64,000 nucleotides of DNA from Geoglobus ahangari (lineage in GTDB: Archaea; Halobacteriota; Archaeoglobi; Archaeoglobales; Archaeoglobaceae). Of this stretch, positions 1 through 64,000 are shown piece by piece. Numbering within the stretch: the stretch's first letter is position 1; each line of letters opens with the position of its first letter. Position numbers and translations under genes: made by a program. The stretch is from NCBI RefSeq assembly GCF_001006045.1, contig NZ_CP011267.1, positions 124,001-188,000 of the forward strand, read 5' to 3'. Under the pieces are notes generated by a model. It was given only the letters and a program-made list of their open reading frames with translations. It did not search any database and was not told where the DNA came from.

Positions 1-147
1 GTCCTCATGCTCCGGGCTCCTCTCCTTGTGCACTCCAGTCTTCACGTAGCTCGCCCACGCAGGTGGCTTGAATTCCTCCATCTCCTTGAGCCTCTCCGCG
101 ACCCTCTCAATCAGCATGTTAGCGGGCACATCATACACCGTCGCCAT
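1..147 (-). CDS. rps19e: Ribosomal protein eS19 (N-terminal part)
   Basis: First 49 codons of archaeal ribosomal protein eS19, a small-subunit protein needed for 30S maturation; the rest runs off the left edge. The visible protein starts [16 protein letters not shown] and continues with [17 protein letters not shown], a family hallmark in which aromatic and basic residues contact rRNA. The start is ATG at 145-147 with a GAGGTG ribosome binding site just upstream. Only 3 bases separate it from the stop of the YhbY-like RNA-binding gene, so the two are cotranscribed, which fits a ribosome-assembly operon. Identification is from remembered family sequence; the start is secure. Confidence 0.88.
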
Positions 148-150
148 CCG

Positions 151-390
151 TCAACACCTCTTGAAAGTCAGAACAAAACCCCTAAAATCAACAAGCTCAC
201 CGTTAACCTTCTCCGCGATCTCCATGGCGAGGGTTTTCCTGTCAGCCCCGCCCATGGTTATGTTCCTGAAGTTCCTCAGCATCCTGACCTTTACCATTCC
301 CCTCTTCTCCAGAATGGTGTTGATTTCCCTGATCAGGTTATCGTTAATCCCCTTTTTGCCAACGTTGATCGTGATGACCCTGTCGCTCAT
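151..390 (-). CDS. CRS1/YhbY-domain RNA-binding protein
   Basis: Small single-domain protein of the CRS1-YhbY family, which binds rRNA and assists ribosome assembly. After MSDRVITINVGKKGI it carries the typical LEKRGMVKVRMLRNFRN stretch, in which the family's GxxG-like loop and basic residues bind RNA, and ends VDFRGFVLTFKR. An upstream ATG at 408 would add six residues. I prefer ATG at 390 because a TATA-like element at 411-423 is centred about 27 nt upstream, which gives a leaderless mRNA starting at that codon. It lies directly upstream of the eS19 gene, supporting a ribosome biogenesis role. Confidence 0.85.
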   Translation of the reverse strand: MSDRVITINVGKKGINDNLIREINTILEKRGMVKVRMLRNFRNITMGGADRKTLAMEIAEKVNGELVDFRGFVLTFKRC

Positions 391-410
391 GCGTTCCACA
401 ATAAACATGT

Positions 411-423
411 GGTTTTAAAAATT
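411..423 (-). promoter_or_regulatory. TATA box for the yhbY-rps19e operon
   Basis: Reverse-strand reading gives AATTTTTAAAACC. Its centre is about 27 nt from ATG 390, the distance expected between TATA box and transcription start in archaea, so the message probably begins at the start codon. Confidence 0.55.
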
Positions 424-469
424 TTGTGTAGGTGAATTCCGCTCCCTGCACCTTCAGAACTCCGAAAGC

Positions 470-477
470 CATAAATT
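470..477 (+). promoter_or_regulatory. TATA box for the flavin reductase gene
   Basis: CATAAATT preceded by purine-rich CCGAAAGC. Its centre is 26.5 nt upstream of ATG 500, which predicts a leaderless transcript. Confidence 0.55.
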
Positions 478-499
478 CACCGATTTTCAAGTTAGAAAC

Positions 500-1018
500 A
501 TGCTCGGATATCTCTATCCCCTCAGGACTTATCTCGTTGTCGCCGGAACGATCGAAAACCCCAACCCCATGACAGCTGACTGGGTCGTTCCGCTGAGCTT
601 CAACCCACCGATGCTCGGTGTCGCGATTGGAAAGACGAGGCACACGAGGAAGCTCATAGAGGAGCAGAAGGACTTCGTGATAGCCGTGCCGACAGTGGAG
701 CTTCTGAAGGACGTGTGGGTCGCAGGCACGGTGAGCGGGGCTAAGGAGAGGAAGGCAGACAAAATGAGCGTGACATTCGTTGAGTCCCAGAAGGTGAAGG
801 CTCCTTCCATTAAGGAGTGTCAGGCCAATCTGGAGTGCAGGGTCGTCAATGAGGTGGAGACGGGAGACCACATCTTCTTCGTGGGAGAGATAGTGAACGT
901 GACCCACGGAGACGCGTTCTCCGACGGAAAGCCAGACACCAGGAACTACAAGTTCCTGATGCACGCATTCACGGGCTCGAACTTCACGTACCAGAGTGAC
1001 GAAATTCTTAAACCCTGA
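500..1018 (+). CDS. Flavin reductase family (flavoredoxin-like) protein
   Basis: Cytoplasmic FMN-binding protein of the flavin-reductase-like split-barrel family (172 aa, normal length). The N-terminal LYPLRTYLVVAGTIENPN and ADWVVPLSFNPPMLGVAIGK match the FMN-phosphate-binding strand-loop of the family, and the middle HIFFVGEIVNV strand completes the barrel. In anaerobic archaea such proteins pass electrons between NAD(P)H or ferredoxin and flavins or metal ions; the exact donor cannot be told from sequence. A TATA box 26 nt upstream of ATG 500 indicates a leaderless transcript. The following DUF131 gene begins 15 bases after the stop, perhaps with its own TATA-like element in the 3' end of this gene. 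Confidence 0.88.
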   Translation: MLGYLYPLRTYLVVAGTIENPNPMTADWVVPLSFNPPMLGVAIGKTRHTRKLIEEQKDFVIAVPTVELLKDVWVAGTVSGAKERKADKMSVTFVESQKVKAPSIKECQANLECRVVNEVETGDHIFFVGEIVNVTHGDAFSDGKPDTRNYKFLMHAFTGSNFTYQSDEILKP

Positions 1019-1033
1019 CTCCAACTTTTTTAC

Positions 1034-1249
1034 ATGAACCCCGTCAAGGTCTTCTCTGGCATTGCACTGATAGTTCTCGGTCTCATGCTGTACTCACTCT
1101 CCCAGATCCCGGCAGATAACGTAGAGTTTGCGGGAATCATCATGATCGGCCCCTTCCCGATACTCGTCGGAAACAGCGCTGGACTCATGGTCGCGATCCT
1201 GCTCATCGCTGCGATGCTCGTAATCCTCACGCTCTCGGCGAGGTGGTAG
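1034..1249 (+). CDS. DUF131 (TIGR00304) membrane protein, short form
   Basis: A 71-residue integral membrane protein of the archaeal DUF131/TIGR00304 family, of unknown function. Two hydrophobic segments (about residues 4-20 and 48-68) flank the family loop GIIMIGPFPILVGNS. It is followed at once by a second, longer family member starting two bases after the stop, so the pair is cotranscribed and may form a hetero-oligomer. A TATA-like CTTAAACC around 1005-1012, inside the end of the flavin reductase gene, lies about 26 nt before ATG 1034. No catalytic residues are apparent. Confidence 0.75.
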   Translation: MNPVKVFSGIALIVLGLMLYSLSQIPADNVEFAGIIMIGPFPILVGNSAGLMVAILLIAAMLVILTLSARW

Positions 1250-1250
1250 G

Positions 1251-1574
1251 GTGCTCGAGTACATAGCCGTGGCGATGGTGGTTCTCGGGATCTACCTGCT
1301 GATCAAAGGACTGACTGAGGAGAGCAGAGCCCACCACAGCTTCCCGGAAAGAGAAATGTGGGAGAGGGAGCCGGAGTTCGAGGATCTGTATGAAAGGGAA
1401 TCGGTAGAGAGGGAATGGGGGGAGGATGAGAAAAAGGTAGAGGTCAAAGGCGGAGGGGTCGTGCTCATAGGCCCGATACCCATAGTCTTCGGGGATTCCA
1501 AATACGCGGTTTACGCTCTCATCCTTTCAATCGTGCTCATGCTTCTCGCTATAGCGCTCATGGTGAGAGTATGA
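1251..1574 (+). CDS. DUF131 (TIGR00304) membrane protein, long form
   Basis: Paralogue of the preceding gene: an N-terminal membrane segment (about residues 3-20), the conserved loop [16 protein letters not shown] and a C-terminal membrane segment. It differs by an inserted, very acidic linker of about 45 residues rich in Glu and Arg (for example [15 protein letters not shown]). The start is GTG 1251, right after the TAG of the first copy; the end overlaps the next start in an ATGA arrangement. Function is unknown; the tandem suggests a small membrane complex. Confidence 0.72.
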
Positions 1575-2149
1575 TGGAGGAGAGGATTTACTACTTCGAG
1601 AAGCCCGGGAAGGAGAATACAGACGATGCGGTCAGGCTTGCGGTTGAGAGGGCTGTGGAGAGGGGAATAAGGTACATAGTCTTCGCCTCGTCCACAGGCT
1701 ACACCGCGAGGAAGGTTCTCGAGCATGCGAGGGGCAGGGACCTGAATCTGGTCTGCGTCACATACCACACCGGATTTTACGAGGAAGGAAAGAACAGTAT
1801 GGACGAGGAGACCGAGAGGTTTCTGAGGGAGAATGAGGTCAAGATAGTCAGGCAGAGTCACATGCTCAGCGGTGTGGAGAGGAGCATGAGCAGGAAGCTC
1901 GGAGGGGCGAGCAGGGTCGAGGCGATTGCCGAAGCTCTGAGAGCTTTGTTCGGGCACGGGCTGAAGGTGTGCGTTGAGATAGCCATAATGGCGGCAGACA
2001 GCGGAGCCATACCCATAGAGGAGGTCGTGACGATAGGAGGGAGGAGCAGGGGGGCAGATACCGCCGTCATCCTCAGGCCAGCCCACATGAATACGTTCTT
2101 CAACATGGAGATAAGGGAGATAATCTGCATGCCAAGAAACAAGAGATAA
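1571..2149 (+). CDS. Pyruvate kinase C-terminal-like domain protein (COG1751)
   Basis: A stand-alone alpha/beta domain resembling the C-terminal allosteric domain of pyruvate kinase, conserved in archaea as COG1751 and functionally uncharacterised. The start [18 protein letters not shown] and the [18 protein letters not shown] segment are typical: a Rossmann-like beta-alpha unit with an SSTGYTA phosphate-binding loop. Later come [14 protein letters not shown] and [18 protein letters not shown]. It lacks the pyruvate kinase barrel, so it should not be called pyruvate kinase. ATG 1571 overlaps the stop of the DUF131 gene, and the protein is probably cytosolic. Confidence 0.8.
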
Positions 2150-2188
2150 CAAAAACATTTTTACATTTGCACGCAGAAGATGTAATTG

Positions 2189-2839
2189 ATGAATAACGGC
2201 ATCTCCACACTTGGAGAGTTCTTCTCGTCCCTCAAGGGATTCAGGACGCTGGTGAAGGTGGACAACCCCGTCATACCCGTCATGCTCACACTGAACCACA
2301 TAATACCGAAGTTCGGGAGAGATGAGATAATTCTGGTGTTCCTCACGAGAAAGGACAGGAGGCTGTTCAAGATAATAAGGGAGCAGTTTGGAATCGAGTG
2401 CGACATCGAAATACGGGAGATATTCGTCCACAAGGACAGAGATGTTGTCCCATCCAAAATCGTTCTCGAAAAGCTCAGAAGGCTGATCAACGAGAAGGGA
2501 GACAAGATAATGGTCATTTTCGGGTTCCCAACTTTCGTGTTCTTTTATGGACAGGAGGGGGTTATGAACCTCTCGATACTCTTCGACCTCATACCCGACG
2601 ATGTGACGCTGATCAACTTCTGCCTGATAGACATAGCCGACCAGGCGACCACCACCTACCAGAAGAGCCTGTACGACGTTCTCGTCAGCATAAAGAGGGT
2701 CGAGGAGCATCCCGACAGGTACGTGTTCGAGGTGGAGCACTCGGCTCTGCAGCAGCTGACCAACAAGATAGGGTACATGATAACCGAGGGATTCCTGATA
2801 AAGGAGTTCACCATCAAATCGAGGGAGGAGTACATTTAG
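2189..2839 (+). CDS. Uncharacterised archaeal protein, possibly a degenerate RecA/KaiC-like ATPase
   Basis: A 216-residue protein I do not recognise by name. It shows alternating strands and helices ([46 protein letters not shown]) like a P-loop or Rossmann sandwich, but no Walker A motif. This resembles the degenerate RecA/KaiC-type proteins common in Archaeoglobales; that comparison is an inference. No signal peptide or membrane segment. I start it at ATG 2189 rather than the adjoining TTG 2186; a T-rich element around 2155-2165 could be its TATA box. The next gene is GGGP synthase with its own promoter, so a functional link is not implied. Confidence 0.55.
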
Positions 2840-2849
2840 CCGGAAACAT

Positions 2850-2858
2850 TTTTATTTT
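2850..2858 (+). promoter_or_regulatory. TATA box for the GGGPS-DGGGPS lipid operon
   Basis: TTTTTATTT preceded by purine-rich CCGGAAAC (BRE-like). Its centre is 26 nt upstream of ATG 2880, giving a leaderless start for geranylgeranylglyceryl phosphate synthase. Confidence 0.55.
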
Positions 2859-2879
2859 CATCTTCCCCTCTCAGACTGG

Positions 2880-3569
2880 ATGCTGGAGAGACTGAGGCAC
2901 ATAACCAAGCTCGATCCGGATAGAGATAACCCTCCGGAGCTCATAAAGGCTGTTGCGGAGAGCGGAACTGATGCGGTGATGGTTTCCGGGACTCAGAACG
3001 TGACCTTCGAGAAGGCCAAGAGGCTCTTTGATGAGATTCGGGACTACGGCCTTCCCACGATTCTCGAGCCCTCCGATCCGTCGAACGTTGTTTACGAGGC
3101 GGACTACATATTCGTCCCTCTCGTCCTGAACTCTGAGGACGGAGAGTGGATCACCGGAAAGCACGCCAGCTGGGTTGAGATGCACTACAGCAGGCTGGAG
3201 AGCTTCAGGGAGATGCTCAATAGCAAGGTGATCCTTGAGGGGTACATAGTGCTGAACGAGAACTCGGCAGTCGGAAGGGTGACGAGGGCGAAGTGCAGGA
3301 TCTCTGCGAGAGAGGCTGCGAGCTACGCTTTTGTTGGAGAGGAGATGCTGAACCTGCCCGTGATATACGTCGAGTACAGCGGAACGTACGGAGATCCGGA
3401 GGTTGTCAGGGAGATAAGCGGAGTGCTCAGGAAAGCCAGGCTCTTCTACGGAGGAGGGATAGACAGCGGAGAGAAGGCGAGAGAGATGCTGAAGTACGCG
3501 GACACGATAATCGTGGGGAACGTGATCTACGAGAAGGGGATTGACGCGTACCTCTCGACGATACCATGA
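2880..3569 (+). CDS. Geranylgeranylglyceryl phosphate synthase
   Basis: Forms the first ether bond of archaeal membrane lipids by joining geranylgeranyl diphosphate to sn-glycerol-1-phosphate. The 229-residue TIM barrel is of normal length for the family. Diagnostic pieces are [12 protein letters not shown] at the N terminus, [15 protein letters not shown]-type strand [25 protein letters not shown] and the C-terminal phosphate-binding [13 protein letters not shown] and [10 protein letters not shown] loops. The start is ATG 2880, 26 nt after a TATA box. Its stop overlaps the start of the prenyltransferase that does the next step, so the two consecutive lipid enzymes are translationally coupled. 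Confidence 0.93.
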
Positions 3570-4408
3570 AAAAGCTGAAGGCCGTCTGGGAGGTAACGAG
3601 GCTCGAACACGGCCTTATATACGGTCTCGGGGTTGTCGCTGGAGTTTTCATATCCCTCGGGTACTTTGACCTCAGACTTTCAGTTTTCGGCTTTCTCACC
3701 GCCCTCTTCCTGCAGGCCTCGGCCTTCGCGCTGAACGACTACTACGACTATGAGGTGGACAGGGCAAACAAACGCTTTGACCGCCCTCTGGTCAGAGGGG
3801 ACCTGAGCAGGAGAGAGGCGCTGTGGATAGCTGTCGCGTTCGCATTCCCGGGGTTTCTCTTCGCCCTCTACATCTCACCCCTCGCGTTCGCCCTCGCCCT
3901 CGCCATAACGCTCTTCGGCTACCTGTACGACGTGAAGCTGAAAGAGTACGGAGTGGCCGGAAACGTTTACATCGCATTTTCCATGGCAGCCCCCTTCCTC
4001 TTCGGCGCGATTGTTGCTGGCAGAGTTAACACCGAGGTTGTGGTTCTGTCGCTCATAGCCTTCCTCTCGGGACTTGCGCGGGAGATCATGAAGGGGATAG
4101 AGGATGTCGAGGGGGATGCGCTGAGGGATGTCAAGACGGTCGCGAGAACCTATGGGGTGGGGGTGGCCAGCAGGATTTCGGCCCTGCTCTTCATTCTGGC
4201 GGTGATTGCGAGCATGCTGGTTCTCGTGATCCCCGAATACAGGGATCTGAAGTACATACTTCCGGTGTCTGTGACAGATTACCTCCTGCTCTCAACATCC
4301 CGCAAGCTTTTAAAGGGGGTCGGAAAAGAGGAAATCGGAAGGCTGAGGAAGAGGACGATGCTCGCCCTGTCCGTAGGGCTACTGGCCTTCCTTCTTGGAA
4401 GCATGTGA
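3566..4408 (+). CDS. Digeranylgeranylglyceryl phosphate synthase (UbiA family)
   Basis: Membrane prenyltransferase adding the second geranylgeranyl chain to GGGP to give digeranylgeranylglyceryl phosphate. It has about eight hydrophobic segments. The first UbiA Asp-rich motif is visible as [18 protein letters not shown] (about residues 52-69) and the second as [12 protein letters not shown], both binding diphosphate through Mg2+. At 280 residues it has the usual length for archaeal DGGGPS. ATG 3566 overlaps the GGGPS stop. UbiA relatives include other prenyltransferases, but coupling to GGGPS makes DGGGPS by far the best call. Confidence 0.92.
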
Positions 4409-4418
4409 GGTGGTACCT

Positions 4419-4964
4419 ATGCTGGACGAGAACCTAAGGAAAAAGGTCGCCTCCCTCTCGGCGAAGCTTATGGCCCTTACGGCCCAGACCGCCCCCAAGT
4501 CGAGGGGAGAGGACGACGTGGAGATCGTGCTCGTTGAGGGTGAGGAGAAGGACAGGCTCGCCGAGAAAATGGTGAAGATGGCAGAGGAGCCGAACAGAGA
4601 CGCGAACTTTGTAAGGGATGGAGAGAGCGTCAAGAAGGCCGACGCTGTTCTCTTGGTGGGAGTCTACGGCAAAAACCCGATAAGGGTTGGATGCGGAGCG
4701 TGCGGGTTCAAGAACTGCAAGGAGTTCGAGAAGGCTGAGAGGAAGAAAGGGAAGGACTTCGTGGGGCCCAACTGCGCGTTCAAGCTCATAGACCTGGGCA
4801 TCGCAATAGGCTCTGCCGTAAAGCTCGGATCTGTTCTTGGAGCAGACAGCAGGGTCATGTACAGGATTGGTGCTGCAGCCAAGGAGCTCGGGCTGGCGAA
4901 GTCGGATGTCGTCATGGGCATTCCGATCGCCGTGACTGGCAAGAACCCGTTCTTCGACAGATGA
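4419..4964 (+). CDS. DUF2148 ferredoxin-domain protein
   Basis: Protein of the DUF2148 family, annotated as containing a ferredoxin-like domain. Cysteines cluster in GCGACGFKNCKEF (CxxCxxxxC spacing) and GPNCAFKLID and could bind an iron-sulfur cluster. The C-terminal half has small-residue-rich helices (IGSAVKLGSVLGADSRV). The start is ATG 4419 because GAGGTGGT at 4407-4414 is a good ribosome binding site; an in-frame TTG 24 bases upstream is less likely. It lies 10 bases after DGGGPS and overlaps the RNA methyltransferase start, so it is in the same operon. A role in lipid metabolism or RNA modification is not established. Confidence 0.8.
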   Translation: MLDENLRKKVASLSAKLMALTAQTAPKSRGEDDVEIVLVEGEEKDRLAEKMVKMAEEPNRDANFVRDGESVKKADAVLLVGVYGKNPIRVGCGACGFKNCKEFEKAERKKGKDFVGPNCAFKLIDLGIAIGSAVKLGSVLGADSRVMYRIGAAAKELGLAKSDVVMGIPIAVTGKNPFFDR

Positions 4965-5947
4965 TGATTTTCGATTTTCCCTCAACCCCTTTTTCGAGAA
5001 AGCTTGCGGAAAGGTACGGCTACGACGAGTTCATCATAAGAAGGTGGGAGAGGTTCTTTGGCAGAGAGGAGACCGAGAGGCTCGTAAGGGCGATGGAAGA
5101 GGTTCCCAAGTACATCAGGGTCAACACCCTGAAGTGCGATGAGAGTAAGCTACTTTCAAGGCTCGAGAGGAGGGGGTTCAGGCTGAGAGAGACTGAGGTC
5201 AGGTTCTGCTACGAGATCGTGGAGGAGCCGTACAGCGTTGGAGCTACGCCAGAATACCTGCTCGGCTACTACTACGTGATGGACAAGAGCTCATGCGTGC
5301 CACCGCTTGCCCTGAAGCCAGAGGAGGGGGAGACGGTTGTGGACTTCGCCGCATCTCCCGGGGGAAAGACGACCATGCTCGCCCAGCTGATGAACAACAC
5401 CGGAAGGATAATTGCCATAGAGGGCAACAGGGAAAGGATCCAGCCGCTCGTCGACAACATCCACAGGATGGGCGTTCTGAACACCGCGGTGATCCACATG
5501 AACTCCGCCGAGTTCTGGAGGACCGGCATAAAAGCGGACAGGATTCTCCTCGACGCCCCGTGCACGGGGGAGGGGATAATCCACAAAGACCCTGCAAGGA
5601 AGACCTCAAGGGGGGCTGAGGACATAAGGTTCTGCTCCACCCTTCAAAGGAAAATGCTCGAGTCGGCGCTGAGGAGCCTGAAGCCGGGAGGGGTTCTTGT
5701 CTACTCCACGTGCTCGCTCACGCCAGAGGAGAACGAGCTGGTTATAGATGAGGTGCTCAGGAAGCACGATGTCAGGCTCGAGGAGGTGGAGTACGGAGAG
5801 CCTGCGATGACAAGGGTCGGTGACGTGGAGCTAAGCCCCGAGCTGGAGAAGGCCAAGCGGTTTTACCCCCACATCCACAGGTGCTCGGGCTTCTTCGTGG
5901 CCAAGCTTGTCACGGGTGGTAGTCGAGCTCGAGAAACCTCTTCATGA
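4961..5947 (+). CDS. RNA cytosine-C5 methyltransferase (NOL1/NOP2/Sun family)
   Basis: SAM-dependent enzyme of the NSUN/RsmB type that makes m5C in tRNA or rRNA. The N-terminal part (EVPKYIRVNTLKCD) is the RNA-binding region. The Rossmann fold starts at VVDFAASPGGKTTMLAQLM (motif I). The two catalytic cysteines are in LLDAPCTGEG (motif IV, PC) and YSTCSLTPEENE (motif VI, TC). At 328 residues it fits archaeal tRNA m5C methyltransferases; the exact site (tRNA positions 48/49, 72 or rRNA) cannot be deduced. Its ATG overlaps the DUF2148 stop. The last 38 bases overlap the convergent small gene. Confidence 0.9.
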   Translation: MMIFDFPSTPFSRKLAERYGYDEFIIRRWERFFGREETERLVRAMEEVPKYIRVNTLKCDESKLLSRLERRGFRLRETEVRFCYEIVEEPYSVGATPEYLLGYYYVMDKSSCVPPLALKPEEGETVVDFAASPGGKTTMLAQLMNNTGRIIAIEGNRERIQPLVDNIHRMGVLNTAVIHMNSAEFWRTGIKADRILLDAPCTGEGIIHKDPARKTSRGAEDIRFCSTLQRKMLESALRSLKPGGVLVYSTCSLTPEENELVIDEVLRKHDVRLEEVEYGEPAMTRVGDVELSPELEKAKRFYPHIHRCSGFFVAKLVTGGSRARETSS

Positions 5948-6131
5948 GTATCAGGTCGGAGAGCATCCTCTGGTACTTCCTGTTGATCCTGTGCCTCAGA
6001 ACGCGCATGTAAACCTTCCAGTCCCTTCCCTCGCTCCTCCACTTCTCCACAAACTCCGTCAGGCTCATCTCCCCATCAACATACCTCAGCCAGTCCTGAA
6101 TGAACTCCCTTTCCCTCTGAGACAGGCACAC
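5910..6131 (-). CDS. Small uncharacterised helical protein
   Basis: A 73-residue protein, highly charged and predicted all-helical (REREFIQDWLRYVDGEMS, WRSEGRDWKVYMRVLRHRI), without signal peptide or cysteine pair apart from Cys2. I do not recognise the family. Support for it being real: even amino-acid composition, GTG start at 6131 preceded by GAGGGT, and a compact gap to the next gene on the same strand. Its 3' end overlaps the convergent RNA methyltransferase by 38 bases. Possible nucleic-acid or ribosome-associated protein because of the basic helix, but that is a guess. Confidence 0.55.
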   Translation of the reverse strand: MCLSQREREFIQDWLRYVDGEMSLTEFVEKWRSEGRDWKVYMRVLRHRINRKYQRMLSDLILMKRFLELDYHP

Positions 6132-6168
6132 CCTCAGAGCTTGTTACGGAAATTGATAACAGTTTTGG

Positions 6169-7533
6169 TCAGCAGCACTCCCTCTTAAGCTTCCCGATCA
6201 CGCTCCTCCCCCAGAGGAACGCAACGCTTGAGGCGAGGATGTTGCCCAGCACGACTCCATAGACTATGCCGTCAAACCCGAGCCCGAGCAGGAAAGCGAA
6301 AATGTACGCGAAGCTCAGCTGGAAGACTATCGTCCTGAGCACGGTGATGGCAAATGCATTCTCACCCCTGCCTATCCCCTGAAACAGCGACACCGTCAGA
6401 ATTCCGAGAGGTGCGAAGACGAGGAAGACTGGAAGGATTCTGAGGGTCTCGACGAGCATGCCGTAGATTCTGGCAGATGCCTCGCTGTAAGTGAAGAACA
6501 TCGCGAGGTAGCCTGCAAGGGAGATAAACAGGACGACCAGCACGGCCTCTATGATCACCGCCACCTTTATCGCATACCTGTATGCCCTCTCGAGCTTCTC
6601 GATGTTTCTCGCGCCGAAAGCGGCACCCATCACGGCAGTGCCAGCACCCGACAGCCCGAACATCGGGATGAAGCCGAAGTGAACCACCCTCCAGGCGCTC
6701 GTGAAGACCGCGATGCCATCAGCGCTGCTCACCCTGACGATCATGGCGTTTATGAATATCAGGGAAAAGGACATGGTGAGCATGGAAAACGCAGAAGGGA
6801 GGCCCACACGCAGTATGTCGAAGACTATCTGCCTGCTCGGGCTGAATTCTCTGAACGACACCCTGACATAAGTCTTGGAGTTGTAGAACATCCAGTAAAC
6901 GATGAGGAGTGAGGAGAAAACCATGGAGAGGACGCTTGCATATGCCGCACCCGCAATTCCGAGCCCTGCGACGTAGATGAGAACCGGGTCAAGGGCTATG
7001 TTCAGCAGCGAGCCGGCAACGTTGGCGTACATTGATCTCTTGGTATTGCCCTCCCCGTTCAGTATCCCAACGGCGACGTTGTTGAAGACTATGAACATGG
7101 AGCCCGCCACGACAATCCTCCCGTAGGTCAGAGCCTCCTCCAGCACCTTTCCGCTTGCCCCGAGCAGGGCGAGGATCTGCTCGAGCCTGAAGTACGTCGA
7201 GAGGATCACGATCGAGAGCATGGCGGCGATGACGAGGGAGTGGGTTGCGACGTTGTCCGCCCCCCTCTTGTCCCCTGCACCTATCTTCCTCGCGATGGCC
7301 GAGCTCGTTCCGATGCCAAGGCCGAGTGACAGGGAGACAAACATGAAGAACAGGGGCATGAACAGGCCTATCGCAGAGAGCGACTCAGCTCCAAGCCCGG
7401 CAACCCAGACTCCGTCAGCGAAGTTGTAGAGCGTGAAAACAAGGTTGCTGATCATTATGGGTATGGACAACCTAACTACCGCCTTCTCCGGCTCTCCGGT
7501 AAGAACCCTCACGCCCTCAGTTCTCCGATCCAT
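6169..7533 (-). CDS. MATE family multidrug/metabolite efflux transporter
   Basis: Integral membrane antiporter of 454 residues with about twelve membrane segments in two pseudo-symmetric halves, as in NorM/DinF. Typical features are IPIMISNLVFTLYNFADGVWVAGLG in the first helix region (PIMISN and the F-D-G-V-W-V-A pattern), the GIGTSSAIARKIGAGDKRGAD loop after helix 2, and the repeat GAAFGARNIEKLERAYR in the second half. MATE proteins export drugs or organic cations using Na+ or H+. Its start overlaps the upstream marR gene by 17 bases, so the regulator and pump form one transcription unit, a common repressor-pump design. Confidence 0.9.
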   Translation of the reverse strand: MDRRTEGVRVLTGEPEKAVVRLSIPIMISNLVFTLYNFADGVWVAGLGAESLSAIGLFMPLFFMFVSLSLGLGIGTSSAIARKIGAGDKRGADNVATHSLVIAAMLSIVILSTYFRLEQILALLGASGKVLEEALTYGRIVVAGSMFIVFNNVAVGILNGEGNTKRSMYANVAGSLLNIALDPVLIYVAGLGIAGAAYASVLSMVFSSLLIVYWMFYNSKTYVRVSFREFSPSRQIVFDILRVGLPSAFSMLTMSFSLIFINAMIVRVSSADGIAVFTSAWRVVHFGFIPMFGLSGAGTAVMGAAFGARNIEKLERAYRYAIKVAVIIEAVLVVLFISLAGYLAMFFTYSEASARIYGMLVETLRILPVFLVFAPLGILTVSLFQGIGRGENAFAITVLRTIVFQLSFAYIFAFLLGLGFDGIVYGVVLGNILASSVAFLWGRSVIGKLKRECC

Positions 7534-7930
7534 CCTCTTCCTCCAGATTCCTCACCATTCTGCGGAACAGATCCTCGATCACCCTGACCTCCTCCTCGCT
7601 GAAGCCCCTGAGGAGGATTCTCTGGATCTCATCCGTCAGGGTGTCAAACTCCTCCATGAGCCTCCTACCGCTCTCCGTGACCTCGACCTCGAAGCCCTTG
7701 CCCTTCCTTACCCTCACGATCAGCCCCCTCTCCTCGAGCGACGAGAGAACCTTGGAGACCGTGCCTTTCGTCATTCCCGTTAGCTCAACAAGCTCCTTCT
7801 GCGACTTCCTGCCGGAGAATATCAGTCTGAGGAACTTGAACTCGAGAAACGTCAGCCTGCCCTCCAGTCTCCTCTCCACGATCCTCCTGAGGTTCTTGTT
7901 TAGGAGAAAAAGCTGCTTGAGAACGTCCAC
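7517..7930 (-). CDS. MarR family transcriptional regulator
   Basis: Winged-helix dimeric repressor of the MarR family (137 aa). The HTH lies at about residues 38-66 (SGRKSQKELVELTGMTKG, then TVSKVLSSLEERGLIVR), followed by the wing VRKGKGFEVEVTESGRRL, with dimerisation helices at both ends. The start is GTG 7930; a TATA box at 7951-7960 is centred 25-26 nt upstream, so translation is probably leaderless. GCAGG/CCTGC half-sites flank that TATA box and are a likely autoregulatory operator. The downstream MATE pump overlaps and is the obvious target. The inducing ligand is unknown. Confidence 0.88.
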   Translation of the reverse strand: MDVLKQLFLLNKNLRRIVERRLEGRLTFLEFKFLRLIFSGRKSQKELVELTGMTKGTVSKVLSSLEERGLIVRVRKGKGFEVEVTESGRRLMEEFDTLTDEIQRILLRGFSEEEVRVIEDLFRRMVRNLEEEDGSEN

Positions 7931-7945
7931 TGAAAGACGAGGCCG

Positions 7946-7968
7946 GCAGGTATTATAAAGTTTCCTGC
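7946..7968 (-). promoter_or_regulatory. marR-MATE promoter with flanking inverted repeat
   Basis: Inverted repeat GCAGG-N13-CCTGC whose spacer contains the reverse-strand TATA box CTTTATAATA (7951-7960). The TATA box includes the TAA stop codon (7953-7955) of the upstream alkyltransferase gene. A repressor bound here would block TBP/TFB, so this is a plausible MarR operator. Confidence 0.45.
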
Positions 7969-8423
7969 GAAACTTTTGACTCCATCTCGAGCAAAAGCTT
8001 CTTCACCTCAACTCCCGAGGAGAAGCCGCCCAGCCCACCCTTCGCCACAACCCGGTGGCAGGGGACGATTACCGGGACGAGGTTCATCCTCAATGCCACG
8101 CCAACAGCCCTGGGAGAGGTGGAGAGCCTTCCTGCGAGGGATGAGTACGTCTCCACCGCTCCGTAGGGTATCTTTCTCACTTCCCTCAAAACCCGCTCCG
8201 CAAACCTTGTCGGGTAGACGACCCTGAACTCGCTGAAGTCGACGGGCTTTGCTGAAAAGTAGTCGGTCAGCCTCTCCTTCAGAATCTCCGCGGTTTCCGT
8301 TTCTACCTTTTCCTCAACAACTCCGTCGGTGAAGTAGGCCCTGACGATAACGCCATTCTCAAGCTCTGCGACGAAGTTCCGCTTCCACTTAACGAAAACC
8401 CTCTCAAACGTCGGTTCCCGCAA
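7953..8423 (-). CDS. ogt: Methylated-DNA--protein-cysteine methyltransferase
   Basis: Suicide DNA repair enzyme that transfers the alkyl group from O6-alkylguanine to its own cysteine. The active site VPCHRVV is present with Cys122, and the HTH plus arginine finger region reads SPRAVGVALRMNLVPVIV. An N-terminal RNaseH-like domain occupies roughly residues 1-75, and the length (156 aa) is normal. The final part GGLGGFSSGVEVKKLLLEME matches the family's C-terminal helix. Its start lies inside the 3' end of nadM (20-base overlap), so they are cotranscribed. Its last codons contain the promoter of the next gene, marR. Confidence 0.92.
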   Translation of the reverse strand: MREPTFERVFVKWKRNFVAELENGVIVRAYFTDGVVEEKVETETAEILKERLTDYFSAKPVDFSEFRVVYPTRFAERVLREVRKIPYGAVETYSSLAGRLSTSPRAVGVALRMNLVPVIVPCHRVVAKGGLGGFSSGVEVKKLLLEMESKVSQETL

Positions 8424-8925
8424 TGTCTCTCAGCCTCTTCACCCCGTCTATCCCCTCGATTACCTCCACGACCGGCCTTGGCACGAGGTCCTCCCACCTC
8501 TCCCCGCAGATCATCCTCCTCCTTATCTCAGTCCCCTGATAGCTCACCCTGTTGAACAGCTTGGTCTTCCTCACCTCAAAGCCCGCTTCCCTAAACAGCC
8601 TTATGACGAGGGGGTTGTTGCTGTACACCACATTGAAGTAGGGGGTCATGGACACCACATGGCTGACCCATAGGCTGTTCCTGTAGACGTCCTCGAGGGG
8701 TATGATGTACACCTTCCTCTCCCCCACCTCGGCCATGAGCTCTCCGACTGCCCTGTCAACCATCATCACCCTTTCTCCTGCGGTGAACGGGTTCTCGATG
8801 GTGTGGCTTTCCTGAGCGCTCCCAATGCCGATCACGACCTCCTCCACCTCGGAGAAGATCTCCCTGAGCACCTCGTGGTGGCCGAGGTGGTATGGCTGGA
8901 ACCTGCCTATGAAGAATGCCCTCAT
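8404..8925 (-). CDS. nadM: Nicotinamide-nucleotide adenylyltransferase, archaeal type
   Basis: Converts nicotinamide mononucleotide and ATP to NAD+ in the cytosol. The nucleotidyltransferase signature is clear: IGRFQPYHLGHHEVLREI with the HxGH-type motif near residues 13-16, and the second motif SYQGTEIRRRMICG corresponding to the ISSTxIR/TxIR loop. ENPFTAGERVMMV is another archaeal NadM landmark. I use ATG 8925; an open frame continues 21 codons upstream, but those residues look random and overlap the upstream radical SAM gene. The ATG overlaps that gene's TGA (ATGA), so it belongs to the tes-nadM-ogt unit. Confidence 0.92.
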   Translation of the reverse strand: MRAFFIGRFQPYHLGHHEVLREIFSEVEEVVIGIGSAQESHTIENPFTAGERVMMVDRAVGELMAEVGERKVYIIPLEDVYRNSLWVSHVVSMTPYFNVVYSNNPLVIRLFREAGFEVRKTKLFNRVSYQGTEIRRRMICGERWEDLVPRPVVEVIEGIDGVKRLRDIAGTDV

Positions 8926-10448
8926 GTCGCCTTTCTCACCACCCTGACGATGTCGTCCTTGAGCTTCCTGCCCGTCTTCTTCTCCCACTCCTCTATCGGG
9001 ATGCCGTACTTCGCCTGAATCCTGTCCCTGTAGATCTCGGGAATTACGTTGAACGTGCAGAAGGGTATTATCCTCCCGTCAGGGGATGCATAGTGTATCT
9101 CGCACCTCTCTACCCTCGATATGTCGTAGTTGTAGAGGTCCATGAAGTGCATCATGCCTATGAAGAGAGCATTCACGTGGAACTGGCCGAGGGTCGAGTA
9201 GTCGTGCCTCACGAGGATGTCGAACAGTATCCTGCTTATGTCGAAGGGCGCCTTCTCGTTGTCCACAAACTTCCTGAGGTCAACTATGCCCTTTAATGCC
9301 CGAACGGTCTTTATCCTGCTCTTGGAGATCTCCTCAGCCTTCTCGTTCAGGTACTCAAAGAACCCGTCCACGTCCACGAACCTTGTGATCGGAACCATCT
9401 TTCCGTTCATCTTGAACACGTAGGTAGCCATTCCGCACGCGAAGTGGGTGGTGAGCTCGTACTGCGGTCTGCCCGTTATGGCCTCGACAAAGTGGGAGAT
9501 CGGGGAAACGCTCGGAACCGGGTAGAAATCCTCCCTCGAGATCTCTCCGTTCGTCTGCTCCTCTATCCTCTTTATTGCATCCGGGATGGTGATCCTTATC
9601 TGCTCCCTCTCCTTCCTCGGAACGCTCCCGGTTATGCTCACCGGCTGGAAGTTCACACCCCTGACTATGTCTATGTTCTGGAAAGCGAACCTAATGATGT
9701 CTCCGAGCTGGTGGTCGTTCACGCCCTTGATCACCGTCGGAACGAGGACTATTCCAAGCTCCGCTCTCCTGCAGTTCTCGAGAACCTTTGGAACCTCGTG
9801 GTGGTTTTTGGGGTTGGTCTTCTCATCAACACCGTCGAAGGACAGGTAGATTGTGTTCACCCCAGCCTCCCTAACCTTCAGCGCGAGGTCGGGATCGTGG
9901 GCGAGCCTTATTCCGTTGGTGTTCAGCTGAACGTGGTCTATCCCTTCAGCCTTTATCGCCCTGATTATGTCCACGAGATCGTCTCTGAGAGTTGGCTCTC
10001 CACCCGTGAGCTGCACAGCGTTCGCTCCGATTGGCTTCATGTTCTTCGCTGTTCTAACCATCTCCACAATCTGCTCGAGCGTTGGCTCGTACACATACCC
10101 GGAGCGCTTCGCGTAGAAGAAGCAGTACCAGCATGCCAGGTCGCAGCGGTTGGTGAGGACGAGGTTTAGAAGTGCTGTGTGGCTCTTGTGGTTCGAGCAC
10201 AGGCCGCATGTGAACGGGCAGTTGGACTCCTCAACTATGGGTGTCGCAAGGCCGTGCCCATCGTGGGCGTACCTCATGGCCTTGCGGAACATCTCCGCAT
10301 CTCCCCAGTAAACGTCTACAAACTCCCCGTGTTCATCACAACGCTTGCTGATCATCACCTTTCCGTTTTCCTCGTAAACGCGAGCAGGAATGACCTTGAG
10401 ACATTCCGGACACAGTGACTTGGTTTGATAATCGATCTGGCCGTTCAC
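8922..10448 (-). CDS. tes: Tetraether lipid synthase-type radical SAM enzyme
   Basis: Radical SAM protein of the MJ0619/Tes family, whose characterised members condense archaeol chains into macrocyclic archaeol and tetraether (GDGT) lipids. The order of motifs fits: N-terminal metal site CPEC (residues 13-16) with Cys37, a second cysteine set CPFTCGLC (77-84), then the radical SAM cluster CDLACWYC (102-109) followed by FFYAKR, and the GGEPTLRDD SAM-binding motif. The 508-residue length is as expected. GTG 10448 follows a strong GGAGGTGG site at 10453-10460. It is divergent from carS, another lipid gene, which strengthens the call; related radical SAM enzymes with other substrates cannot be fully excluded. 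Confidence 0.85.
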   Translation of the reverse strand: MNGQIDYQTKSLCPECLKVIPARVYEENGKVMISKRCDEHGEFVDVYWGDAEMFRKAMRYAHDGHGLATPIVEESNCPFTCGLCSNHKSHTALLNLVLTNRCDLACWYCFFYAKRSGYVYEPTLEQIVEMVRTAKNMKPIGANAVQLTGGEPTLRDDLVDIIRAIKAEGIDHVQLNTNGIRLAHDPDLALKVREAGVNTIYLSFDGVDEKTNPKNHHEVPKVLENCRRAELGIVLVPTVIKGVNDHQLGDIIRFAFQNIDIVRGVNFQPVSITGSVPRKEREQIRITIPDAIKRIEEQTNGEISREDFYPVPSVSPISHFVEAITGRPQYELTTHFACGMATYVFKMNGKMVPITRFVDVDGFFEYLNEKAEEISKSRIKTVRALKGIVDLRKFVDNEKAPFDISRILFDILVRHDYSTLGQFHVNALFIGMMHFMDLYNYDISRVERCEIHYASPDGRIIPFCTFNVIPEIYRDRIQAKYGIPIEEWEKKTGRKLKDDIVRVVRKAT

Positions 10449-10489
10449 GTTACCACCTCCAATATTATCTTAGTCAATTTATCGAAAAC

Positions 10490-10497
10490 GATATATC
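10490..10497. promoter_or_regulatory. Palindromic TATA box shared by tes and carS
   Basis: GATATATC is its own reverse complement. Its centre (10493.5) is 25.5 nt from the carS ATG at 10519, and on the other strand about 25 nt from a start near 10468, leaving a ~20-nt tes leader that contains GGAGGTGG. ATCG-AAAA-CGAT (10481-10492) overlaps its left side and may be a regulator site. Confidence 0.5.
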
Positions 10498-10518
10498 AAC
10501 GTTTCGTATCTGCGGATT

Positions 10519-11058
10519 ATGCTCTGGACGTTAATTAAAACCATCTGGCTTTTTCTCCCTGCATACACTCCCAACAACTTTGCGGTAATCTTTGGAGGCG
10601 GAAAACCCATAGATCTCGGGAAAAATTTTGTTGACGGTAAACGTATTTTGGGTGACGGTAAAACCTTCAGGGGTTTTTTCGGCGGCCTTTTTGGTGGGCT
10701 TATTACGGGGCTCGCACAGTACAAGATCGAGCAGATCGCGGGGTTGGAATTCTTTACCACCATGCCCCTCAGCTCCGCCCTCACCCTCTTCCTCCTGCTC
10801 TCCCTCGGATCCCTCACCGGAGACCTGCTCGGCAGCTTCATCAAGAGGAGGCTGGGCATAGAGAGGGGTGGCAAGGCACCTCTCCTCGACCAGCTCGACT
10901 TCCTTGTCGTGGCGATCGTGTTCGCAAGTTTCCACGAGTACTTCTCCTCCCTCTACACCGCAGAGGTCATAGTGATAGCCCTGATCCTCACACCCCTACT
11001 GCACAAGCTCATAAACGTGATAGCCTACCTGCTGAGGCTGAAGGACGTGCCGTGGTGA
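10519..11058 (+). CDS. carS: CDP-archaeol synthase
   Basis: Membrane enzyme that activates unsaturated archaetidic acid with CTP to CDP-archaeol, the branch point for polar head groups. It is recognised by LFLPAYTPNNFAVIFGGGKP at the N terminus, then IDLGKNFVDGKRILGDGKTF (the family hallmark DGKR-ILGDGKTFRGF) and SLGSLTGDLLGSFIKRRLG with its GD pair, all typical of the DUF46/CarS family (179 aa). About five hydrophobic segments. ATG 10519 lies 25.5 nt from the palindromic TATA box shared with tes, so the mRNA is probably leaderless. It follows GGGPS, DGGGPS and Tes in the same window. Confidence 0.93.
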   Translation: MLWTLIKTIWLFLPAYTPNNFAVIFGGGKPIDLGKNFVDGKRILGDGKTFRGFFGGLFGGLITGLAQYKIEQIAGLEFFTTMPLSSALTLFLLLSLGSLTGDLLGSFIKRRLGIERGGKAPLLDQLDFLVVAIVFASFHEYFSSLYTAEVIVIALILTPLLHKLINVIAYLLRLKDVPW

Positions 11059-11060
11059 AA

Positions 11061-11070
11061 AAGCTTATAA
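11061..11070 (+). promoter_or_regulatory. TATA box upstream of a 32-codon cysteine-rich ORF
   Basis: AAGCTTATAA preceded by GTGAAA. The TTATAA centre is about 27 nt from ATG 11095, as for the other leaderless promoters here. Confidence 0.5.
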
Positions 11071-11094
11071 TGTTTAATTGAGATAGATTCTGCA

Positions 11095-11193
11095 ATGGTC
11101 TGCCTGCACGACCCGAGCATGGAGTGCAAGTTCAAACAGGAGTGTTCCTCCTGCCCCCTGCTGGAGGGGATAATGAGAGATTACCCTCACTGA
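11095..11193 (+). CDS. Possible 32-residue cysteine-rich microprotein
   Basis: A short ORF, MVCLHDPSMECKFKQECSSC followed by PLLEGIMRDYPH, with four cysteines (3, 11, 17, 20) spaced like a small zinc or Fe-S binding knuckle. It follows carS and is preceded by its own TATA box at the right distance for a leaderless start at ATG 11095. The stop overlaps the last codons of the convergent PHP gene by 7 bases. The well-placed promoter and non-random cysteine pattern argue it is real, but with only 33 codons this is not secure. I do not recognise a family and assign no function. Confidence 0.45.
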   Translation: MVCLHDPSMECKFKQECSSCPLLEGIMRDYPH

Positions 11194-11813
11194 AGCTTTC
11201 CGAGAAGGTAGGAGACTCTTCTGCTTATCGGAATCCTCCTCCCGCCGGCTTCCGTTCTCCTGCTCAGAATGTCTTTTCTAAGGTTTTCAGGGAAGTAGGT
11301 TACTCCATAACCGACCTCCTTCGAGCTGTGGGCATCACTCCCGGCTATCATCGCCTTCCCGTACCTCTCGGCATACCTCCTCGCCAGGCGATTGAAGAAT
11401 CCTGTTATGTACTTCGCGTTGAAAACCTCAACCGCGTCCACGTACCTGAAAAGGTTCGGCCTGAATACCCCCTTCCTCTCAACCTGAAATGGGTGCGAGA
11501 CCGCGCACAGCCCGCCCTTCCTCCTCACCTCCTCCACAGTCTCGACCAGACTCATCCCCCTGTCAATCTCGTCTTCCACAAAGAACACGAGGAGGTGGCC
11601 GTCCCTCGTCGTAACCTCCACTCCGGGAATCACGGTGATGCCAAGGTGCTCGTCCCTCACGAAGTCCATGGCAGCCAAGCTTCCCTGAACGGTGTCGTGA
11701 TCCGTTATTGATATGCACGAGAGGCCGAGCTCCACGGCCCTCATGACGATTTTCTCAACTCCATCCAGCCCGTCGCTGTATGTAGAGTGAACGTGAAGCT
11801 CGGCCCTGAACAT
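11187..11813 (-). CDS. PHP domain metal-dependent phosphoesterase
   Basis: A 208-residue stand-alone PHP (polymerase and histidinol phosphatase) domain enzyme, probably hydrolysing a phosphoester using two or three metal ions. Metal ligands are visible in order: ELHVHSTYSDG (motif 1), ITDHDTVQG (motif 2), PGVEVT, AVSHPF and GSDAHSS. The reading frame stays open far upstream across the divergent gene, but homology begins at MFRAELHVHS, so I use ATG 11813; a T-rich TATA element near 11836-11847 sits about 28 nt upstream. Substrate is unknown; archaeal relatives include nucleotide and RNA phosphoesterases. Confidence 0.85.
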   Translation of the reverse strand: MFRAELHVHSTYSDGLDGVEKIVMRAVELGLSCISITDHDTVQGSLAAMDFVRDEHLGITVIPGVEVTTRDGHLLVFFVEDEIDRGMSLVETVEEVRRKGGLCAVSHPFQVERKGVFRPNLFRYVDAVEVFNAKYITGFFNRLARRYAERYGKAMIAGSDAHSSKEVGYGVTYFPENLRKDILSRRTEAGGRRIPISRRVSYLLGKLQ

Positions 11814-11849
11814 GGGAAGGTTTTTTGATTTGCGGAGAAAATAAACTTT

Positions 11850-13298
11850 ATGAAGGTCCTCCTCGTCACCGGAAGGCTCGCGGAGGGCATCGTGAAGGCC
11901 AATTCTGCTGGCTGTGATGTTCACGTCGCAGACGTTGATGTTGCTGCCTTCATCACAGAAAAACACCTCAGCAGCGTGGACATCTCGAGATACGACCTCG
12001 TCCTCGTCCCGGGGCTCGCAAAGGGGAGGTGGAGGGAGCTGGAGAGGAGGACGGGCACGAAGGTCAGACTCGGCCCAATTCACGCGTACGACATTCCGAA
12101 GGTCATGGAGAGAATTGGCTCGGTTGAGCTGTCCCACGAGGTGCCGGCCGACAGGCTCATAGATATGAACAGGGAGAGGGAGCTCGTTGAGCTTGTCGAG
12201 AGCGTTGAGAAAGGTGTTTTCGACATAAACGGGGTTGAGATTGGTGGAACGAGCAGGATGAAGGTTGTTGCAGAAGTAGTGGATGCGACGGAGCTCGACA
12301 GGGATCAGCTCGCCGGCAGGATAGAGTACTACCTCGAAAGCGGGGCGGACATAGTAGATCTCGGAGTTCCCCTGAGCTTTTCTGTCGAGGACGTCAGGAG
12401 GGTCGTCAAGGTGGCGAAGGATTGCTGCGATGCTGTGAGCGTCGACACCTTCTCCCCCAGAGCAATAAGGACGGCGGTTGAGAGCGGGGTGGACATGGTC
12501 ATGAGCATCTCGGAGAAGAACATCAGAGCCCTCGACCACATCGAGGGTCAGGCTGTTGTGGTGGTGGAGAGGAACGTTGAGAGACTCTCATGGCTCGTGG
12601 ATCTTGTCAGAACGAAGACCGAGAAGGTCATTGCCGATCCAGTGCTCGACATGGACGGTTTCGTCCCCTCAGTTCTAAGGTATGCGGAGTTCAGGAGAAG
12701 AGACCCGCGAACCCCGGTGCTCTTCGGAGCTGGCAACGTGACCGAGCTCTTTGACGCCGACTCAATTGGTGTGAACGCCCTCCTTGCCCTTATAGCCGAA
12801 GAGGTAGGAGCGAGCCTGCTGTTCACAACCGAGGCGAGCCCGAAGACGAGGGGGTCGATCAGGGAGCTGAGGATAGCGAGCTACATGGTGAAGGGAGCGA
12901 GGCTGAAGGGGACTCCGCCAAAGGACCTCGGAATGAGCCTGCTCGTCCTTAAAGAGAAGGTGCGCTTTCCTGAAGCGGAGGTGCCTGAGAACTGCCAGAA
13001 GGCCGTGGAGAGTAAAGAGTTCCACAGAGACCCGCTGGGAGACTTCAGGATATGGATCTCGGGAGACAGGATAGTGTGCAGCCATGAGAAAGCATGCGTT
13101 CACGGAAAAACCGCGAAGGAGATCATAGACACCGTTCTCAGAATGGGGCTGGTCAGCAGGCTCGATCATGCAGGGTACCTCGGGAGGGAGCTGAAGAAGG
13201 CAGAGATAGCGCTTAAGCTGAAGAAGAACTACGTGCAGGACGAGGAGCTGAACTTCGGATACTACGAAAGGGATTTAAAAGACGAAAACAGCTGCTGA
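11850..13298 (+). CDS. Dihydropteroate synthase-related protein (TIGR00284 family)
   Basis: Archaeal protein of 482 residues with a dihydropteroate-synthase-like TIM barrel in the middle, matching the TIGR00284/COG1548-type family of methanogens and Archaeoglobales. The N-terminal region (MKVLLVTGRLAEGIVKANS) is a separate alpha/beta domain; the barrel includes SGADIVDLGVPLSFSVEDV, AVSVDTFSPRAI, VIADPVLDMDG and FGAGNVTELFDADSIG. The C-terminal part carries GDFRIWISGDRIVCSHEK and further Cys/His residues. It may act in tetrahydromethanopterin-type cofactor synthesis or sense pterins; the reaction is unproved. A T-rich TATA element near 11821-11830 lies about 25 nt upstream. The 3' end overlaps the convergent decarboxylase gene by 24 bases. 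Confidence 0.83.
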   Translation: MKVLLVTGRLAEGIVKANSAGCDVHVADVDVAAFITEKHLSSVDISRYDLVLVPGLAKGRWRELERRTGTKVRLGPIHAYDIPKVMERIGSVELSHEVPADRLIDMNRERELVELVESVEKGVFDINGVEIGGTSRMKVVAEVVDATELDRDQLAGRIEYYLESGADIVDLGVPLSFSVEDVRRVVKVAKDCCDAVSVDTFSPRAIRTAVESGVDMVMSISEKNIRALDHIEGQAVVVVERNVERLSWLVDLVRTKTEKVIADPVLDMDGFVPSVLRYAEFRRRDPRTPVLFGAGNVTELFDADSIGVNALLALIAEEVGASLLFTTEASPKTRGSIRELRIASYMVKGARLKGTPPKDLGMSLLVLKEKVRFPEAEVPENCQKAVESKEFHRDPLGDFRIWISGDRIVCSHEKACVHGKTAKEIIDTVLRMGLVSRLDHAGYLGRELKKAEIALKLKKNYVQDEELNFGYYERDLKDENSC

Positions 13299-13817
13299 GA
13301 CGACCGTTGTCGTCTCCCTGACCTCAGCCACCCTCGTTACGTTGAAGGTTCTCGCAGGCTTTATTCCGAAGGCTGTCTCAAGCATGTACGCTGCGCTCTC
13401 CTCAGCCTTCCTGCCCACGTCTTCCCCCCTGTAAATGCCATGATACTCGGTGAGGTAGCCGTGCAAGGATGGATCCTCCGGGATGGCTGCGCCTATGCTG
13501 GCGTAGATCCTCTCGCCCTCCGCATCGCTGGTCTCCCTCGACATCACGCAGAAGACGATCTGCCCCGGATAGAGCTCCCTGAGACCGTCCTCTATCCCGA
13601 TTACCTCGCACTGGGGCGGGAAGATGCTGCTGACGGTCACGAGGTTGAACCTCTCGATGCCCGCATCTCTCAGCGCGAGCTCGAAGCTGACCAGCGCATC
13701 CTCGTGCCTGCCAACGCCTGAGGTAAAGAAGACCTTCTTTGGCACCAAGAGCTTGTTTACGTCGAGAGGTACGCTTTCGGCTCCAGAGAAACCCTCTGTT
13801 CCGTTTTCGATTCTCAC
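13275..13817 (-). CDS. pdaD: Pyruvoyl-dependent arginine decarboxylase
   Basis: Makes agmatine from arginine, feeding polyamine synthesis and the agmatidine modification of tRNA-Ile2. The proenzyme cleaves itself between two serines to form the pyruvoyl group; the cleavage site is visible as NLVTVSSIFPP. Family landmarks include PKKVFFTSGVGRHEDALVSF, MSRETSDAEGERIYASIGAA and the C-terminal strand TTTVVSAAVFVF. Start choice: GTG 13817 is 26.5 nt from a TATA box, giving a leaderless start and a 25-residue N-terminal tail; many homologues begin near LVPKKVFF, where TTG 13748 or GTG 13745 could serve. It overlaps the DHPS-like gene tail to tail. Confidence 0.88.
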   Translation of the reverse strand: MRIENGTEGFSGAESVPLDVNKLLVPKKVFFTSGVGRHEDALVSFELALRDAGIERFNLVTVSSIFPPQCEVIGIEDGLRELYPGQIVFCVMSRETSDAEGERIYASIGAAIPEDPSLHGYLTEYHGIYRGEDVGRKAEESAAYMLETAFGIKPARTFNVTRVAEVRETTTVVSAAVFVF

Positions 13818-13838
13818 ATTGCAAGTTTCCGAAATGAG

Positions 13839-13848
13839 ATATTTAAGA
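13839..13848 (-). promoter_or_regulatory. TATA box for pdaD
   Basis: CTTAAATATC on the reverse strand. Its centre is 26.5 nt from the in-frame GTG at 13817, which is the main argument for that start. Confidence 0.5.
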
Positions 13849-13858
13849 CTTTTGGCGT

Positions 13859-14773
13859 TCACGGAAAAAGGAAAATGTCTGTGAGTCTTTCAGCCTCAAG
13901 GCTCAGCTCCCACCTCTCTCTGCACTCGCACTCGGTCTCAAACACCCCTTTGTCCTGTGTGAGGGAGAAGCGCCTTATTTCCTCCACCACCCTCTCATCG
14001 CACTTAAAGCAGTTGTGCGGTCCCCTGCTCTTTCCTCCCGCCACAGGATCGCACACGATCTCCATGTCAGCGTTCTTCAAAACCTCAACCGCGCTCCAGA
14101 GCCAGGGCGGCCTGTATGCTCCTCTCTGCCACAGCCTCTCAACGAGGGTCTTCCTGTGCACGGTCATGAGGTTTAGGGAGACGATGTCCGCATGCCCCTT
14201 AACATCCCTGATAGACCTCAGAACGTCCTCGATCGCTTCCCCCTCAGTCAGCAGGGGTGGTTTCATCAGCAGGTAAGCCTTAACTCTCGCAACGCGCCTC
14301 AGCATCTCGCTCACTCTAACGAAGTCCTGAAACGTGAAGCCCTTGTTTATCAACAAGCTTCTATACTCGTCGCTGGACGTCTCCAGACCTATTCCGACCT
14401 CTACCTCAATCCCCGCTTCCTCTATCTCCTCCACGATCTCTTCCCTGACGAACTCGGGTCTGCTCTCCACAACGAGTTTCCTGTACCCTTCTTCCAAGGC
14501 TTTCTCGTAGATCCTCATCCTCGTTTCCCCTGACACCTCCCTGTCGTCGAAGAAGCTACCGGAGGTGAATATCTTCAGCACCTCACCCCTGCCCCTCTCA
14601 AGGGCCTTGAGGAAGCTCCTGTACACCTCCTCCTGACTCGCATCTCTTCTGGAGTCGAGCGTGTAGCTGCACATGTGGCAGGAGTCCCATGCACAGCCCC
14701 GGGTGGGAAGGATAATGGTGAGGCAGTCCACGACCTCCCCGTGAAGTCTCTCCTTCTCAATCCACGCCTTCAA
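13859..14773 (-). CDS. Archaeosine biosynthesis radical SAM protein RaSEA
   Basis: Elp3-like radical SAM protein of the TIGR01210 group, identified as RaSEA, which with ArcS converts preQ0-lysine at tRNA position 15 to archaeosine. The Fe-S cluster cysteines are in TRGCAWDSCHMCSYTLDSR (Cx4CxxC). SAM/substrate barrel strands include LKIFTSGSFFDDREV, VESRPEFV and VEVGIGLETSSDE; a C-terminal zinc-type cysteine set is seen in HNCFKCDERVV and TECECRERW. The start is TTG 14773 with an excellent GGAGGAGGT site, overlapping the rhomboid stop (TTGA). ArcS itself is not in the window. Confidence 0.87.
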   Translation of the reverse strand: MKAWIEKERLHGEVVDCLTIILPTRGCAWDSCHMCSYTLDSRRDASQEEVYRSFLKALERGRGEVLKIFTSGSFFDDREVSGETRMRIYEKALEEGYRKLVVESRPEFVREEIVEEIEEAGIEVEVGIGLETSSDEYRSLLINKGFTFQDFVRVSEMLRRVARVKAYLLMKPPLLTEGEAIEDVLRSIRDVKGHADIVSLNLMTVHRKTLVERLWQRGAYRPPWLWSAVEVLKNADMEIVCDPVAGGKSRGPHNCFKCDERVVEEIRRFSLTQDKGVFETECECRERWELSLEAERLTDIFLFP

Positions 14774-15576
14774 TAGTACCTCCTCCGCAGTGCCCTGAAC
14801 CTCTCACCGAAGTATATGCCAACCGCAAGTCCTCCAAGGTGAGCAACATGTGCGACGCCAGTGAAGATGGAGAAGGGCGTCATGAGCAGGTCGTATGCTG
14901 CAAAGAGCACGACCGCCATTCTTATGCTGAGGGGTATGAAGAAGAACAGCAGCACCCTGATCTCGGGCGCGATTATGGCGAGGGTTCCCATTATCCCGTA
15001 TATCGCACCCGACGCTCCAACGGCAGGTGCGAATGAGCCGGTTGCGTAGGAGAACGCGATGTACATCACATTCCCAGCAATCCCGGACAGCAGAAAGATC
15101 TTCAGGTAGTTCCTCCCACCCACTCTCCTCTCAAGCTCGCTGCCGAAGAACAGCAGGACTATCGCGTTGACAAGGTAGTGGTCGAAGGAGCCGTGCATGA
15201 AGATGCTGGTGACAAGCTGCCAGGGGCGGAGGTAGAAGTCGTGTGGGTAGAGGGCAAGCAGGCCGAAAACCGGGCGGTAGATGATTGACACGGCAAACAT
15301 TACGGTTATAATGGCAAGAATTACGTTGTTGTAACCGTAAGCCTCGAGAGGATTTCTTCTCTTAAGCGCGGGGTCGTAATACTCCACCCCGTACTGCCTC
15401 CTGCTTTCCCTCCACCTTTCCACACCTATGTCCCTCTTGACCTTCACGGGTATGTCGTAAAGCCCCTCACAGCCGTGCTTCTCGGGGAGCCTGTGGTCAG
15501 CACAGAACGTGCCTCCGCAATAACTGCACCTGTAGGGGAGCAGCTCATCTTTACCGCAAACATCACACTTCGCCAC
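14770..15576 (-). CDS. Rhomboid intramembrane serine protease with AN1 zinc finger
   Basis: Two-part protein. Residues 1-40 form an AN1-type zinc finger (CDVC at 4-7, CSYC at 17-20, Cys25, His28, His34, Cys36). Then, after a basic linker, comes a six-helix rhomboid protease from about residue 82. The catalytic dyad is Ser189 in GASGAIYG and His246 in AHLGGLAVG; the HxxxxHxxxN motif is present as HGSFDHYLVN (128-137). It cleaves transmembrane helices of other proteins; the cytosolic zinc finger may bind ubiquitin-like or other partners. The start ATG 15576 lies about 27 nt after a TATA-like TTTAAAATATTG. It is coupled to the RaSEA gene by a 4-base overlap. Confidence 0.9.
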   Translation of the reverse strand: MAKCDVCGKDELLPYRCSYCGGTFCADHRLPEKHGCEGLYDIPVKVKRDIGVERWRESRRQYGVEYYDPALKRRNPLEAYGYNNVILAIITVMFAVSIIYRPVFGLLALYPHDFYLRPWQLVTSIFMHGSFDHYLVNAIVLLFFGSELERRVGGRNYLKIFLLSGIAGNVMYIAFSYATGSFAPAVGASGAIYGIMGTLAIIAPEIRVLLFFFIPLSIRMAVVLFAAYDLLMTPFSIFTGVAHVAHLGGLAVGIYFGERFRALRRRYY

Positions 15577-15602
15577 TGCTTCGAGTGGAGAGAAGCAATA
15601 TT

Positions 15603-16265
15603 TTAAATTTTCTCAAGAAGAGCCGAGTACTTCCGTATCCTCTCGTCGTCGTAGCTTGAGAGCCACGAGAGCCAGCAGAGCTCCACCGCCATGTAGCCGT
15701 GGTCATGAGCAATGTCCTCGGCAAACCTCACGAACTCCACCTGGTTCTTAGGCGCGCTGACATGCCTTTCAACGAACCTCCTGACGATTCTGTCCGGCAT
15801 CACCGTGTCAACGCCACCCATCATCCTGAGGTACTGAAATGTGTTAATTCCGGCACCGCTAACCTTGAGCCACTCCCTCCAGCTCTCAAGCTCAGCCTTC
15901 GACGCCCACCTTCTCAGCGCCTCAACACCATCTCCATGCTCAAGCAGCTCTTCAGCCACACCTTTAGCAACGCTCCAGCTCCTCCTGTTCCTCCAGATGC
16001 TGTAAAGTCTGCTTTCATCTGCCCTCACCAGATCTTCGAGGGTGGAAATCTCTCCTGAGTCGACAAACTTTTCCTTGAACTGGAGAACCCTCGGAACAAC
16101 GACGGAGAAGTAGTTCACGCCCACAGACGTGATCGCCGCGTCCACAACCATGAGAATAGCGCTACCACCATACCTCTCAGATCTCAGAACCTTCCCGCAG
16201 AACCTCAGCGTCTCGGGGCTCTTTCTGGCGAGTGTGTCAAGCTCCTCCTTCAGAGCCCCCAACAA
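15603..16265 (-). CDS. HhH-GPD-like (DNA glycosylase fold) protein, uncharacterised
   Basis: A 220-residue all-helical protein. The segment KVSGAGINTFQYLRMMGG (about residues 133-150) reads as a helix-hairpin-helix, and VDTVMPDRIVRRFVERH after it places an aspartate where HhH-GPD base-excision enzymes keep their catalytic Asp. No C-terminal Fe-S cysteine set is present. It could be a divergent N-glycosylase or a non-catalytic DNA-binding relative; the fold call is inference from motif spacing. Its first 29 bases overlap the end of the secretion ATPase gene, so the two are cotranscribed, an odd pairing. Confidence 0.6.
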   Translation of the reverse strand: MLGALKEELDTLARKSPETLRFCGKVLRSERYGGSAILMVVDAAITSVGVNYFSVVVPRVLQFKEKFVDSGEISTLEDLVRADESRLYSIWRNRRSWSVAKGVAEELLEHGDGVEALRRWASKAELESWREWLKVSGAGINTFQYLRMMGGVDTVMPDRIVRRFVERHVSAPKNQVEFVRFAEDIAHDHGYMAVELCWLSWLSSYDDERIRKYSALLEKI

Positions 16266-17745
16266 GCCTGATCACCTTCTCGGGATCAATCTGGTAGGTC
16301 TGGATTATTCTCGCTACCTCTCTGAACTCGCGGATGTTGTTGTCGAGCATGTACTGGAGGACTTTTTCGCGGGTTTTGAGCTCCTGTTCGAGCTCCTTTC
16401 TCGTCCAGCTTCTCAGGGTTCTTATCTCCTCGAGGGCCTTTGAGCTGCCGACCATCACGTGTTCGTCCTTGGTCGAGTCCCAGGCGAAGACGGTTGTTGT
16501 TCTCATGATCTTGGTGTGGGGGTCGACGCCTATTATCTCTGCGATCTCCATGTTCCTCCTCACCCTCTTCCTGCCCAGGAAGACCTGGGCCTGGATGCTG
16601 ACTATGTCTAAGGCTTCTATCATTGCTCTGGGGACGTTTATGGGTGGGTTTTCCAGCCTGTGGATGACTCCATTAACGCTGTCGGCGTGGAGAGTTGAGT
16701 AGGTGGTGTGGCCCGTGCTCATTGCCTGGAAGAGTGTCAGTGCTTCCTTACCTCTGACCTCACCGACTATTATGTACTCGGGCCTCTGTCTCAAAGCCGC
16801 TCTGAGCAGGTCGTACATGTCTATGGTCTTCCCGCCCTCTCTCGTCACTGCGGGAATCCAGTTCTCGTGGGGGAGCATGACCTCCCTCGTGTCCTCTATG
16901 GTGACTATCTTGGAGTTCTTGGGGATGAAGAGGGAGACGGCGTTCATGGAGGTGGTTTTTCCGCTCGCAGTTCCTCCGGCGAAGATCAGAGACTTTTTGT
17001 TCTCTATGCAGAGCCAGAGGTAGGCCATCTGCTCGACGCTGAACGTTCCCCAGGCGATAAGGTCTATTGGTGTTACAGGTTCATCTCTGAACTTTCTTAT
17101 GGTGAAGGTGGATCCGTGGTCTGTTACTTCTCTTGCCAAGGTCATCTGGATTCTGGAGCCGTCTGGAAGTGCTGCGTCGAGCATGGGCTCGGCTATGCTT
17201 ATGTGCTTTCCAGACATCTGGGCGAGCTTGATGACGAAGTTGTCCAGCTCATCCTCACTGAAGGTGATGTTCGTTCTCAGGTTCTGGTAGTTGCGGTGGA
17301 AGATGTAGATGGGCTTGTTGTAGCCGTTGCAGGAGATGTCTTCTATCAGGCGGTCCTTCATGAGGGGGGTGATGGGGCCGTAGAGGATCGTGTCCCTGAG
17401 AACGTAGTAGAAGAGAGCATGATAGTGGTAGTCGTCCTCGATCCTGAGCTTCATGGACTCGATAATTCGCTCATAAGCGTCCTTCAGCGTCTCCACCTTG
17501 TCCTTCCTGTGGGGGAGGGAGGGGAGGACGAACTCAAGCCTCCTCAGAATTTCATGCCTCGCCTCCTCAAACTCATCAAGGGGGGGCTCAATAACGTAGT
17601 AGAGCTGATCGAGATCCTTCTCAAGAATCTTGATTGCAGAGAAAACGTGATCTCCGTAAACGGGATATGCATCAACCTCCTCGTAGCCCTCTGGAACGGG
17701 CGAGTCCAGAAGCCTCTCCGCGAACTCCTTGAGGTTGTTCATCAT
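16237..17745 (-). CDS. Type II/IV secretion (archaeal pilus) ATPase
   Basis: Hexameric motor ATPase of the GspE/VirB11/FlaI superfamily that drives assembly of archaeal type IV pili. The N-terminal domain includes LYGPITPLMKDRLIEDISCNG and AEPMLDAALPDGSRIQMTL; the motor has Walker A FAGGTASGKTTSMNA, Asp box IVTIEDTREVMLP, Walker B RPEYIIVGEVRGKEA and the His box STGHTTYSTLHADS. An open frame begins at 17781, but a reverse-strand TATA box lies inside that extension, so I use ATG 17745 (MMNNLKEFAERL). No TadC-like membrane platform, prepilin or prepilin peptidase is adjacent, so its partners must lie elsewhere. Confidence 0.9.
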   Translation of the reverse strand: MMNNLKEFAERLLDSPVPEGYEEVDAYPVYGDHVFSAIKILEKDLDQLYYVIEPPLDEFEEARHEILRRLEFVLPSLPHRKDKVETLKDAYERIIESMKLRIEDDYHYHALFYYVLRDTILYGPITPLMKDRLIEDISCNGYNKPIYIFHRNYQNLRTNITFSEDELDNFVIKLAQMSGKHISIAEPMLDAALPDGSRIQMTLAREVTDHGSTFTIRKFRDEPVTPIDLIAWGTFSVEQMAYLWLCIENKKSLIFAGGTASGKTTSMNAVSLFIPKNSKIVTIEDTREVMLPHENWIPAVTREGGKTIDMYDLLRAALRQRPEYIIVGEVRGKEALTLFQAMSTGHTTYSTLHADSVNGVIHRLENPPINVPRAMIEALDIVSIQAQVFLGRKRVRRNMEIAEIIGVDPHTKIMRTTTVFAWDSTKDEHVMVGSSKALEEIRTLRSWTRKELEQELKTREKVLQYMLDNNIREFREVARIIQTYQIDPEKVIRLVGGSEGGA

Positions 17746-17761
17746 TACCATGTTCCCGCAG

Positions 17762-17773
17762 GCGTATTTAACC
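17762..17773 (-). promoter_or_regulatory. TATA box for the secretion ATPase gene
   Basis: GGTTAAATACGC on the reverse strand, about 24 nt before ATG 17745. It lies within the longest possible reading frame, which argues that the longer N terminus (from 17781) is not translated. Confidence 0.45.
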
Positions 17774-17836
17774 ATTTTCATTATTATTATGAAGTGCCGG
17801 AAATGTCAAATCCCTTGAGGAGATAGAGAGAGTGAC

Positions 17837-18124
17837 ATGATGAACCAGAAGAACCTGAGGGAGAAGATATTCGACCTGCTGATGGAGAGGGAGATGAGCG
17901 TTTCCGAGATAATCAGGGAGCTCGGCCTCGACCCATCAATGAGAAAGGAGGTCTTCAGAATAATTGAGTCATTGGGCAGGATCGCCAAGAGGAAGGGGAT
18001 GAGGGTCTACGTCATGCCGGCCACATGCCTCTCATGCGGGTTCACGTTCAGGAGCCTGAACCCGTCGAAGTGTCCGGAGTGCAGGTCGGAGAGAATATCA
18101 GAAGCGAAGTTTATTATTAAGTAA
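17837..18124 (+). CDS. HTH plus zinc-ribbon transcriptional regulator (COG3357 type)
   Basis: A 95-residue protein with an N-terminal helix-turn-helix (LMEREMSVSEIIRELGLD, then a recognition helix in MRKEVFRIIESLGR) joined to a C-terminal zinc ribbon with two CxxC knuckles, ATCLSCGFTF and SKCPECRSE. This is the architecture of COG3357 predicted regulators, widespread in archaea. Target genes are not known. It diverges from the secretion ATPase gene, which is a natural candidate target. The start is ATG 17837 or 17840, with a purine-rich GAGGAGATAGAGAG leader upstream; no convincing TATA box was found. Confidence 0.8.
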   Translation: MMNQKNLREKIFDLLMEREMSVSEIIRELGLDPSMRKEVFRIIESLGRIAKRKGMRVYVMPATCLSCGFTFRSLNPSKCPECRSERISEAKFIIK

Positions 18125-18350
18125 ATTTAATGATTTATTGTGCGTAATATACACCTGCAAATTTAAACGCTGTTATCAAAACTGAACTCGTGTCAGAATC
18201 AAGATAATTGTAAGTATTCCGAATCAGTTCACTCATTCAATTCTGTGGGAGCTACTCACGAAAAGTTGACCAATTGAGTTTTTGTGTACTATCATGTCAA
18301 GTGTTCTCACTGACCAATGCTCATCATCCTATAGAAAAATTTATTAAGTT
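18125..18350. other. A+T-rich intergenic stretch with short direct repeats
   Basis: The longest non-coding gap (about 226 bases), clearly more A+T-rich than its surroundings. It holds no tRNA fold or convincing ORF. TGACCAAT occurs twice in direct orientation (18267-18274 and 18311-18318), each with a nearby CTCAC. The right end supplies the promoter of the CARF-like gene. It may be regulatory or the remnant of a lost gene. Confidence 0.4.
18340..18347 (+). promoter_or_regulatory. TATA box for the CARF-like regulator gene
   Basis: TTTATTAA preceded by AGAAAAA. Its centre is about 26 nt from ATG 18369 and 17 nt from ATG 18360, favouring a leaderless start at the former. Confidence 0.45.
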
Positions 18351-18359
18351 TTGCACAAA

Positions 18360-19046
18360 ATGAAAGACATGAAGGTCGTGCACGTCATAGCAGTTGGAAT
18401 GAACAAGGACAGGATAATGGAGAGCCTGAAGATGAGCGGTTACCCGATTCAGAAAGCGTACCTTGCGATGCCGAAGTCAAAGGAGTACGAGAGCGTTGCT
18501 GAAGAGCTCGAAAAGGCCCTCAGCGTGCTTGTAGAGATTGAGAAGATTTACGTGGACGAGTCGGACGTTTACGGATCGGCCATAAAGATTCTCAGCGCCC
18601 TCAAAAAGGAGAAGGACGAGGGGAACCAGATATACATAAACGCCACCGACGCCCCGAGAACCCTGATGATCTCGTGCTACATCACCGCCCAGCTCGTGGA
18701 CGGGAAGATGTACGTGGCCCTGCCAAAGTACGAGGGCGGAAAGGAGGTAGGCGTGGACAAGATCGTCGAGATTCCTGTGCCTCCGCTCAAGAAGATAGGC
18801 GAGGACAAGCTGAGGATACTGAAGGCGATCTACAACAACGGAAAGGAGGTAGACTCGATCAACAGCCTGATAAAGCTCATAGAGGGCAAGCTCGAAAAGC
18901 AGAAGGCGTACATGGCCCAGAGGGCCAAGATGAGCTACCACCTTAAAGGCCTTGAGAAGGACGGGCTCATAGAGATGAGGAGAGACGGAAAGAACGTCAG
19001 AATCACCCTGACGCCGCTCGGAGAGGCCTTCTGCACAATCAACTGA
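18360..19046 (+). CDS. CARF-like domain / winged-helix regulator (HFX_2341/DUF6293 family)
   Basis: Two-domain regulator related to Csa3-type proteins. The N-terminal half (KVVHVIAVGMNKDRIMESL to QIYINATDAPRTLMISCYIT) is a Rossmann-like CARF-type sensor: the N-A-T-D-A-P-R loop is where cyclic oligonucleotides bind in true CARF proteins. The C-terminal half is a winged helix (QRAKMSYHLKGLEKDGLIEM). No CRISPR array or cas gene is in the window, so it is either an orphan or regulates elsewhere. The start may be ATG 18360 or, by TATA spacing, ATG 18369. It converges with the uracil-DNA glycosylase gene, overlapping by 8 bases. Confidence 0.78.
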   Translation: MKDMKVVHVIAVGMNKDRIMESLKMSGYPIQKAYLAMPKSKEYESVAEELEKALSVLVEIEKIYVDESDVYGSAIKILSALKKEKDEGNQIYINATDAPRTLMISCYITAQLVDGKMYVALPKYEGGKEVGVDKIVEIPVPPLKKIGEDKLRILKAIYNNGKEVDSINSLIKLIEGKLEKQKAYMAQRAKMSYHLKGLEKDGLIEMRRDGKNVRITLTPLGEAFCTIN

Positions 19047-19647
19047 AGAAGTCAAACAAGGTTGTGTTTTTTCTTTTTATCAACCCCCTCAGCTTCCTGA
19101 AGTCCTCCTCTATCACCTGCCTGAGCGGTGGCCTGTAAAGGGCCGCGGCCGGATGGTAGGTGGCCATGAACAGGACTCTTCTCCCATCCACTATCTTCTC
19201 CTTCAGCACCCCCCGCTCCCTCGAGATTGTCGTGAACGGGATCTCGAAGTACTCAAATATGGTCTTTGCAGCGTGCCTTCCAAGGCATACGATCACGTCC
19301 GGCCTTATGACCTCAATCTGACGGGCCAGATAGGGAAAGCACGCGTCTATCTCCTCCTCAGTCGGGTCTCTGTTGTTGGGCGGCCTGCACTTCAGAATGT
19401 TGGTTATGTAAACATCCTTCCTGCTCAGGCCCAGCTCGTTCTCTATAAGCGTCGTGAGGAGCTTTCCCGCATTACCCACGAACGGTCTCCCCTGCTCGTC
19501 CTCCTCCCTGCCCGGAGCCTCCCCAACGAACATTATCTGCGCTCTCTCACTTCCCTCTCCGGGCACGTAGTTCTTCTTCGTGAGGTAAAGGCTGCAGTTC
19601 CTGCAGGAGAGTATGTCCCTGACAATGTCCTCAAGCGACTCGGCCAT
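19039..19647 (-). CDS. Uracil-DNA glycosylase, family 4 (UDGa)
   Basis: Removes uracil arising from cytosine deamination, important in hyperthermophiles. Family 4 hallmarks: Fe-S cysteines at 15, 18 (SCRNCSLY), 87 (LKCRPP) and 103 (DACFPY); active-site [17 protein letters not shown] (42-58); [11 protein letters not shown]; and the C-terminal MATYHPAA loop. The last residues TTLFDFFS, preceded by Asn194, look like a PCNA-interacting peptide (PIP box) with Asn in place of Gln, which would tether the enzyme to the sliding clamp. It is transcribed alone. Confidence 0.93.
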
Positions 19648-19684
19648 CAGGCATCACAAAAAAAGATAGCTGAAAAAGCTTTTG

Positions 19685-20998
19685 TCAGAACTTGAGCACC
19701 CTCGCAGAGACTATCACCGGATCCCAGATCGGCGTGAATGGCGGTGCGTAGACGAGATCTAAGAAGAACAGGTCCCTTGTCGTGAACTGGGCCTGAATGG
19801 CGACCGCAAAAACGTTCGTCCTCATCGCTACCATCTCGTACCCAGCCACCTGAGCTCCGAGGATTCTGTTGGTCTTCACATCCTTTACGACCTTGAGGTA
19901 CGTCTTCTTCGCCCCCGGGTAGTAGTGAACCTTGGTGTTTGCAGTGATGAACGCGCTCTTGACCTCAAAGCCCTCCTGCTTGGCCTCCCTCTCGGTCAGC
20001 CCCGTCCTTCCGATCTGCAGCTCGTGGAATTTGGTTATCTGGGTTCCAACAATTCCCGGGAACTCGATGTTTCCTCCGGCCATGTTCACTCCAGCCACGT
20101 ACCCCATCTTGTTCCCCGATGGGGCGAGGGGGATCCACACGTTCTTCCCAGTCACTAAGTGCTTGGCCTCCGCCACATCTCCTGCAGCGTAGACGTTCTC
20201 AACGCTCGTTTCCATGCGCCCGTTGACCTTAATCGCCCCGCTCTCCCCGAGCTCCACGCCGAGCTGCTCAGCAAGCTCAGTGTTGGGCTTCACGCCAACT
20301 GCCATGAGCACGAGATCGGCCCTGTACTCACCCCTGTCAGTCACAACCCTCTCAACCCTGTCCTTACCCTCTATGGCCACGATCTTCTCACCAAGCCTGA
20401 GATCCACCTTCTGCTCCATCTCTTTCCTGACTATCTCCGCGATTTCCGAGTCAAAGTTCGGCAGCGGCTGGTCGGCCATTTCAATCACGGTCACCTTCTT
20501 GCCCCTCGCGCTGAACGCCTCGGCCATCTCAACGCCAACGTAGCCTGCCCCAACTATAACAACATTCTCCGCATCCTTCGCAGCCTCCCTGATCCTGTCT
20601 GCATCTGGCGGAAGATCGACCGTGAAGACGTTCTCGAGATCCACTCCCTCGACAGGCGGTACCTTCGGAGATGCGCCTGTCGCTATCAGGAGCTTATCCC
20701 ACTCGTACTCCTTCACCTCCCCATTCTCCTCGACCACAACGTAACCATCCTTCGCCTCGATCACCCTTGCGTTCATGTGCAGGTCTATGCCCCTCTCCTT
20801 CACGAAGACCTCGGGCTTGTAGTACATCAGCTCGTCGCTCGGAAAGTCAAACTCTATGGCGTAGGGAATGCCGCATGGAGCGTGGCTCACAAAAGATGAG
20901 GCCTCAAAAACCTTGACGTCCCAGTCGGGCTTCAGAGCCCTTATTCTCGAAGCAGCGGTCATTCCTCCTGCTCCACCACCCACTATGACTACCCTCAT
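19685..20998 (-). CDS. CoA-disulfide reductase / NAD(P)H oxidase-type flavoprotein
   Basis: Single-cysteine member of the pyridine nucleotide-disulfide reductase family. The FAD site is [16 protein letters not shown] at the N terminus, the active-site cysteine is Cys42 in [11 protein letters not shown], the NAD(P)H site is [20 protein letters not shown], and the second FAD motif is [14 protein letters not shown]. The C-terminal dimerisation domain ends with the PPFTP segment. Archaeal relatives reduce CoA disulfide, polysulfide/sulfur or O2 to protect thiols; which applies is not visible. I use ATG 20998 (MRVVIVGG) rather than the TTG five codons upstream. A TTTAATAATT element near 21026 is the likely TATA box. 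Confidence 0.88.
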
Positions 20999-21055
20999 GC
21001 AATCACCACTCAAGAACTGAAATTATTAAACAAAATAAACTTTCTCTCTTATGCT

Positions 21056-21646
21056 TCAGAGGTCATCCGCGAGGATTGCAAGGGCAAGCTCACGGTTTGA
21101 GAGCAGGTCGATGGAGTAGTTGTCCCAGAAAACGCAGGTTCCGAGCACTATGACCTTCCCGCTCCACAGCTCCTGATACGAGGCAAAAACCGCCTTTTCA
21201 CTCTTCACAACAGGTACTCCACCGCTGACAGAGGAGCTGCACGGCATGACAACCTTCCTGCCGTTCCACTCGGCAACAGGGAACCTCGGGTCACCCAGGT
21301 TGTTCTCCTCATCAACAACCATGTCCATCTCCAGCCTGATTTCGGAGTTCAGCCTTTTGAGGGCGCGGTTTATGACCTCCGACACCCTGTCGAGGTTGTT
21401 GTAGTAGGAGGCGAAGACTACCGTCTTCCTCCTCCTCAGCCACCCTCTCATCCTGCTGAGCTCCCTGAGCTTGAACTGCACCTCTGGATAGTTGAAGACG
21501 ATGACGTCGTAGTTCTCGAGCCTGTAGAAGGAGTCCACACACTCGGCAACAATCCCCTCATCCTCTGCAATTTTCTTGAGCTTGCTGAAGTAGTAGTAAT
21601 CGTCAATGAGGAACTCGCCGTGGCTGGAGCTCCACCCGACCCTCAT
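21056..21646 (-). CDS. Uncharacterised alpha/beta protein (DUF4350-like)
   Basis: A 196-residue protein with a glutamine-amidotransferase-like outline: an N-terminal loop GWSSSHGEFLIDDYYY, a strand YDVIVFNYPEVQF followed by helix, then TVVFASYYNNLDRV, and a late KVIVLGTCVFWDN strand. The opening resembles DUF4350/GldG-type sugar- or ligand-binding domains; the match is weak and made from memory. No signal peptide or membrane helix. A TATA box CTATTTATAT at 21671-21680 sits about 28 nt upstream of ATG 21646. Neighbours do not suggest a pathway. Confidence 0.55.
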   Translation of the reverse strand: MRVGWSSSHGEFLIDDYYYFSKLKKIAEDEGIVAECVDSFYRLENYDVIVFNYPEVQFKLRELSRMRGWLRRRKTVVFASYYNNLDRVSEVINRALKRLNSEIRLEMDMVVDEENNLGDPRFPVAEWNGRKVVMPCSSSVSGGVPVVKSEKAVFASYQELWSGKVIVLGTCVFWDNYSIDLLSNRELALAILADDL

Positions 21647-21670
21647 CAGTCCCCGTGAGGGGGCGACGGG

Positions 21671-21680
21671 ATATAAATAG
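21671..21680 (-). promoter_or_regulatory. TATA box for the DUF4350-like gene
   Basis: CTATTTATAT on the reverse strand, about 28 nt upstream of ATG 21646, leaving at most a few untranslated bases. Confidence 0.5.
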
Positions 21681-21712
21681 GTTAAGCAAAAATGCGAAAT
21701 TGCAGGAAAAAA

Positions 21713-22786
21713 TTAAGAGAAGATCTTCCTCGCCACGAGCAGCTTCATCACTTCTGTAGCACCTTCAGCTATGTCCAGAACCTTCGCATCCCTGTAGGCC
21801 ATCTCAACCTCGCTGCTCGAAAGCAAGCCGAAGCCTCCGTGTATCTCAACCGCGACATCTGCAGCCTTCTTAGCAACTCTTGCTGCAAGAATCTTCGCCA
21901 CCGCGCCCTCGTAGCCCGGGTCCTCCATTTTCTCAGCCATCGAGTAGATGACCCTCCTCAGAGCCTCAATCTCAACCGCAACATCTGCGAGCATGAACTG
22001 AACCGCCTGAAGGTCTGCGAGCGTTCCTCCGAAGGCCTTCCTCTTCTTGGCCCTCTCCACAGCGAGGTTCAAGCACCTCTCCGCTATACCCAGCCCCATG
22101 GCAGAGAAAGGTATCCTGTTGGGCGCGAGCGTTCCGAGAGCGACCCTCATCCCTTTGCCCTCTCCAACGAGCACATTGCTCTCAGGCACCTCTACATTCT
22201 CGAACCTGACGCTCGCAAGCCCGCTGCCTCTCATGCCGGCAAGGTCTATCTTCGTCGCCGTTATCCCGTCACCCCTCTCAACAACAAACGCCGTGAGTCC
22301 CTTGGCACCCTCCCCCGTCCTCGCAACGACCACGAAAACATCCGCATACATGCCGTTGGTTATAAGCGTCTTGCTCCCGTTGAGTATGTAGCTGTCTCCC
22401 TGCTTCTCGGCCTTCATGCTCACCGCATTCGCCACATCACTGCCGCCCTTCCCCTCTGTTATGGCAATCGTCCCTATACCCCTGACAAGCTTCGGGAAGA
22501 ACTCACTCTTCTGCTCCTCGCTGCCGAAGAGTCTTAAGGCATCAACGGCCATGTTGTGAACAACAACGCTGTGAGCCACACCTCCCGAAACCTTACCGAG
22601 CTCCTCCCCAACCACGCAGGCCTCGTAGTAACCCTTACCCATTCCGCCAAACTCTTCCGGTACCATCAGACCGAGGATTCCAGAGCTTTTGATTAAGTCG
22701 AGCACGTCACCCATATCATTGTTCCTGTCAATCTCTCCGGCTTTTTCGGCCAGAACGGCCCTGAGTTTCTCAACAACCTCCTGCAT
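21713..22786 (-). CDS. Acyl-CoA dehydrogenase
   Basis: FAD-dependent enzyme that introduces the alpha-beta double bond into acyl-CoA in fatty-acid or branched-chain degradation. Family features: VPEEFGGMGKGYYEACVVGEE, AITEGKGGSDVANAVSMKA (flavin contacts), NGSKTLITNG, MRGSGLASVRFENVEVP, and the C-terminal VEIHGGFGLLSSSEVEMAYRD, then DIAEGATEVMK, where Glu in AEG occupies the catalytic-base position. Start choice: ATG 22786 is about 29 nt from a TATA-like GTTATTA; ATG 22807 would add seven residues. Chain-length preference cannot be deduced. It is divergent from the thermosome gene. Confidence 0.9.
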   Translation of the reverse strand: MQEVVEKLRAVLAEKAGEIDRNNDMGDVLDLIKSSGILGLMVPEEFGGMGKGYYEACVVGEELGKVSGGVAHSVVVHNMAVDALRLFGSEEQKSEFFPKLVRGIGTIAITEGKGGSDVANAVSMKAEKQGDSYILNGSKTLITNGMYADVFVVVARTGEGAKGLTAFVVERGDGITATKIDLAGMRGSGLASVRFENVEVPESNVLVGEGKGMRVALGTLAPNRIPFSAMGLGIAERCLNLAVERAKKRKAFGGTLADLQAVQFMLADVAVEIEALRRVIYSMAEKMEDPGYEGAVAKILAARVAKKAADVAVEIHGGFGLLSSSEVEMAYRDAKVLDIAEGATEVMKLLVARKIFS

Positions 22787-22810
22787 ACTTCTGTTTTCAT
22801 TAATCATGCA

Positions 22811-22820
22811 TAATAACGTT
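22811..22820 (-). promoter_or_regulatory. TATA-like box for the acyl-CoA dehydrogenase gene
   Basis: AACGTTATTA on the reverse strand, about 29 nt before ATG 22786. A weaker box than others in the window. Confidence 0.35.
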
Positions 22821-22836
22821 TTCGTAAACCCTCCAA

Positions 22837-22850
22837 CTCCTTTCAAGGAG
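22837..22850. promoter_or_regulatory. Palindrome between thermosome and acyl-CoA dehydrogenase genes
   Basis: Perfect inverted repeat CTCCTT-TC-AAGGAG, roughly 33 nt upstream of the thermosome TATA centre and about 28 nt upstream of the TATA-like box of the divergent gene. It could bind a regulator for either. It does not match the CTAAC-N5-GTTAG motif described for Archaeoglobus HSR1. Confidence 0.4.
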
Positions 22851-22869
22851 CACACGAGTCACTACCGAA

Positions 22870-22881
22870 ATTCTTATATAG
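22870..22881 (+). promoter_or_regulatory. Thermosome promoter (TATA box with BRE)
   Basis: Strong TATA box ATTCTTATATAG preceded by purine-rich CCGAA. Transcription should begin near 22903, giving a ~14-nt leader that holds GAGGTGATG before ATG 22917. Confidence 0.6.
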
Positions 22882-22916
22882 AAATACCCACCCACCAAAC
22901 TTTGAGGTGATGTGAA

Positions 22917-24566
22917 ATGGCAACACTGCAGGGTCAGCCTGTGCTGATTTTGAAGGAGGGAACCCAGAGGACTGTTGGCAGAGATGCGCAGAGGATGAAC
23001 ATCCTTGCCGCGAGGGTTATTGCCGAGGCCGTGAGGAGCACACTCGGCCCGAAGGGAATGGACAAGATGCTGGTTGACAGCCTTGGCGATGTTGTGATAA
23101 CGAACGACGGCGTTACGATTCTCAAGGAGATTGACGTCGAGCACCCGGCTGCCAAGATGGTTGTCGAGATCGCCAAGACTCAGGAGAATGAGGTAGGCGA
23201 TGGAACCACCACGGCTGTTGTAATCGCCGGAGAGCTGCTCAAGAGAGCTGAAGAGCTGCTTGACAACGAGATCCACCCGACCGTCATCGCGAACGGTTAC
23301 AGGCTTGCGGCCGAGAAGGCGATGGAGATTCTCAGAGAGATTGCCATTGACGTGAGCAAGGAGGACGAGGAGACACTCAAGAAGATAGCCTCAACCGCAA
23401 TGACCGGAAAGGGTGCCGAGGTTGCGATTGACAAGCTCTCGGAGATTGTTGTGAAGGCGGTGAAGGCCGTTGCTGAGGAGAGCAACGGAAAGATTGAGGT
23501 TGATACAGACAACATCAAGATCGAGAAGAGGACGGGTGCGAGCGTTGAGGAGACTGAGCTCATCGAGGGAATCGTCCTCGACAAGGAGGTCGTCCATCCG
23601 GGGATGCCCAAGAAGGTGAAGAACGCGAAGATTTTGGTGTTCAACGGCGCTCTTGAGGTCAAGGAGACTGAAACCGACGCGAAGATCAACATAACCGATC
23701 CTGAGATGCTCCAGAAGTTCATCGAGCAGGAGGAGAAGATGATCAAGGACATGGTGGACAAGATTGCAGAGGCTGGAGCTAATGTTGTCTTCTGCCAGAA
23801 GGGTATCGATGACCTGGCCCAGTACTACCTCGCGAAGGCTGGAATACTCGCAGTCAGAAGGGTCAAGAAGAGCGACATCGAGAAGATCGCCAAGGCCTGC
23901 GGAGCTAAGATTCTGACGGACCTGAGGGACATAAGCAGCGAGGATCTTGGAGAGGCTGAGCTCGTCGAGGAGAAGAAGATCGGCGACGAGAAGATGGTCT
24001 TCGTCACAGGCTGCAAGAACCCGAAGGCCGTAACGATCCTCGTGAGGGGTGGAACGGAGCACATAGTCGATGAGATCGCGAGGGGAATCGAGGACGCGCT
24101 GAAGGTTGTCGCGGTCGCTCTCGAGGATGGTAAGGTCGTTGCCGGAGCTGGTGCGCCAGAGATCGAGCTCTCCCTGAGACTCAAGGAGTGGGCACCGAGC
24201 CTTGGTGGTAGGGAGCAGCTCGCTGCAGAGGCTTTCGCTGCCGCGCTCGAGATAATACCCAAGACCCTTGCCGAGAACGCTGGACTTGACCCGATTGACG
24301 TGCTGGTGGACCTCAAGGCCGAGCACGAGAAGGGTAACAAGTACGCTGGCGTTGATGTCGAGACCGGCAAGGTCGTGGACATGAAGGAGGCTGGCGTCCT
24401 CGAGCCGCTCAGGATCAAGACGCAGGCCATCGAGAGCGCGACTGAGGTTGCGGTCATGCTACTCAGGATCGACGACGTCATAGCCGCCAAGGAGCTCAGC
24501 AAGGGCAAGGAGGACGAGGGCGACGAAGGCGGCGACATGGGCGGAATGGGCGGCATGGGCTTCTGA
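22917..24566 (+). CDS. Thermosome subunit (group II chaperonin)
   Basis: ATP-driven double-ring folding chaperonin of archaea. Conserved elements: [28 protein letters not shown], the ATPase motif [15 protein letters not shown], the apical domain around [32 protein letters not shown]-type segment [17 protein letters not shown], and the Gly-Met-rich C-terminal tail [12 protein letters not shown] projecting into the cavity. Length is 549 residues, normal for the family. A strong TATA box and a GAGGTGATG ribosome binding site suggest high expression. Whether it is the alpha or beta subunit needs alignment; the other subunit is not in the window. A T6 run follows the stop. Confidence 0.95.
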
Positions 24567-24581
24567 GCAAAAAATTTAACT

Positions 24582-24590
24582 CTTTTTTCC
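24582..24590 (+). terminator. T-run terminator after the thermosome gene
   Basis: CTTTTTTCC follows the thermosome stop by about 15 bases. Poly-T runs end archaeal transcription without a hairpin. AAATTTAAC just upstream (24572-24580) can serve as TATA box for the following DHH gene (GTG 24604). Confidence 0.45.
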
Positions 24591-24603
24591 CCACCATTTT
24601 TCT

Positions 24604-25971
24604 GTGAAAGAAATTCTAAAGCGGGCTTCTGAGCTCTCAGATGTTGTAAGAAAGGCAGAAGAGGTTACGGTTGTCACCCACATTGATGCAGACGGCATAA
24701 CCTCCGGGGCGATAGCCTACAGGTGCTTAGAAAGGGCGGGAAAGGAGGTAAGGATAAGGTTCGTGAAGTCGCTCGATGATGAGGAGATTGAGAGAATAGC
24801 CAACGAGAGCACGTTCGTCTGGTTCACGGATCTTGGCTCAGGGCAGATCAGCTCCATAGAGAAATCCGGACTCAATTTTATCGTAACAGATCATCACGTT
24901 CCTGAGAAGGTCACGGAGAATCAGCTGAACCCCCACATTTTCGGATACGATGGCAGCTACGAGCTGAGCGGAGCGACAACCACATACCTCCTCGCAAGGG
25001 CTCTTGGCCTGAACTACGACCTCTCAGCCATAGCCATAGTCGGAGCGGTTGGAGATCTGCAGGACAGCAACTACGGAAGACTCATCGGGCTGAACAGCAG
25101 CATTGTGGACGAGGCCGTGAGGAACGGGTACGTTAAAGTTGTCAGGGACCTGAAGTTCTTCGGGAAGCAGACGAGGCCCGTTTACAAGATGCTGGAGTAC
25201 ACGTTCGACCCCTACATGCCCGGGATAAGCGGAAGTGAGAGAGGAGCGATCAGGTTCCTTGACTCCATAGGTGTGAGGGTGAAGGACGGGGAGAGGTGGC
25301 TCAGGTGGATAGACCTCAGCGAGGAGGAGAAGAGGAAGGCTGTGTCCGAGATAGTGAGGCTTCTGATGAGCAGCAACACCCCGTTCAGCCAGATAATGAG
25401 GATGGTCGGGGACACATACATCCTGCTGGAAGAGGAGGAAGGGAGCGAGCTTAGGGACGCGATGGAGTTCTCCACGCTGCTTAACGCAACTGCGAGGTAT
25501 GGAGAGGAGGAGGTCGGGCTTCTCGTTTGCCTCGGTGACAGGGGGAAGGCATTTTCAAGGGCAAGGTCGCTGCTGCAGAACCACAGGAGAAACCTGAGCG
25601 ATGGGCTGAGGCTCGTTGACGAGATTGGAATAGAAGAGATGCAAAACATCCAGTACTTCCACGCGGGCAGGAAGATACTGGACACGATAGTGGGAATAGT
25701 CGCGGGAATGAGCTACTCCTTCGCGAACAGGAACAAGCCCATCATAGCCTTCGCGGAAAACGAGGACGGGGTGAAGGTGTCTGCGAGAGCAACGAAGCTT
25801 CTCGTGGAAAGGGGCGTGCATCTGGCACAGGCAATAAAGATCGCCGCCGAGAAGGTTGGTGGAAAAGGGGGTGGGCACAGCATAGCTGCCGGAGCGACGA
25901 TACCAAAGGGGAGCGAGGAGGAGTTCCTGAGGATACTGGACAGGGTGATAGGTGAACAGTTTTGCAAGTGA
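24604..25971 (+). CDS. RecJ-like DHH family exonuclease (archaeal RecJ/GAN type)
   Basis: DHH-DHHA1 phosphoesterase related to archaeal RecJ/GAN, the GINS-associated nuclease of the replisome. Motifs: VVTHIDADGITSGAIAYR (motif I), FTDLGSGQ (motif II), IVTDHHVPEK (DHH motif III), GATTTYLLARALG and AIVGAVGDLQDSNYG (motif IV), and the DHHA1 glycine-rich loop VGGKGGGHSIAAGA at the C terminus. With 455 residues it has the usual size. It probably uses Mn2+ to digest single-stranded DNA or RNA from the 5' end, or possibly 3' ended RNA. The start is GTG 24604. A Cdc45-like role in the CMG helicase is also discussed for this family. Confidence 0.88.
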   Translation: MKEILKRASELSDVVRKAEEVTVVTHIDADGITSGAIAYRCLERAGKEVRIRFVKSLDDEEIERIANESTFVWFTDLGSGQISSIEKSGLNFIVTDHHVPEKVTENQLNPHIFGYDGSYELSGATTTYLLARALGLNYDLSAIAIVGAVGDLQDSNYGRLIGLNSSIVDEAVRNGYVKVVRDLKFFGKQTRPVYKMLEYTFDPYMPGISGSERGAIRFLDSIGVRVKDGERWLRWIDLSEEEKRKAVSEIVRLLMSSNTPFSQIMRMVGDTYILLEEEEGSELRDAMEFSTLLNATARYGEEEVGLLVCLGDRGKAFSRARSLLQNHRRNLSDGLRLVDEIGIEEMQNIQYFHAGRKILDTIVGIVAGMSYSFANRNKPIIAFAENEDGVKVSARATKLLVERGVHLAQAIKIAAEKVGGKGGGHSIAAGATIPKGSEEEFLRILDRVIGEQFCK

Positions 25972-26036
25972 ACCGAAAAATTCGAAAAAATTATTATGAA
26001 GGAATACACTTTCAACTACAGAAGAGGTGGTTAGAG

Positions 26037-26294
26037 ATGGCAGAGAAGAAGGAGAGAAATAGGGAGCACCACGAGAAGCTTTTCAAGGCTTCCATGAGCC
26101 CGATCAGGAGGCAGATAGTCGCGGCAATTGGAATTCACGGTAAAAGCAGGGAGGAGCTAAAGAACGAGCTCAACCTGACGGACTTCCAGCTGAAGTTCAA
26201 CCTCGACTGGCTGATAAGGGAGGGCTTTGTGGTTGAGGAAGATGGAAAGCTCAAGCTAACTGACGACGGAATCGAGCTTCTCGAGGCCGGTTAA
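26037..26294 (+). CDS. Small winged-helix (ArsR-like) DNA-binding protein
   Basis: An 85-residue basic protein: KASMSPIRRQIVAAIGIHGK forms the first helices, REELKNELNLTDFQLKFNLDWL the helix-turn-helix, and EGFVVEEDGKLKLTDDGIELL the wing. Typical of the abundant short archaeal winged-helix regulators; no ligand domain. The open frame begins earlier, but GAGGTGGT lies six bases before ATG 26037, and A+T-rich AAAATTATTATG around 25986-25997 supplies the TATA box. The last bases overlap the convergent TrmB gene. Target unknown. Confidence 0.75.
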   Translation: MAEKKERNREHHEKLFKASMSPIRRQIVAAIGIHGKSREELKNELNLTDFQLKFNLDWLIREGFVVEEDGKLKLTDDGIELLEAG

Positions 26295-26929
26295 ACCTCC
26301 ACACCTCCGTCTCTTTTCTTTTTGAAGGCCTCAACCATATCCCTGTAAAACTCAACGAACTCTCCCGACCCGACCATTATGTGGGGCTCATCGTTCCTCA
26401 CAGTGAATATCAGCACCTTCTCTCCGGAGAAGGCAATTCCGTGCACAACCTCGCTCTTTCCGGACAGAAAAACCCTCACCTTGTCTTCGTACTTCTCGAA
26501 GATCCTCTTCATCTCACCGTTTAGCGAGATCGCGTAAACCTCAACGCCATCAGAATGCCTGACAAACTCGTCAACAACCTGATACGCGATATCACCTCTA
26601 TAGAACTCCACTACCTCTTTCCTGCTGTGCTTTTCCAGCTCCTTCAGCCCCGAGCTCAGCACCTCGATCTTCTCCTTGATTCTGAGGGAGAAGAGCTCGA
26701 CAAGCCTGTCTGCAGACAGGGCCCTGAACTTCAGGGGCTTGCCGAAGGACTCCACAAAGCCCTTGCTCTCAAGGCTCCTGACCACCTCGTAAACGGACGT
26801 CCTCGGCACCCCGCTCTTCTCGGCAAGCTCTGAGGCGGTCATCTCCCCCTCCATCACAAGGGCGAGGAGTACCCTGATCTCGTAGTCGGAGAACCTGAAG
26901 TCCCTGAGAACCTCCACTATCCTGTCCAT
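26291..26929 (-). CDS. TrmB family transcriptional regulator
   Basis: Winged-helix regulator of the TrmB type, which in archaea usually controls sugar or surface-related genes. The HTH spans MTASELAEKSGVPRTSVYEV, followed by VRSLESKGFVESFGKPLKFRAL and a coiled-coil (RIKEKIEVLSSGLKELEKHS). The C-terminal effector region (VEFYRGDIAYQVVDEFV to HIMVGSGEFVEFYRDMVEAF) is shorter than in sugar-binding TrmB proteins and resembles a phospholipase-D-like effector half. I start it at ATG 26929, about 27 nt from a TATA box shared with the divergent S-layer-like gene, its likely target. Confidence 0.85.
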   Translation of the reverse strand: MDRIVEVLRDFRFSDYEIRVLLALVMEGEMTASELAEKSGVPRTSVYEVVRSLESKGFVESFGKPLKFRALSADRLVELFSLRIKEKIEVLSSGLKELEKHSRKEVVEFYRGDIAYQVVDEFVRHSDGVEVYAISLNGEMKRIFEKYEDKVRVFLSGKSEVVHGIAFSGEKVLIFTVRNDEPHIMVGSGEFVEFYRDMVEAFKKKRDGGVEV

Positions 26930-26949
26930 GACAGAAAATGTTGATCCCG

Positions 26950-26963
26950 CAATATTTATATAA
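26950..26963. promoter_or_regulatory. TATA element shared by trmB-like gene and S-layer-like/RND operon
   Basis: CAATATTTATATAA. Read leftward, its centre is about 27 nt from ATG 26929 (leaderless). Read rightward, it predicts a start near 26983, leaving a short leader with GGTGGT before ATG 26997. Confidence 0.5.
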
Positions 26964-26968
26964 CTTTT

Positions 26969-26982
26969 GTAGCTACCGCTAC
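26969..26982. promoter_or_regulatory. Inverted repeat GTAGC-N4-GCTAC at the S-layer-like gene start site
   Basis: Symmetrical GTAGC-TACC-GCTAC just downstream of the shared TATA box, ending at the predicted transcription start of the rightward operon. A regulator bound here would block initiation; the divergent TrmB protein is the first candidate. Confidence 0.45.
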
Positions 26983-26996
26983 GACAGGTGGTCGAT

Positions 26997-28793
26997 ATGA
27001 GAAGGGTGCTCATGCTGATTATCGCGATGTGTCTGCTCATCGGAACCTCTTCTGCTCTGAGCTACAAGGACAAGCCTTACTTTACAGCATACATAGCCCA
27101 GAGCAACCACATTGACGCGGGAAAGGAGAGCACGGTTATGGTAGTGCTGCAGAACAGCGCAAGGCTCTGGAAGCAGAGCTACGACAGCATGGAGGAGTAC
27201 AACCTGATCTCCAAGAACCCCGAGATGCTGACAACTGCATATAACGTCTCGGTCAGGTTTGAGAGCAATGGACTGAAGGTGAAGACCCCCGAGATGTTCT
27301 TCCCCGCAGTTCCAGCCTTCCAGCCGCTCCAGATACCAGTTGTTCTGGATGCGAGGAACGTAAAGCCGGGTGAGTACGTGCTCACCCTCAACATAAGCTA
27401 CGAGGCGGTGGATGACGTCAGCATCGAGTCCAAGACGTCCATAACCCCATTCCCGGCTCAGGAGATCTACTACTACAACCTCTCCATCAGCCCAACTTTC
27501 CCGGTTTCCAAGGAGAAGGTTCTCGAGAACATGACCCAGTACTACATGGAGTACCTGAAGTTCACCTACACCGAGGAGGAGCAGAGGATAGACCTGAAGG
27601 TCGTGGTTGAAAGGCCAGACGTTCTCCTCAACGTTACTGACGTTAGCTCCGACCTCATAGCCGGAGGCAAGGGGAGAATCACACTCACGGTCAAAAACGA
27701 TGGGCAGAGCGTGGCGGAGAACCTGTTCCTGATCCTCACAGCCCCGTCAGGCTTCAGCGTGGAAGGCGTGCAGCAGGTTGACGTCGAGGAGTACACAAAG
27801 GCCCTGCAGAACCTCGCCTCCCAGAATCCGCAGCTCTCCATGCTGGGTCTCGACAGTCTGAAGCTCAACCTGCCGCCGCAGCTTCAGGCCATCCTCTCAC
27901 AGGGCTCTGTGTACATAGGAGAGCTCGAGCCGGGGCAGAGCGTTAATGTGAGCTTCACAGTTGACGTGAGCGCCGATGAGGGCGGCTACTACCCGTTCCA
28001 GATTCAGGGAATCTACTCCCTCAACGGCGAGGTGAAGCAAACACCCTCGAGGGCCTTCGGAGTGCCTGTAAAGGACAGGCCGGAGATTCTGGTTGAGAGG
28101 GTGAACTCGAGCGTGCACGCGGGAAGCAAGGGAGACGTGGAGGTGACCATAAAAGCGGATCAGGTTCTCCACTCCCTGAGGGCAAAGCTCGAGGTGAAGC
28201 CACCCCTCACAGCCCTCGCTGAGGAGTACTTTGCAGGCGATGTTGACAAGGCCGTCCTGAAGTTCAAGGTGAAGGCGAGCGGAGATGCTGAGGACACCGT
28301 TTACCCGGCGAAGCTGACAATTTACTACGACATCAACGGGAAGGAGGTAGAGGAGAGCTTCGACGTTGGCGTGAAGGTCGGCAAGAAGACGAGGTTCGAG
28401 ATAATCGGCAAGGGTGAGATTCCGGCAGGAGAGGAGAGAATAGTTACGGTCAAAATCAAGAATCTGGGGGACGTTGCGATCAGGGACGCGACGGCGAGGA
28501 TAACGGTCGTCGATCCGTTCTCAACGACTGACGACTCGTCCTACATCGGAGAGCTCGGACCGGGAGAGGAGAAGGATGTTTCGTTCAAGATAAAGGCCGA
28601 CAAGGACGCGACTCCGAAGAGCTACGCCCTCAACCTCGAGGTGAAGTACAGGGACTTCAACGGCGAGTGGGTGATCAGCGACCCCGTAAAGCTCCCGATT
28701 GACGTCACCGAGAGCAGGAAAGTGATACCCTCCGCAGGAGTGGTTCTGGCTGCAGTTTCGATACTCCTCGCAGCCTACTGGATGAGAAGATGA
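26997..28793 (+). CDS. Membrane-anchored S-layer-like protein (COG1361)
   Basis: Extracellular protein of about 599 residues. It has an N-terminal signal peptide (RRVLMLIIAMCLLIGTSSA, cleaved before LSYKDK), repeated Ig/CARDB-like beta domains whose signature is LEPGQSVNVSFTVDV, NPGE-like GKGRITLTVKNDGQSVAENL and GEERIVTVKIKNLGDVAIRD, and a C-terminal anchor helix VIPSAGVVLAAVSILLAAYW followed by MRR. This is the COG1361 architecture often encoded next to RND exporters in archaea. The stop overlaps the RND gene start, so the two likely work together at the cell surface, perhaps as periplasm-like adaptor and pump. Confidence 0.85.
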   Translation: MRRVLMLIIAMCLLIGTSSALSYKDKPYFTAYIAQSNHIDAGKESTVMVVLQNSARLWKQSYDSMEEYNLISKNPEMLTTAYNVSVRFESNGLKVKTPEMFFPAVPAFQPLQIPVVLDARNVKPGEYVLTLNISYEAVDDVSIESKTSITPFPAQEIYYYNLSISPTFPVSKEKVLENMTQYYMEYLKFTYTEEEQRIDLKVVVERPDVLLNVTDVSSDLIAGGKGRITLTVKNDGQSVAENLFLILTAPSGFSVEGVQQVDVEEYTKALQNLASQNPQLSMLGLDSLKLNLPPQLQAILSQGSVYIGELEPGQSVNVSFTVDVSADEGGYYPFQIQGIYSLNGEVKQTPSRAFGVPVKDRPEILVERVNSSVHAGSKGDVEVTIKADQVLHSLRAKLEVKPPLTALAEEYFAGDVDKAVLKFKVKASGDAEDTVYPAKLTIYYDINGKEVEESFDVGVKVGKKTRFEIIGKGEIPAGEERIVTVKIKNLGDVAIRDATARITVVDPFSTTDDSSYIGELGPGEEKDVSFKIKADKDATPKSYALNLEVKYRDFNGEWVISDPVKLPIDVTESRKVIPSAGVVLAAVSILLAAYWMRR

Positions 28794-31000
28794 AGGCACT
28801 CGACCTCCTCTCCTCCCTTGTGGTAAAGGGAAGGTACGCGATCATAGTGATCGTCGTCTTGGCCTTCCTGCTGGCCAGCTACAACACCCAGAACATCCAG
28901 ATGAATCAGGGGTACGAGACGTACTTCAGCAAGGACTACAAAGAGTACCAGCAGTACACGCTCTTTTCCAAGAAGTTCGGAGGAGGGGTCGCGTCGATCT
29001 TCGTCTTCATCAAGGGAGATGACGTCGTAAACTACGAAACCTTCGACTTCGCCCTCAAGCTCGGCAGGGAGATCTCAAAGGTGGACGGGATAGGGAGGGT
29101 GAAGTCCCCAGCCCACACGGTCGTGAACGTGCTCGGATACCTCCCTGCGGACGAGAACAAGCTCAAAGAGATTGCCTACGAGTACGGGGCGTTCTACATC
29201 CCGAAGAAGTCCCTCATGCTGATGGAGTTCGAGGTAACGGCTGACGAGAGCCAGTACAACAGGATCGCCAAGGAGGTCGAGGAGAGAATTGCTGAGCTCA
29301 ACCCGCCTCCCGGAGTGACGGTAGAGGCCACAGGGAACCCGATGATAAGGTACCAGATCGAGGAGAGCATCGGGCAGAGCATGAGGGTGATGGGCGGAGT
29401 TGCCGTGCTGCTGATGGTCATTACCCTCGTCGTCGTTTTCAGGGGGGTTGTGGAGCACAAGAAGTACCTGCTGCTCCCCCTCCTCGTCTCCATTCTCACC
29501 GCAACACTCGCGTTCGGCCTCATGCCCCTCCTCGGCATCCCGCTGACGGAGGTGACGAACGCAATAGCTCCCATACTCATAGGGCTGAGCATAGAGTATG
29601 CTGCCCAGTTCATGGGCAGGTACGAGGAGGAGAGGAGGAAGGGTTTGAGCGTCGTGGAGGCTTCCGTGATCTCAATAAAGAGCGTGGGTCTCGCCCTTTC
29701 ACTTGCGATGATCACGACGGTCATAGGCTTCCTCTCGATGGTGTTCTCCGGCGTTCCGGCGCTCGGGTGGTTCGGCATTGTCTCAGCAATCGGCCTTGTC
29801 ATAGCCTACCTCCTCAGCATCACACTCCTGCCGGCAATAATGCTCACAACCGACAGGAGCGAGAGGAAGAGAAGAGAGGAGGAAGGTGTTCCGCTTACGG
29901 AGAGACTGCTCGACACCGCCTCGCTCCTCTCCGCCAGACACTACAAAATCGTCCTCCTCGCGACCCTCATCATAACGTCCGCAAGCTACTTCGGCTACTC
30001 AAAGGTTCCACTCCAGACGGACTTCATGAAGTACGTCCCTCAGGATCTGCCGGCGATGAGAAAGTTCAACGAGCTCCAGAGCCTTGTCGGCAGTCAGGAC
30101 AGGATAATCGCGGTGTTCCAGATAGACTCCTTCGACCCAGACACCATAAAGGAGTTCGAGGAACTCGCAAGCTACGTGCTCAACTCGGAGCAGAACATCA
30201 TAGACTACTCCTCCCTCGGCAAGATTCTGAAGATGCAGTTCGGCTCTATCCCTGAAACGAGCTACGAGCTGGAGAAGGAGCTTGCGAGGATCGGAGACGA
30301 CAGGGTCTCATCCTACCTCTCCGGGTCAAGCTACGCAATCTACTTTACCGTAGCACCAATGGACTGGCTGGAGTTCAGAGACCTGTACGAGAGGGTCACG
30401 AGGGAGATAAAGTTCTACGGCAGCGACAGCCCGTTCTTCCTCACGGGAGACGTTGTGCTCAAGATGTTCGTCGCCGACATCATCGTGAACGGGCAGAACA
30501 AGATGACCCTCGCAAGCTTCGCTCTCGTGTTCATGCTCCTGCTCTTCGTCTACAGGAGCCCGAGGAAGGCGATAGTGCCTATAATCCCGATAACGGTCGT
30601 TATACTAGTGAACGGCGGGCTGATGTACGTCCTCGGCTACTCGAGAACCCTCGTCACAGCAAGCCTGAACTCGCTGACCATAGGGCTGGGAATCGACTTC
30701 TCCATCCACGTCATGGAGAGGTACTTCGAGGAGCGCAGGAGGGGTTTGTCTCCAGAGAGGGCGGTGGAGATAACCATAACGAACATCGGAAAGCCGATCC
30801 TCACATCCGGCCTGACCATGGCAGGTGGGTTTGCGGCGATGCTCGCATCACCCTTCCCGATAATGTCTGACTTCGGAGTTGTCAGCCTGATGGCCATACT
30901 CCTCAGCCTCCTCGCCGCGCTCACAGTTGTGCCAGCGTTCCTCGTCTTCACCGACAACCTGAACAAAACAGAAAAGGTGAAGTCAGGCGAAGAAGCATAA
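28790..31000 (+). CDS. RND superfamily exporter (HAE3/MMPL-like)
   Basis: Membrane transporter of 736 residues with the two-fold RND design: one membrane helix, an external loop of ~150 residues, five helices, then a repeat. First-half markers are GVEHKKYLLLPLLVSILTA-type helix regions, ITNAIAPILIGLSIEYAAQF and FLSMVFSGVPALGWFG; second-half markers are LTIGLGIDFSIHVMERYFEE and LTSGLTMAGGFAAMLASPFP. Asp and Glu residues in helices 4 and 10 (IEYA, GIDFS) fit proton coupling. HAE3-type family members move lipids such as hopanoids; an isoprenoid lipid substrate here would be inference. Translationally coupled to the S-layer-like gene; the thioesterase gene follows by 4 bases. Confidence 0.9.
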   Translation: MKALDLLSSLVVKGRYAIIVIVVLAFLLASYNTQNIQMNQGYETYFSKDYKEYQQYTLFSKKFGGGVASIFVFIKGDDVVNYETFDFALKLGREISKVDGIGRVKSPAHTVVNVLGYLPADENKLKEIAYEYGAFYIPKKSLMLMEFEVTADESQYNRIAKEVEERIAELNPPPGVTVEATGNPMIRYQIEESIGQSMRVMGGVAVLLMVITLVVVFRGVVEHKKYLLLPLLVSILTATLAFGLMPLLGIPLTEVTNAIAPILIGLSIEYAAQFMGRYEEERRKGLSVVEASVISIKSVGLALSLAMITTVIGFLSMVFSGVPALGWFGIVSAIGLVIAYLLSITLLPAIMLTTDRSERKRREEEGVPLTERLLDTASLLSARHYKIVLLATLIITSASYFGYSKVPLQTDFMKYVPQDLPAMRKFNELQSLVGSQDRIIAVFQIDSFDPDTIKEFEELASYVLNSEQNIIDYSSLGKILKMQFGSIPETSYELEKELARIGDDRVSSYLSGSSYAIYFTVAPMDWLEFRDLYERVTREIKFYGSDSPFFLTGDVVLKMFVADIIVNGQNKMTLASFALVFMLLLFVYRSPRKAIVPIIPITVVILVNGGLMYVLGYSRTLVTASLNSLTIGLGIDFSIHVMERYFEERRRGLSPERAVEITITNIGKPILTSGLTMAGGFAAMLASPFPIMSDFGVVSLMAILLSLLAALTVVPAFLVFTDNLNKTEKVKSGEEA

Positions 31001-31004
31001 GGAC

Positions 31005-31388
31005 ATGGAGGTCAGAACCCACAGGCTTGCAGACAGAAATTTGGTTGGGGAGGTCGTGGAGGCTGAAGAGGGTTACGCGAGGATTGTGCTGAAGACCACA
31101 AAGCAGATGGCTGTTGACGAGCTCGGTCTCGTCCACGGAGGATTCACGTTCGGCGCCGCAGACCTCGCGGCAATGGTTGCCGTCAACCACCCTAACGTGG
31201 TGCTGTACAGGGCAGAGGTGAGGTTCACGGCCCCGGTGAGGGCTGGAGAGGTTATAACGGCCGAGGCGAGGGTTGAGGAGAGGGAGGGCAGGAAGGTCAG
31301 GGTGAATGTGGTCGCCAAGACCGACAGAACGGTTCTCGAGGGAGTTATGCACTGCTACATCCCGGAAAAACACGTTCTGGAAAAATAA
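31005..31388 (+). CDS. Hotdog-fold thioesterase (PaaI-like)
   Basis: A 127-residue single hotdog domain protein. The central helix GLVHGGFTFGAADLAAMVAV is the family core, with HGG at the turn and Asp in GAADLA as the likely catalytic acid; VLYRAEVRFTAPVRAGEVI forms the next strands. Family members hydrolyse acyl-CoA esters, often of aromatic or short-chain acids. The start at ATG 31005 is only 4 bases after the RND gene stop, so it belongs to that operon. The substrate is unknown; an acyl-lipid remodelling role with the exporter is possible but unproved. Confidence 0.85.
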   Translation: MEVRTHRLADRNLVGEVVEAEEGYARIVLKTTKQMAVDELGLVHGGFTFGAADLAAMVAVNHPNVVLYRAEVRFTAPVRAGEVITAEARVEEREGRKVRVNVVAKTDRTVLEGVMHCYIPEKHVLEK

Positions 31389-31400
31389 AAGAGGAGAAGG

Positions 31401-32162
31401 TTATTCCTTCTTCTCCTCCTTCTCCCTCGCGAAGTACTCGAGGATCTCGATGGGTATCGGGAACACTATTGTTGTGTTCTGAGCGTTGCTTATCTCGTTC
31501 ATCGTCTGCAGTATCCTGAGCATCAGGGCGTTTCTGCTCTGAGCTAAGATTTCTGCCGCTTCTTTGAGCTTCATGGCCGCCTGGAACTCTCCGTCCGCCC
31601 TGATTATCTTGGCCCTCCTCTCCCTCTCTGCCTCCGCCTGCATGGCCATTGCCCTCTGCATCTCCTTGGGAAGCTCAACGTCCTTTATCTCGACCGCAGA
31701 GACCTTTATTCCCCACGGGTTCGTGGCCTCGTCTATTATCTGCTGGAGCTTGACGTTCAGCTTCTCCCTCTCCGAAAGCAGTTCGTCCAGATCCGCCTGA
31801 CCGATCACGCTTCTCAGGGTGGTCTGGGCTATCTGAGCAGTGGCGAACCTGTAGTCGAACACCTCGGTAACTGCCTTCTCCGGATCCATAACCCTGTAGT
31901 AGACGACCGCGTTCACCCTAACTGTCACATTATCCCTCGTAACGACCTCTTGAGAGGGTACGTCGTAGGTTACCGTTCTCAGGTCGACCACCTGCATGCT
32001 CTCAAGCAGCGGGATGACGAAGAATAGGCCCGGACCCCTCGCACCCACGAGCCTTCCGAGCCTGAAGATGACACCCCTCTCGTACTCCTTGACTATCTTG
32101 AGCCCCGAGATCAGGAAGAGTAGCACTACGGCTATCGCACTAATCACAATCTCGTTTACCAT
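31401..32162 (-). CDS. Slipin (stomatin/prohibitin, SPFH family)
   Basis: Membrane-anchored scaffold protein of 253 residues. A hydrophobic N terminus ([19 protein letters not shown]) precedes the SPFH domain with its hallmarks [40 protein letters not shown] and [12 protein letters not shown] long helical coiled-coil follows ([19 protein letters not shown]). Slipins form rings at membrane microdomains. They are commonly paired with an NfeD-type protease partner, which is absent here. ATG 32162 lies about 23 nt from a T-rich TATA-like element in the 3' end of the isopentenyl phosphate kinase gene. Confidence 0.9.
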
Positions 32163-32183
32163 ATCAAAAGAGCGGTTTAGATG

Positions 32184-32891
32184 TTAAAAAACCTTTGCCA
32201 CCTTCGTGCCAACATGCTCGCCGCTCAGAAACCTCCTGATCGCATCCTTCTCGTAACCGCTGAAAATGTACACGTCGCAAATTCTCGCTATCCTGAGCGC
32301 CTCCTCAAGCTTCCCCCTCATTCCCCCCGTCACATCAGCCTTGCCGCTTGCTGGAGACGTTGCCTCAAGAACCGAGTCAACGTTGCCGGAGTGAACGAGC
32401 TCGACCACCTCTCCGTCAACAACAACAGCAGTATCGCTGGCAAATCCCACGGCCTCCGGCCTGAGCTTCTCCGCAAGAATCCTCACGACCTCATCTCCGC
32501 TCATGACCCTGAACCTTCCCGCCTCGTAGACGATGTCGCCGTGCATGACGGGGATGAAGCCCTCCTCCACCGCAGACCTCAGGAAGTCGAAGTCCGGGCT
32601 GGAGAAGAACTCGAGGGGGTGGACGGGGAGGGGGTGCTTCCCGGCCCTTATAAGGCTCTCGCAGACGATCGAGTTGAGCTTCAGGCAGGCGTGGTGGGTT
32701 TTCGCCACGCCCTCCCTGCTGAGCCCGTACATCTTCACGTGCGGATGGCCGAAGCTGCCGACTCCGTGGACAAGAATCACCTCTCCATCCAGCTGGCGGG
32801 AGATGCTCTCGATCACGTCGAGCCTCGCCACCTCGAACGCTCCATCAGACTTGTCAGTTATCAGCGCTCCCCCAATCTTCAAAATCCTCAA
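32184..32891 (-). CDS. Isopentenyl phosphate kinase
   Basis: Phosphorylates isopentenyl phosphate to isopentenyl diphosphate in the alternative archaeal mevalonate pathway. It is an amino-acid-kinase-fold enzyme of 235 residues. Evidence: N-terminal ILKIGGALITDKS (ATP-phosphate loop), HGVGSFGHPHV with the catalytic His of the GSFGH motif at residue 49, VMHGDIVYE, FASDTAVVVDGE and ADVTGGMRGKLEEAL. Its start lies within the end of the mevalonate kinase gene (38-base overlap), so the two pathway steps are coupled. Together they supply precursors for the ether lipid enzymes elsewhere in the window. Confidence 0.92.
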   Translation of the reverse strand: MRILKIGGALITDKSDGAFEVARLDVIESISRQLDGEVILVHGVGSFGHPHVKMYGLSREGVAKTHHACLKLNSIVCESLIRAGKHPLPVHPLEFFSSPDFDFLRSAVEEGFIPVMHGDIVYEAGRFRVMSGDEVVRILAEKLRPEAVGFASDTAVVVDGEVVELVHSGNVDSVLEATSPASGKADVTGGMRGKLEEALRIARICDVYIFSGYEKDAIRRFLSGEHVGTKVAKVF

Positions 32892-33735
32892 CCCTTACCC
32901 CCTCCGCTGAAAGTGATATCCTCATCTCCCCCATTCCGGTGGTGAGAACGCAGCCTCCACCTCCGGCACCTGTTATCTTTGCGGAATAGCCGGCTTCCTC
33001 AACCCTCGCCACTATCCTGTCTATCTCAGGCGTGCTCACGCCTATGGCCCTCAGAAGGCTCTGGTTCATCCTGAACAGCCTCGATACCTCAGCAATATCG
33101 TTTCTCTCCAGCGCCTCCGCACCCCTCACCGCTATCGCGTCCATGGCATCGAGCACGGGGAGGATGACGTCCGGGTAAGCGTCCCTGAGCTCCCTCACCC
33201 TCCTGACCATCTCCGCCGTGACCGAGGTCTCCCCGCTGTCAATTACCTCGAACTCGAGGTCCGTGTGGAACCTCCTCTTTTCCGGCAGAACCCAGCTGCC
33301 GCCGAATGTGGAGACGAAGGGGTCTGTCCCGCTGCCTATCCCCTGAACGTCCAGCTCAACCTTCCTCGCGAGCTCGAATATCTCCTCCCTTCCAAGGCCG
33401 GCGTTGAACTCGGCGTTCAGGGCTCCAAGGGTTGCCACAGTAACTGCAGCAGAGCTACCAAGCCCGCTTGCAGGTGGAATGTCGCTTCTGACCTCCACCT
33501 CAACTCCTCCAACCTCACAGACCTCCGAGAACCTCCTGATCGCGTGGGAGATGTAGGCGTGCTTTCCGGCGAAGTCGTATCCGGTTGTTCCGAATGAGGA
33601 GGTTATCCTGACCTCTCCGGATTTCTCGGCCTTCACATAGCACCTCAAGTCTATGGCCGAGACTACCGCGTGCTTGCCGTAAACCACGGAGTGCTCTCCG
33701 AAGACTATCACCTTCCCCGGGGCAGAGGCGATCAT
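32854..33735 (-). CDS. mvk: Mevalonate kinase
   Basis: GHMP kinase converting mevalonate to 5-phosphomevalonate, an early isoprenoid step. Motifs in order: APGKVIVFGEHSVVYGKHA at the N terminus, PPASGLGSSAAVTVATLGAL (the GHMP ATP-binding loop), and KITGAGGGGCVLT near the C terminus. The conserved Asp of SGTDPFVSTFGG supports mevalonate kinase. The frame opens at GTG 33741, but a TATA box at 33754-33762 predicts leaderless translation from ATG 33735 (MIASAPGK). A 15-bp palindrome lies immediately upstream of that promoter. Confidence 0.92.
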   Translation of the reverse strand: MIASAPGKVIVFGEHSVVYGKHAVVSAIDLRCYVKAEKSGEVRITSSFGTTGYDFAGKHAYISHAIRRFSEVCEVGGVEVEVRSDIPPASGLGSSAAVTVATLGALNAEFNAGLGREEIFELARKVELDVQGIGSGTDPFVSTFGGSWVLPEKRRFHTDLEFEVIDSGETSVTAEMVRRVRELRDAYPDVILPVLDAMDAIAVRGAEALERNDIAEVSRLFRMNQSLLRAIGVSTPEIDRIVARVEEAGYSAKITGAGGGGCVLTTGMGEMRISLSAEGVRVEDFEDWGSADN

Positions 33736-33753
33736 CACCACAACTCCTGCAGG

Positions 33754-33762
33754 GATAAATAA
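33754..33762 (-). promoter_or_regulatory. TATA box for the mvk-ipk operon
   Basis: TTTTATTTA on the reverse strand, about 23 nt before ATG 33735, so the message begins at or next to the start codon. Confidence 0.5.
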
Positions 33763-33765
33763 AAA

Positions 33766-33780
33766 TGTGCTGTCAGCACA
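33766..33780. promoter_or_regulatory. 15-bp palindrome upstream of the mvk promoter
   Basis: Perfect TGTGCTG-T-CAGCACA, directly upstream of the mvk TATA box and overlapping the stop codon of hypE (33773-33775). Position and symmetry fit a binding site for a dimeric regulator of isoprenoid precursor genes. Confidence 0.45.
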
Positions 33781-34804
33781 CCCTCGGAATCGGGTCTATC
33801 GTGGGCCACGGCAGTATCTTGGTCGTCCCTATCCTCGTCTTAACCACGACTTCCCTGAACTCGTCGGTCGTGTAGCCGATTATCTCGGCACTTTCGTCAA
33901 ACTTTCTGAGAACCCTGAGCACGTCCTCAGCCATCTCACCCTCCACGCCCATAACCACCTTGCCCTCGTTGGCCATTGTGAGGGGATCGAGCCCGAGGGC
34001 GTCGCAAACGCCCTTAACATCATCCCTGACGGGTATCCTCTCCTCCTCCACAAGTATCCCAACACCGCTCTTCTCCGCCATCTCATTGAGAGCTTCGGCC
34101 ACACCACCCCTCGTCGGATCCTTCATGGCCGAAACTCCCCCAACCTCCATCGCAGCCTTCACGGCAAACCACACAGGCTGAACATCGCTCTCAACATCCA
34201 CCTCGAATCCGAGATCCTCCCTTTCGAGGAGCATTGCAAGCCCGTGCTCGGCTATGTTTCCGGTGACAATTACCGCATCTCCCGCCTTCAGACCCCTGTC
34301 CCTCACCCACCTGTACGGGTAGTCCCTGTACTCCCTCAGAACTCTCAGGTTGTTCTCCAGAGCCTCGTTCCTCACACCGATGCCTGAGGTGTTCACGAAT
34401 ATGCCCGCGTTCATCTCCACAACCTTTGTGTCGCCTGTTATCACCTTAACTCCAATCCTCTCGCTCCAGTACCTCACATCGTCCATTATCCTCTCGAACG
34501 TCCCCTCATCAAACCCCTCCTGAATTATGAGCGCGAGGGACATGTATGCCGGCTGAGCGCCCATTACCGCGAGGTCGTTTGATGTCCCGCAGACAGCCAA
34601 GCTGCCAATGCTGCCACCCCTGAAAATTGGTGGAAATGCTGTGTAGCTGTCGGTCGTGAACACGTATTTCTCATCGAAGTCCGCAGAATCCTCCATGTCC
34701 GAGAGCGAGATCTCTCCAGCTCTGGAATCGAGCCTCGAGAATATCCTCTTCCTAAGGAACTCGGTCATGTACTTTCCACCGGCGCCATCCTCTCTCCTTA
34801 TCAT
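33773..34804 (-). CDS. hypE: Hydrogenase maturation protein HypE
   Basis: ATP-dependent dehydratase that turns the carbamoyl group received from HypF into a thiocyanate on its C-terminal cysteine, the source of the CN ligands of [NiFe] hydrogenases. The PurM-like fold is seen in FTTDSYTAFPPIFRGGSIG, VITGDTKVVE, DAVIVTGNIAEHGLAML and AMKDPTRGGVAEALNEMAE. The chain ends DPIPRVC, with the required terminal Cys. At 343 residues it is normal. ATG 34804 overlaps the hypF stop by four bases. No hydrogenase structural gene is in the window, so the target enzymes are elsewhere. Confidence 0.95.
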   Translation of the reverse strand: MIRREDGAGGKYMTEFLRKRIFSRLDSRAGEISLSDMEDSADFDEKYVFTTDSYTAFPPIFRGGSIGSLAVCGTSNDLAVMGAQPAYMSLALIIQEGFDEGTFERIMDDVRYWSERIGVKVITGDTKVVEMNAGIFVNTSGIGVRNEALENNLRVLREYRDYPYRWVRDRGLKAGDAVIVTGNIAEHGLAMLLEREDLGFEVDVESDVQPVWFAVKAAMEVGGVSAMKDPTRGGVAEALNEMAEKSGVGILVEEERIPVRDDVKGVCDALGLDPLTMANEGKVVMGVEGEMAEDVLRVLRKFDESAEIIGYTTDEFREVVVKTRIGTTKILPWPTIDPIPRVC

Positions 34805-37050
34805 TCCAACACCTCCAGAGATTTCAGCGCATAGATCTGCCCGAGGGAAATGCCATTGTCCCCGGCAGGAACAAGCTCGTTTGTCAGGTAATCAACCCTC
34901 TCGGCAAGAGACCGGGAGAAGTGGGTGTTGAAGGCCACACCTCCACTGAGAACCACGGGGAGGTCGAAGTCCCTCACAACCTCAGCGAAGCACATCGCGA
35001 GGTAATCGATGAGCCTCCACGCAACCACGCCCCTGTCCTCTCCAGCCCTGTACCTCTCGAGCGAGTCCACGAAAACGCTGCCGAACTCCAGAACCCTGAC
35101 GTGCCCCTTGCCCAGCTCCCTGCCATCAAACGAGAATGTGCTCGGTTCAAAGCTCTCTCCTATCTCAGGCTCGTAAATCTGCTCTCCCCTCCTCGCCACG
35201 CTCTCCACCTTCATGGCCGGCTCTCCCTCGTAGGTTCTCTCGAAGCAGACCTCGAGCATCGCGGATATCGCGTCCATGTACCTTCCGGCAGACGATGCGG
35301 GAGCGACGTTCAAATTCCTCCTGAACTGCATCTCCATCAGCTCGAAGCTCTCGTTCTCCCTCAGGTATTTCGAATAGTCCTCGAGGAGCTCCCAGCTTCC
35401 AGTGTGCTCGTAAATTATGGAGAAGAGAGTCCTGAGGGGGTAAGCAGTGGATAGATCTCCACCGAGAAGCTTTATCCTCTCCATCCTCGCGACCCTCTCA
35501 AAGACGCCCTCGTTGGCGTTGACGTGCAGCACCTCCCCTCCCCATATGGTGCCATCGGCCCCGAAGCCAGCTCCGTCAACAGCTATGGCAACAGCCTCGT
35601 CAATCCCCCTCTCGGCCATGACCGACAGCGCGTGTGCGAGGTGGTGCTGGACAGATATCACCCTCGCATCCATCCTCCCTGCCAGCTCATCCGCGTATGA
35701 CGAGGTGTTGTAGAGCGGGTGGAGGTCTCTCACCACATACTCTGGCCTAACGTCCAGATACTCGATCCAGAAGTCCACGGCTCTCTTGAAGAACTCGCTG
35801 AATGTCCTGAAGTTGGAGGTGTTGCCTATGTACTGGGAGGGGATTGCCTTGCCGTCCTTGAGGACGGCTACGGAGTTGTACAGCTCAGCTCCGAGGGCTA
35901 TCGCCTCCCTCTCTACTCCTACCGGAATTGGGGTGGGAACGAATCCCCTCGACCTGCGGATGATCATTCTTCTGCCATTGACCACCTTCACGACAGAGTC
36001 GTCAACCCTGTTGTGTATCCTCAAGTTGTGGTGCAGCACGGCATCGCATTCAACGTCTGGCCACTCGATAGCCATCGGCTCCCCAGGGAGGTTTGCAGAG
36101 GTCATGACGAGAGCGTCTGCTTCAAGGAAAGAGAACAGGATCGCATGCAGAGCCGTGTAGGGCAGCATGATTCCGACAGTGTCAAGATGCGGAGCCACCT
36201 GATGGAGCTCCTTTTTCTTCCTGAGCACGACTATTGGCCTCACATAGCTTTCAAGCTCAGCCCTTTCGAGATCACCTATGTGAGCGTACCTGCCCGCGGC
36301 ATCCAGATCCCTCACCATCACGGCGAAGGGCTGCTGGGGCCTTTTCAGGAGCTTTCTCAGCCTCTCCACCACACCATCGTCTGTCAGGCAGGCTATGTGG
36401 TACCCGCCTATGCCCTTCACCGCAACTATCCCGCCCTCATCAAGGATTCTGGCCGCAAGCCTGATTGCCTCGACCCCCTCAGCACCGTGGGGGTGGAGGA
36501 AGTAGCGGGGCCCGCACTTCGGGCACGCGATTGACTGCGCGTAGTACCTTCTGTCCCCCGGATCGTCATACTCCCTCTGGCAGTCTTCGCATAGCGGAAA
36601 CGCGGACATCGTCGTGTTCTCCCTGTCGAAGGGCAGCCTGAAGGACACGCTGAACCTCTGACCGCAGTCCGTGCAGGTGGTGAAGGGGTAGAGGTGGCGC
36701 CTGTTGGCAGGGTCGAAGACCTCCTTCAGGCATCTTTCGCACACGGCGAAGTCGGGGGGTGGTAGGGAGAAGAGTCCGGACTTCCCACCGCTCTCGATTA
36801 TTGAGAAGCCGCTGAACTCCTCAGCAGGCCCGAACTCCTCAATCACCACCCTCTCTATGACTGCCATCGGAGGCTTCTCTCCCCTCATCCTCTCCACGAA
36901 CCTCTCCGCACTTCCATCAACAACTATCTCGACCGTCCCATCCCCAACGTTCTTCACGTAGCCCCTGAGGCCCATTGACGTGGCGAGACGGTAGATGAAG
37001 GGGCGAAATCCGACCCCCTGCACTCTGCCAGTCACAGTGATGCGGTACAC
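34801..37050 (-). CDS. hypF: Carbamoyltransferase HypF
   Basis: Transfers a carbamoyl group from carbamoyl phosphate to HypE. Domains in order: acylphosphatase (TVTGRVQGVGFRPFIYRLA), two zinc fingers (CERC, then CTDCGQRFSV, CEDC, ACPKCGP), a YrdC-like domain (GIVAVKGIGGYHIACLTDD) and a Kae1-like domain (VAIAVDGAGFGADGTIWGGE; LSGGVAFNTHFSRSL). The open frame starts at 37089, but the leaderless-start argument favours GTG 37050: a TATA box is centred 24-25 nt before it, and homology begins there (VYRITVTGRVQG). The length of about 749 residues is as expected. It forms a coupled unit with hypE. Confidence 0.94.
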   Translation of the reverse strand: MYRITVTGRVQGVGFRPFIYRLATSMGLRGYVKNVGDGTVEIVVDGSAERFVERMRGEKPPMAVIERVVIEEFGPAEEFSGFSIIESGGKSGLFSLPPPDFAVCERCLKEVFDPANRRHLYPFTTCTDCGQRFSVSFRLPFDRENTTMSAFPLCEDCQREYDDPGDRRYYAQSIACPKCGPRYFLHPHGAEGVEAIRLAARILDEGGIVAVKGIGGYHIACLTDDGVVERLRKLLKRPQQPFAVMVRDLDAAGRYAHIGDLERAELESYVRPIVVLRKKKELHQVAPHLDTVGIMLPYTALHAILFSFLEADALVMTSANLPGEPMAIEWPDVECDAVLHHNLRIHNRVDDSVVKVVNGRRMIIRRSRGFVPTPIPVGVEREAIALGAELYNSVAVLKDGKAIPSQYIGNTSNFRTFSEFFKRAVDFWIEYLDVRPEYVVRDLHPLYNTSSYADELAGRMDARVISVQHHLAHALSVMAERGIDEAVAIAVDGAGFGADGTIWGGEVLHVNANEGVFERVARMERIKLLGGDLSTAYPLRTLFSIIYEHTGSWELLEDYSKYLRENESFELMEMQFRRNLNVAPASSAGRYMDAISAMLEVCFERTYEGEPAMKVESVARRGEQIYEPEIGESFEPSTFSFDGRELGKGHVRVLEFGSVFVDSLERYRAGEDRGVVAWRLIDYLAMCFAEVVRDFDLPVVLSGGVAFNTHFSRSLAERVDYLTNELVPAGDNGISLGQIYALKSLEVLE

Positions 37051-37070
37051 AATCAACGGCCGCAAAAGGG

Positions 37071-37078
37071 TTATATTA
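37071..37078. promoter_or_regulatory. TATA box shared by hypF-hypE and hypA-hypB-hypC-hypD
   Basis: TTATATTA, whose reverse strand reads TAATATAA. It lies 24.5 nt from GTG 37050 (hypF) and 28.5 nt from ATG 37103 (hypA). Purine-rich BRE-like bases precede it on both strands (CAAAAGGG and AATAAGAG). A single element could drive both halves of the maturation set. Confidence 0.5.
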
Positions 37079-37102
37079 CTCTTATTCATCCATGTGCTGA
37101 AA

Positions 37103-37450
37103 ATGCACGAGATGAGCTACGCTGAGGCGATACTCGAGCAGGTCGTGAGACTGGCAAAAGAGAATGGAGCAAAAGAAGTCAAAAAGATAAAGCTCGTCAT
37201 AGGGGAGCTCCTCCTGATAAATCCCAATCAGCTCACCTTCTGCCTCAACGCCATAAGCAGGGGAACCCCCATGGAGGGGGCAGAGGTCGAGATCGAGTTT
37301 GTGAAGCCGGACATCAGGTGCATCAAGTGCGGGAGGCAGTATGACGTTCCCCTTGGTGTTTGCGAGTGCGGAGGGTTTGTGAGCGTTAATGGCGGCAAGG
37401 AAATGATTTTAAAGAGCGTGGTTATGGAGGTGGAGGATGCACAGAATTGA
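37103..37450 (+). CDS. hypA: Hydrogenase nickel incorporation protein HypA
   Basis: Nickel chaperone that works with HypB to load nickel into [NiFe] hydrogenase. The N terminus MHEMSYAEAILE supplies the Ni-binding Met-His-Glu, and the zinc-binding site is RCIKCGRQYDVPLGVCECGG. At 115 residues it is typical. An upstream extension from 36995 overlaps hypF on the other strand and is discarded: MHE must be the N terminus for nickel binding. ATG 37103 lies 28.5 nt from the TATA box shared with hypF. Its 3' end overlaps hypB by 14 bases. Confidence 0.94.
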   Translation: MHEMSYAEAILEQVVRLAKENGAKEVKKIKLVIGELLLINPNQLTFCLNAISRGTPMEGAEVEIEFVKPDIRCIKCGRQYDVPLGVCECGGFVSVNGGKEMILKSVVMEVEDAQN

Positions 37451-38099
37451 GGTGGATGCCGAGGTTGACCTGCTCAGCGAGAACAAGAGGCTCGCGAGGG
37501 AGAACAGGGAGTTTCTCAAGAAGCACGGGATCAAGGCCGTGAACATAATGGGTGCGATAGGCTCCGGGAAAACGCTGCTGATAGAGAAGACGGTAGACGC
37601 GCTCAGGGATATCAGGGTGGGTGTGATTCTGGGAGATGTGGTGTGCAAGGCTGACTACGAGAGGGTTCAAAAGCATGACGTGCTGGCGGAGCCGATAAAC
37701 ACGGGCAAGGAGTGCCACCTTGACGCTCACCTGATTCACCACAGCATCCAGAAGTTCAGCGATGTGGATCTCATACTCATAGAGAACGTTGGAAACCTGA
37801 TATGCCCAGTGGACTTCGATCTGGGAGAGGATGTGAGGGTTGTAATGGTCAGCGTGACTGAAGGGGACGACGTTGTCGAGAAGCATCCCGAGATATTCAG
37901 GCTCGCTGACGTGATCATAATCAACAAGGTCGCCCTCGCCGAGTTTGTTGAGGCAGACGTTGAGAAGATGGTCGAGGACGCGAGGAGGCTCAACCCGAAC
38001 GCCAAGATAATCAGGATGGATCTCAAGAAGGGTGTTGGATTTGATGAGTGGCTCGAGTTTCTGAGGGGTGTTCTGAATGTGTCTGGCAATTCCGGCTGA
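37437..38099 (+). CDS. hypB: Hydrogenase/urease nickel GTPase HypB
   Basis: SIMIBI-class GTPase that drives nickel transfer together with HypA. Seen are Walker A NIMGAIGSGKTLLIEKT, the metal-binding GDVVCKADYERV and GKECHLDAHL (Cys/His at the dimer interface), switch region IENVGNLICP and the base-recognition NKVALAEF. The His-rich N-terminal stretch found in some bacterial HypB is absent, as usual in archaea. The 220-residue protein starts at ATG 37437 within the end of hypA and overlaps hypC by 23 bases, showing tight coupling across hypA-D. Confidence 0.95.
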   Translation: MHRIEVDAEVDLLSENKRLARENREFLKKHGIKAVNIMGAIGSGKTLLIEKTVDALRDIRVGVILGDVVCKADYERVQKHDVLAEPINTGKECHLDAHLIHHSIQKFSDVDLILIENVGNLICPVDFDLGEDVRVVMVSVTEGDDVVEKHPEIFRLADVIIINKVALAEFVEADVEKMVEDARRLNPNAKIIRMDLKKGVGFDEWLEFLRGVLNVSGNSG

Positions 38100-38292
38100 G
38101 ATAGTTGAGGTGAACTGGCCATACGCGGTGGTTGACCTCAACGGAGCGAAGAGGAAGGTGAGAGTTGATCTGCTCGATGACGTGAAACCCGGAGACTACG
38201 TGCTGATCCACGTGGGGCTGGCGATCCAGAAGGTCAGCAAAAAGGAAGTCGAGGAGATTGAGAGCCTATGGCAGAAGATATTGGAAGACTGA
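38077..38292 (+). CDS. hypC: Hydrogenase assembly chaperone HypC
   Basis: Small (71 aa) OB-fold chaperone that carries the Fe(CN)2CO unit with HypD and docks it on the hydrogenase large subunit. The diagnostic N terminus MCLAIPAEIVEVNW holds the essential Cys2, followed by VDLLDDVKPGDYVLIHVGLAI. It overlaps hypB at the 5' end and hypD at the 3' end by 25 bases. Confidence 0.95.
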   Translation: MCLAIPAEIVEVNWPYAVVDLNGAKRKVRVDLLDDVKPGDYVLIHVGLAIQKVSKKEVEEIESLWQKILED

Positions 38293-39326
38293 CCAGAAAG
38301 ATTGAGGAGATCAGCGAGGGCAGAGAGATTACGCTCATGCACCTGTGCGGGACACACGAGGACACAATCTCCAAGTACAACCTGAGGAGCCTGATGCCGG
38401 AGAACGTGAAGCTCCTCAGTGGGCCGGGATGTCCGGTGTGCATAATACCCGACACAGACCTGCAGAAGGTGTTCCACCTGATAGAGAGGAAGGACGTCGT
38501 GCTCGCCACATTCGGGGACATGGCGAGGGTGCCCTTCGAGGACAGGAGCCTCTTCTACTACAGGAGCAGGGGCAAGGACGTCAGGGTTGTTTACAGCGTT
38601 TTTGATGCCGTGGAAATTGCGGAGAAGACTGACAAGGACGTGGTATTCTTCGGGATAGGTTTTGAGACGACCATGCCGTCCATAGCTGTGGCCATAAAGG
38701 ATTCGCCAGAGAACTTCTATGTCTATTCCGCCCACAGGTACTTCATTCCGGCGATGGAGGCCATAATAAAGGGAGAGCTCAGGATAGACGGGTTCATCTG
38801 CCCCGGCCACGTCTCAACGATTGTGGGGGTGAAGGCGTACGAGAGGTTCCTGAAGTATGGAATTCCGATGGCCATCGCAGGATTCGAGCCACAGGACGTG
38901 CTTTTAGCCACATACATGCTCGTGAAGGCGATAAACGAGGGGAAGCCGTGGATATACAACGAGTACACAAGGGCTGTCAGGTATGAGGGCAACGTCAACG
39001 CTCAGAGGGTTATGAGCGAGGTCTTTGAGGCGGACGATGGTGAGTGGAGGGGGCTCGGAATTATACCGGAGACGGGAGTGAGGATAAGGAAGGAGTTTGA
39101 GGATAAGGACGCAGAGAGGGTTTTCGAGGACGTGTTCGAGGACTTTGTCCCCAAGGAGGACAAGAGAAAGAAGCACTGCAGGTGCGGTGAGGTGCTGAAG
39201 GGACTCATAACCCCAAAGGACTGCAGGCTCTTCATGACCGCCTGCACGCCGAGGAACCCGATAGGCCCCTGCATGGTGAGCTTCGAAGGAACCTGCGCAA
39301 TCTGGGCAAAGTACGGGGTTGGCTAA
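38268..39326 (+). CDS. hypD: Hydrogenase formation protein HypD
   Basis: Fe-S scaffold on which the Fe(CN)2CO cofactor is built. Conserved motifs are visible: LMHLCGTHEDTISKYNLR (CGTHE), LSGPGCPVCIIPDTD, FFGIGFETTMPS, FICPGHVSTIVG and, at the C terminus, the cysteine set KKHCRCGEVLKGLITPKDC, then CTPRNPIGPCMVSFEGTC that binds the [4Fe-4S] cluster. Length is 352 residues, normal. It ends the hypABCD operon; its stop overlaps the convergent Lhr helicase gene by 4 bases. Confidence 0.95.
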   Translation: MAEDIGRLTRKIEEISEGREITLMHLCGTHEDTISKYNLRSLMPENVKLLSGPGCPVCIIPDTDLQKVFHLIERKDVVLATFGDMARVPFEDRSLFYYRSRGKDVRVVYSVFDAVEIAEKTDKDVVFFGIGFETTMPSIAVAIKDSPENFYVYSAHRYFIPAMEAIIKGELRIDGFICPGHVSTIVGVKAYERFLKYGIPMAIAGFEPQDVLLATYMLVKAINEGKPWIYNEYTRAVRYEGNVNAQRVMSEVFEADDGEWRGLGIIPETGVRIRKEFEDKDAERVFEDVFEDFVPKEDKRKKHCRCGEVLKGLITPKDCRLFMTACTPRNPIGPCMVSFEGTCAIWAKYGVG

Positions 39327-41905
39327 GACTGGGCCGCAAGGTAGCTAAGGATTTTCTGGTGCAGTTCCCTCAAAACCTTTCTTCTGTCCTCCATCAGCAC
39401 CACGTCCTCATCTCCCATTACGTACAGGTTGAGGCCGAAGGGGCTCGGGTAGGGAACCCTCGTTATCTCCAGCTCCACCTCACTGCCAACCCTCGATAGG
39501 TAGTCGAGAGCATTCGCAACGTCCATGGCGTCCTCCATTATCTCCCTGAACGTCTCCTTTATGACCGGGAAGTCCCTGCCGAAGTTTTTGAGAAGGAGCC
39601 TCAGCAGGGTATCTGCACTGAGCTGCTGTCTCCACACGCTCTTCTCCCTGCCGAGGTAGTTCCTCAGGATCATGAAGCTTCTGACTGCAACGTGCCTGAA
39701 CCTCCTCCTGAGGATCTCAGTCTTCATCAGGGATTCCATCAGGTCCTCCTTAAAGTTCTCGGTCCGGAAGAGGAAGCGAATCTCATCCTCCCTCAAAACC
39801 CTGTTTTCCGGCAGGATCAGCACGAATCCGTTGTCGTTCACCGTGAACTGCACGTTGCACCTCTTCACCTTGCCCACCCTGTAGGCGAAGACCCTCGCAA
39901 CCGCGTTGTTCGCCCTCCTCCCGATTAGGGTGTGGAAGAAGTAGTAGTTCCTGTCCTCCTCGAGCTTCTCAACCACGAGGCGCTCTATGTGGGGAATCAC
40001 GCTGAACCTCCTCTGCTCGTCAAAGTACTCGACTATCGACCTTGCAGCGTTTCCGTCAATCGGGAACTCCCTCATGAGCCAGCTCAGGGCGTTGCCCTCC
40101 TCGAGCCTCCTCTCCATCTCCAGCCTGAATTCCTGAATCCTCAGAGCGAGGTCGTAGCTAAGGGGAAGCTGCTCCGAGAACCAGCTCGGAACCGTGGGCT
40201 TCTCATCCCTCACCTCCTCTACCACGATTTTCATGCCCCTCGATCTGAGGAACCTGAACGTCTTTCCTGCAAGGACGAATATGTCGCCCTTCACCAGCCT
40301 CTCGGCAAACTCCTCCTCGACCTTGCCAACCATCTTCCCGTCCTTCGTCACAACGGCGACAGCGACCTCATCCGGAATCGTGCCAGTGTTCAGGTAGTAG
40401 ATGGGCCTGACCATCTTTCCTCTCCTTCCGAACTCCATCGTCTCCTCATCGAACCATATCTTCCCGTAAACCCGCTTCTCCTCAAGCTCCGAGTACCTCC
40501 CGGACAGGTACCTGAGAACAGAGACGAACTCGTCCCTGCTTAGATTCCTGTAGGGGTATGCCCTCCTTATCACCCTGAGAGCCTCGTCAACCTTCCACCT
40601 TCGCTCTATCGCCATTCCAACGACGTGCTGACACAGAACGTCCAGTGGCTTTTCGGGAATGTGTATCCTGTCGAGCCTCCTGTTCAGCGCCTCTCTCGCC
40701 AGCACAGCGCACTCCACGAGGTCGTCATGGTCGACCACAACGATCCTGCCGACGCTCGTCTCATGCAGCCTGTGCCCGCTCCTCCCTATTCTCTGCAGAG
40801 CCCTGTTTATGCTCTTGGGCGAGCCTATCAGAACCACGAGGTCTATGTATCCTATGTCTATCCCGAGCTCGAGGCTCGTTGAGCTGACCACACACCTTAG
40901 CTCCCCCCTCTTGAGCTTCTCCTCTACCTCAAGCCTTACCTCCTTTGAGAGTGAGGAGTGGTGTGCAGCCACAGGAAAATCCCTGCCGAGCAGCTTCTTG
41001 AGGTGAAACACGACCCTCTCTGTTGCGCTCCTTGTGTTTGTGAATATCAGGGTTGTCCTCGACCTGAGAACCATTTCAGCGAGTGTCCTGTACAGGGTCT
41101 CGCTTATCTCCTCCGCGGTAGCGGAGAACAGATTCTCCACCGGGGAGATTACGCTTATGTCCAGCTTCTTCTCGAACGTCACGTCGGCTATGACGCAGTC
41201 CCTCTCCCTGCCATTCTCGTATCCAACAAGGAACCTCGCAACGTCTTCAAGCGGGTGTATGGTGGCGGAGAGCCCGATTCTGGTCATCCTGCCCTCCTGA
41301 ATCTCCTGAAGCCTCTCAACCGAGAGCGTGAGGTGGGAGCCCCTCTTGTTCTCAGCAAGCGAGTGGAGCTCGTCCACGATGAGGAACTCCAGCTTTTTCA
41401 GAGCCTTCGAGAACTTCGGAGAGCACAGGACGATCGCCAGGCTTTCAGGGGTGGTTATCAGAATGTGCGGCGGCTTTCTGAGCTGCTTCTGCTTCTCGCT
41501 GCTGTCGGTGTCTCCAGTCCTCACAGCAACCCGGATCTTCTGCAGCTTCACCCCCTTCTTCTCTGCGAGGGAGTATATTTCCTCGAGCGGCTCCTCAAGG
41601 TTCCTCCTTATGTCGTTGTTGAGGGCCTTGAGGGGTGAGACGTAGACGGCGTAAACTCTATCCTCAAGCTCCCCGTTCATCGCCCTGTCGAGGAGTCTGC
41701 TTATCGCGGTCATGAATGCTGCAAGGGTTTTCCCGCTACCTGTTGGCGAGGAGATGAGAACGTTGTTACCCCTGAAGGCCTCCACTATTGCATACTTCTG
41801 CGGGGGTGTGAAAGCCCCGTACTTTTGCATGAACCACTCCCTTAGCAGGGGGTTGAGGAGCTGGAGTATCTCGGAGTCATCGTGAGGCTTGCCCTGAATG
41901 ATCAT
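39323..41905 (-). CDS. lhr: Lhr-type superfamily 2 helicase
   Basis: Large ATP-dependent nucleic-acid helicase (860 aa) of the Lhr-core family involved in DNA repair. RecA domain 1: Q-like FTPPQKYAIVEAF, Walker A ISSPTGSGKTLAAFM, TTPESLAIVL, DELH box FLIVDELHSLAENKRG and GLSATIHPLED. RecA domain 2: TLIFTNTRSATERVVFHL, VVSSTSLELGIDIGYID and the arginine motif QRIGRSGHRL. Then come the winged-helix and Lhr-specific regions. The start is ATG 41905, 26 nt from a TATA box at 41927-41934; the TTG one codon upstream is not needed. Confidence 0.93.
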   Translation of the reverse strand: MIIQGKPHDDSEILQLLNPLLREWFMQKYGAFTPPQKYAIVEAFRGNNVLISSPTGSGKTLAAFMTAISRLLDRAMNGELEDRVYAVYVSPLKALNNDIRRNLEEPLEEIYSLAEKKGVKLQKIRVAVRTGDTDSSEKQKQLRKPPHILITTPESLAIVLCSPKFSKALKKLEFLIVDELHSLAENKRGSHLTLSVERLQEIQEGRMTRIGLSATIHPLEDVARFLVGYENGRERDCVIADVTFEKKLDISVISPVENLFSATAEEISETLYRTLAEMVLRSRTTLIFTNTRSATERVVFHLKKLLGRDFPVAAHHSSLSKEVRLEVEEKLKRGELRCVVSSTSLELGIDIGYIDLVVLIGSPKSINRALQRIGRSGHRLHETSVGRIVVVDHDDLVECAVLAREALNRRLDRIHIPEKPLDVLCQHVVGMAIERRWKVDEALRVIRRAYPYRNLSRDEFVSVLRYLSGRYSELEEKRVYGKIWFDEETMEFGRRGKMVRPIYYLNTGTIPDEVAVAVVTKDGKMVGKVEEEFAERLVKGDIFVLAGKTFRFLRSRGMKIVVEEVRDEKPTVPSWFSEQLPLSYDLALRIQEFRLEMERRLEEGNALSWLMREFPIDGNAARSIVEYFDEQRRFSVIPHIERLVVEKLEEDRNYYFFHTLIGRRANNAVARVFAYRVGKVKRCNVQFTVNDNGFVLILPENRVLREDEIRFLFRTENFKEDLMESLMKTEILRRRFRHVAVRSFMILRNYLGREKSVWRQQLSADTLLRLLLKNFGRDFPVIKETFREIMEDAMDVANALDYLSRVGSEVELEITRVPYPSPFGLNLYVMGDEDVVLMEDRRKVLRELHQKILSYLAAQS

Positions 41906-41926
41906 CAACCCACCTTCGGGCTTGCT

Positions 41927-41934
41927 GTTTAAAA
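41927..41934 (-). promoter_or_regulatory. TATA box for lhr
   Basis: TTTTAAAC on the reverse strand, centred about 26 nt from ATG 41905; implies a leaderless transcript. Confidence 0.5.
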
Positions 41935-41973
41935 CGTTGAGGTACTCTTATCAAACTGTCAGATTCCAGAAAA

Positions 41974-41982
41974 GTATAAATA
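41974..41982 (+). promoter_or_regulatory. Promoter of the lipoprotein gene
   Basis: GTATAAATA preceded by CCAGAAAA. It predicts a start near 42004 and a ~25-nt leader carrying GGAGGTATC before ATG 42029, one of the few clearly leadered genes here. Confidence 0.55.
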
Positions 41983-42028
41983 ATTATGAACTCAAAAATT
42001 CAGCTATTGAAATCCGGAGGTATCAGGA

Positions 42029-42670
42029 ATGGTAGATGTCAGGAAGTTAGTGCTGGTTCTGGCTGTTCTGGCGGTTCTCTTCGCCGGGTGTTCTGGTGGG
42101 AAAGAGGAGGCCAAGACCACCCCAACTCCAGCTGCCCAGCCAACCTCTACACCGACGGCTGAGCAAGCTCCAGCAGGGAGCGGAGGTTCGGGCACGAGTG
42201 CTGGAGGTGGCATAAACACGCTGTACGACCTCTTCATGGCTAAGAAGATGTACTACGGAAAGGCTTCCGTAACGGAGAACGGGGAGACGAAGACCGTAGA
42301 GTTCTGGTACTACTACGATGCAGACAACAACGAGCAGATGCTCAGGATGGAGCACTCTGATGGTGGGATACTGATAATGAAGAACAGGTACGAGGGCAAC
42401 ACCCTCACGACGGTGATGTACATGAGAGACATGCAGGGCATGGAGATGCCGCCAAACTGCGACTGGGTGGAGATGAAGACTACCCAGACCGTCAGCCCCT
42501 CAGAAGCTGAGGAGGTAAAGGATGAGCCCGTAGGAGATGCGTTCACCGCGACTGTCAGCCATCAGGGTCAGGTGACCGAAACGTACGAGGGCAAGTTCGT
42601 CGATGTCGACCTCACACTCTTCCAGCCAGATGGAAACGTGTGCTCGATGATGTCCTTCATGCAGCAGTAA
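42029..42670 (+). CDS. Predicted surface lipoprotein, unknown function
   Basis: A 213-residue exported protein. The N terminus KLVLVLAVLAVLFAGCSGG has a classic lipobox LFAGC (Cys21). A low-complexity linker rich in Thr, Pro, Ala and Gly follows to about residue 60, then a folded domain of antiparallel strands (YYGKASVTENGETKTVEFWY, EQMLRMEHSDGGILIMKNRY). It has one internal and one near-terminal cysteine (PPNCDW, NVCSMMSF) that could form a disulfide. The layout matches other archaeal lipoproteins with a tethered sensor or binding domain. I recognise no specific family. Confidence 0.75.
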   Translation: MVDVRKLVLVLAVLAVLFAGCSGGKEEAKTTPTPAAQPTSTPTAEQAPAGSGGSGTSAGGGINTLYDLFMAKKMYYGKASVTENGETKTVEFWYYYDADNNEQMLRMEHSDGGILIMKNRYEGNTLTTVMYMRDMQGMEMPPNCDWVEMKTTQTVSPSEAEEVKDEPVGDAFTATVSHQGQVTETYEGKFVDVDLTLFQPDGNVCSMMSFMQQ

Positions 42671-42682
42671 CCAAAAATCAAG

Positions 42683-42716
42683 CTTTTTTGATAAAATTTT
42701 TAAAAAAATTTTTAAT
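42683..42716 (+). promoter_or_regulatory. T-rich terminator for the lipoprotein gene and TATA box for the EamA gene
   Basis: A T6 run (42683-42690) followed by TTTTTAAAAAAATTTTT. The first part should end the lipoprotein message. ATTTTTAAT at the right end is centred about 27 nt from ATG 42738 and can serve as the next TATA box. Confidence 0.4.
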
Positions 42717-42737
42717 CCCCCCATTTTCTCGCGATTC

Positions 42738-43559
42738 ATGAAAAGGATTTACGCCGACCTCGGTCTGCTCACCGTTGCCCTCATCTGGGGCGCCACATTT
42801 CCCGTCGTGAAGCTCGCGCTTGATTACATCTCACCCTTCGCCTTCAACTCCGTCAGGTTCCTCCTGACGTTCCTCCTTTTCGTGCCCTTCGTGAGAAGGG
42901 GAGAATTCAGGGCCGGAATGATGATTGGATTCGCCTCGTTTCTCGGCTATGCATTTCAGACTGTCGGGCTCGAGTACACAACTGCAACAAACGCCGGGTT
43001 CATAACCTCCACCTACGTCGTCCTTACCCCGGTTGTGGCCTACCTGCTCTACAGAGAGAGGCTGTCTAAGATGGAGATTGCCTCGGTCGTTCTGGCCTTC
43101 ACCGGAATATACCTGCTCTCGGGCTACTCAGGCTTCAACTACGGGGACATTCTGATGATCCTCTGCGCCATTGCCTTCGCGTTCGAGATCGCGATGATAT
43201 CGAGGTATGCCAAGGAACTGAACCCCATGAGCCTCGCAGGGTGGCAGGTGTTCGCCATAGGGTTCTTCTCGGTCTTTCCCGCCATGGTTACCACAACAAG
43301 GTTCGAGTTCAACAGCTACATGCTCATAGCCCTTGCAATAACCGGGCTGCTCGCAACTTTCCTCGCCAAGATCCTGCAGAACTACATGCAGGCCCACACC
43401 AAGTCGGTCGATGCGGGGATCATCCTGTCCCTCGAGGGCGTGTTCTCTCATATATTCGCCGCGGCGTTTCTTGGAGAGATGCTAACGCTCACCCAGTACG
43501 CGGGGGTGCTGCTTGTATTCGTGGCCGTGATATCAATATCAGTCCTTCAGGACAGATGA
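42738..43559 (+). CDS. DMT superfamily (EamA) transporter
   Basis: Integral membrane transporter with ten predicted helices in two EamA repeats (273 aa). The first repeat shows LTVALIWGATFPVVKLALDY and TTATNAGFITSTYVVLTPVVAYL; the second shows YGDILMILCAIAFAFEIAMIS and AGIILSLEGVFSHIFAAAFLGE. Family members export amino acids, nucleotide sugars or metabolites; the substrate is not predictable. The 3' end overlaps the convergent SF1 helicase gene by 21 bases. Confidence 0.9.
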   Translation: MKRIYADLGLLTVALIWGATFPVVKLALDYISPFAFNSVRFLLTFLLFVPFVRRGEFRAGMMIGFASFLGYAFQTVGLEYTTATNAGFITSTYVVLTPVVAYLLYRERLSKMEIASVVLAFTGIYLLSGYSGFNYGDILMILCAIAFAFEIAMISRYAKELNPMSLAGWQVFAIGFFSVFPAMVTTTRFEFNSYMLIALAITGLLATFLAKILQNYMQAHTKSVDAGIILSLEGVFSHIFAAAFLGEMLTLTQYAGVLLVFVAVISISVLQDR

Positions 43560-45482
43560 GGAGCTGAAAACAACTCCTCTCTCCTTCACGTGCTCGAAAA
43601 ACTGCCTGTAAAGCCTGTGGCTGCTGAGAGTCGAGGAGTCGCCTATGACAACAAGAAGTCTCCTCGCCCTCGTTATCGAGACGTTGAACCTCCTTTCGTC
43701 CTCGAGGAACCCCACCCTCCCTTCTTTATTGCTCCTGACCATGGATATTACTATCACGTCCTTCTCCCTGCCCTGATAGCCGTCCACAGTCTTGACCTCG
43801 CATTTCAGGAGCTTCCTGAGCAGCCTCACCTGATCGTCGTACGGCGAGATCACACCTATTCTGCCCGCATCAACTCCCGCATCGATGAGCCTCTCGACAA
43901 CACTCCTGACCACCCTCGCCTCGTACTCGTTGAAAATAGACGTGGAGGACTTCTTCCTCCTCTCAAACCTCCTCTCGCTGTCCGAGGTGTCGATGAAGAC
44001 GAGGGGGTTGCTGACCATCGTTTCAACAAGCTTATCTCTGGCCCTCACGCCAACGTCTTTCAGAGACGTGCTGGCAACGCTCCTGTCGGTTTTCAGCCTC
44101 CCGCCATAGAAGACCTTCGAGGGAAATTCTGCGAGTATTTCATTCATCCTGTACTGCACGTTCAGCATCTCGGACTTGAACGGGTGCCGGGAGATCAGGG
44201 CCTCGAACATCGTCCTCTCAAGTTCCTTAGCTTGCTGACTCACAACAGTCGGTGGCAGCTGCCTGTGGTCACCTGCAAGAACGAACTTCTCCGCCCTCGA
44301 AATGGGGATCAGAACACTCGGGATCGTTGACTGAGTGGCCTCATCCACCACAGCTACATCAAAACGCGCATCCAGAAGGAAGGACGTGGAGTTGGTGCTG
44401 AGAACAACGTCAGCCTCAGAGACGAGCTCGTCAATAATCTCCTGCTCGATCTTCGTGGCCCTCTCCACAAGCTCGCTCACTTCCTCGTTGAGCTTTATCC
44501 AGCGGGCCATTGACTTTATCACCGCCCCGCTGACGCCCCTGTAGTTCCTGATTCCCTTTTCCGCGAGTCTGAGTATCTCCTCATCGCTGAGGCCCCTCCT
44601 GAATCGCGGAGCGGGTTTGGTCTCCCTGTCTCTCCTTAACATGAGCTCCTCTGCCTGCCTCCATATCTCCTCCACCTCCCTGTACCTCTCGTGGCTCCTC
44701 ATCAGGCTGAAGACGGAAGTCTCAACAAGGTGTGGCTCGATTCTGCTCGGATGCCCGAGTCTGACGACTTTCAGCTTCCCGTGAAGCCTCTCCACAAGAT
44801 TGTCCACAGCGGTATTGCTGTCAGCCGTTGCCAGAACCTTCCTTCCGCGTGACACCTCCTGCCTTATGTACTCCACAACCGTCCTCGTTTTCCCCGTGCC
44901 AAAGGGGCCGTGGATCAGGAAAAAGTCATCCTGAGCGAGCGCCCTCGACACGGCCCTGAGCTGGGATGGGTTGAGGTTCCTGTCAAGCGGTGTGAACTCC
45001 ACCTCACCGTGATCCTCCGTTTCAGCCTCCCCGAGCATCAGCCTCAGCGCCATGGCTCCGCTGCCTGAGAGCCTGAGCAGGTTCTCCTCCATCCTCCTGA
45101 AGGTCGTGTCGTTCACGAACAGGTCAATCCGAACATTCCGCAGGTTTATGGCCGGCAACCTCTCGAACTCCACGGAGATGTACCTCTTTCCCCTCTCAAC
45201 GACCGTGCCCTCGAAGCCCTTTTCGAGAGGTCTCCCGTTGCTCACAAGCACGATGTCTCCCGGCTCGATGTCGGTCTCCACCTCCCTCCCCCTTCCGAAC
45301 CTCACAACCACCCTCTTTGGGGTTCGCGAGACAACTCTGCCGCTCAGCCCGAGAACAGCCCTTCCAGCCCTCTCCCTTTCCGGGCCAGAGAGCGACCTGA
45401 TCTCCTCAATCGCCCTCTTCTTTTCCTCCTCCCTCTCAAGCTCCAGAAGGTGCAGGAGGTGTCTGATGTACTCCTTTAACAT
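43539..45482 (-). CDS. SF1B helicase, IGHMBP2/Upf1-like
   Basis: DNA/RNA helicase of 647 residues of the IGHMBP2 (SMUBP-2) family. An N-terminal beta-barrel region (GRVVSRTPKRVVVRFGRGRE) precedes the motor: motif I HGPFGTGKTRTVVEYI, Ia ATADSNTAVDNLVERL, II VAVVDEATQSTIPSVLI, III LAGDHRQLPPTV, IV GVISPYDDQVRLLR, V VDGYQGREKDVIVISMVRSN and VI RRFNVSITRARRLLVVIGD. A helical insertion (1B/1C) lies between Ia and II. It starts at ATG 45482; GTG codons a few bases upstream are possible. It works on nucleic acids, probably in replication restart or repair, and has no functional neighbours here. Confidence 0.92.
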   Translation of the reverse strand: MLKEYIRHLLHLLELEREEEKKRAIEEIRSLSGPERERAGRAVLGLSGRVVSRTPKRVVVRFGRGREVETDIEPGDIVLVSNGRPLEKGFEGTVVERGKRYISVEFERLPAINLRNVRIDLFVNDTTFRRMEENLLRLSGSGAMALRLMLGEAETEDHGEVEFTPLDRNLNPSQLRAVSRALAQDDFFLIHGPFGTGKTRTVVEYIRQEVSRGRKVLATADSNTAVDNLVERLHGKLKVVRLGHPSRIEPHLVETSVFSLMRSHERYREVEEIWRQAEELMLRRDRETKPAPRFRRGLSDEEILRLAEKGIRNYRGVSGAVIKSMARWIKLNEEVSELVERATKIEQEIIDELVSEADVVLSTNSTSFLLDARFDVAVVDEATQSTIPSVLIPISRAEKFVLAGDHRQLPPTVVSQQAKELERTMFEALISRHPFKSEMLNVQYRMNEILAEFPSKVFYGGRLKTDRSVASTSLKDVGVRARDKLVETMVSNPLVFIDTSDSERRFERRKKSSTSIFNEYEARVVRSVVERLIDAGVDAGRIGVISPYDDQVRLLRKLLKCEVKTVDGYQGREKDVIVISMVRSNKEGRVGFLEDERRFNVSITRARRLLVVIGDSSTLSSHRLYRQFFEHVKERGVVFSSSSVLKD

Positions 45483-45600
45483 AACCACCACGGAAAATCA
45501 GAAAGTACGGCCTTCATCATCGCTCACGCTCAGTTCCTGCCAAATTCATCATTCACTGCCAGTATGAGAGGAGGGGTGATAAATGTTTTGGAGGTGCAGG

Positions 45601-46359
45601 CTACATCGATATGAGGGTAAAGATGACCGCAACACTCCCGAATATTATGCAGAACGCAGAGAAACCCACACTCCTCGCAACCCTCAGCAGCACGTCGATC
45701 ATCAGATATCCTGTCACGAACGTCGTGGCCAGAACAATTAGCGCGCTCGTGACGGAGATGCTTTCGGGAACTCCACCTATCACCACTGCCCCAGCAGTGG
45801 CTGGGATACTCACAAGAAAGGACAGCCTCAGAGCGTCCTCCTCGCGGATTTTTCTCAAAAGCAGGTAGCTGACTGTTGTGCCAGACCTCGATATGCCGGG
45901 CAGAATCGCGAACCCCTGAGCTATTCCGAGAGCGGCACTTTCCAGATTACTCATCTCGCCAAAAGCCCTGTACCCCTCTCTCGGAATCCTCAAGAACAGA
46001 CCAGTAACTATAAGGAGCGCACCTATGACGAGATTGGCGAGCTGGCCCTCCACATTCTTCACGACCAGCATCAGGGGCAGAGCGGTGAATGCTGTAAATA
46101 TAGTGGCGATTGCTATAATCCTGAGCGATGCAGAGCGTTCGGCGATGATCTGGACTATATGCCTTCTGAACTTGACCAGCACGGCGAGCATCGTTCCGAG
46201 GTGCAAAAAGACGGCGTAGCTGAAAGCAGAAGCCACGTCAGTTCCGAAGACGTTTAGCAGAACCAGCATGATCATCCCTTCACTGCTCACCGGGAGCCAC
46301 TCGGCCACACCCTGAACGATTCCAAGAGCCACGAGTTCCGGTAGATGAAGCGGTTCCAT
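45601..46359 (-). CDS. uppP: Undecaprenyl-diphosphatase-like (UppP/BacA) membrane phosphatase
   Basis: Integral membrane phosphatase that recycles polyprenyl diphosphate carriers to the monophosphate. The active-site motif is GIVQGVAEWLPVSSEGMIML, with Glu and the Ser pair conserved; the second motif GIAQGFAILPGISRSGTTVS is its repeat in the other half with PGISRSG. About eight helices, 252 residues. In archaea the substrate should be a dolichyl-type carrier. A TATA box AGTTATAAG (about 46383-46391) lies 27 nt upstream of ATG 46359. It lies just before the surface-polysaccharide locus, whose GT4 enzyme uses such a carrier. Confidence 0.9.
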   Translation of the reverse strand: MEPLHLPELVALGIVQGVAEWLPVSSEGMIMLVLLNVFGTDVASAFSYAVFLHLGTMLAVLVKFRRHIVQIIAERSASLRIIAIATIFTAFTALPLMLVVKNVEGQLANLVIGALLIVTGLFLRIPREGYRAFGEMSNLESAALGIAQGFAILPGISRSGTTVSYLLLRKIREEDALRLSFLVSIPATAGAVVIGGVPESISVTSALIVLATTFVTGYLMIDVLLRVARSVGFSAFCIIFGSVAVIFTLISM

Positions 46360-46518
46360 CTCACCAGATGAAATGGAAGGGAGCTTATAACTGTTTTTGT
46401 GTATGATGCTTCATTTAACCGAAAGCGAGCAGTTTAAAATCCTCATGCTCATTATTGTGTTTGTAATAAATATTATGTTCGTAAAATTTATTTACTCCAC
46501 TAAGCACCATTTTTAAAG

Positions 46519-46875
46519 ATGTACTCATGTGAACACAAAGATTCAGGAAAAAAGGAATGGTTGCCTTCTTACAACTACATACTCCGTCTTCACACCTACT
46601 GTGGCTCTTGTGGAACGGTTAAGAACGTCACAACTGACAGGGGGAGGGGTATCGGTTACTTCTCAAACGTCCTCAGCAGAATGAGAGCGCACCTTGAGAG
46701 GAAGGGCTACAAGGTAGGTCGTGCTCAGATCAGGCTTGTACTTCTCGAATTCGAGAGCAGCGGGTTTGCCGATCCCTATTCTGTGTCCTTTTCTCAGCAG
46801 AAAGAGGTGTTTGCTGCAATAGTTAGAAAGTACGTGAAGGTCACCAAAGGGTACGTTATGGGGTTCATGGAGTAG
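46519..46875 (+). CDS. Uncharacterised small protein with Cys pair
   Basis: A 118-residue basic protein I do not recognise. It begins MYSCEHKDSGKKEWLPSYN and has a YCGSCG cysteine pair at about residues 33-36 that could, with Cys4 and His6, bind zinc. The remainder is helical and basic (FSNVLSRMRAHLERKGYKVG). ATG 46519 lies downstream of A+T-rich AAATTTATTTAC, a possible TATA box. The gene sits between uppP and the nested inverted repeat at 46888-46956. Nucleic-acid binding is plausible from composition only. Confidence 0.55.
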   Translation: MYSCEHKDSGKKEWLPSYNYILRLHTYCGSCGTVKNVTTDRGRGIGYFSNVLSRMRAHLERKGYKVGRAQIRLVLLEFESSGFADPYSVSFSQQKEVFAAIVRKYVKVTKGYVMGFME

Positions 46876-46887
46876 AGCAAAAAAGGT

Positions 46888-46956
46888 TGACAGTTTTTTC
46901 TGGCCACCTGAACTGATCTGTGATGGGAGGGTGGCCAGAATTAGTGGATACTGTCA
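46888..46956. repeat. Nested perfect inverted repeats upstream of the GT4 gene
   Basis: Inner arms TTCTGGCCACC (46898-46908) and GGTGGCCAGAA (46930-46940) are perfectly complementary around a 21-nt loop. Outer arms TGACAGT (46888-46894) and ACTGTCA (46950-46956) also match. The element could fold as an RNA stem-loop with an internal bulge, or be a small mobile-element remnant. It lies between the 118-aa gene and the surface locus. Confidence 0.6.
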
Positions 46957-46996
46957 TTGTGTAACATACTGAAAAATATTTTGGGGAGAATCGGTC

Positions 46997-47968
46997 ATGT
47001 GGGGAGAAAATTCCGAGTGGATTATCGTAATGCTGACGGCATTTGCGGTGGGAGCATCGATCCTGCCGCTCCAGATCAAAAAATTCGTCGAAAAAGGGGT
47101 AGTGGTACCTGACTACTACAAAAACCACATAAGGTACGTGCCAACCTCAGGTGGGCTCTCAGTTCTTCTGGCGTTCTACACTCCACTCTTTCTGGCCCTC
47201 ACCGGAATTTTTCCCCTGAACGTGTCACTTCCAGAGGTCACGGCGGCATTCATAATAGCACTTTACGGGCTATTTGGCCTCCTCGACGATCTGATAGACG
47301 TGGGGAGGATAAGCAAGGTCATCCTTCCACCCATGTTCGCAATCCCCATAGCTTTTGTCGCGGAAGAGGGATGGGCCCCTGTGGTTGGCAGCATTGACGG
47401 TGCGCTGCTGTTCGTGGTGGCACCCGTGTACGTGATGGTGGTCGCCAACCTGATAAACATGCACTCGGGGTTTAACGGAATGGCATCAGGTCTCACATCC
47501 CTCCTCCTCGGAACCCTGCTGGTAAAAACCCTGCTAACCGGCAAGGGCAGCATCCTCGTAACATCCGCCATGCTGGGTGCCCTCATAGCCTTCCTCTACT
47601 ACAACTGGTATCCCTCGAGAATATTCGACGGGAACATCGGGGCATTCACCATGGGATCCGTCGTTGGGCTGGGGATAGTGCTCGGCGGCTTTTACGTTTC
47701 TGGATTCATAATGCTCATTCCGCACACCGTGAACTTCCTGATGTACGTTTACTGGAGAATCATGCGGTTTTTAAGGCCCCATGACAAGCGCTACGAGCTC
47801 GTGAAGTTCGGCAGGGTCAGGAAAGACAAAACGATAGAGGCACCGAATCCCTACACGCTGAAATGGGTTCTCCCGTACTACTTCAGGGTGACGGAGAGGC
47901 AGATAGTTCTGGCGATGTACGCGCTGACCGGATTTTTCTGTGCTGTGAGCCTTTTCATACCCTATTGA
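46997..47968 (+). CDS. Polyprenyl-phosphate sugar-1-phosphate transferase (GT4/MraY family)
   Basis: Multi-pass membrane enzyme (323 aa, ~10 helices) that starts surface-glycan synthesis by moving a sugar-1-phosphate, typically GlcNAc-1-P, from a UDP-sugar to a dolichyl phosphate carrier (archaeal AglH-like). Conserved motifs: YVPTSGGLSVLL, the acidic FGLLDDLIDVGR (Mg2+ site), VVANLINMHSGFNGMASG and YPSRIFDGNIGAFTMGS. ATG 46997 follows GGGGAGAATCGG. It opens the surface locus and pairs logically with the UppP-like phosphatase upstream. Confidence 0.9.
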   Translation: MWGENSEWIIVMLTAFAVGASILPLQIKKFVEKGVVVPDYYKNHIRYVPTSGGLSVLLAFYTPLFLALTGIFPLNVSLPEVTAAFIIALYGLFGLLDDLIDVGRISKVILPPMFAIPIAFVAEEGWAPVVGSIDGALLFVVAPVYVMVVANLINMHSGFNGMASGLTSLLLGTLLVKTLLTGKGSILVTSAMLGALIAFLYYNWYPSRIFDGNIGAFTMGSVVGLGIVLGGFYVSGFIMLIPHTVNFLMYVYWRIMRFLRPHDKRYELVKFGRVRKDKTIEAPNPYTLKWVLPYYFRVTERQIVLAMYALTGFFCAVSLFIPY

Positions 47969-47978
47969 GGTGTTGTGA

Positions 47979-48236
47979 ATGGGAAACGCAAAAAAGCTTT
48001 TTGTAGCCCTGGTTTTGCTGGTCGTGCTGGCTTCTCTCGTGTCCGCTCACGGCAGTGGGCACGGATGCGGGAGTCAGGGGAAGGGGTGCACGGGAAAGAG
48101 CTGCGGTTGCAGCAGCTGCTGCAATACTGGCACGTGTGGGTGCAACAAGCAGTGCTACTCGATTCCGGAGTTCTCCGGAATCTCAGGAATTGCTGTGGCT
48201 ATCGGCGGGATGATAGCTCTCGTGAGAAAATCCTAA
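47979..48236 (+). CDS. Cysteine-rich PEF-CTERM surface mini-protein
   Basis: An 85-residue secreted protein. Signal peptide: KKLFVALVLLVVLASLVSA (cut near residue 23). The mature part is only about 38 residues and contains nine cysteines (30, 37, 42, 44, 47, 48, 53, 55, 59) with His, Gly and Ser, like a metallothionein or knotted peptide. The C terminus is SIPEFSGISGIAVAIGGM followed by IALVRKS: the PEF motif (63-65), a membrane helix and basic residues, i.e. a PEF-CTERM sorting signal. GAGGTG lies just before ATG 47979. The archaeosortase gene 3.5 kb downstream is the natural processing enzyme. Confidence 0.8.
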   Translation: MGNAKKLFVALVLLVVLASLVSAHGSGHGCGSQGKGCTGKSCGCSSCCNTGTCGCNKQCYSIPEFSGISGIAVAIGGMIALVRKS

Positions 48237-48694
48237 CTTCCACGCTCCTTCAACCAGAAATGAACCTCGTAAACAGCACCGTTGACTTCGGCCTCGATTC
48301 TGACCTTCGTCGGAAAGCTGATGTTCTGCGGAAGGGTTATGCTCTCATTGCTCTCCCACACATCCCCGCTTCTCAGCACAACCTCCCGGGTTTTGAGGAG
48401 CTGATCCCCAAGATAGATGCGGATGGTGTAGTGAGCTTCACCTCTCTCGTGACACTCAATCCCGTACCTGAAGGTGACGACCTCTCCCGGCTTGACGTAG
48501 TTGGAGTATGAATCAGGGTAGATGTAAAGGGCAGAGTAACTCTCCTGAGATGTCAGCCACAGGAGATAGCCGGCAACCACCAAGCCTACAATCATCGCGG
48601 CAATCGCAGACCTGAACATGATCCTGTCAAGCTCCTCGTCCATCTGCAGCTCTTCGCTCCCGGCAGTGTCGTCACTTGCCTTTTCAGAACTCAT
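48233..48694 (-). CDS. Single-pass membrane protein resembling the outer half of DUF1616
   Basis: A 153-residue protein: acidic cytosolic N terminus, one membrane helix (AAMIVGLVVAGYLLWLTS) and an external beta domain. The latter (YVKPGEVVTFRYGIECHERG, then EAHYTIRIYLGDQLL, LRSGDVWESNESITL, VYEVHFWLKERG) follows the pattern of the extracytoplasmic part of DUF1616 proteins that accompany archaeosortases. It is on the opposite strand, separated by the VanZ gene from a protein matching the membrane half. A promoter-like GGTTAAATTTTAAG lies about 30 nt upstream. The DUF1616 link is inferred from remembered motif order. Confidence 0.6.
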   Translation of the reverse strand: MSSEKASDDTAGSEELQMDEELDRIMFRSAIAAMIVGLVVAGYLLWLTSQESYSALYIYPDSYSNYVKPGEVVTFRYGIECHERGEAHYTIRIYLGDQLLKTREVVLRSGDVWESNESITLPQNISFPTKVRIEAEVNGAVYEVHFWLKERGS

Positions 48695-48788
48695 TGTTGT
48701 GTAAAACCCAGTGCAGTACTTAAAATTTAACCTGATCTGATGATGAGGCAGAAATTATTTATAGAGACAAGGAAAGAGGAGAGTTTCA

Positions 48789-49253
48789 ATGCAAATTACC
48801 AAATACATCTCCGTAGCAGTGGCCGTGTCCTATGCGGGACTGATATTCTACCTCTCATCTCTGCAGTCCCCTCCAAATCCGGTAACCCCCGAACTCCTGA
48901 TAAAGCTCCACAAGATGCTCGTGGAAATGGGGATTGAGTTCATCGCCTACCCCTTTTACATCTTCTACAGGCACCCGGACAAGCTCGCCCACATGCTCCT
49001 CTACATGGGGTTCGGATTCACGCTAAACCCCGCGATAAGATCCACAATCAACAAGCACCCCGAAGCACTCACGATAGTTTTCGGAACCCTTTACGGGGCG
49101 AGTGACGAGTTCCACCAGAGCTTCGTTCCGCACCGCTCTTCAACCGTCAGCGACCTCTTCGCGGACTTTGTCGGGCTCCTGATTTCCCAGATTGTAATCA
49201 TCGGGATGGTGAAGGTGATAAAACTCAAAAACAGACGCAAGGTGGTTCAATGA
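48789..49253 (+). CDS. VanZ-like membrane protein
   Basis: A 154-residue VanZ family membrane protein with about four helices. The hallmark is HPDKLAHMLLYMGFGFTLNP in helix 2 and YGASDEFHQSFVPHRSSTVS with DLFADFVGLLI near the end (conserved DE..Q...R..s..D...n). VanZ proteins occur in glycopeptide resistance and exopolysaccharide loci; their role is unclear, perhaps phosphatase-like toward lipid-linked sugars. GAGGAG lies upstream of ATG 48789, and AATTATTTATAG at about 48753-48764 is a good TATA box. Its stop overlaps the next gene (ATGA). Confidence 0.85.
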   Translation: MQITKYISVAVAVSYAGLIFYLSSLQSPPNPVTPELLIKLHKMLVEMGIEFIAYPFYIFYRHPDKLAHMLLYMGFGFTLNPAIRSTINKHPEALTIVFGTLYGASDEFHQSFVPHRSSTVSDLFADFVGLLISQIVIIGMVKVIKLKNRRKVVQ

Positions 49254-49585
49254 TCGATGTCTATCAGGTACTGCACTTCTTCAGGGTGGTCTTTGGCTTG
49301 ATTTTCCTCTTTTTTGTTCCTGGATACGCGGCAACTCTTGCGCTCTTCCCGAGGAAGGACGAGATATCTACGGTCGAGAGAATCGGATATGCTGGAGTTC
49401 TCAGCATCGTGGCCGACATACTGGTAACACTTTTCATAGATCTTGCCCTCGGGATACCCACCACCGGCATCAACATCTTCATTTCCCTTCTCGTGTTCAC
49501 GGGGATCATGCTGGCTATCTGGAGGGTGGAAGTGCTATATATGGAGAGGAAAGGCCGAAAAGATGGGGGTGCAAACGCTTCGTGA
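49250..49585 (+). CDS. DUF1616-like membrane protein (membrane half only)
   Basis: A 111-residue protein matching the N-terminal membrane half of DUF1616: FRVVFGLIFLFFVPGYAATL, then ALFPRKDEISTVERIGYAGVLSIV, two further hydrophobic stretches and a charged tail. The PGYAxTLALFPRK..I...ER pattern is the family signature. Full-length DUF1616 proteins add an extracellular domain after the helices, missing here; a protein resembling it is encoded on the other strand at 48233-48694. It overlaps VanZ upstream and the BshC-like gene downstream, so they are cotranscribed. Confidence 0.72.
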   Translation: MIDVYQVLHFFRVVFGLIFLFFVPGYAATLALFPRKDEISTVERIGYAGVLSIVADILVTLFIDLALGIPTTGINIFISLLVFTGIMLAIWRVEVLYMERKGRKDGGANAS

Positions 49586-51075
49586 ACTTGGCAAGCTTCT
49601 TGTCATCACAAAGTTTCAGAGGGCTCTCAAAAGAGCAAGTAAATAATCTGAAAGAGGTTGTCAGGACGTCTGCCGAACTCCACAGGATTGCGGGAGTGAA
49701 GGAGAAAAGGGTCAGCAGACTTGACCAGGACACGATTGTGATCGAATCCGGGCACCAGCCCAACTTCCTTCCATACAGCGGAGTTCTGAAAAAGGCTTTT
49801 CTGGCAGAGTGGATTGAAAGAACACTCAGCGAAAGTGGACTAAACACAGTTTCGATCTTTGGTATTGCGGATTACAACCTGTGCACGTCCAAATACCTGT
49901 TCCAGAACAGGCTTCCGGCGGTGAACAAAAACGGATTTGTTGGCTTCGGATTGAAAAAGCCCAGATCTCGAGAGATGTGGAAAAGGTTCAACTCCCTCCC
50001 GAAGCCAGAAGAAGAGGAGTGGGAATCCCTAACTCAAAAACTGAGAAGTCACTACCAGAACTCCGGAAAAGAATTTGCAGAGATGCTGATAGAGGAGATG
50101 TGGACGAGCTACCATCGGGGAGAGAGCCTCGCGGAGGTCAACACAATACTGTTCATCAGGCTCTGCAGGATGCTCGGCATTGATGTGCTATTTTTCAGGT
50201 ATTCTGATCTTCAAGAGAGGGGTGTCTTGAGGGACTCTTGGGAAAAGGTGTTGGAAGATTTCCGGCAGATAAATGCCGAGTACAACAAAACCGTCTCCCA
50301 GAATCCAGAGCTCGGTTTGAAAATAATAGATGAGAGAACTGCTCCATTCTGGTACCACTGCCCGTGTGGAGGAAAGGTTCAGACGTTTCACAATGGAGAA
50401 GTTTACGCGGGAGAGTGTCCCGTGTGCGGGGAAAGTTACGAGATAGAAGACCCGCTAAGCGAATTCCAGAACCTGAGCCCCAGAGCGGTGCCGAGGAACA
50501 TTATCTTTTCCGACGGTTTCGGTACATCAGTCTTCATTTCGGGCGCAGGTGGTGGGGTAAGGTACGGAGCGGTGGCCAATGCTGTTTCCAGAGCACTTGG
50601 CTTTGAAGCTCCCCGCACGATTGTGTGGAGGAGCAGGGACTACTACCTCGGGGCTGCGCACAGGAAGGTGCTGAGGGAAATCACGCGTCTCCTGAAAGTT
50701 GGAGAGAGCCTTAACAAAGAAAACGCAATAAGCGCTCTGAAGAGGTTGAGAAGTGAACTTGCACTGACAGGAGGGGAACCAAAGAGCCTCGGAAGCTACA
50801 GATACTCCGGAACCCTGCTGAAGATTGCTGCAAACGTCTTTTCCACAACCCCATCGATAATAGACATTCTGTCAGAATACGGGCCCGAACACGTCAGAAG
50901 AGCGTGGGGCCTTGCATTAAAAGATTCCGAAGTCAGAAAAACGAACACTTTTCCCGTGGAGGTTGAAAGGGACGTTGAATACGAGGAGGGTGCAAGAGAG
51001 CGTTATGAGGTGGTAAAGGTCCTTGAAAAAGAAAACCTCAGAGCCGATCCTCTGGGAATTCTCGGAGGGGTGTGA
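49582..51075 (+). CDS. BshC-like (cysteine-adding enzyme-like) protein with zinc ribbon
   Basis: A 497-residue protein resembling bacillithiol-synthesis enzyme BshC in motif order: IVIESGHQPNFLPYSGVLKK (like the GHQ..l..GP.y...K Rossmann start), VSIFGIADYNLCTSKYL (like the vFWiagEDHD region), and late LSPRAVPRNIIFSDG, VFISGAGGGVRYGAVANA, PRTIVWRSR. Between the halves is an inserted zinc ribbon, HCPCGGKVQTF with ECPVCGESYEI. BshC adds cysteine to glucosaminyl-malate; here the acceptor is unknown. It is directly followed by a PIG-L/BshB-like deacetylase, the partner type needed to expose an amine. Start GTG 49582 overlaps the previous stop. Family assignment is distant and from memory. Confidence 0.6.
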   Translation: MNLASFLSSQSFRGLSKEQVNNLKEVVRTSAELHRIAGVKEKRVSRLDQDTIVIESGHQPNFLPYSGVLKKAFLAEWIERTLSESGLNTVSIFGIADYNLCTSKYLFQNRLPAVNKNGFVGFGLKKPRSREMWKRFNSLPKPEEEEWESLTQKLRSHYQNSGKEFAEMLIEEMWTSYHRGESLAEVNTILFIRLCRMLGIDVLFFRYSDLQERGVLRDSWEKVLEDFRQINAEYNKTVSQNPELGLKIIDERTAPFWYHCPCGGKVQTFHNGEVYAGECPVCGESYEIEDPLSEFQNLSPRAVPRNIIFSDGFGTSVFISGAGGGVRYGAVANAVSRALGFEAPRTIVWRSRDYYLGAAHRKVLREITRLLKVGESLNKENAISALKRLRSELALTGGEPKSLGSYRYSGTLLKIAANVFSTTPSIIDILSEYGPEHVRRAWGLALKDSEVRKTNTFPVEVERDVEYEEGARERYEVVKVLEKENLRADPLGILGGV

Positions 51076-51705
51076 ATGTTCGAAAGGGTGCTAATTCTCA
51101 GTCCCCACACTGACGACGGAGAACTCGGATGCGGAGGAACGATTGCCAAATTTGTGGAGGACGGGAAAGAGGTTATATACGTTGCCCTTTCTGCCTGCGA
51201 GAAGAGCGTACCGGACGGCTTTCCGAAAGACATACTGAAAAAGGAAGTAAAGGCCGCTACCCAGATTCTTGGGATTAAAGAGAAGAACCTGCTGCTCTTC
51301 GACTTTGAGGTTAGGAAATTTCCTACATTCAGGCAGGAAATACTGGATACGCTAATCCAAGTTAAAAAGGACGTGAGTCCAGACATTGTATTCACGCCCT
51401 CCTCTTTCGACACCCATCAGGATCACAAGGTTGTCAGAGAAGAGACGCTGAGAGCTTTCAAGGACTGCACCATACTCGGATACGAGCAGCCATGGAACAA
51501 CATAACATTCGATACAATCGCATTTGTACCGCTCGATGAGAGACATGTTGACTTGAAGGTATCTGCACTCAAAATGTACAAATCTCAAGCTGAAAAAACA
51601 TATTTTGATGAAAAATTCATCAAAAGCTTGGCAAGAACGAGAGGTGTGCAGATACGAACAGAGTTCGCCGAAGTCTTTGAGGTGATACGTTGGATTATAC
51701 GATAA
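51076..51705 (+). CDS. PIG-L family N-deacetylase (LmbE/BshB-like)
   Basis: Zinc-dependent deacetylase of 209 residues that removes acetyl groups from N-acetylglucosamine conjugates. The metal site is LSPHTDDGELGCGGTIAKF at the N terminus (His-Pro-like PHTDDGE: His, Asp, Asp), and the second is TPSSFDTHQDHKVVREET with HxxH. The end ARTRGVQIRTEFAEVFEVI is typical. It follows the BshC-like gene with one codon spacing after GGGGTGTGA, and its end overlaps the archaeosortase start. Known relatives include BshB, MshB and GPI PIG-L. A substrate in this surface locus, either a glycan or a thiol precursor, is likely. Confidence 0.87.
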   Translation: MFERVLILSPHTDDGELGCGGTIAKFVEDGKEVIYVALSACEKSVPDGFPKDILKKEVKAATQILGIKEKNLLLFDFEVRKFPTFRQEILDTLIQVKKDVSPDIVFTPSSFDTHQDHKVVREETLRAFKDCTILGYEQPWNNITFDTIAFVPLDERHVDLKVSALKMYKSQAEKTYFDEKFIKSLARTRGVQIRTEFAEVFEVIRWIIR

Positions 51706-52511
51706 AGTCCAAATACGCCCCGCTGTTACTTGCATTCCTGCTAATTGCATCCTTTATAGAGCTTTCCTATGGTTCAAAAATCCTCGGACTCCTGTTTCTC
51801 GTTATTGCCGTCGGCACGCTGACGTTCCTTCCCAAGACCCCGCATGCCACGCTAAAAAGATCCATTCCCGGGACTGTGGCCGGACTGGCAATTGTCACAG
51901 CTGACATAGTATACAACACAATGAGTGGCTCTGAAATCCAAACAGTTGACTCAATAGTCATCCTCCTCGGGATTTCACTTGTAATTTACAAGTCTGGAAC
52001 GAAATACTCGGAAATGGGCAAGTTCGGGTTCTTTTTTTCTGCAATATTCCTTGCTCTGTTTTCAATGCTGTTCGTGTTCCCGATAAAAGCCGGGATCGAT
52101 CTGCCCTACTACTATGGCCACTACGCCGTAACCCTGCCAGTCGTTACCCTGCTGCAAAAAATGAACCTCAACATAGGAATGTACGGAGAGAGACTGATTT
52201 TCGTAAACGGCGTAGAAAATGCTTTGCTGAAAATAGATCTCGCGTGTTTTGGGTGGTATTCGCTGCTTCTCGTGATTAGTATGCTCGCAGCATACGGCCT
52301 AACGTTTAGCAACAAAACATGGGGGAGCTTGGCCAAGATTGCTCTTCTGATGTGCATAGCTGTGTACATAGCAAATCTGATCAGAGTGGCAATTCTGGTT
52401 ATGCTGACATACTACTACGGAGTGGAAACTATGCTTGTTGTTCACGCTCATCTGGGCTGGATCTTCTTTGCCCTGATAGTGTTCCCAACAGCTTACAAGT
52501 TTCTGAGGTAG
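51690..52511 (+). CDS. Archaeosortase (exosortase family), probably ArtC type
   Basis: Membrane transpeptidase-like enzyme, 273 residues with about eight helices, that cleaves C-terminal sorting signals of surface proteins. The catalytic triad candidates are Cys186 in LLKIDLACFGWYSLLLV, Arg232 in YIANLIRVAILVM and His252 or His254 in VVHAHLGWIFF, in the family order C...R...H. Two proteins with PEF-CTERM signals flank it (47979-48236 and 56288-57316), matching the partner known for the archaeosortase C group. The start is TTG 51690 with an excellent GAGGTGAT site; it overlaps the deacetylase by 16 bases. Subtype needs an HMM. Confidence 0.88.
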   Translation: MDYTIKSKYAPLLLAFLLIASFIELSYGSKILGLLFLVIAVGTLTFLPKTPHATLKRSIPGTVAGLAIVTADIVYNTMSGSEIQTVDSIVILLGISLVIYKSGTKYSEMGKFGFFFSAIFLALFSMLFVFPIKAGIDLPYYYGHYAVTLPVVTLLQKMNLNIGMYGERLIFVNGVENALLKIDLACFGWYSLLLVISMLAAYGLTFSNKTWGSLAKIALLMCIAVYIANLIRVAILVMLTYYYGVETMLVVHAHLGWIFFALIVFPTAYKFLR

Positions 52512-52517
52512 AAAGGT

Positions 52518-53300
52518 ATGCCGAGAGATTTTACTATGGACAAGTACAGAGAGCTGTGTGCCGCAGTAATGGACAGATACTCCCCTGTTACCGTAAAGGA
52601 CTTTCTGCTCGGCCGTAAAAAGTATTCAAAGGTTGCAATAATGAGGCATGACGTCGACAGGAATCCAGAAAAAGCACTCGAAATGGCAAAACTTGAAGCG
52701 GAGATGGGAATCTCGTCAACATACTACTTCAGGGTAAAACCCAAAGTTTTCATACCGGAAATTATCACAGAGATCTCAAAACTTGGACACGAGGTGGGCT
52801 ACCACTACGAAGTTGTGGACAAAGCAAAGGGAGACCTGCAAAAGGCAATTGAGATATTCAAAAAAGAGCTGAACGAGTTCAGGGAGATTGTGGAAGTAAA
52901 GACAGTGTGCATGCACGGAAACCCGCTCACTCCATGGGATAACAGAGATCTTTGGAAAGAATACGATTTCGAGAAGTTCAACATAATCGGTGAAGCCTAC
53001 CTCTCAATAAAACACGAGGACATCCGGTATTTCTCAGACACCGGAAGATGCTGGTCTGGGGAGTACAGCATTAAAGACACCATAAATTCAAACAGCAAAA
53101 AAGAAGAAAAACTACGCATTAAAACAACAGACGACGTTATCAGGATTATCAGGGAGGGAGTTTTCGAGCAGATCTACATAGTAACCCACCCAAACAGGTG
53201 GTCAACGACTTATTTTGAGTGGTTGGTCGAGTTGTTCTCGCAAAATGTTAAAAATTTAGGAAAAAAGGTAATAAGGTATGGAAGAGCTCTTCAAAATTGA
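52518..53300 (+). CDS. Polysaccharide deacetylase-like protein
   Basis: A 260-residue NodB-like (carbohydrate esterase 4) fold protein. VAIMRHDVDRNPEKALEMAK provides the HDVD metal/acid motif, GHEVGYHYEVVDKAKGDL the second metal site, and VKTVCMHGNPLTPWDN a further loop with His. The end YIVTHPNRWSTTYFEW supplies a late His. Related proteins in archaeal surface loci are thought to deacetylate glycan or act on lipid-linked sugars; the substrate is not known. It follows archaeosortase by 6 bases, and its 3' end overlaps the PHP gene by 23 bases. Confidence 0.82.
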   Translation: MPRDFTMDKYRELCAAVMDRYSPVTVKDFLLGRKKYSKVAIMRHDVDRNPEKALEMAKLEAEMGISSTYYFRVKPKVFIPEIITEISKLGHEVGYHYEVVDKAKGDLQKAIEIFKKELNEFREIVEVKTVCMHGNPLTPWDNRDLWKEYDFEKFNIIGEAYLSIKHEDIRYFSDTGRCWSGEYSIKDTINSNSKKEEKLRIKTTDDVIRIIREGVFEQIYIVTHPNRWSTTYFEWLVELFSQNVKNLGKKVIRYGRALQN

Positions 53301-53982
53301 CTTTCACGTTCACACAATATACTCTGGCGATTCGATCATCACACCAAAACTACTGGTAAAGGCATCTCTGAAAAGCGGACTCAACGGAGTCGCAATTACA
53401 GACCACAATACAACGAAGGGTATTCAAAAGGTGAAGGATTTCCTGAAAAATGCAGACCTCACGATCATCGATGGAATTGAAATTCAGACCAGAGTAGGCG
53501 ACATAATAGGTCTCTTCATAAATGAGGAGCTGTCGTCAATAGACCCGTACGAGGTATGTGACAAAATACACGAGCAGGGTGGTCTCGTCATTTTGCCACA
53601 TCCATTTCGGAAAAGAGGATTGCAGAATCTTTCCAATGAGCTGCTAAAAAAAATTGACCTGATCGAGGTCCTTAACGCCAGAAGCTCCAAAGAATCAAAC
53701 CAAAGAGCGTTGATTTTTAGCAGAAGTTCGAACATCATGCCAATCGCAGGCAGCGATGCACACACACCTTTCGAGGTGGGCAGAGCCCATGTAAAATTTA
53801 CCATGCAAATAACATCAGAAAACGAAATAAAATCCCTCCTCAGAACGGGTGAATTCCAGATAGGGGGCTCAGAGACACCACAGCACCTCCAGATCCTCAG
53901 CAGGGGCATATCGGCATACAAAAACAAAGGACTGACGGGATTGATTCGCGCAGGTACCAAAAAAATTTTGGGGAGAGATTGA
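53278..53982 (+). CDS. PHP domain phosphoesterase in the surface locus
   Basis: A 234-residue metal-dependent hydrolase. PHP motifs: FKIDFHVHTIYSGDS, AITDHNTTKG, IIDGIEIQT, VILPHPFRK and AGSDAHTPFEVGR. The last ~40 residues (GLTGLIRAGTKKILGR) are an amphipathic basic tail. Similar proteins sit in exopolysaccharide loci and may act as tyrosine or phosphosugar phosphatases (CpsB-type are PHP enzymes). Distinct from the PHP protein at 11.2-11.8 kb. It overlaps the previous gene and is followed directly by the ATP-grasp gene. Confidence 0.85.
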   Translation: MEELFKIDFHVHTIYSGDSIITPKLLVKASLKSGLNGVAITDHNTTKGIQKVKDFLKNADLTIIDGIEIQTRVGDIIGLFINEELSSIDPYEVCDKIHEQGGLVILPHPFRKRGLQNLSNELLKKIDLIEVLNARSSKESNQRALIFSRSSNIMPIAGSDAHTPFEVGRAHVKFTMQITSENEIKSLLRTGEFQIGGSETPQHLQILSRGISAYKNKGLTGLIRAGTKKILGRD

Positions 53983-53984
53983 CC

Positions 53985-55136
53985 ATGAGTGCTGTAATAA
54001 CCAGTGCATCCAGCGTCAAATCTTTAGCAATTGCCAGAGGACTGGGGAAAATGGGTGTCTCAGTTATTGCAGCAGACCACAAAAGAATCTCACCAACGTT
54101 TTTCTCGAAGTACGTGAATTCAAGATTTCTCCACCCCAACCCAGAAAGAGACCCGCAAGGCTTCATAAAATCACTCTATACCCATCTATCGAAACTCCGA
54201 CCGGATGTGCTGCTACCGGTGAACAGCACTGAGGTTATGTTAATCGCCAAGCAGAAGAAGTTGCTGGAAAAGGTTACAAGAATTCCTTTTGAGGAATATA
54301 ACAGACTCTTAATGCTTCACGACAAGCGCAGATTCTACGAGCTAGCCGAGAATCTCGGCCTCCCGATTCCAAAAACCTACAGGGCCACCAGCATGGAGGA
54401 TGTGAGAAAAATCGCAGAAAGAGTGGAGTACCCTGTAGTGATAAAACTTACCGACGCCACGAGTAGCAAGGGAATCACATATGCGAAAAATAGGGAGGAG
54501 CTACTGCAGAACTACAAAAAAACCGTAAAAGATTATGGTTTACAACCCGAAAACTATCCAGTAATTCAGGAGTATATCCCGGGTGATGGGTATGGCGTGT
54601 CCCTTCTTACCAACAATGGAGATCTTCGAGCGATATTCACCCATAAGAGATTGCGGGAATACCCTGCTACAGGTGGCCCGAGTTCGCTGAGACTCAGCAC
54701 ACGACATAGAAAAATGGAGAAAATAGCAAGGGAGCTCTTAAAAGAGGTGGAGTGGTACGGTGTAGCGATGGTTGAATTCAAGCTTGACGAAAGGTTCAAC
54801 AAACCGGTGATAATAGAGGTAAACCCGAGATTCTGGGGTTCAATAAACCACGCCATAGTTTCCGGGGTCAATTTCCCCTATTTGCTCTACAAGATGGTCA
54901 CAGAAGGAGATGTGGAAAAGGTCACCGACTACAAAACCGGAATAGTTACTGCCTATTTCATGAACGATATGAGGGCGGTAATATCCGCACTTATGAGCGG
55001 AAAAATTAGAAAAGTGCTTAAAATCACCAAAATAGATGCCTTCGATGAGTTTTCAAGCGAAGATCCGTTACCAGCATTCATATTCCCACTATCTGAGATC
55101 GAAGAGGCTGTCAGAAATATCTTCAATACGGAGTGA
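53985..55136 (+). CDS. ATP-grasp ligase (carbamoyl-phosphate-synthase-like fold)
   Basis: A 383-residue ATP-dependent carboxylate-amine ligase. The N-terminal Rossmann region (VITSASSVKSLAIARGLGKM) is followed by the ATP-grasp core: YELAENLGLPIPKTYRATS, EYPVVIKLTDATSSKGITYA, VIQEYIPGDGYGVSLL, VAMVEFKLDE and the metal-binding PVIIEVNPRFWGSINHA. Such enzymes form amide or peptide-like bonds; in a locus with FemAB-like genes, joining an amino acid to a glycan or lipid precursor is a reasonable guess. I use ATG 53985 (GGGGAGA upstream) rather than TTG 53979. Confidence 0.87.
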   Translation: MSAVITSASSVKSLAIARGLGKMGVSVIAADHKRISPTFFSKYVNSRFLHPNPERDPQGFIKSLYTHLSKLRPDVLLPVNSTEVMLIAKQKKLLEKVTRIPFEEYNRLLMLHDKRRFYELAENLGLPIPKTYRATSMEDVRKIAERVEYPVVIKLTDATSSKGITYAKNREELLQNYKKTVKDYGLQPENYPVIQEYIPGDGYGVSLLTNNGDLRAIFTHKRLREYPATGGPSSLRLSTRHRKMEKIARELLKEVEWYGVAMVEFKLDERFNKPVIIEVNPRFWGSINHAIVSGVNFPYLLYKMVTEGDVEKVTDYKTGIVTAYFMNDMRAVISALMSGKIRKVLKITKIDAFDEFSSEDPLPAFIFPLSEIEEAVRNIFNTE

Positions 55137-55142
55137 TTCCAA

Positions 55143-56189
55143 ATGAAAATCGTTATAGGTGTTGCTCATCCAAAGCATGCCCACATATTCAAGAATCCAG
55201 CCAGCAAATGGAGGGAAGAGGGACACGAGATATACGTAATAGCGATTAACAAGGGCGAAACGGGCTATCTGCTAAAAAAATACTTTAACAGTAGTGAATA
55301 TACAATCATCGGAGAAAGCAAAGATAAATTGCACAGCAAAATCATCCACACTTCCGCACTCGAATTAAAATCGCTGAAGCTTTTGAAAAGGATTGAACCA
55401 AACATTGCGATCGGTAGAGCAATTCCACACCTGATACATGCAAGTGCTGCGTGTGGAACTAAATACATAATCTTCGAAGACACAGAGATGGCAAAACTGC
55501 TGCACAGGATTACCGTTCCGTTCTGCAATGCGATCGTGACTCCGAAAAATTTCATTGGAGATTTTGGAAAAAAACACATCAGGTTTGACGGTTTTTTTGA
55601 GCTTGCATATCTCCACCCAGAATATTTCAAACCAGACAGAAGCGTTTTAGATCTGCTGAACATTGCCCCAGACGAAAGATACATAGTAATGAGAACGATC
55701 TCATGGGACGCCTACCATGATGCAGGGCTTAGAGGCCTCTCAGACTACAGAGATGCGATAAAAAGACTCGAAAAATATGCCAGAGTCATTGTAATTAGCG
55801 AAAATAACGACAGGTTTCTGGAAAAATACAGAGTCAGCATACCACCTGAGAAAATCCATTCGCTTCTATATTACGCAGACCTGTATTTGGGAGAAGGGGG
55901 TACAATGGCAGTCGAATCTGCAATTCTTGGTACCCCATCAATCCACGTAGAGGCAACAGCATCTGGACTGCCAACCGGTCTAACATCAGGGAACTTTATA
56001 GAACTGAAAAATAAATACGGGCTGCTTGAATTCTACTCAGAACAGGAGAGTGCAGTTGATAAAGCCATAAACTTCCTTGAGGACAAAAAAATAAAGAAGC
56101 GGTGGAACAAAAAGAGGAACAGACTCTTGAAAGAGAAGATAGACGTTTCAAAATGGATTTACGAATTCGTTACCGAATTCCCATTATGA
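55143..56189 (+). CDS. DUF354 glycosyltransferase-like protein
   Basis: A 348-residue protein of the DUF354 family, which has a GT-B-like two-Rossmann shape. It begins MKIVIGVAHPKHAHIFKNP, then PNIAIGRAIPHLIHASAACG, TKYIIFEDTEMAKL, GFFELAYLHPEYFKPD and, near the C terminus, the donor-type ADLYLGEGGTMAVESAILGT. The reaction is not established; the shape suggests a nucleotide-sugar or epimerase-related role. GGAGTGAT lies before ATG 55143. Codon use is A/T-rich compared with the first 50 kb. Confidence 0.85.
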   Translation: MKIVIGVAHPKHAHIFKNPASKWREEGHEIYVIAINKGETGYLLKKYFNSSEYTIIGESKDKLHSKIIHTSALELKSLKLLKRIEPNIAIGRAIPHLIHASAACGTKYIIFEDTEMAKLLHRITVPFCNAIVTPKNFIGDFGKKHIRFDGFFELAYLHPEYFKPDRSVLDLLNIAPDERYIVMRTISWDAYHDAGLRGLSDYRDAIKRLEKYARVIVISENNDRFLEKYRVSIPPEKIHSLLYYADLYLGEGGTMAVESAILGTPSIHVEATASGLPTGLTSGNFIELKNKYGLLEFYSEQESAVDKAINFLEDKKIKKRWNKKRNRLLKEKIDVSKWIYEFVTEFPL

Positions 56190-56287
56190 TTATGGTCATA
56201 ACAACTGAAATCATTTCTGACTAAAATAAATTTAACACTACGAAACTTTTTTATAGAGGGGAGATGTAAATGGGTTGGGGATTTGAG

Positions 56288-57316
56288 ATGAAGAAAACAA
56301 TTAAATGGATAACAATTGCCCTTGCAACAATGATGATGAGCATAGGTGCAGTGAATGCACTTAAGTTCACTATCGACGGAGATCTGACAGACTGGGGGAT
56401 TACACCAACAGAAATCGAAACCGGCCTTAACTGTAACCCCAACGCAACAGTATGTACAGGAGATGTCTGGAAACCAGAATATGTCGGAATGGCTTCCCCA
56501 CGATGGGTTGTGGAGGATGATGTCGACCCGCAATATGCCATTACTAATCCAGAGAGCTACGATTTTGGACCGCATTTCGCAGGATATGGTGCGAATTTCT
56601 GGATATATAAGGAACCAAAAGTAAACGGGCGAATTCAGCCTTCGCCACACAATGGGCTGCTTTATGGCACATGGGGTGACGATTTTGACGTAGAAGCAAT
56701 ATACGTTGACGAAGATGCAGACTACCTTTATGTCGCCGCTGTGGTTTCAGCACCGCCAGATGGGTACCAGAACCTTGGGTGGCCAAGGGGAGCTGCAGGA
56801 GATCTTGCTTTGGATGTGAGGACTGACATTCCTGGAGGATTTGGCGGGTACGATTTTGGAGTTAGACTTGGCACATGGGATGGAGACGGTGGCGCGGTGC
56901 AGTTTGGGATATACAGAACCGACGAAGATCGAGACTGGCATGAAGCTGTGGACTATGATTCAAACTCACCAGTAGTTGTTGATACCGCCAATGCTACCTT
57001 AGTAGGAAACGCAATTGGAGCATACATCAACGCCTCAGAAAAATGGGGAATATGGGAATACGTCAGAAACCTCAAAGACTCGACATATGACAAGAAACCA
57101 ATATACATAGTAGAACTAGCGATACCAAAAACGAAGATAGGATTAACCAATGGAACATTCATTGTAGATAGATACTTCAAAGTCCACCTCTCAGAGGTCG
57201 GATGTGGTAACGACGCTGGCAATGTCTCAATACCAGAGTTCGTTACGCTGATTGCGCCAATAGGTCTGATAATTGGAGTAGTTTCAGCAATTCATTACAG
57301 GAGAGGGGCAAAATAA
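56288..57316 (+). CDS. PEF-CTERM surface protein with CBM9-like domain
   Basis: A 342-residue exported protein. Signal peptide KKTIKWITIALATMMMSIGA, then FTIDGDLTDWGITPTEIETG, a start typical of carbohydrate-binding DOMON/CBM9-like domains (IDGxxxDW), and later ADYLYVAAVVSAP and WDGDGGAVQFGIYRTDEDRD. The tail NVSIPEFVTLIAPIGLIIGV, then VSAIHYRRGAK, is a PEF-CTERM signal: PEF, membrane helix and Arg pair. ATG 56288 follows TTTTTATAG; ATG 56270 (MGWGFEM) with GGGGAGATG is the alternative. It is probably processed by the archaeosortase 4 kb upstream and may bind the locus's glycan. Confidence 0.82.
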   Translation: MKKTIKWITIALATMMMSIGAVNALKFTIDGDLTDWGITPTEIETGLNCNPNATVCTGDVWKPEYVGMASPRWVVEDDVDPQYAITNPESYDFGPHFAGYGANFWIYKEPKVNGRIQPSPHNGLLYGTWGDDFDVEAIYVDEDADYLYVAAVVSAPPDGYQNLGWPRGAAGDLALDVRTDIPGGFGGYDFGVRLGTWDGDGGAVQFGIYRTDEDRDWHEAVDYDSNSPVVVDTANATLVGNAIGAYINASEKWGIWEYVRNLKDSTYDKKPIYIVELAIPKTKIGLTNGTFIVDRYFKVHLSEVGCGNDAGNVSIPEFVTLIAPIGLIIGVVSAIHYRRGAK

Positions 57317-57381
57317 ATACATTTTTAAATATCTTTTAAATATATTTTATCAAAACTAGCGCTTTTATAAAGAGGTGTCAA

Positions 57382-58701
57382 TTGTTGTCAAGAGTGATAC
57401 TGGAGAATGTCAAAAGAGAGTCAATCATAGGTATAAGATACATGCTATCCACTCACCCTCAAAACTACTCATTAAAAAACAACATAGTGGAGATCAGATC
57501 TCGACAACAAAAAACGATAAAATTTCAGAACAACAACATGCCAATTGAGAAAATAATTGAAAGAATTATAAAAATAAAAAATCATAAAAAGCAGGTAGAA
57601 TGGATTCTCGAGAATTTTGTAAAGAGCGACCGTAACAGCATCAGTATTGAAATCGATATACCAGAGATGGCAACGAAAATAATAACAAACTACGACAAAA
57701 TATTCCAGAAAATTGATAAAAAGGAAGAAATGGCTGAAACACCTGTTGCAGATGTTCTGGCAGCTGCATTCAGAGAGATACTGCTGGAGTGCGGGGTTCC
57801 TGAGAAAAATCCATGGCCATCCGAAAAAAGGTTTGCACTATGCTTGACACACGACGTTGATGAACTGAAAAAAACATACCAATACCTCACTAGAACTATC
57901 CATTACATAAAACAACGGAAATTAAGACGTGCTGTAAGAAATTTTATTTCTGCTGTTCCGGACAAATTACTGGACAAAAATCCATATTGGACCTTCGATC
58001 AGATAGAGGAGATAGAGAAGCAGTATAATGTCAGATCCACATTTTTCTTTTTAAAAGAGACGGCAAAGGTGCGCCCATTTGCTCCAGAAACATGGAAACA
58101 CTACGGCAGGAGATACAATTGGAATGAACCAAAAATAAAAGAAAAAATACAGCAGCTGAACAGGAACGGGTGGGAGATTGGACTCCATGGGTCTTATGAA
58201 TCATACAAGAGTCTTAAACTGCTGTCAACCGAGAAAAAAGAGCTTGAGCAGGTCACCCAAAACAAAGTTGTTGGGATTAGACAGCACAATCTCAATTTGC
58301 TAATCCCAGACACCTGGGAACTACAGAGAGATGCTGGCTTCGTGTACGACATGAGCCTGGGATTCAAAGGTGGTAGATACATCGGATTCAGGGGAGGAGT
58401 TTGTTTTCCATTTTACCCTGTCAAGGGCTTGTTGGAGATACCTACAACAATTATGGATATATCCATAAATCAAGGGTACAGGTTGAGAGACTTCGAGAAA
58501 ATTCTGGAAACGGTAAGTTACTTCGGTGGTGTCTGCAACATCCTCTGGCACCATACAGTATTTTCAGAGGAATATCATAGTTGGGACAGGATCTATGAAA
58601 AAATAATAGAAAAAGCTATTGAGATGGATGCATGGATATGCAATGGTAGGGATCTCACAAAGTGGTGGAACGAGAACAGAACCCGAGTGACAGGTGGTTA
58701 A
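57382..58701 (+). CDS. Polysaccharide deacetylase family protein
   Basis: A 439-residue protein with a ~130-residue N-terminal region of unknown nature and a NodB-like domain from about residue 150: FALCLTHDVDELKKTYQYL (metal-binding HDVD), NVRSTFFFLKETA, GWEIGLHGSYES (second metal His), VVGIRQHNLNLLIP and CNILWHHTVFSEEYHSW. This larger architecture occurs in archaeal and bacterial exopolysaccharide loci. The substrate is unknown. The start is TTG 57382 or 57385 after GAGGTG. It begins after a T-rich break with its own promoter-like AAATATATTTTATC. Confidence 0.82.
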   Translation: MLSRVILENVKRESIIGIRYMLSTHPQNYSLKNNIVEIRSRQQKTIKFQNNNMPIEKIIERIIKIKNHKKQVEWILENFVKSDRNSISIEIDIPEMATKIITNYDKIFQKIDKKEEMAETPVADVLAAAFREILLECGVPEKNPWPSEKRFALCLTHDVDELKKTYQYLTRTIHYIKQRKLRRAVRNFISAVPDKLLDKNPYWTFDQIEEIEKQYNVRSTFFFLKETAKVRPFAPETWKHYGRRYNWNEPKIKEKIQQLNRNGWEIGLHGSYESYKSLKLLSTEKKELEQVTQNKVVGIRQHNLNLLIPDTWELQRDAGFVYDMSLGFKGGRYIGFRGGVCFPFYPVKGLLEIPTTIMDISINQGYRLRDFEKILETVSYFGGVCNILWHHTVFSEEYHSWDRIYEKIIEKAIEMDAWICNGRDLTKWWNENRTRVTGG

Positions 58702-58703
58702 CG

Positions 58704-59702
58704 GTGAAGCTTAGAGCTGAAATTGCAGACGAGAAGAAAATATGGAATGAAATCGTTGAAGAGGCAAATGCAACAATATTCCACCGGTGGGAGTGGTTAA
58801 AAACCTTTGAAACGTTCTCTGGATACACCTTCGAGCCATATATACTCTACAACAAAAAAACACCCGCAGGAGTGATGCCCATATTTACCATAAACAAGTT
58901 CAAGTTGAAATTTAGCTTTTCACCACCCCCTCATTCCGCAATTCCATTTCTAGGTTTTGCATTTTCAAAATACAGCTCGCTGAAACAAAATAAAAAAGAA
59001 GGACTCATACAGGAAAGCTGTAAGCTAATAAACAAACTGAGCGAAACGTCAACATCATTTTCAATGATACTGCATCCAGAGATACCTGATGTCAGACCAT
59101 TCCTGTGGGAAGGATATGAGGTCAAGCCGACATACCATTATGTAATAGACCTGTCACCGGGAGAAAAAACGCTACTGAATAATTTCAAAGGAAGTGCCAG
59201 AAAAAGCATAAAAAAGGGTATGAGCATGTTTGAAATTAAGGAAGGAGGACTAAAAGAGCTGAAAACCATTTTAGAACTGATGAGAAAAAGATACATCGAT
59301 CAAAAAAGAAAAGTAAAAGTCCCATTCGAATATATATACGAAGTATACAATAAATTTGAAGACAATTTCCAGATACTCACTGCAGAATTCGAAGGGGAGA
59401 CAATAGGCGGGGTCATTAACATACTGGATGGAAGCAAGGTGTACAGTTGGCTAGGAAATACAAAATCAAATATTTCCGGAGTTTATCCAAACGATTTGCT
59501 TATGTGGGAGTCGATAAAAAGAGCATGTAGTGATGGATACAAATTGTTCTATGAAATTGGTGCCAATACACCTCACTTAATAACCTACAAATCCCGTTTC
59601 AACCCGGAACTGGTGATCTGTTTTTCAGTTTCTAAAGAAAAGTTTCTCGGTAAAGTTGCCAGAAAAACATATACGAGCGTATCAAAGTATGTCGGGCTCT
59701 AA
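58704..59702 (+). CDS. FemAB-like acyl/aminoacyltransferase, copy 1
   Basis: A 332-residue GNAT-fold protein of the FemAB/BioF2-like group. It opens with LRAEIADEKKIWNEIVEEAN and the marker ATIFHRWEWLKTFE, which recurs in two other genes here ([24 protein letters not shown]). The first GNAT half includes FSFSPPPHSAIPFLGF; the second includes FKGSARKSIKKG, FEGETIGGVINILDG and YPNDLLMWESIKRACSDGY. FemAB proteins add amino acids from tRNA to peptidoglycan; here the acceptor may be glycan. GTG 58704 has GGTGGT upstream and starts two bases after the deacetylase stop. Confidence 0.8.
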   Translation: MKLRAEIADEKKIWNEIVEEANATIFHRWEWLKTFETFSGYTFEPYILYNKKTPAGVMPIFTINKFKLKFSFSPPPHSAIPFLGFAFSKYSSLKQNKKEGLIQESCKLINKLSETSTSFSMILHPEIPDVRPFLWEGYEVKPTYHYVIDLSPGEKTLLNNFKGSARKSIKKGMSMFEIKEGGLKELKTILELMRKRYIDQKRKVKVPFEYIYEVYNKFEDNFQILTAEFEGETIGGVINILDGSKVYSWLGNTKSNISGVYPNDLLMWESIKRACSDGYKLFYEIGANTPHLITYKSRFNPELVICFSVSKEKFLGKVARKTYTSVSKYVGL

Positions 59703-60672
59703 CTTACAGATAACCATAGCAGATAAAAACACGTGGAAAAAAACCGTGGATGCAATAAACAAAGCCACGGTGTTCCACACATGGGAATGGTTAAGTATTC
59801 TTGAAAAATATGCTCCCAAAAAATTCGGAAAACGTCCAAAATTAATTCCATTAATACTACAGTACGACGATCACAGCACAATTGCCGCGATACCCATTTT
59901 CATCTATGAACTGCCAAAAAGAACCATAGTATATTCGCCACCTCCAAAGACTCACACACTATACCTTGGACCGTTGATTAATTGGAGAAGTGAGATGAAG
60001 AAAATCAAAATAACGCTCAGTATGCTGGAATATATATCTGAAAACCTAGATCCAGCATATGTGCGTATAGTTTCACCACCAAGGAGCACAGATTACCGGC
60101 CATACCAGTGGAGGAATTACAGAATAAACATGTTTTCAACATATTTTATAGAACTGCATGGAATGGAGACCTGGGCAAATCTACCAAAAAAACTTAGGAA
60201 AAACATAGCGTCTGCTGAGAAGAAGTACGAAATCTGCACTGGTGGTAAAAAAGAGCTGCAAGAGATTATTGCAAGACTCAAGGAGAAAAAACACTTGAAT
60301 GGCCCAGAAGAGATGATCCATGATGTAACTAGGGAGATGGAGTGCAAACTAATAGTCGCCAAAAAAGACGGAGAACTTATAAGCGGCACTCTTTTTCTGA
60401 AATACAACAATGTCATCACTGCATGGATAGGAAATGCTGCTCCTAAAACGAGAGCCCCGTATGTAAACGAGCTTGTCATGTGGAAAGGTATGGAGTGGGG
60501 CATCGAAAACGATTGTCAGGTGTTTGAAATCCTGGGTGCCCACGAGGAGGCCCTGTTCCCATTTAAAGCAAAATTTAATCCTGAGTTTACCCCATATATA
60601 AACGCTGAATTTTGCACAATACCTGCGAGATTCATAAAAATTTTAAAAAAATTAAAAATGTTAAATTTTTAA
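59689..60672 (+). CDS. FemAB-like acyl/aminoacyltransferase, copy 2
   Basis: A 327-residue paralogue of the preceding gene. Shared pieces: ATVFHTWEWLSILE, YELPKRTIVYSPPPKTH, LPKKLRKNIASAEKKYE, KKDGELISGTLFLKYNNV and APYVNELVMWKGMEWGIEND. Divergence is considerable, so the copies probably act on different acceptors or residues. ATG 59689 lies inside the end of copy 1 (14-base overlap), showing coupling. The C terminus is strongly basic (RFIKILKKLKMLNF) and might associate with the membrane. Confidence 0.8.
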   Translation: MSGSNLQITIADKNTWKKTVDAINKATVFHTWEWLSILEKYAPKKFGKRPKLIPLILQYDDHSTIAAIPIFIYELPKRTIVYSPPPKTHTLYLGPLINWRSEMKKIKITLSMLEYISENLDPAYVRIVSPPRSTDYRPYQWRNYRINMFSTYFIELHGMETWANLPKKLRKNIASAEKKYEICTGGKKELQEIIARLKEKKHLNGPEEMIHDVTREMECKLIVAKKDGELISGTLFLKYNNVITAWIGNAAPKTRAPYVNELVMWKGMEWGIENDCQVFEILGAHEEALFPFKAKFNPEFTPYINAEFCTIPARFIKILKKLKMLNF

Positions 60673-60684
60673 GGTGAAATTTTA

Positions 60685-61650
60685 ATGCGGATCTGTTGGT
60701 TAGGCGAATCCGGAGAACTAGGAGCCGGAATATACAGCAAAATGGTATTAAATGCACTTTCAAAACACTACGAAGTCGAAACTGTCAAAATAAAACCTGG
60801 TGCATTGGTTAGCCACGCACACGTTGCCTCTCTCACAAATAGACTGGACGAAAAATATGATGTTGTAATTAGAGGGTTTCACGACACCATACCCCTGATA
60901 GGTAAAATGAATAGAGCAAAAAACATAACAATACTGCAGTTCGCACTTTACAGAAGTGGTGTGAAAAAAATAGCATACACGTTTGATAAACTTTTTCTAA
61001 AAAATATAAAAAACGTTGATGTTGTTGTAACGGTATCAAAATACATGAAGAACTTGCTTGAAGCAAATGGAAACAAAAATACCAGAATAGCATACAACGC
61101 GTTTGAGATAGACAAGTTTAAAATTAGCAAACAAAAGCTTTCAGAGTTCAAACAGAAATATAACCTAACTGGAAAACCAGTAATATATATCGGGAACTGC
61201 AGAAAAGAAAAAGGTGTGCTGGAAGTCTACGAAGAACTGAAAGATCTGGATGCCCACCTGGTAAGCAGTGGCAAAAAAATGGTTGACGTGCCATCCAAAA
61301 ATTTCGAGTTGAGTTACGACGAGCATATAATTCTCCTGAAATCATCAGACATTGTGATAAATATGTCAAAAATTCCAGAAGCGTGGAACAGGACAGCACA
61401 TGAGGGTATGTTGTGCAGAAAACCAGTAATAGGGTCTGGAAGCGGAGGCATGGAAGAACTGCTAAACGGCGGCAAGCAAATCATCTGTAAAAATTTCGGG
61501 AAATTGAGGCCAATTGTGGAGCAGTTATTGGAAGACAGGAAAACTAGAAAAAAATTAGGAAATACCGGATATAAATTCGCAAGTAAATTTACAAGTAAAA
61601 AATTCGAAAAAGAGTGGGTGACCATAATTGAGGAACTGTCAAAAAGGTGA
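60685..61650 (+). CDS. Glycosyltransferase family 4-type (GT-B) enzyme
   Basis: Retaining glycosyltransferase of 321 residues that extends the surface glycan. MRICWLGESGELGAGIYSKM forms the N-terminal Rossmann part. VVTVSKYMKNLLEANG is the family Ser-Lys-Tyr helix, followed by IAYNAFEIDKFK. The donor domain has PVIYIGNCRKEKG and the signature around SKIPEAWNRTAHEGMLCRKP with VIGSGSGGMEELL (EGM.C.KPVIGS..GG..E). Sugar specificity cannot be deduced. GGTGA lies before ATG 60685. Confidence 0.88.
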   Translation: MRICWLGESGELGAGIYSKMVLNALSKHYEVETVKIKPGALVSHAHVASLTNRLDEKYDVVIRGFHDTIPLIGKMNRAKNITILQFALYRSGVKKIAYTFDKLFLKNIKNVDVVVTVSKYMKNLLEANGNKNTRIAYNAFEIDKFKISKQKLSEFKQKYNLTGKPVIYIGNCRKEKGVLEVYEELKDLDAHLVSSGKKMVDVPSKNFELSYDEHIILLKSSDIVINMSKIPEAWNRTAHEGMLCRKPVIGSGSGGMEELLNGGKQIICKNFGKLRPIVEQLLEDRKTRKKLGNTGYKFASKFTSKKFEKEWVTIIEELSKR

Positions 61651-61657
61651 TGCTGCT

Positions 61658-63244
61658 GTGTCAAAACCAAAGGTATTCGTAATAGGTCTCGATGGTGCAA
61701 CCTGGGATGTGATCCTCCCCCTGGTCGAGAGAGGTGAATTGCCTACCTTCAAAAAACTTATTGAGAATGGAGCGTGGGGTGTGCTGAAAAGCACAATCCC
61801 TCCGGTTACAATCCCGGCCTGGCCAGCGTTTGTAACCGGAAAAAACCCGGGAAAATTTGGAGTTTTTGATTTTTTTGTTGTAGATGAGAATGGCGAATCG
61901 AGAATAGTCACTTCCAAGGACATAAAGTCCAAGAAACTATGGGATTATCTGGGATTTTTTGGTCTGAAGTCTATAGTGGTTAATCTGCCCAACTCCTATC
62001 CAGTGGAAAAAATAAATGGGGTTATGGTCTCCGGCATGCTCACACCGGAGGGGAAGCCCTTCGCATATCCTCCTGAAGTGGAGGAGATTGCCAAGGAGAT
62101 CGGGTATGTGATTGAGGTAGATTCGGATGTGATAAAGAAGTACAGGGGGAAATACGAGCTAATAAACGAACTACTGAGGATAATTGACAAAAGATTTAGA
62201 TTTGCAGATTATTTATTGAAGAGGTACAAATGCGACTTTTTCTTCATATTGGTACGCGAAACCGACATAATTCAGCACTCGGAGTTCAAGAACTTAAATA
62301 AAATAGCCACTGTGTACAAATACATTGATTCAAAGATCTCGGAGTTCATAGATCGATATTTTGATGACAATACAATATTTATACTGATGTCTGATCATGG
62401 ATTCTCTCCATTAAATAAACACATATACATTAATAATTTATTGTATAAAAATAAATTATTAAAAATAAATAATCAAAAAATATCAAACAATAAGAACACT
62501 GATATCATCTATAGAGTCCTGCTTAAGTTAGGAATTACGAAAAAGGATCTTGGTAGAATCTTCAAAAAATTCAAACTTGACAAAATTGTAGTCAAAATCC
62601 TACCATTATCACTGCTAGGTAGTATACCCACATCGGTATACGATGTCGACATGAAAGAAAGTGTAGCATATTTTGGAGGCAAATTTGGTATGGAGTCTAC
62701 TTACATACTAATTAACAAACAAAAATTTTCTACAAAGGAGGAATATGAAACTACGAGAACAAAAATAATAGAGATTCTAAAAAAAGTAAAAGATCCCAAA
62801 ACCGGTAAACCAGTAATTACAAGAGTGTTTAAAGGAGAAGAGTTGTTTAATGGAGAATTCTCATCTTCAGCCCCAGACTTGGTCATATTATTGGAAAAGG
62901 GATACAGCATGAACGCATCCATCACAAAAGATGGCACAATCATTGAAGAAATTCCCCTTCCTTCTGGAACACATGATACAGATGGGATTGTATTATTCTA
63001 TGGGAGAGACATAAAGCCAACAAAACTAGATGATGCCACAATATATGATCTCATGCCAACAATCCTACATATTTTCGGGCTACCCATACCAAACGATGTG
63101 GACGGAAAGATTCTCAGAAGTGTCTTCCGCGAAAATAGCGAAATAGCCACGCGAGATCCAAGCATAATCGACGTCGCTCAGTATCGAGAAATGGAAGAAA
63201 AAGATAAAATTAGGAGAAAAATACAGAAACTAAAGATCATATGA
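61658..63244 (+). CDS. Alkaline phosphatase superfamily (nucleotide pyrophosphatase/phosphodiesterase-like) protein
   Basis: A 528-residue metal-dependent hydrolase or transferase. [19 protein letters not shown] gives the first metal site; [20 protein letters not shown] holds the Thr nucleophile region; [20 protein letters not shown] and [12 protein letters not shown] (DHGF) give further metal ligands; [16 protein letters not shown] the last His. Related archaeal proteins sit in exopolysaccharide loci and may cleave or transfer phosphate-linked groups. Start GTG 61658 follows GGTGATG. A strongly A+T-rich patch around 62400-62510 encodes a Lys/Asn-rich insertion ([17 protein letters not shown]). 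Confidence 0.85.
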
Positions 63245-63759
63245 GTGATGTCATAATGAATAGGAAATTAAGAGATCTGTATTTGTGGATAACTCACCTA
63301 ATAGCAATGCAAATACCTTTTGGAAGAGTTAAAAGACTGTTCTATAGCCTTAGAGGCACCAGTATTGGCAAAAATGTAGACATATCCACTGGAGTGTTTA
63401 TAGAAGAAAGTTTTCCAGAACTGGTCACAATAGAGGATTATGTGGACATAGGTCCAAACGTCATAATAGTTACACATGACTCGAGTCCGCGGTGCATAGA
63501 CCCCAACATACCAATAGTAAAAAAGAAGGTCGTTATAAAAAAACGGGCATACATCGGTGCTGGAGCTATAATACTGCCCGGCGTAACAATTGGCGAAGGT
63601 GCGATTGTGGCTGCGGGAGCTGTTGTGACTAAAGACGTACCACCTAGAAAGATAGTGGCTGGCATACCAGCGAAAATAATTGGAGATGTTGAAGACTACT
63701 TAGAAAAATTTAAGCCACGAGAGGGGATCACTGTTGGAAATAAGGGCAGAATTGAATAA
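63241..63759 (+). CDS. Hexapeptide-repeat acyltransferase
   Basis: Left-handed beta-helix acyltransferase of 172 residues (WbbJ/maltose-acetyltransferase type), probably O- or N-acetylating a sugar. Repeats are visible in [38 protein letters not shown] (His is the likely catalytic base) and [19 protein letters not shown], with the closing [23 protein letters not shown] 63241 overlaps the previous stop (ATGA). Its 3' end overlaps the third FemAB-like gene by 26 bases. Confidence 0.88.
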
Positions 63760-64000
63760 AAACTTATGGAACGAAATTGTCCAAGCCAGTCCGCACGGTA
63801 CAATGTTCCACAGTTGGGACTGGCTAAAAATAGCAGAAAAATACTCAAAATGGAAACTGATGCCGTTCATAATCTACAAAGGTGATAAACCTGTTGGAGT
63901 ATATCCGATATATTACCAAAAAAAGAGACTCCTAAAAATGGCGTTTTCACCTCCACCAGGAGTCTTGCAGCTATATCTCGGACCCATATTCGCACATTAT
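63734..64000 (+). CDS. FemAB-like acyl/aminoacyltransferase, copy 3 (5' part)
   Basis: First 89 codons of a third FemAB/GNAT-like protein, cut by the right edge. Translation from TTG 63734 gives [18 protein letters not shown], then [37 protein letters not shown] and [16 protein letters not shown], matching the two paralogues upstream in order (the FHxWxWL and FSPPP markers). GAGGGGAT lies 5 bases before the start, which overlaps the acyltransferase end. Confidence 0.75.

Follow-up and report, generated by a model that had tools for sequence, protein, structure and literature searches.

Geoglobus ahangari is an iron-breathing archaeon of hot vents, and one stretch of its genome raises the question of how proteins might be sorted to its surface. 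Does an archaeosortase-like gene, lying among glycan genes and between genes for two proteins with PEF-containing tails, mark a sorting system, and if so, which proteins would it serve and to what would they be joined? The genome of strain 234T is one contig of 1,770,093 bases, of which we analyzed positions 124001-188000 (64,000 nucleotides, hereafter the window); the word "sortase" is absent from the main text of the genome paper (PMC4600277). We consider the locus very probably an archaeosortase C (ArtC)/PEF-CTERM surface-protein sorting system inside a surface-glycan gene cluster, a reading that draws on the family of the enzyme, conservation of its active site, the anatomy of the tails, co-occurrence, and synteny, all evident at the level of sequence. 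The pairing of ArtC with PEF tails is already known, and is stated in PMC5244752 and PMC9723798. The conserved gene cluster around ArtC appears to be little described so far, and the literature found held no biochemistry of ArtC.

ArtC and the gene cluster around it

A sequence-only reading had recognized an exosortase/archaeosortase from the order of its Cys, Arg, and His residues, and had pointed to the archaeosortase C group from the PEF tails nearby. This placement stands: the protein scores above, not below, the archaeosortase models, both that of its own group (Table 1) and that of the general family (TIGR04178, 48.2 bits, cut-off 23), and Cys186, Arg232, His252, and His254 are invariant in an alignment of nine Archaeoglobales orthologues. 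Archaeoglobales ArtC proteins reach 108-157 bits against TIGR03762; the best scorers from beyond the order lie at 239-446 bits, and judged by these scores the Archaeoglobales proteins are a divergent branch. Matches in a profile scan of genome contigs with the ArtC alignment were confined to Archaeoglobi. Provided that its TTG start is correct, the ArtC frame overlaps the PIG-L gene by 16 bases. The second archaeosortase-family gene of the genome encodes ArtA (TIGR04125, 235.6 bits, cut-off 75) and adjoins archaetidylserine decarboxylase- and synthase-like genes.

Table 1. Features of the glycan locus, with positions in the window and the evidence for each
Feature	Position	Strand	Evidence
Glycosyltransferase family 4 (GT4)/MraY-like polyprenyl-phosphate sugar-phosphate transferase, start of conserved locus	46997..47968	+	PF00953 80.5 bits; syntenic in Archaeoglobales ArtC loci
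85-aa secreted Cys-rich protein, tail SIPEF-hydrophobic stretch-RKS	47979..48236	+	Tail anatomy; tail profile A3
DUF1616 protein, C-terminal (extracellular) half	48233..48694	-	PF07760 positions 149-284, E 3.9e-6, 26.7 bits, below 31.6-bit cut-off; conserved in ArtC loci
VanZ-like membrane protein	48789..49253	+	NF037970 70 bits, cut-off 20
DUF1616 protein, N-terminal membrane half	49250..49585	+	PF07760 positions 21-116, 46 bits, cut-off 31.6
WbqC-like protein	49582..51075	+	PF08889 21.4 bits, cut-off 21.3; syntenic
PIG-L/GlcNAc de-N-acetylase family, directly upstream of artC	51076..51705	+	PF02585 73 bits; 68-77% identity across Archaeoglobales ArtC loci
Archaeosortase C (ArtC)	51690..52511	+	TIGR03762 136.4 bits, cut-off 100; alignment
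deac260, conserved, probably polysaccharide-deacetylase-like	52518..53300	+	TIGR02764 only 13.9 bits, far below cut-off 237
PHP-domain phosphoesterase	53278..53982	+	NF038032 86.7 bits, cut-off 80; PF02811, PF13263
ATP-grasp enzyme	53979..55136	+	PF02655 62.6 bits, cut-off 23.2
DUF354 glycosyltransferase-like protein	55143..56189	+	PF04007 89.7 bits, cut-off 22; syntenic
348-aa secreted protein, unnamed family (DGxLxDWG motif), tail SIPEF-hydrophobic stretch-YRRGAK	56270..57316	+	PEF conserved in orthologues; occurrence
Polysaccharide deacetylase-like protein	57382..58701	+	NF053580 85 bits, below cut-off 440
FemAB/GNAT-like transferase 1	58662..59702	+	PF13480 43.4 bits, cut-off 22; TIGR03019 30.7 bits, below cut-off 260
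FemAB/GNAT-like transferase 2	59656..60672	+	PF13480 32.6 bits, cut-off 22
Group 1 glycosyltransferase	60685..61650	+	PF00534 42 bits, cut-off 26.4
Type I phosphodiesterase/AlkP-superfamily protein	61628..63244	+	PF01663 129 bits
Hexapeptide-repeat (LbH) acyltransferase, LbH172 family	63241..63759	+	67% identity to L065:16799-17266, which has Hexapep PF00132

The neighboring glycan gene families support the earlier claim that the enzyme sits in a glycan locus. This locus goes on beyond the window (L196, genome 187734-190162) with a third FemAB-like protein (PF13480, PF02388); L196 also encodes a 526-aa protein with no Pfam match. An XrtA-specific identity for the FemAB-like proteins was rejected, their scores lying far below the equivalog cut-off. 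By eye, genes at 33773-39326 resemble those of NiFe-hydrogenase maturation (HypE, HypF, HypA, HypB, and HypD).

Across Archaeoglobales the same order recurs with only small changes: GT4/MraY-like, PEF protein, DUF1616 C-terminal half (on the opposite strand), VanZ, DUF1616 N-terminal half, WbqC-like, PIG-L, ArtC, 348-aa family, DUF354, deacetylase, FemAB. The two DUF1616 pieces cover different parts of PF07760. In Archaeoglobales, DUF1616 is divided between two oppositely oriented genes; elsewhere it stands whole beside ArtC, usually as one long protein outside the order and, in L141, as a VanZ-DUF1616 fusion. Among 20 sampled ArtC loci outside the order, DUF1616 lies within ~7 kb of the enzyme in 16, in genomes that hold one to six DUF1616 matches; deac260 homologues are present at 12 of these loci, DUF354 at 11, and FemAB at nine. 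None of the ArtC-locus families was found at ten ArtA loci, where the single PEF match is not a tail.

Proposed mechanism and candidate acceptor

How the tails would be cleaved, and to what acceptor the proteins would be transferred, we infer from the family. PEF-tailed proteins would be exported via the N-terminal signal and retained by the C-terminal hydrophobic helix; Cys186 of ArtC, aided by Arg232 and His252/His254, would attack near PEF, the helix and basic end would be removed, and the new C-terminus would pass to a membrane acceptor that bears an amine. For ArtA, an amine lipid has been put forward in this role (PMC7157517), and by analogy with that work, resolution of a Cys acyl-enzyme by such a lipid would be the likeliest scheme.

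A refinement of this explanation, and one that does not exclude it, would have ArtC link PEF-tailed proteins to a glycolipid that the surrounding cluster produces. PIG-L would unmask the amine of a lipid-linked amino sugar from the GT4/MraY-like enzyme, this free amine would resolve the acyl-enzyme in a GPI-like manner, and VanZ/DUF1616 would act as a conserved partner. In essence, such a route would be an archaeal counterpart to GPI anchoring, separate from the aminolipid route of ArtA in the same cell, and we put it forward tentatively, as rather unlikely. It is PIG-L adjoining ArtC that suggests an amino-sugar lipid acceptor: PIG-L is present at all ten Archaeoglobales ArtC loci examined, mostly directly upstream of ArtC, and no other protein of the locus is as well conserved. 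The aminolipid-type genes beside ArtA in this genome, and the amine lipid proposed for ArtA, point in the same direction. Yet the PIG-L gene could just serve glycan synthesis, and outside the order it is found at only seven of 20 ArtC loci, never adjacent to the enzyme. Because it is missing from most of those loci, we give an amino-sugar lipid acceptor a low probability; PIG-L as a universal ArtC partner is rejected on the same count. With the transfer acceptor still only a candidate, the description of the system as "complete" in the sequence-only reading was an overstatement.

PEF tails and their co-occurrence with ArtC

Both the 85-aa and the 348-aa proteins begin with a hydrophobic, signal-like stretch and end in IPEF, a hydrophobic stretch, and basic residues, so that each tail runs from PEF motif through hydrophobic helix to basic C-terminal end. 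This anatomy, together with conservation of PEF in relatives of the 348-aa protein, bears out the proposal that two PEF-CTERM substrates flank the enzyme. The 348-aa protein is a locus-encoded candidate substrate of ArtC and its apparent conserved partner in Archaeoglobales: PEF is invariant in eight aligned orthologues at only 29-37% identity to it, and the homologues thus retain the signature. The "CBM9-like" label once given to this protein found no backing, since Pfam searches with it and eight relatives at E 10 returned no match save one irrelevant hit, and a PDB sequence search with the protein gave no relevant match. Two AlphaFold2 models of its fold, with pLDDT of 37 and 36, were unusable.

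The 85-aa protein carries nine Cys between signal and tail, and its tail matches profile A3 at E 1.4e-9, the profile having included that tail itself. Its local alignment with a 240-aa Cys-rich PEF-tailed protein of L161 (G018) scores 82, where the maximum of 500 shuffles was 59, and the two have an HGCG..GKG start in common. The second PEF slot is filled by different proteins in other loci, one of them VWA-like by eye.

TIGRFAM models, which had been suggested as a check, served for the enzyme and failed for the tails: the PEF-CTERM model TIGR03024 (cut-off 23 bits) matched neither window tail, and scored three other tails of the genome at 19.7, 18.7, and 11.5 bits, all below cut-off. It was dropped as a tail detector, being too insensitive for G. 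ahangari. A search for the [I/V/M]PEF codon pattern—which would miss tails with another residue preceding PEF—gave 43 genome matches versus 17 for a reversed control, and when all were read, only six open frames showed PEF, hydrophobic stretch, and basic end in full. The genome therefore encodes at least six proteins with a predicted PEF tail: two in the window, and elsewhere two NosD-like beta-helix and two beta-propeller-like proteins. Two of the six lie no more than ~10 kb from artC, an outcome that random placement would give with P ~5e-4. As the other four are encoded elsewhere, ArtC would have local substrates but would not be dedicated to the locus, and to call the system "dedicated" went too far. 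Against the system as read here, a tail profile lacking the window tails and their orthologues gave these tails weak scores (E ~0.3), although they ranked second and third of 784 frames.

Of 57 Archaeoglobales genomes, 11 have an ArtC above cut-off. Members of the 348-aa family are present in these 11 and in G012 and G018, and this set of 13 is also the one with PEF tails (E<=1e-4). Family and tails are thus present in 11/11 ArtC genomes versus 2/46 others (Fisher P 4e-10, uncorrected for kinship), and in 9/9 versus 0/33 among high-quality genomes; since some of these genomes contributed to the tail profile, its positives are partly circular, and the information lies in the 44 negative genomes. 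Genera g1, g2, g3, g6, and g11 are each divided between presence and absence, and because ArtC and tails vary within these genera, the association does not reflect one inherited event. Five complete genomes checked that lack ArtC (G001, G014, G020, and, from the same genus as the window genome, G025 and G026) have a single archaeosortase-family gene each, and tails at E<=1e-4 were not found in them; G002, G023, G038, and G000 have two such genes each. Two genomes are exceptions. In G018, whose assembly is 76% complete, PEF tails accompany only an ArtA-sized archaeosortase as far as detected, and in G012 they occur without ArtC above cut-off.

Bacterial-type EpsH exosortases (TIGR02602, cut-off 105.55 bits), each with an EpsI-like neighbor, are encoded in G012 (L074:5621-6445, 135 bits) and G013 (L077:4510-5322, 140 bits), and that of G013 adjoins PEF-tailed proteins. 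Enzyme replacement is possible in these two genomes.

Could the window tails instead be ordinary uncleaved C-terminal membrane anchors, with ArtC acting on other substrates or on none here? Any hydrophobic helix with a basic end can serve as an anchor, and TIGR03024 misses both tails, but the invariance of PEF among such diverged 348-aa orthologues, and tails that come and go with ArtC within genera, make this very improbable. Weaker still, and hardly credible, is processing of the PEF tails by ArtA, with another role for ArtC: ArtA is encoded in the genome and G018 would fit, but the five complete one-archaeosortase genomes are without tails at the same threshold, ArtA is known for PGF-CTERM, and ArtC-locus families are absent from the ArtA loci.

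Relation to known sorting systems

The preferred reading, an ArtC/PEF-CTERM sorting system, can be set beside three precedents. Archaeosortase C/PEF-CTERM (TIGR03762/TIGR03024) was reportedly described by Haft et al. in 2012; the G. ahangari system resembles it in an enzyme above cut-off, conserved active-site residues, a tripartite PEF tail, and several substrates per genome, but departs from it in window tails that score below the TIGR03024 model and in the divergence of the Archaeoglobales enzyme. With Archaeosortase A/PGF-CTERM and its PssA and PssD (Haloferax, Methanosarcina), ArtC shares a superfamily and a proposed mechanism, and in G. ahangari, too, ArtA adjoins genes resembling those for archaetidylserine synthase and decarboxylase; the tail of the ArtC system, however, is PEF rather than PGF, and its neighborhood is different. 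Bacterial EpsH/PEP-CTERM, finally, places its sorting enzyme within exopolysaccharide loci (Haft et al. 2006, PMC1569441), much as the G. ahangari enzyme sits in a glycan locus with deacetylases and glycosyltransferases, where FemAB-like proteins weakly match an XrtA-associated model. Unlike EpsH, ArtC belongs to another enzyme subfamily, has PEF in place of PEP, and works with no outer membrane.

Not only does the ArtC locus tie archaeal protein sorting to glycan loci, as seen for bacterial exosortases, but a single locus brings together the enzyme, a conserved candidate substrate, DUF1616 as a consistent partner, and genes that might make the acceptor. Such a locus, gained or lost along with the tails within genera, opens the question of the acceptor to testing.
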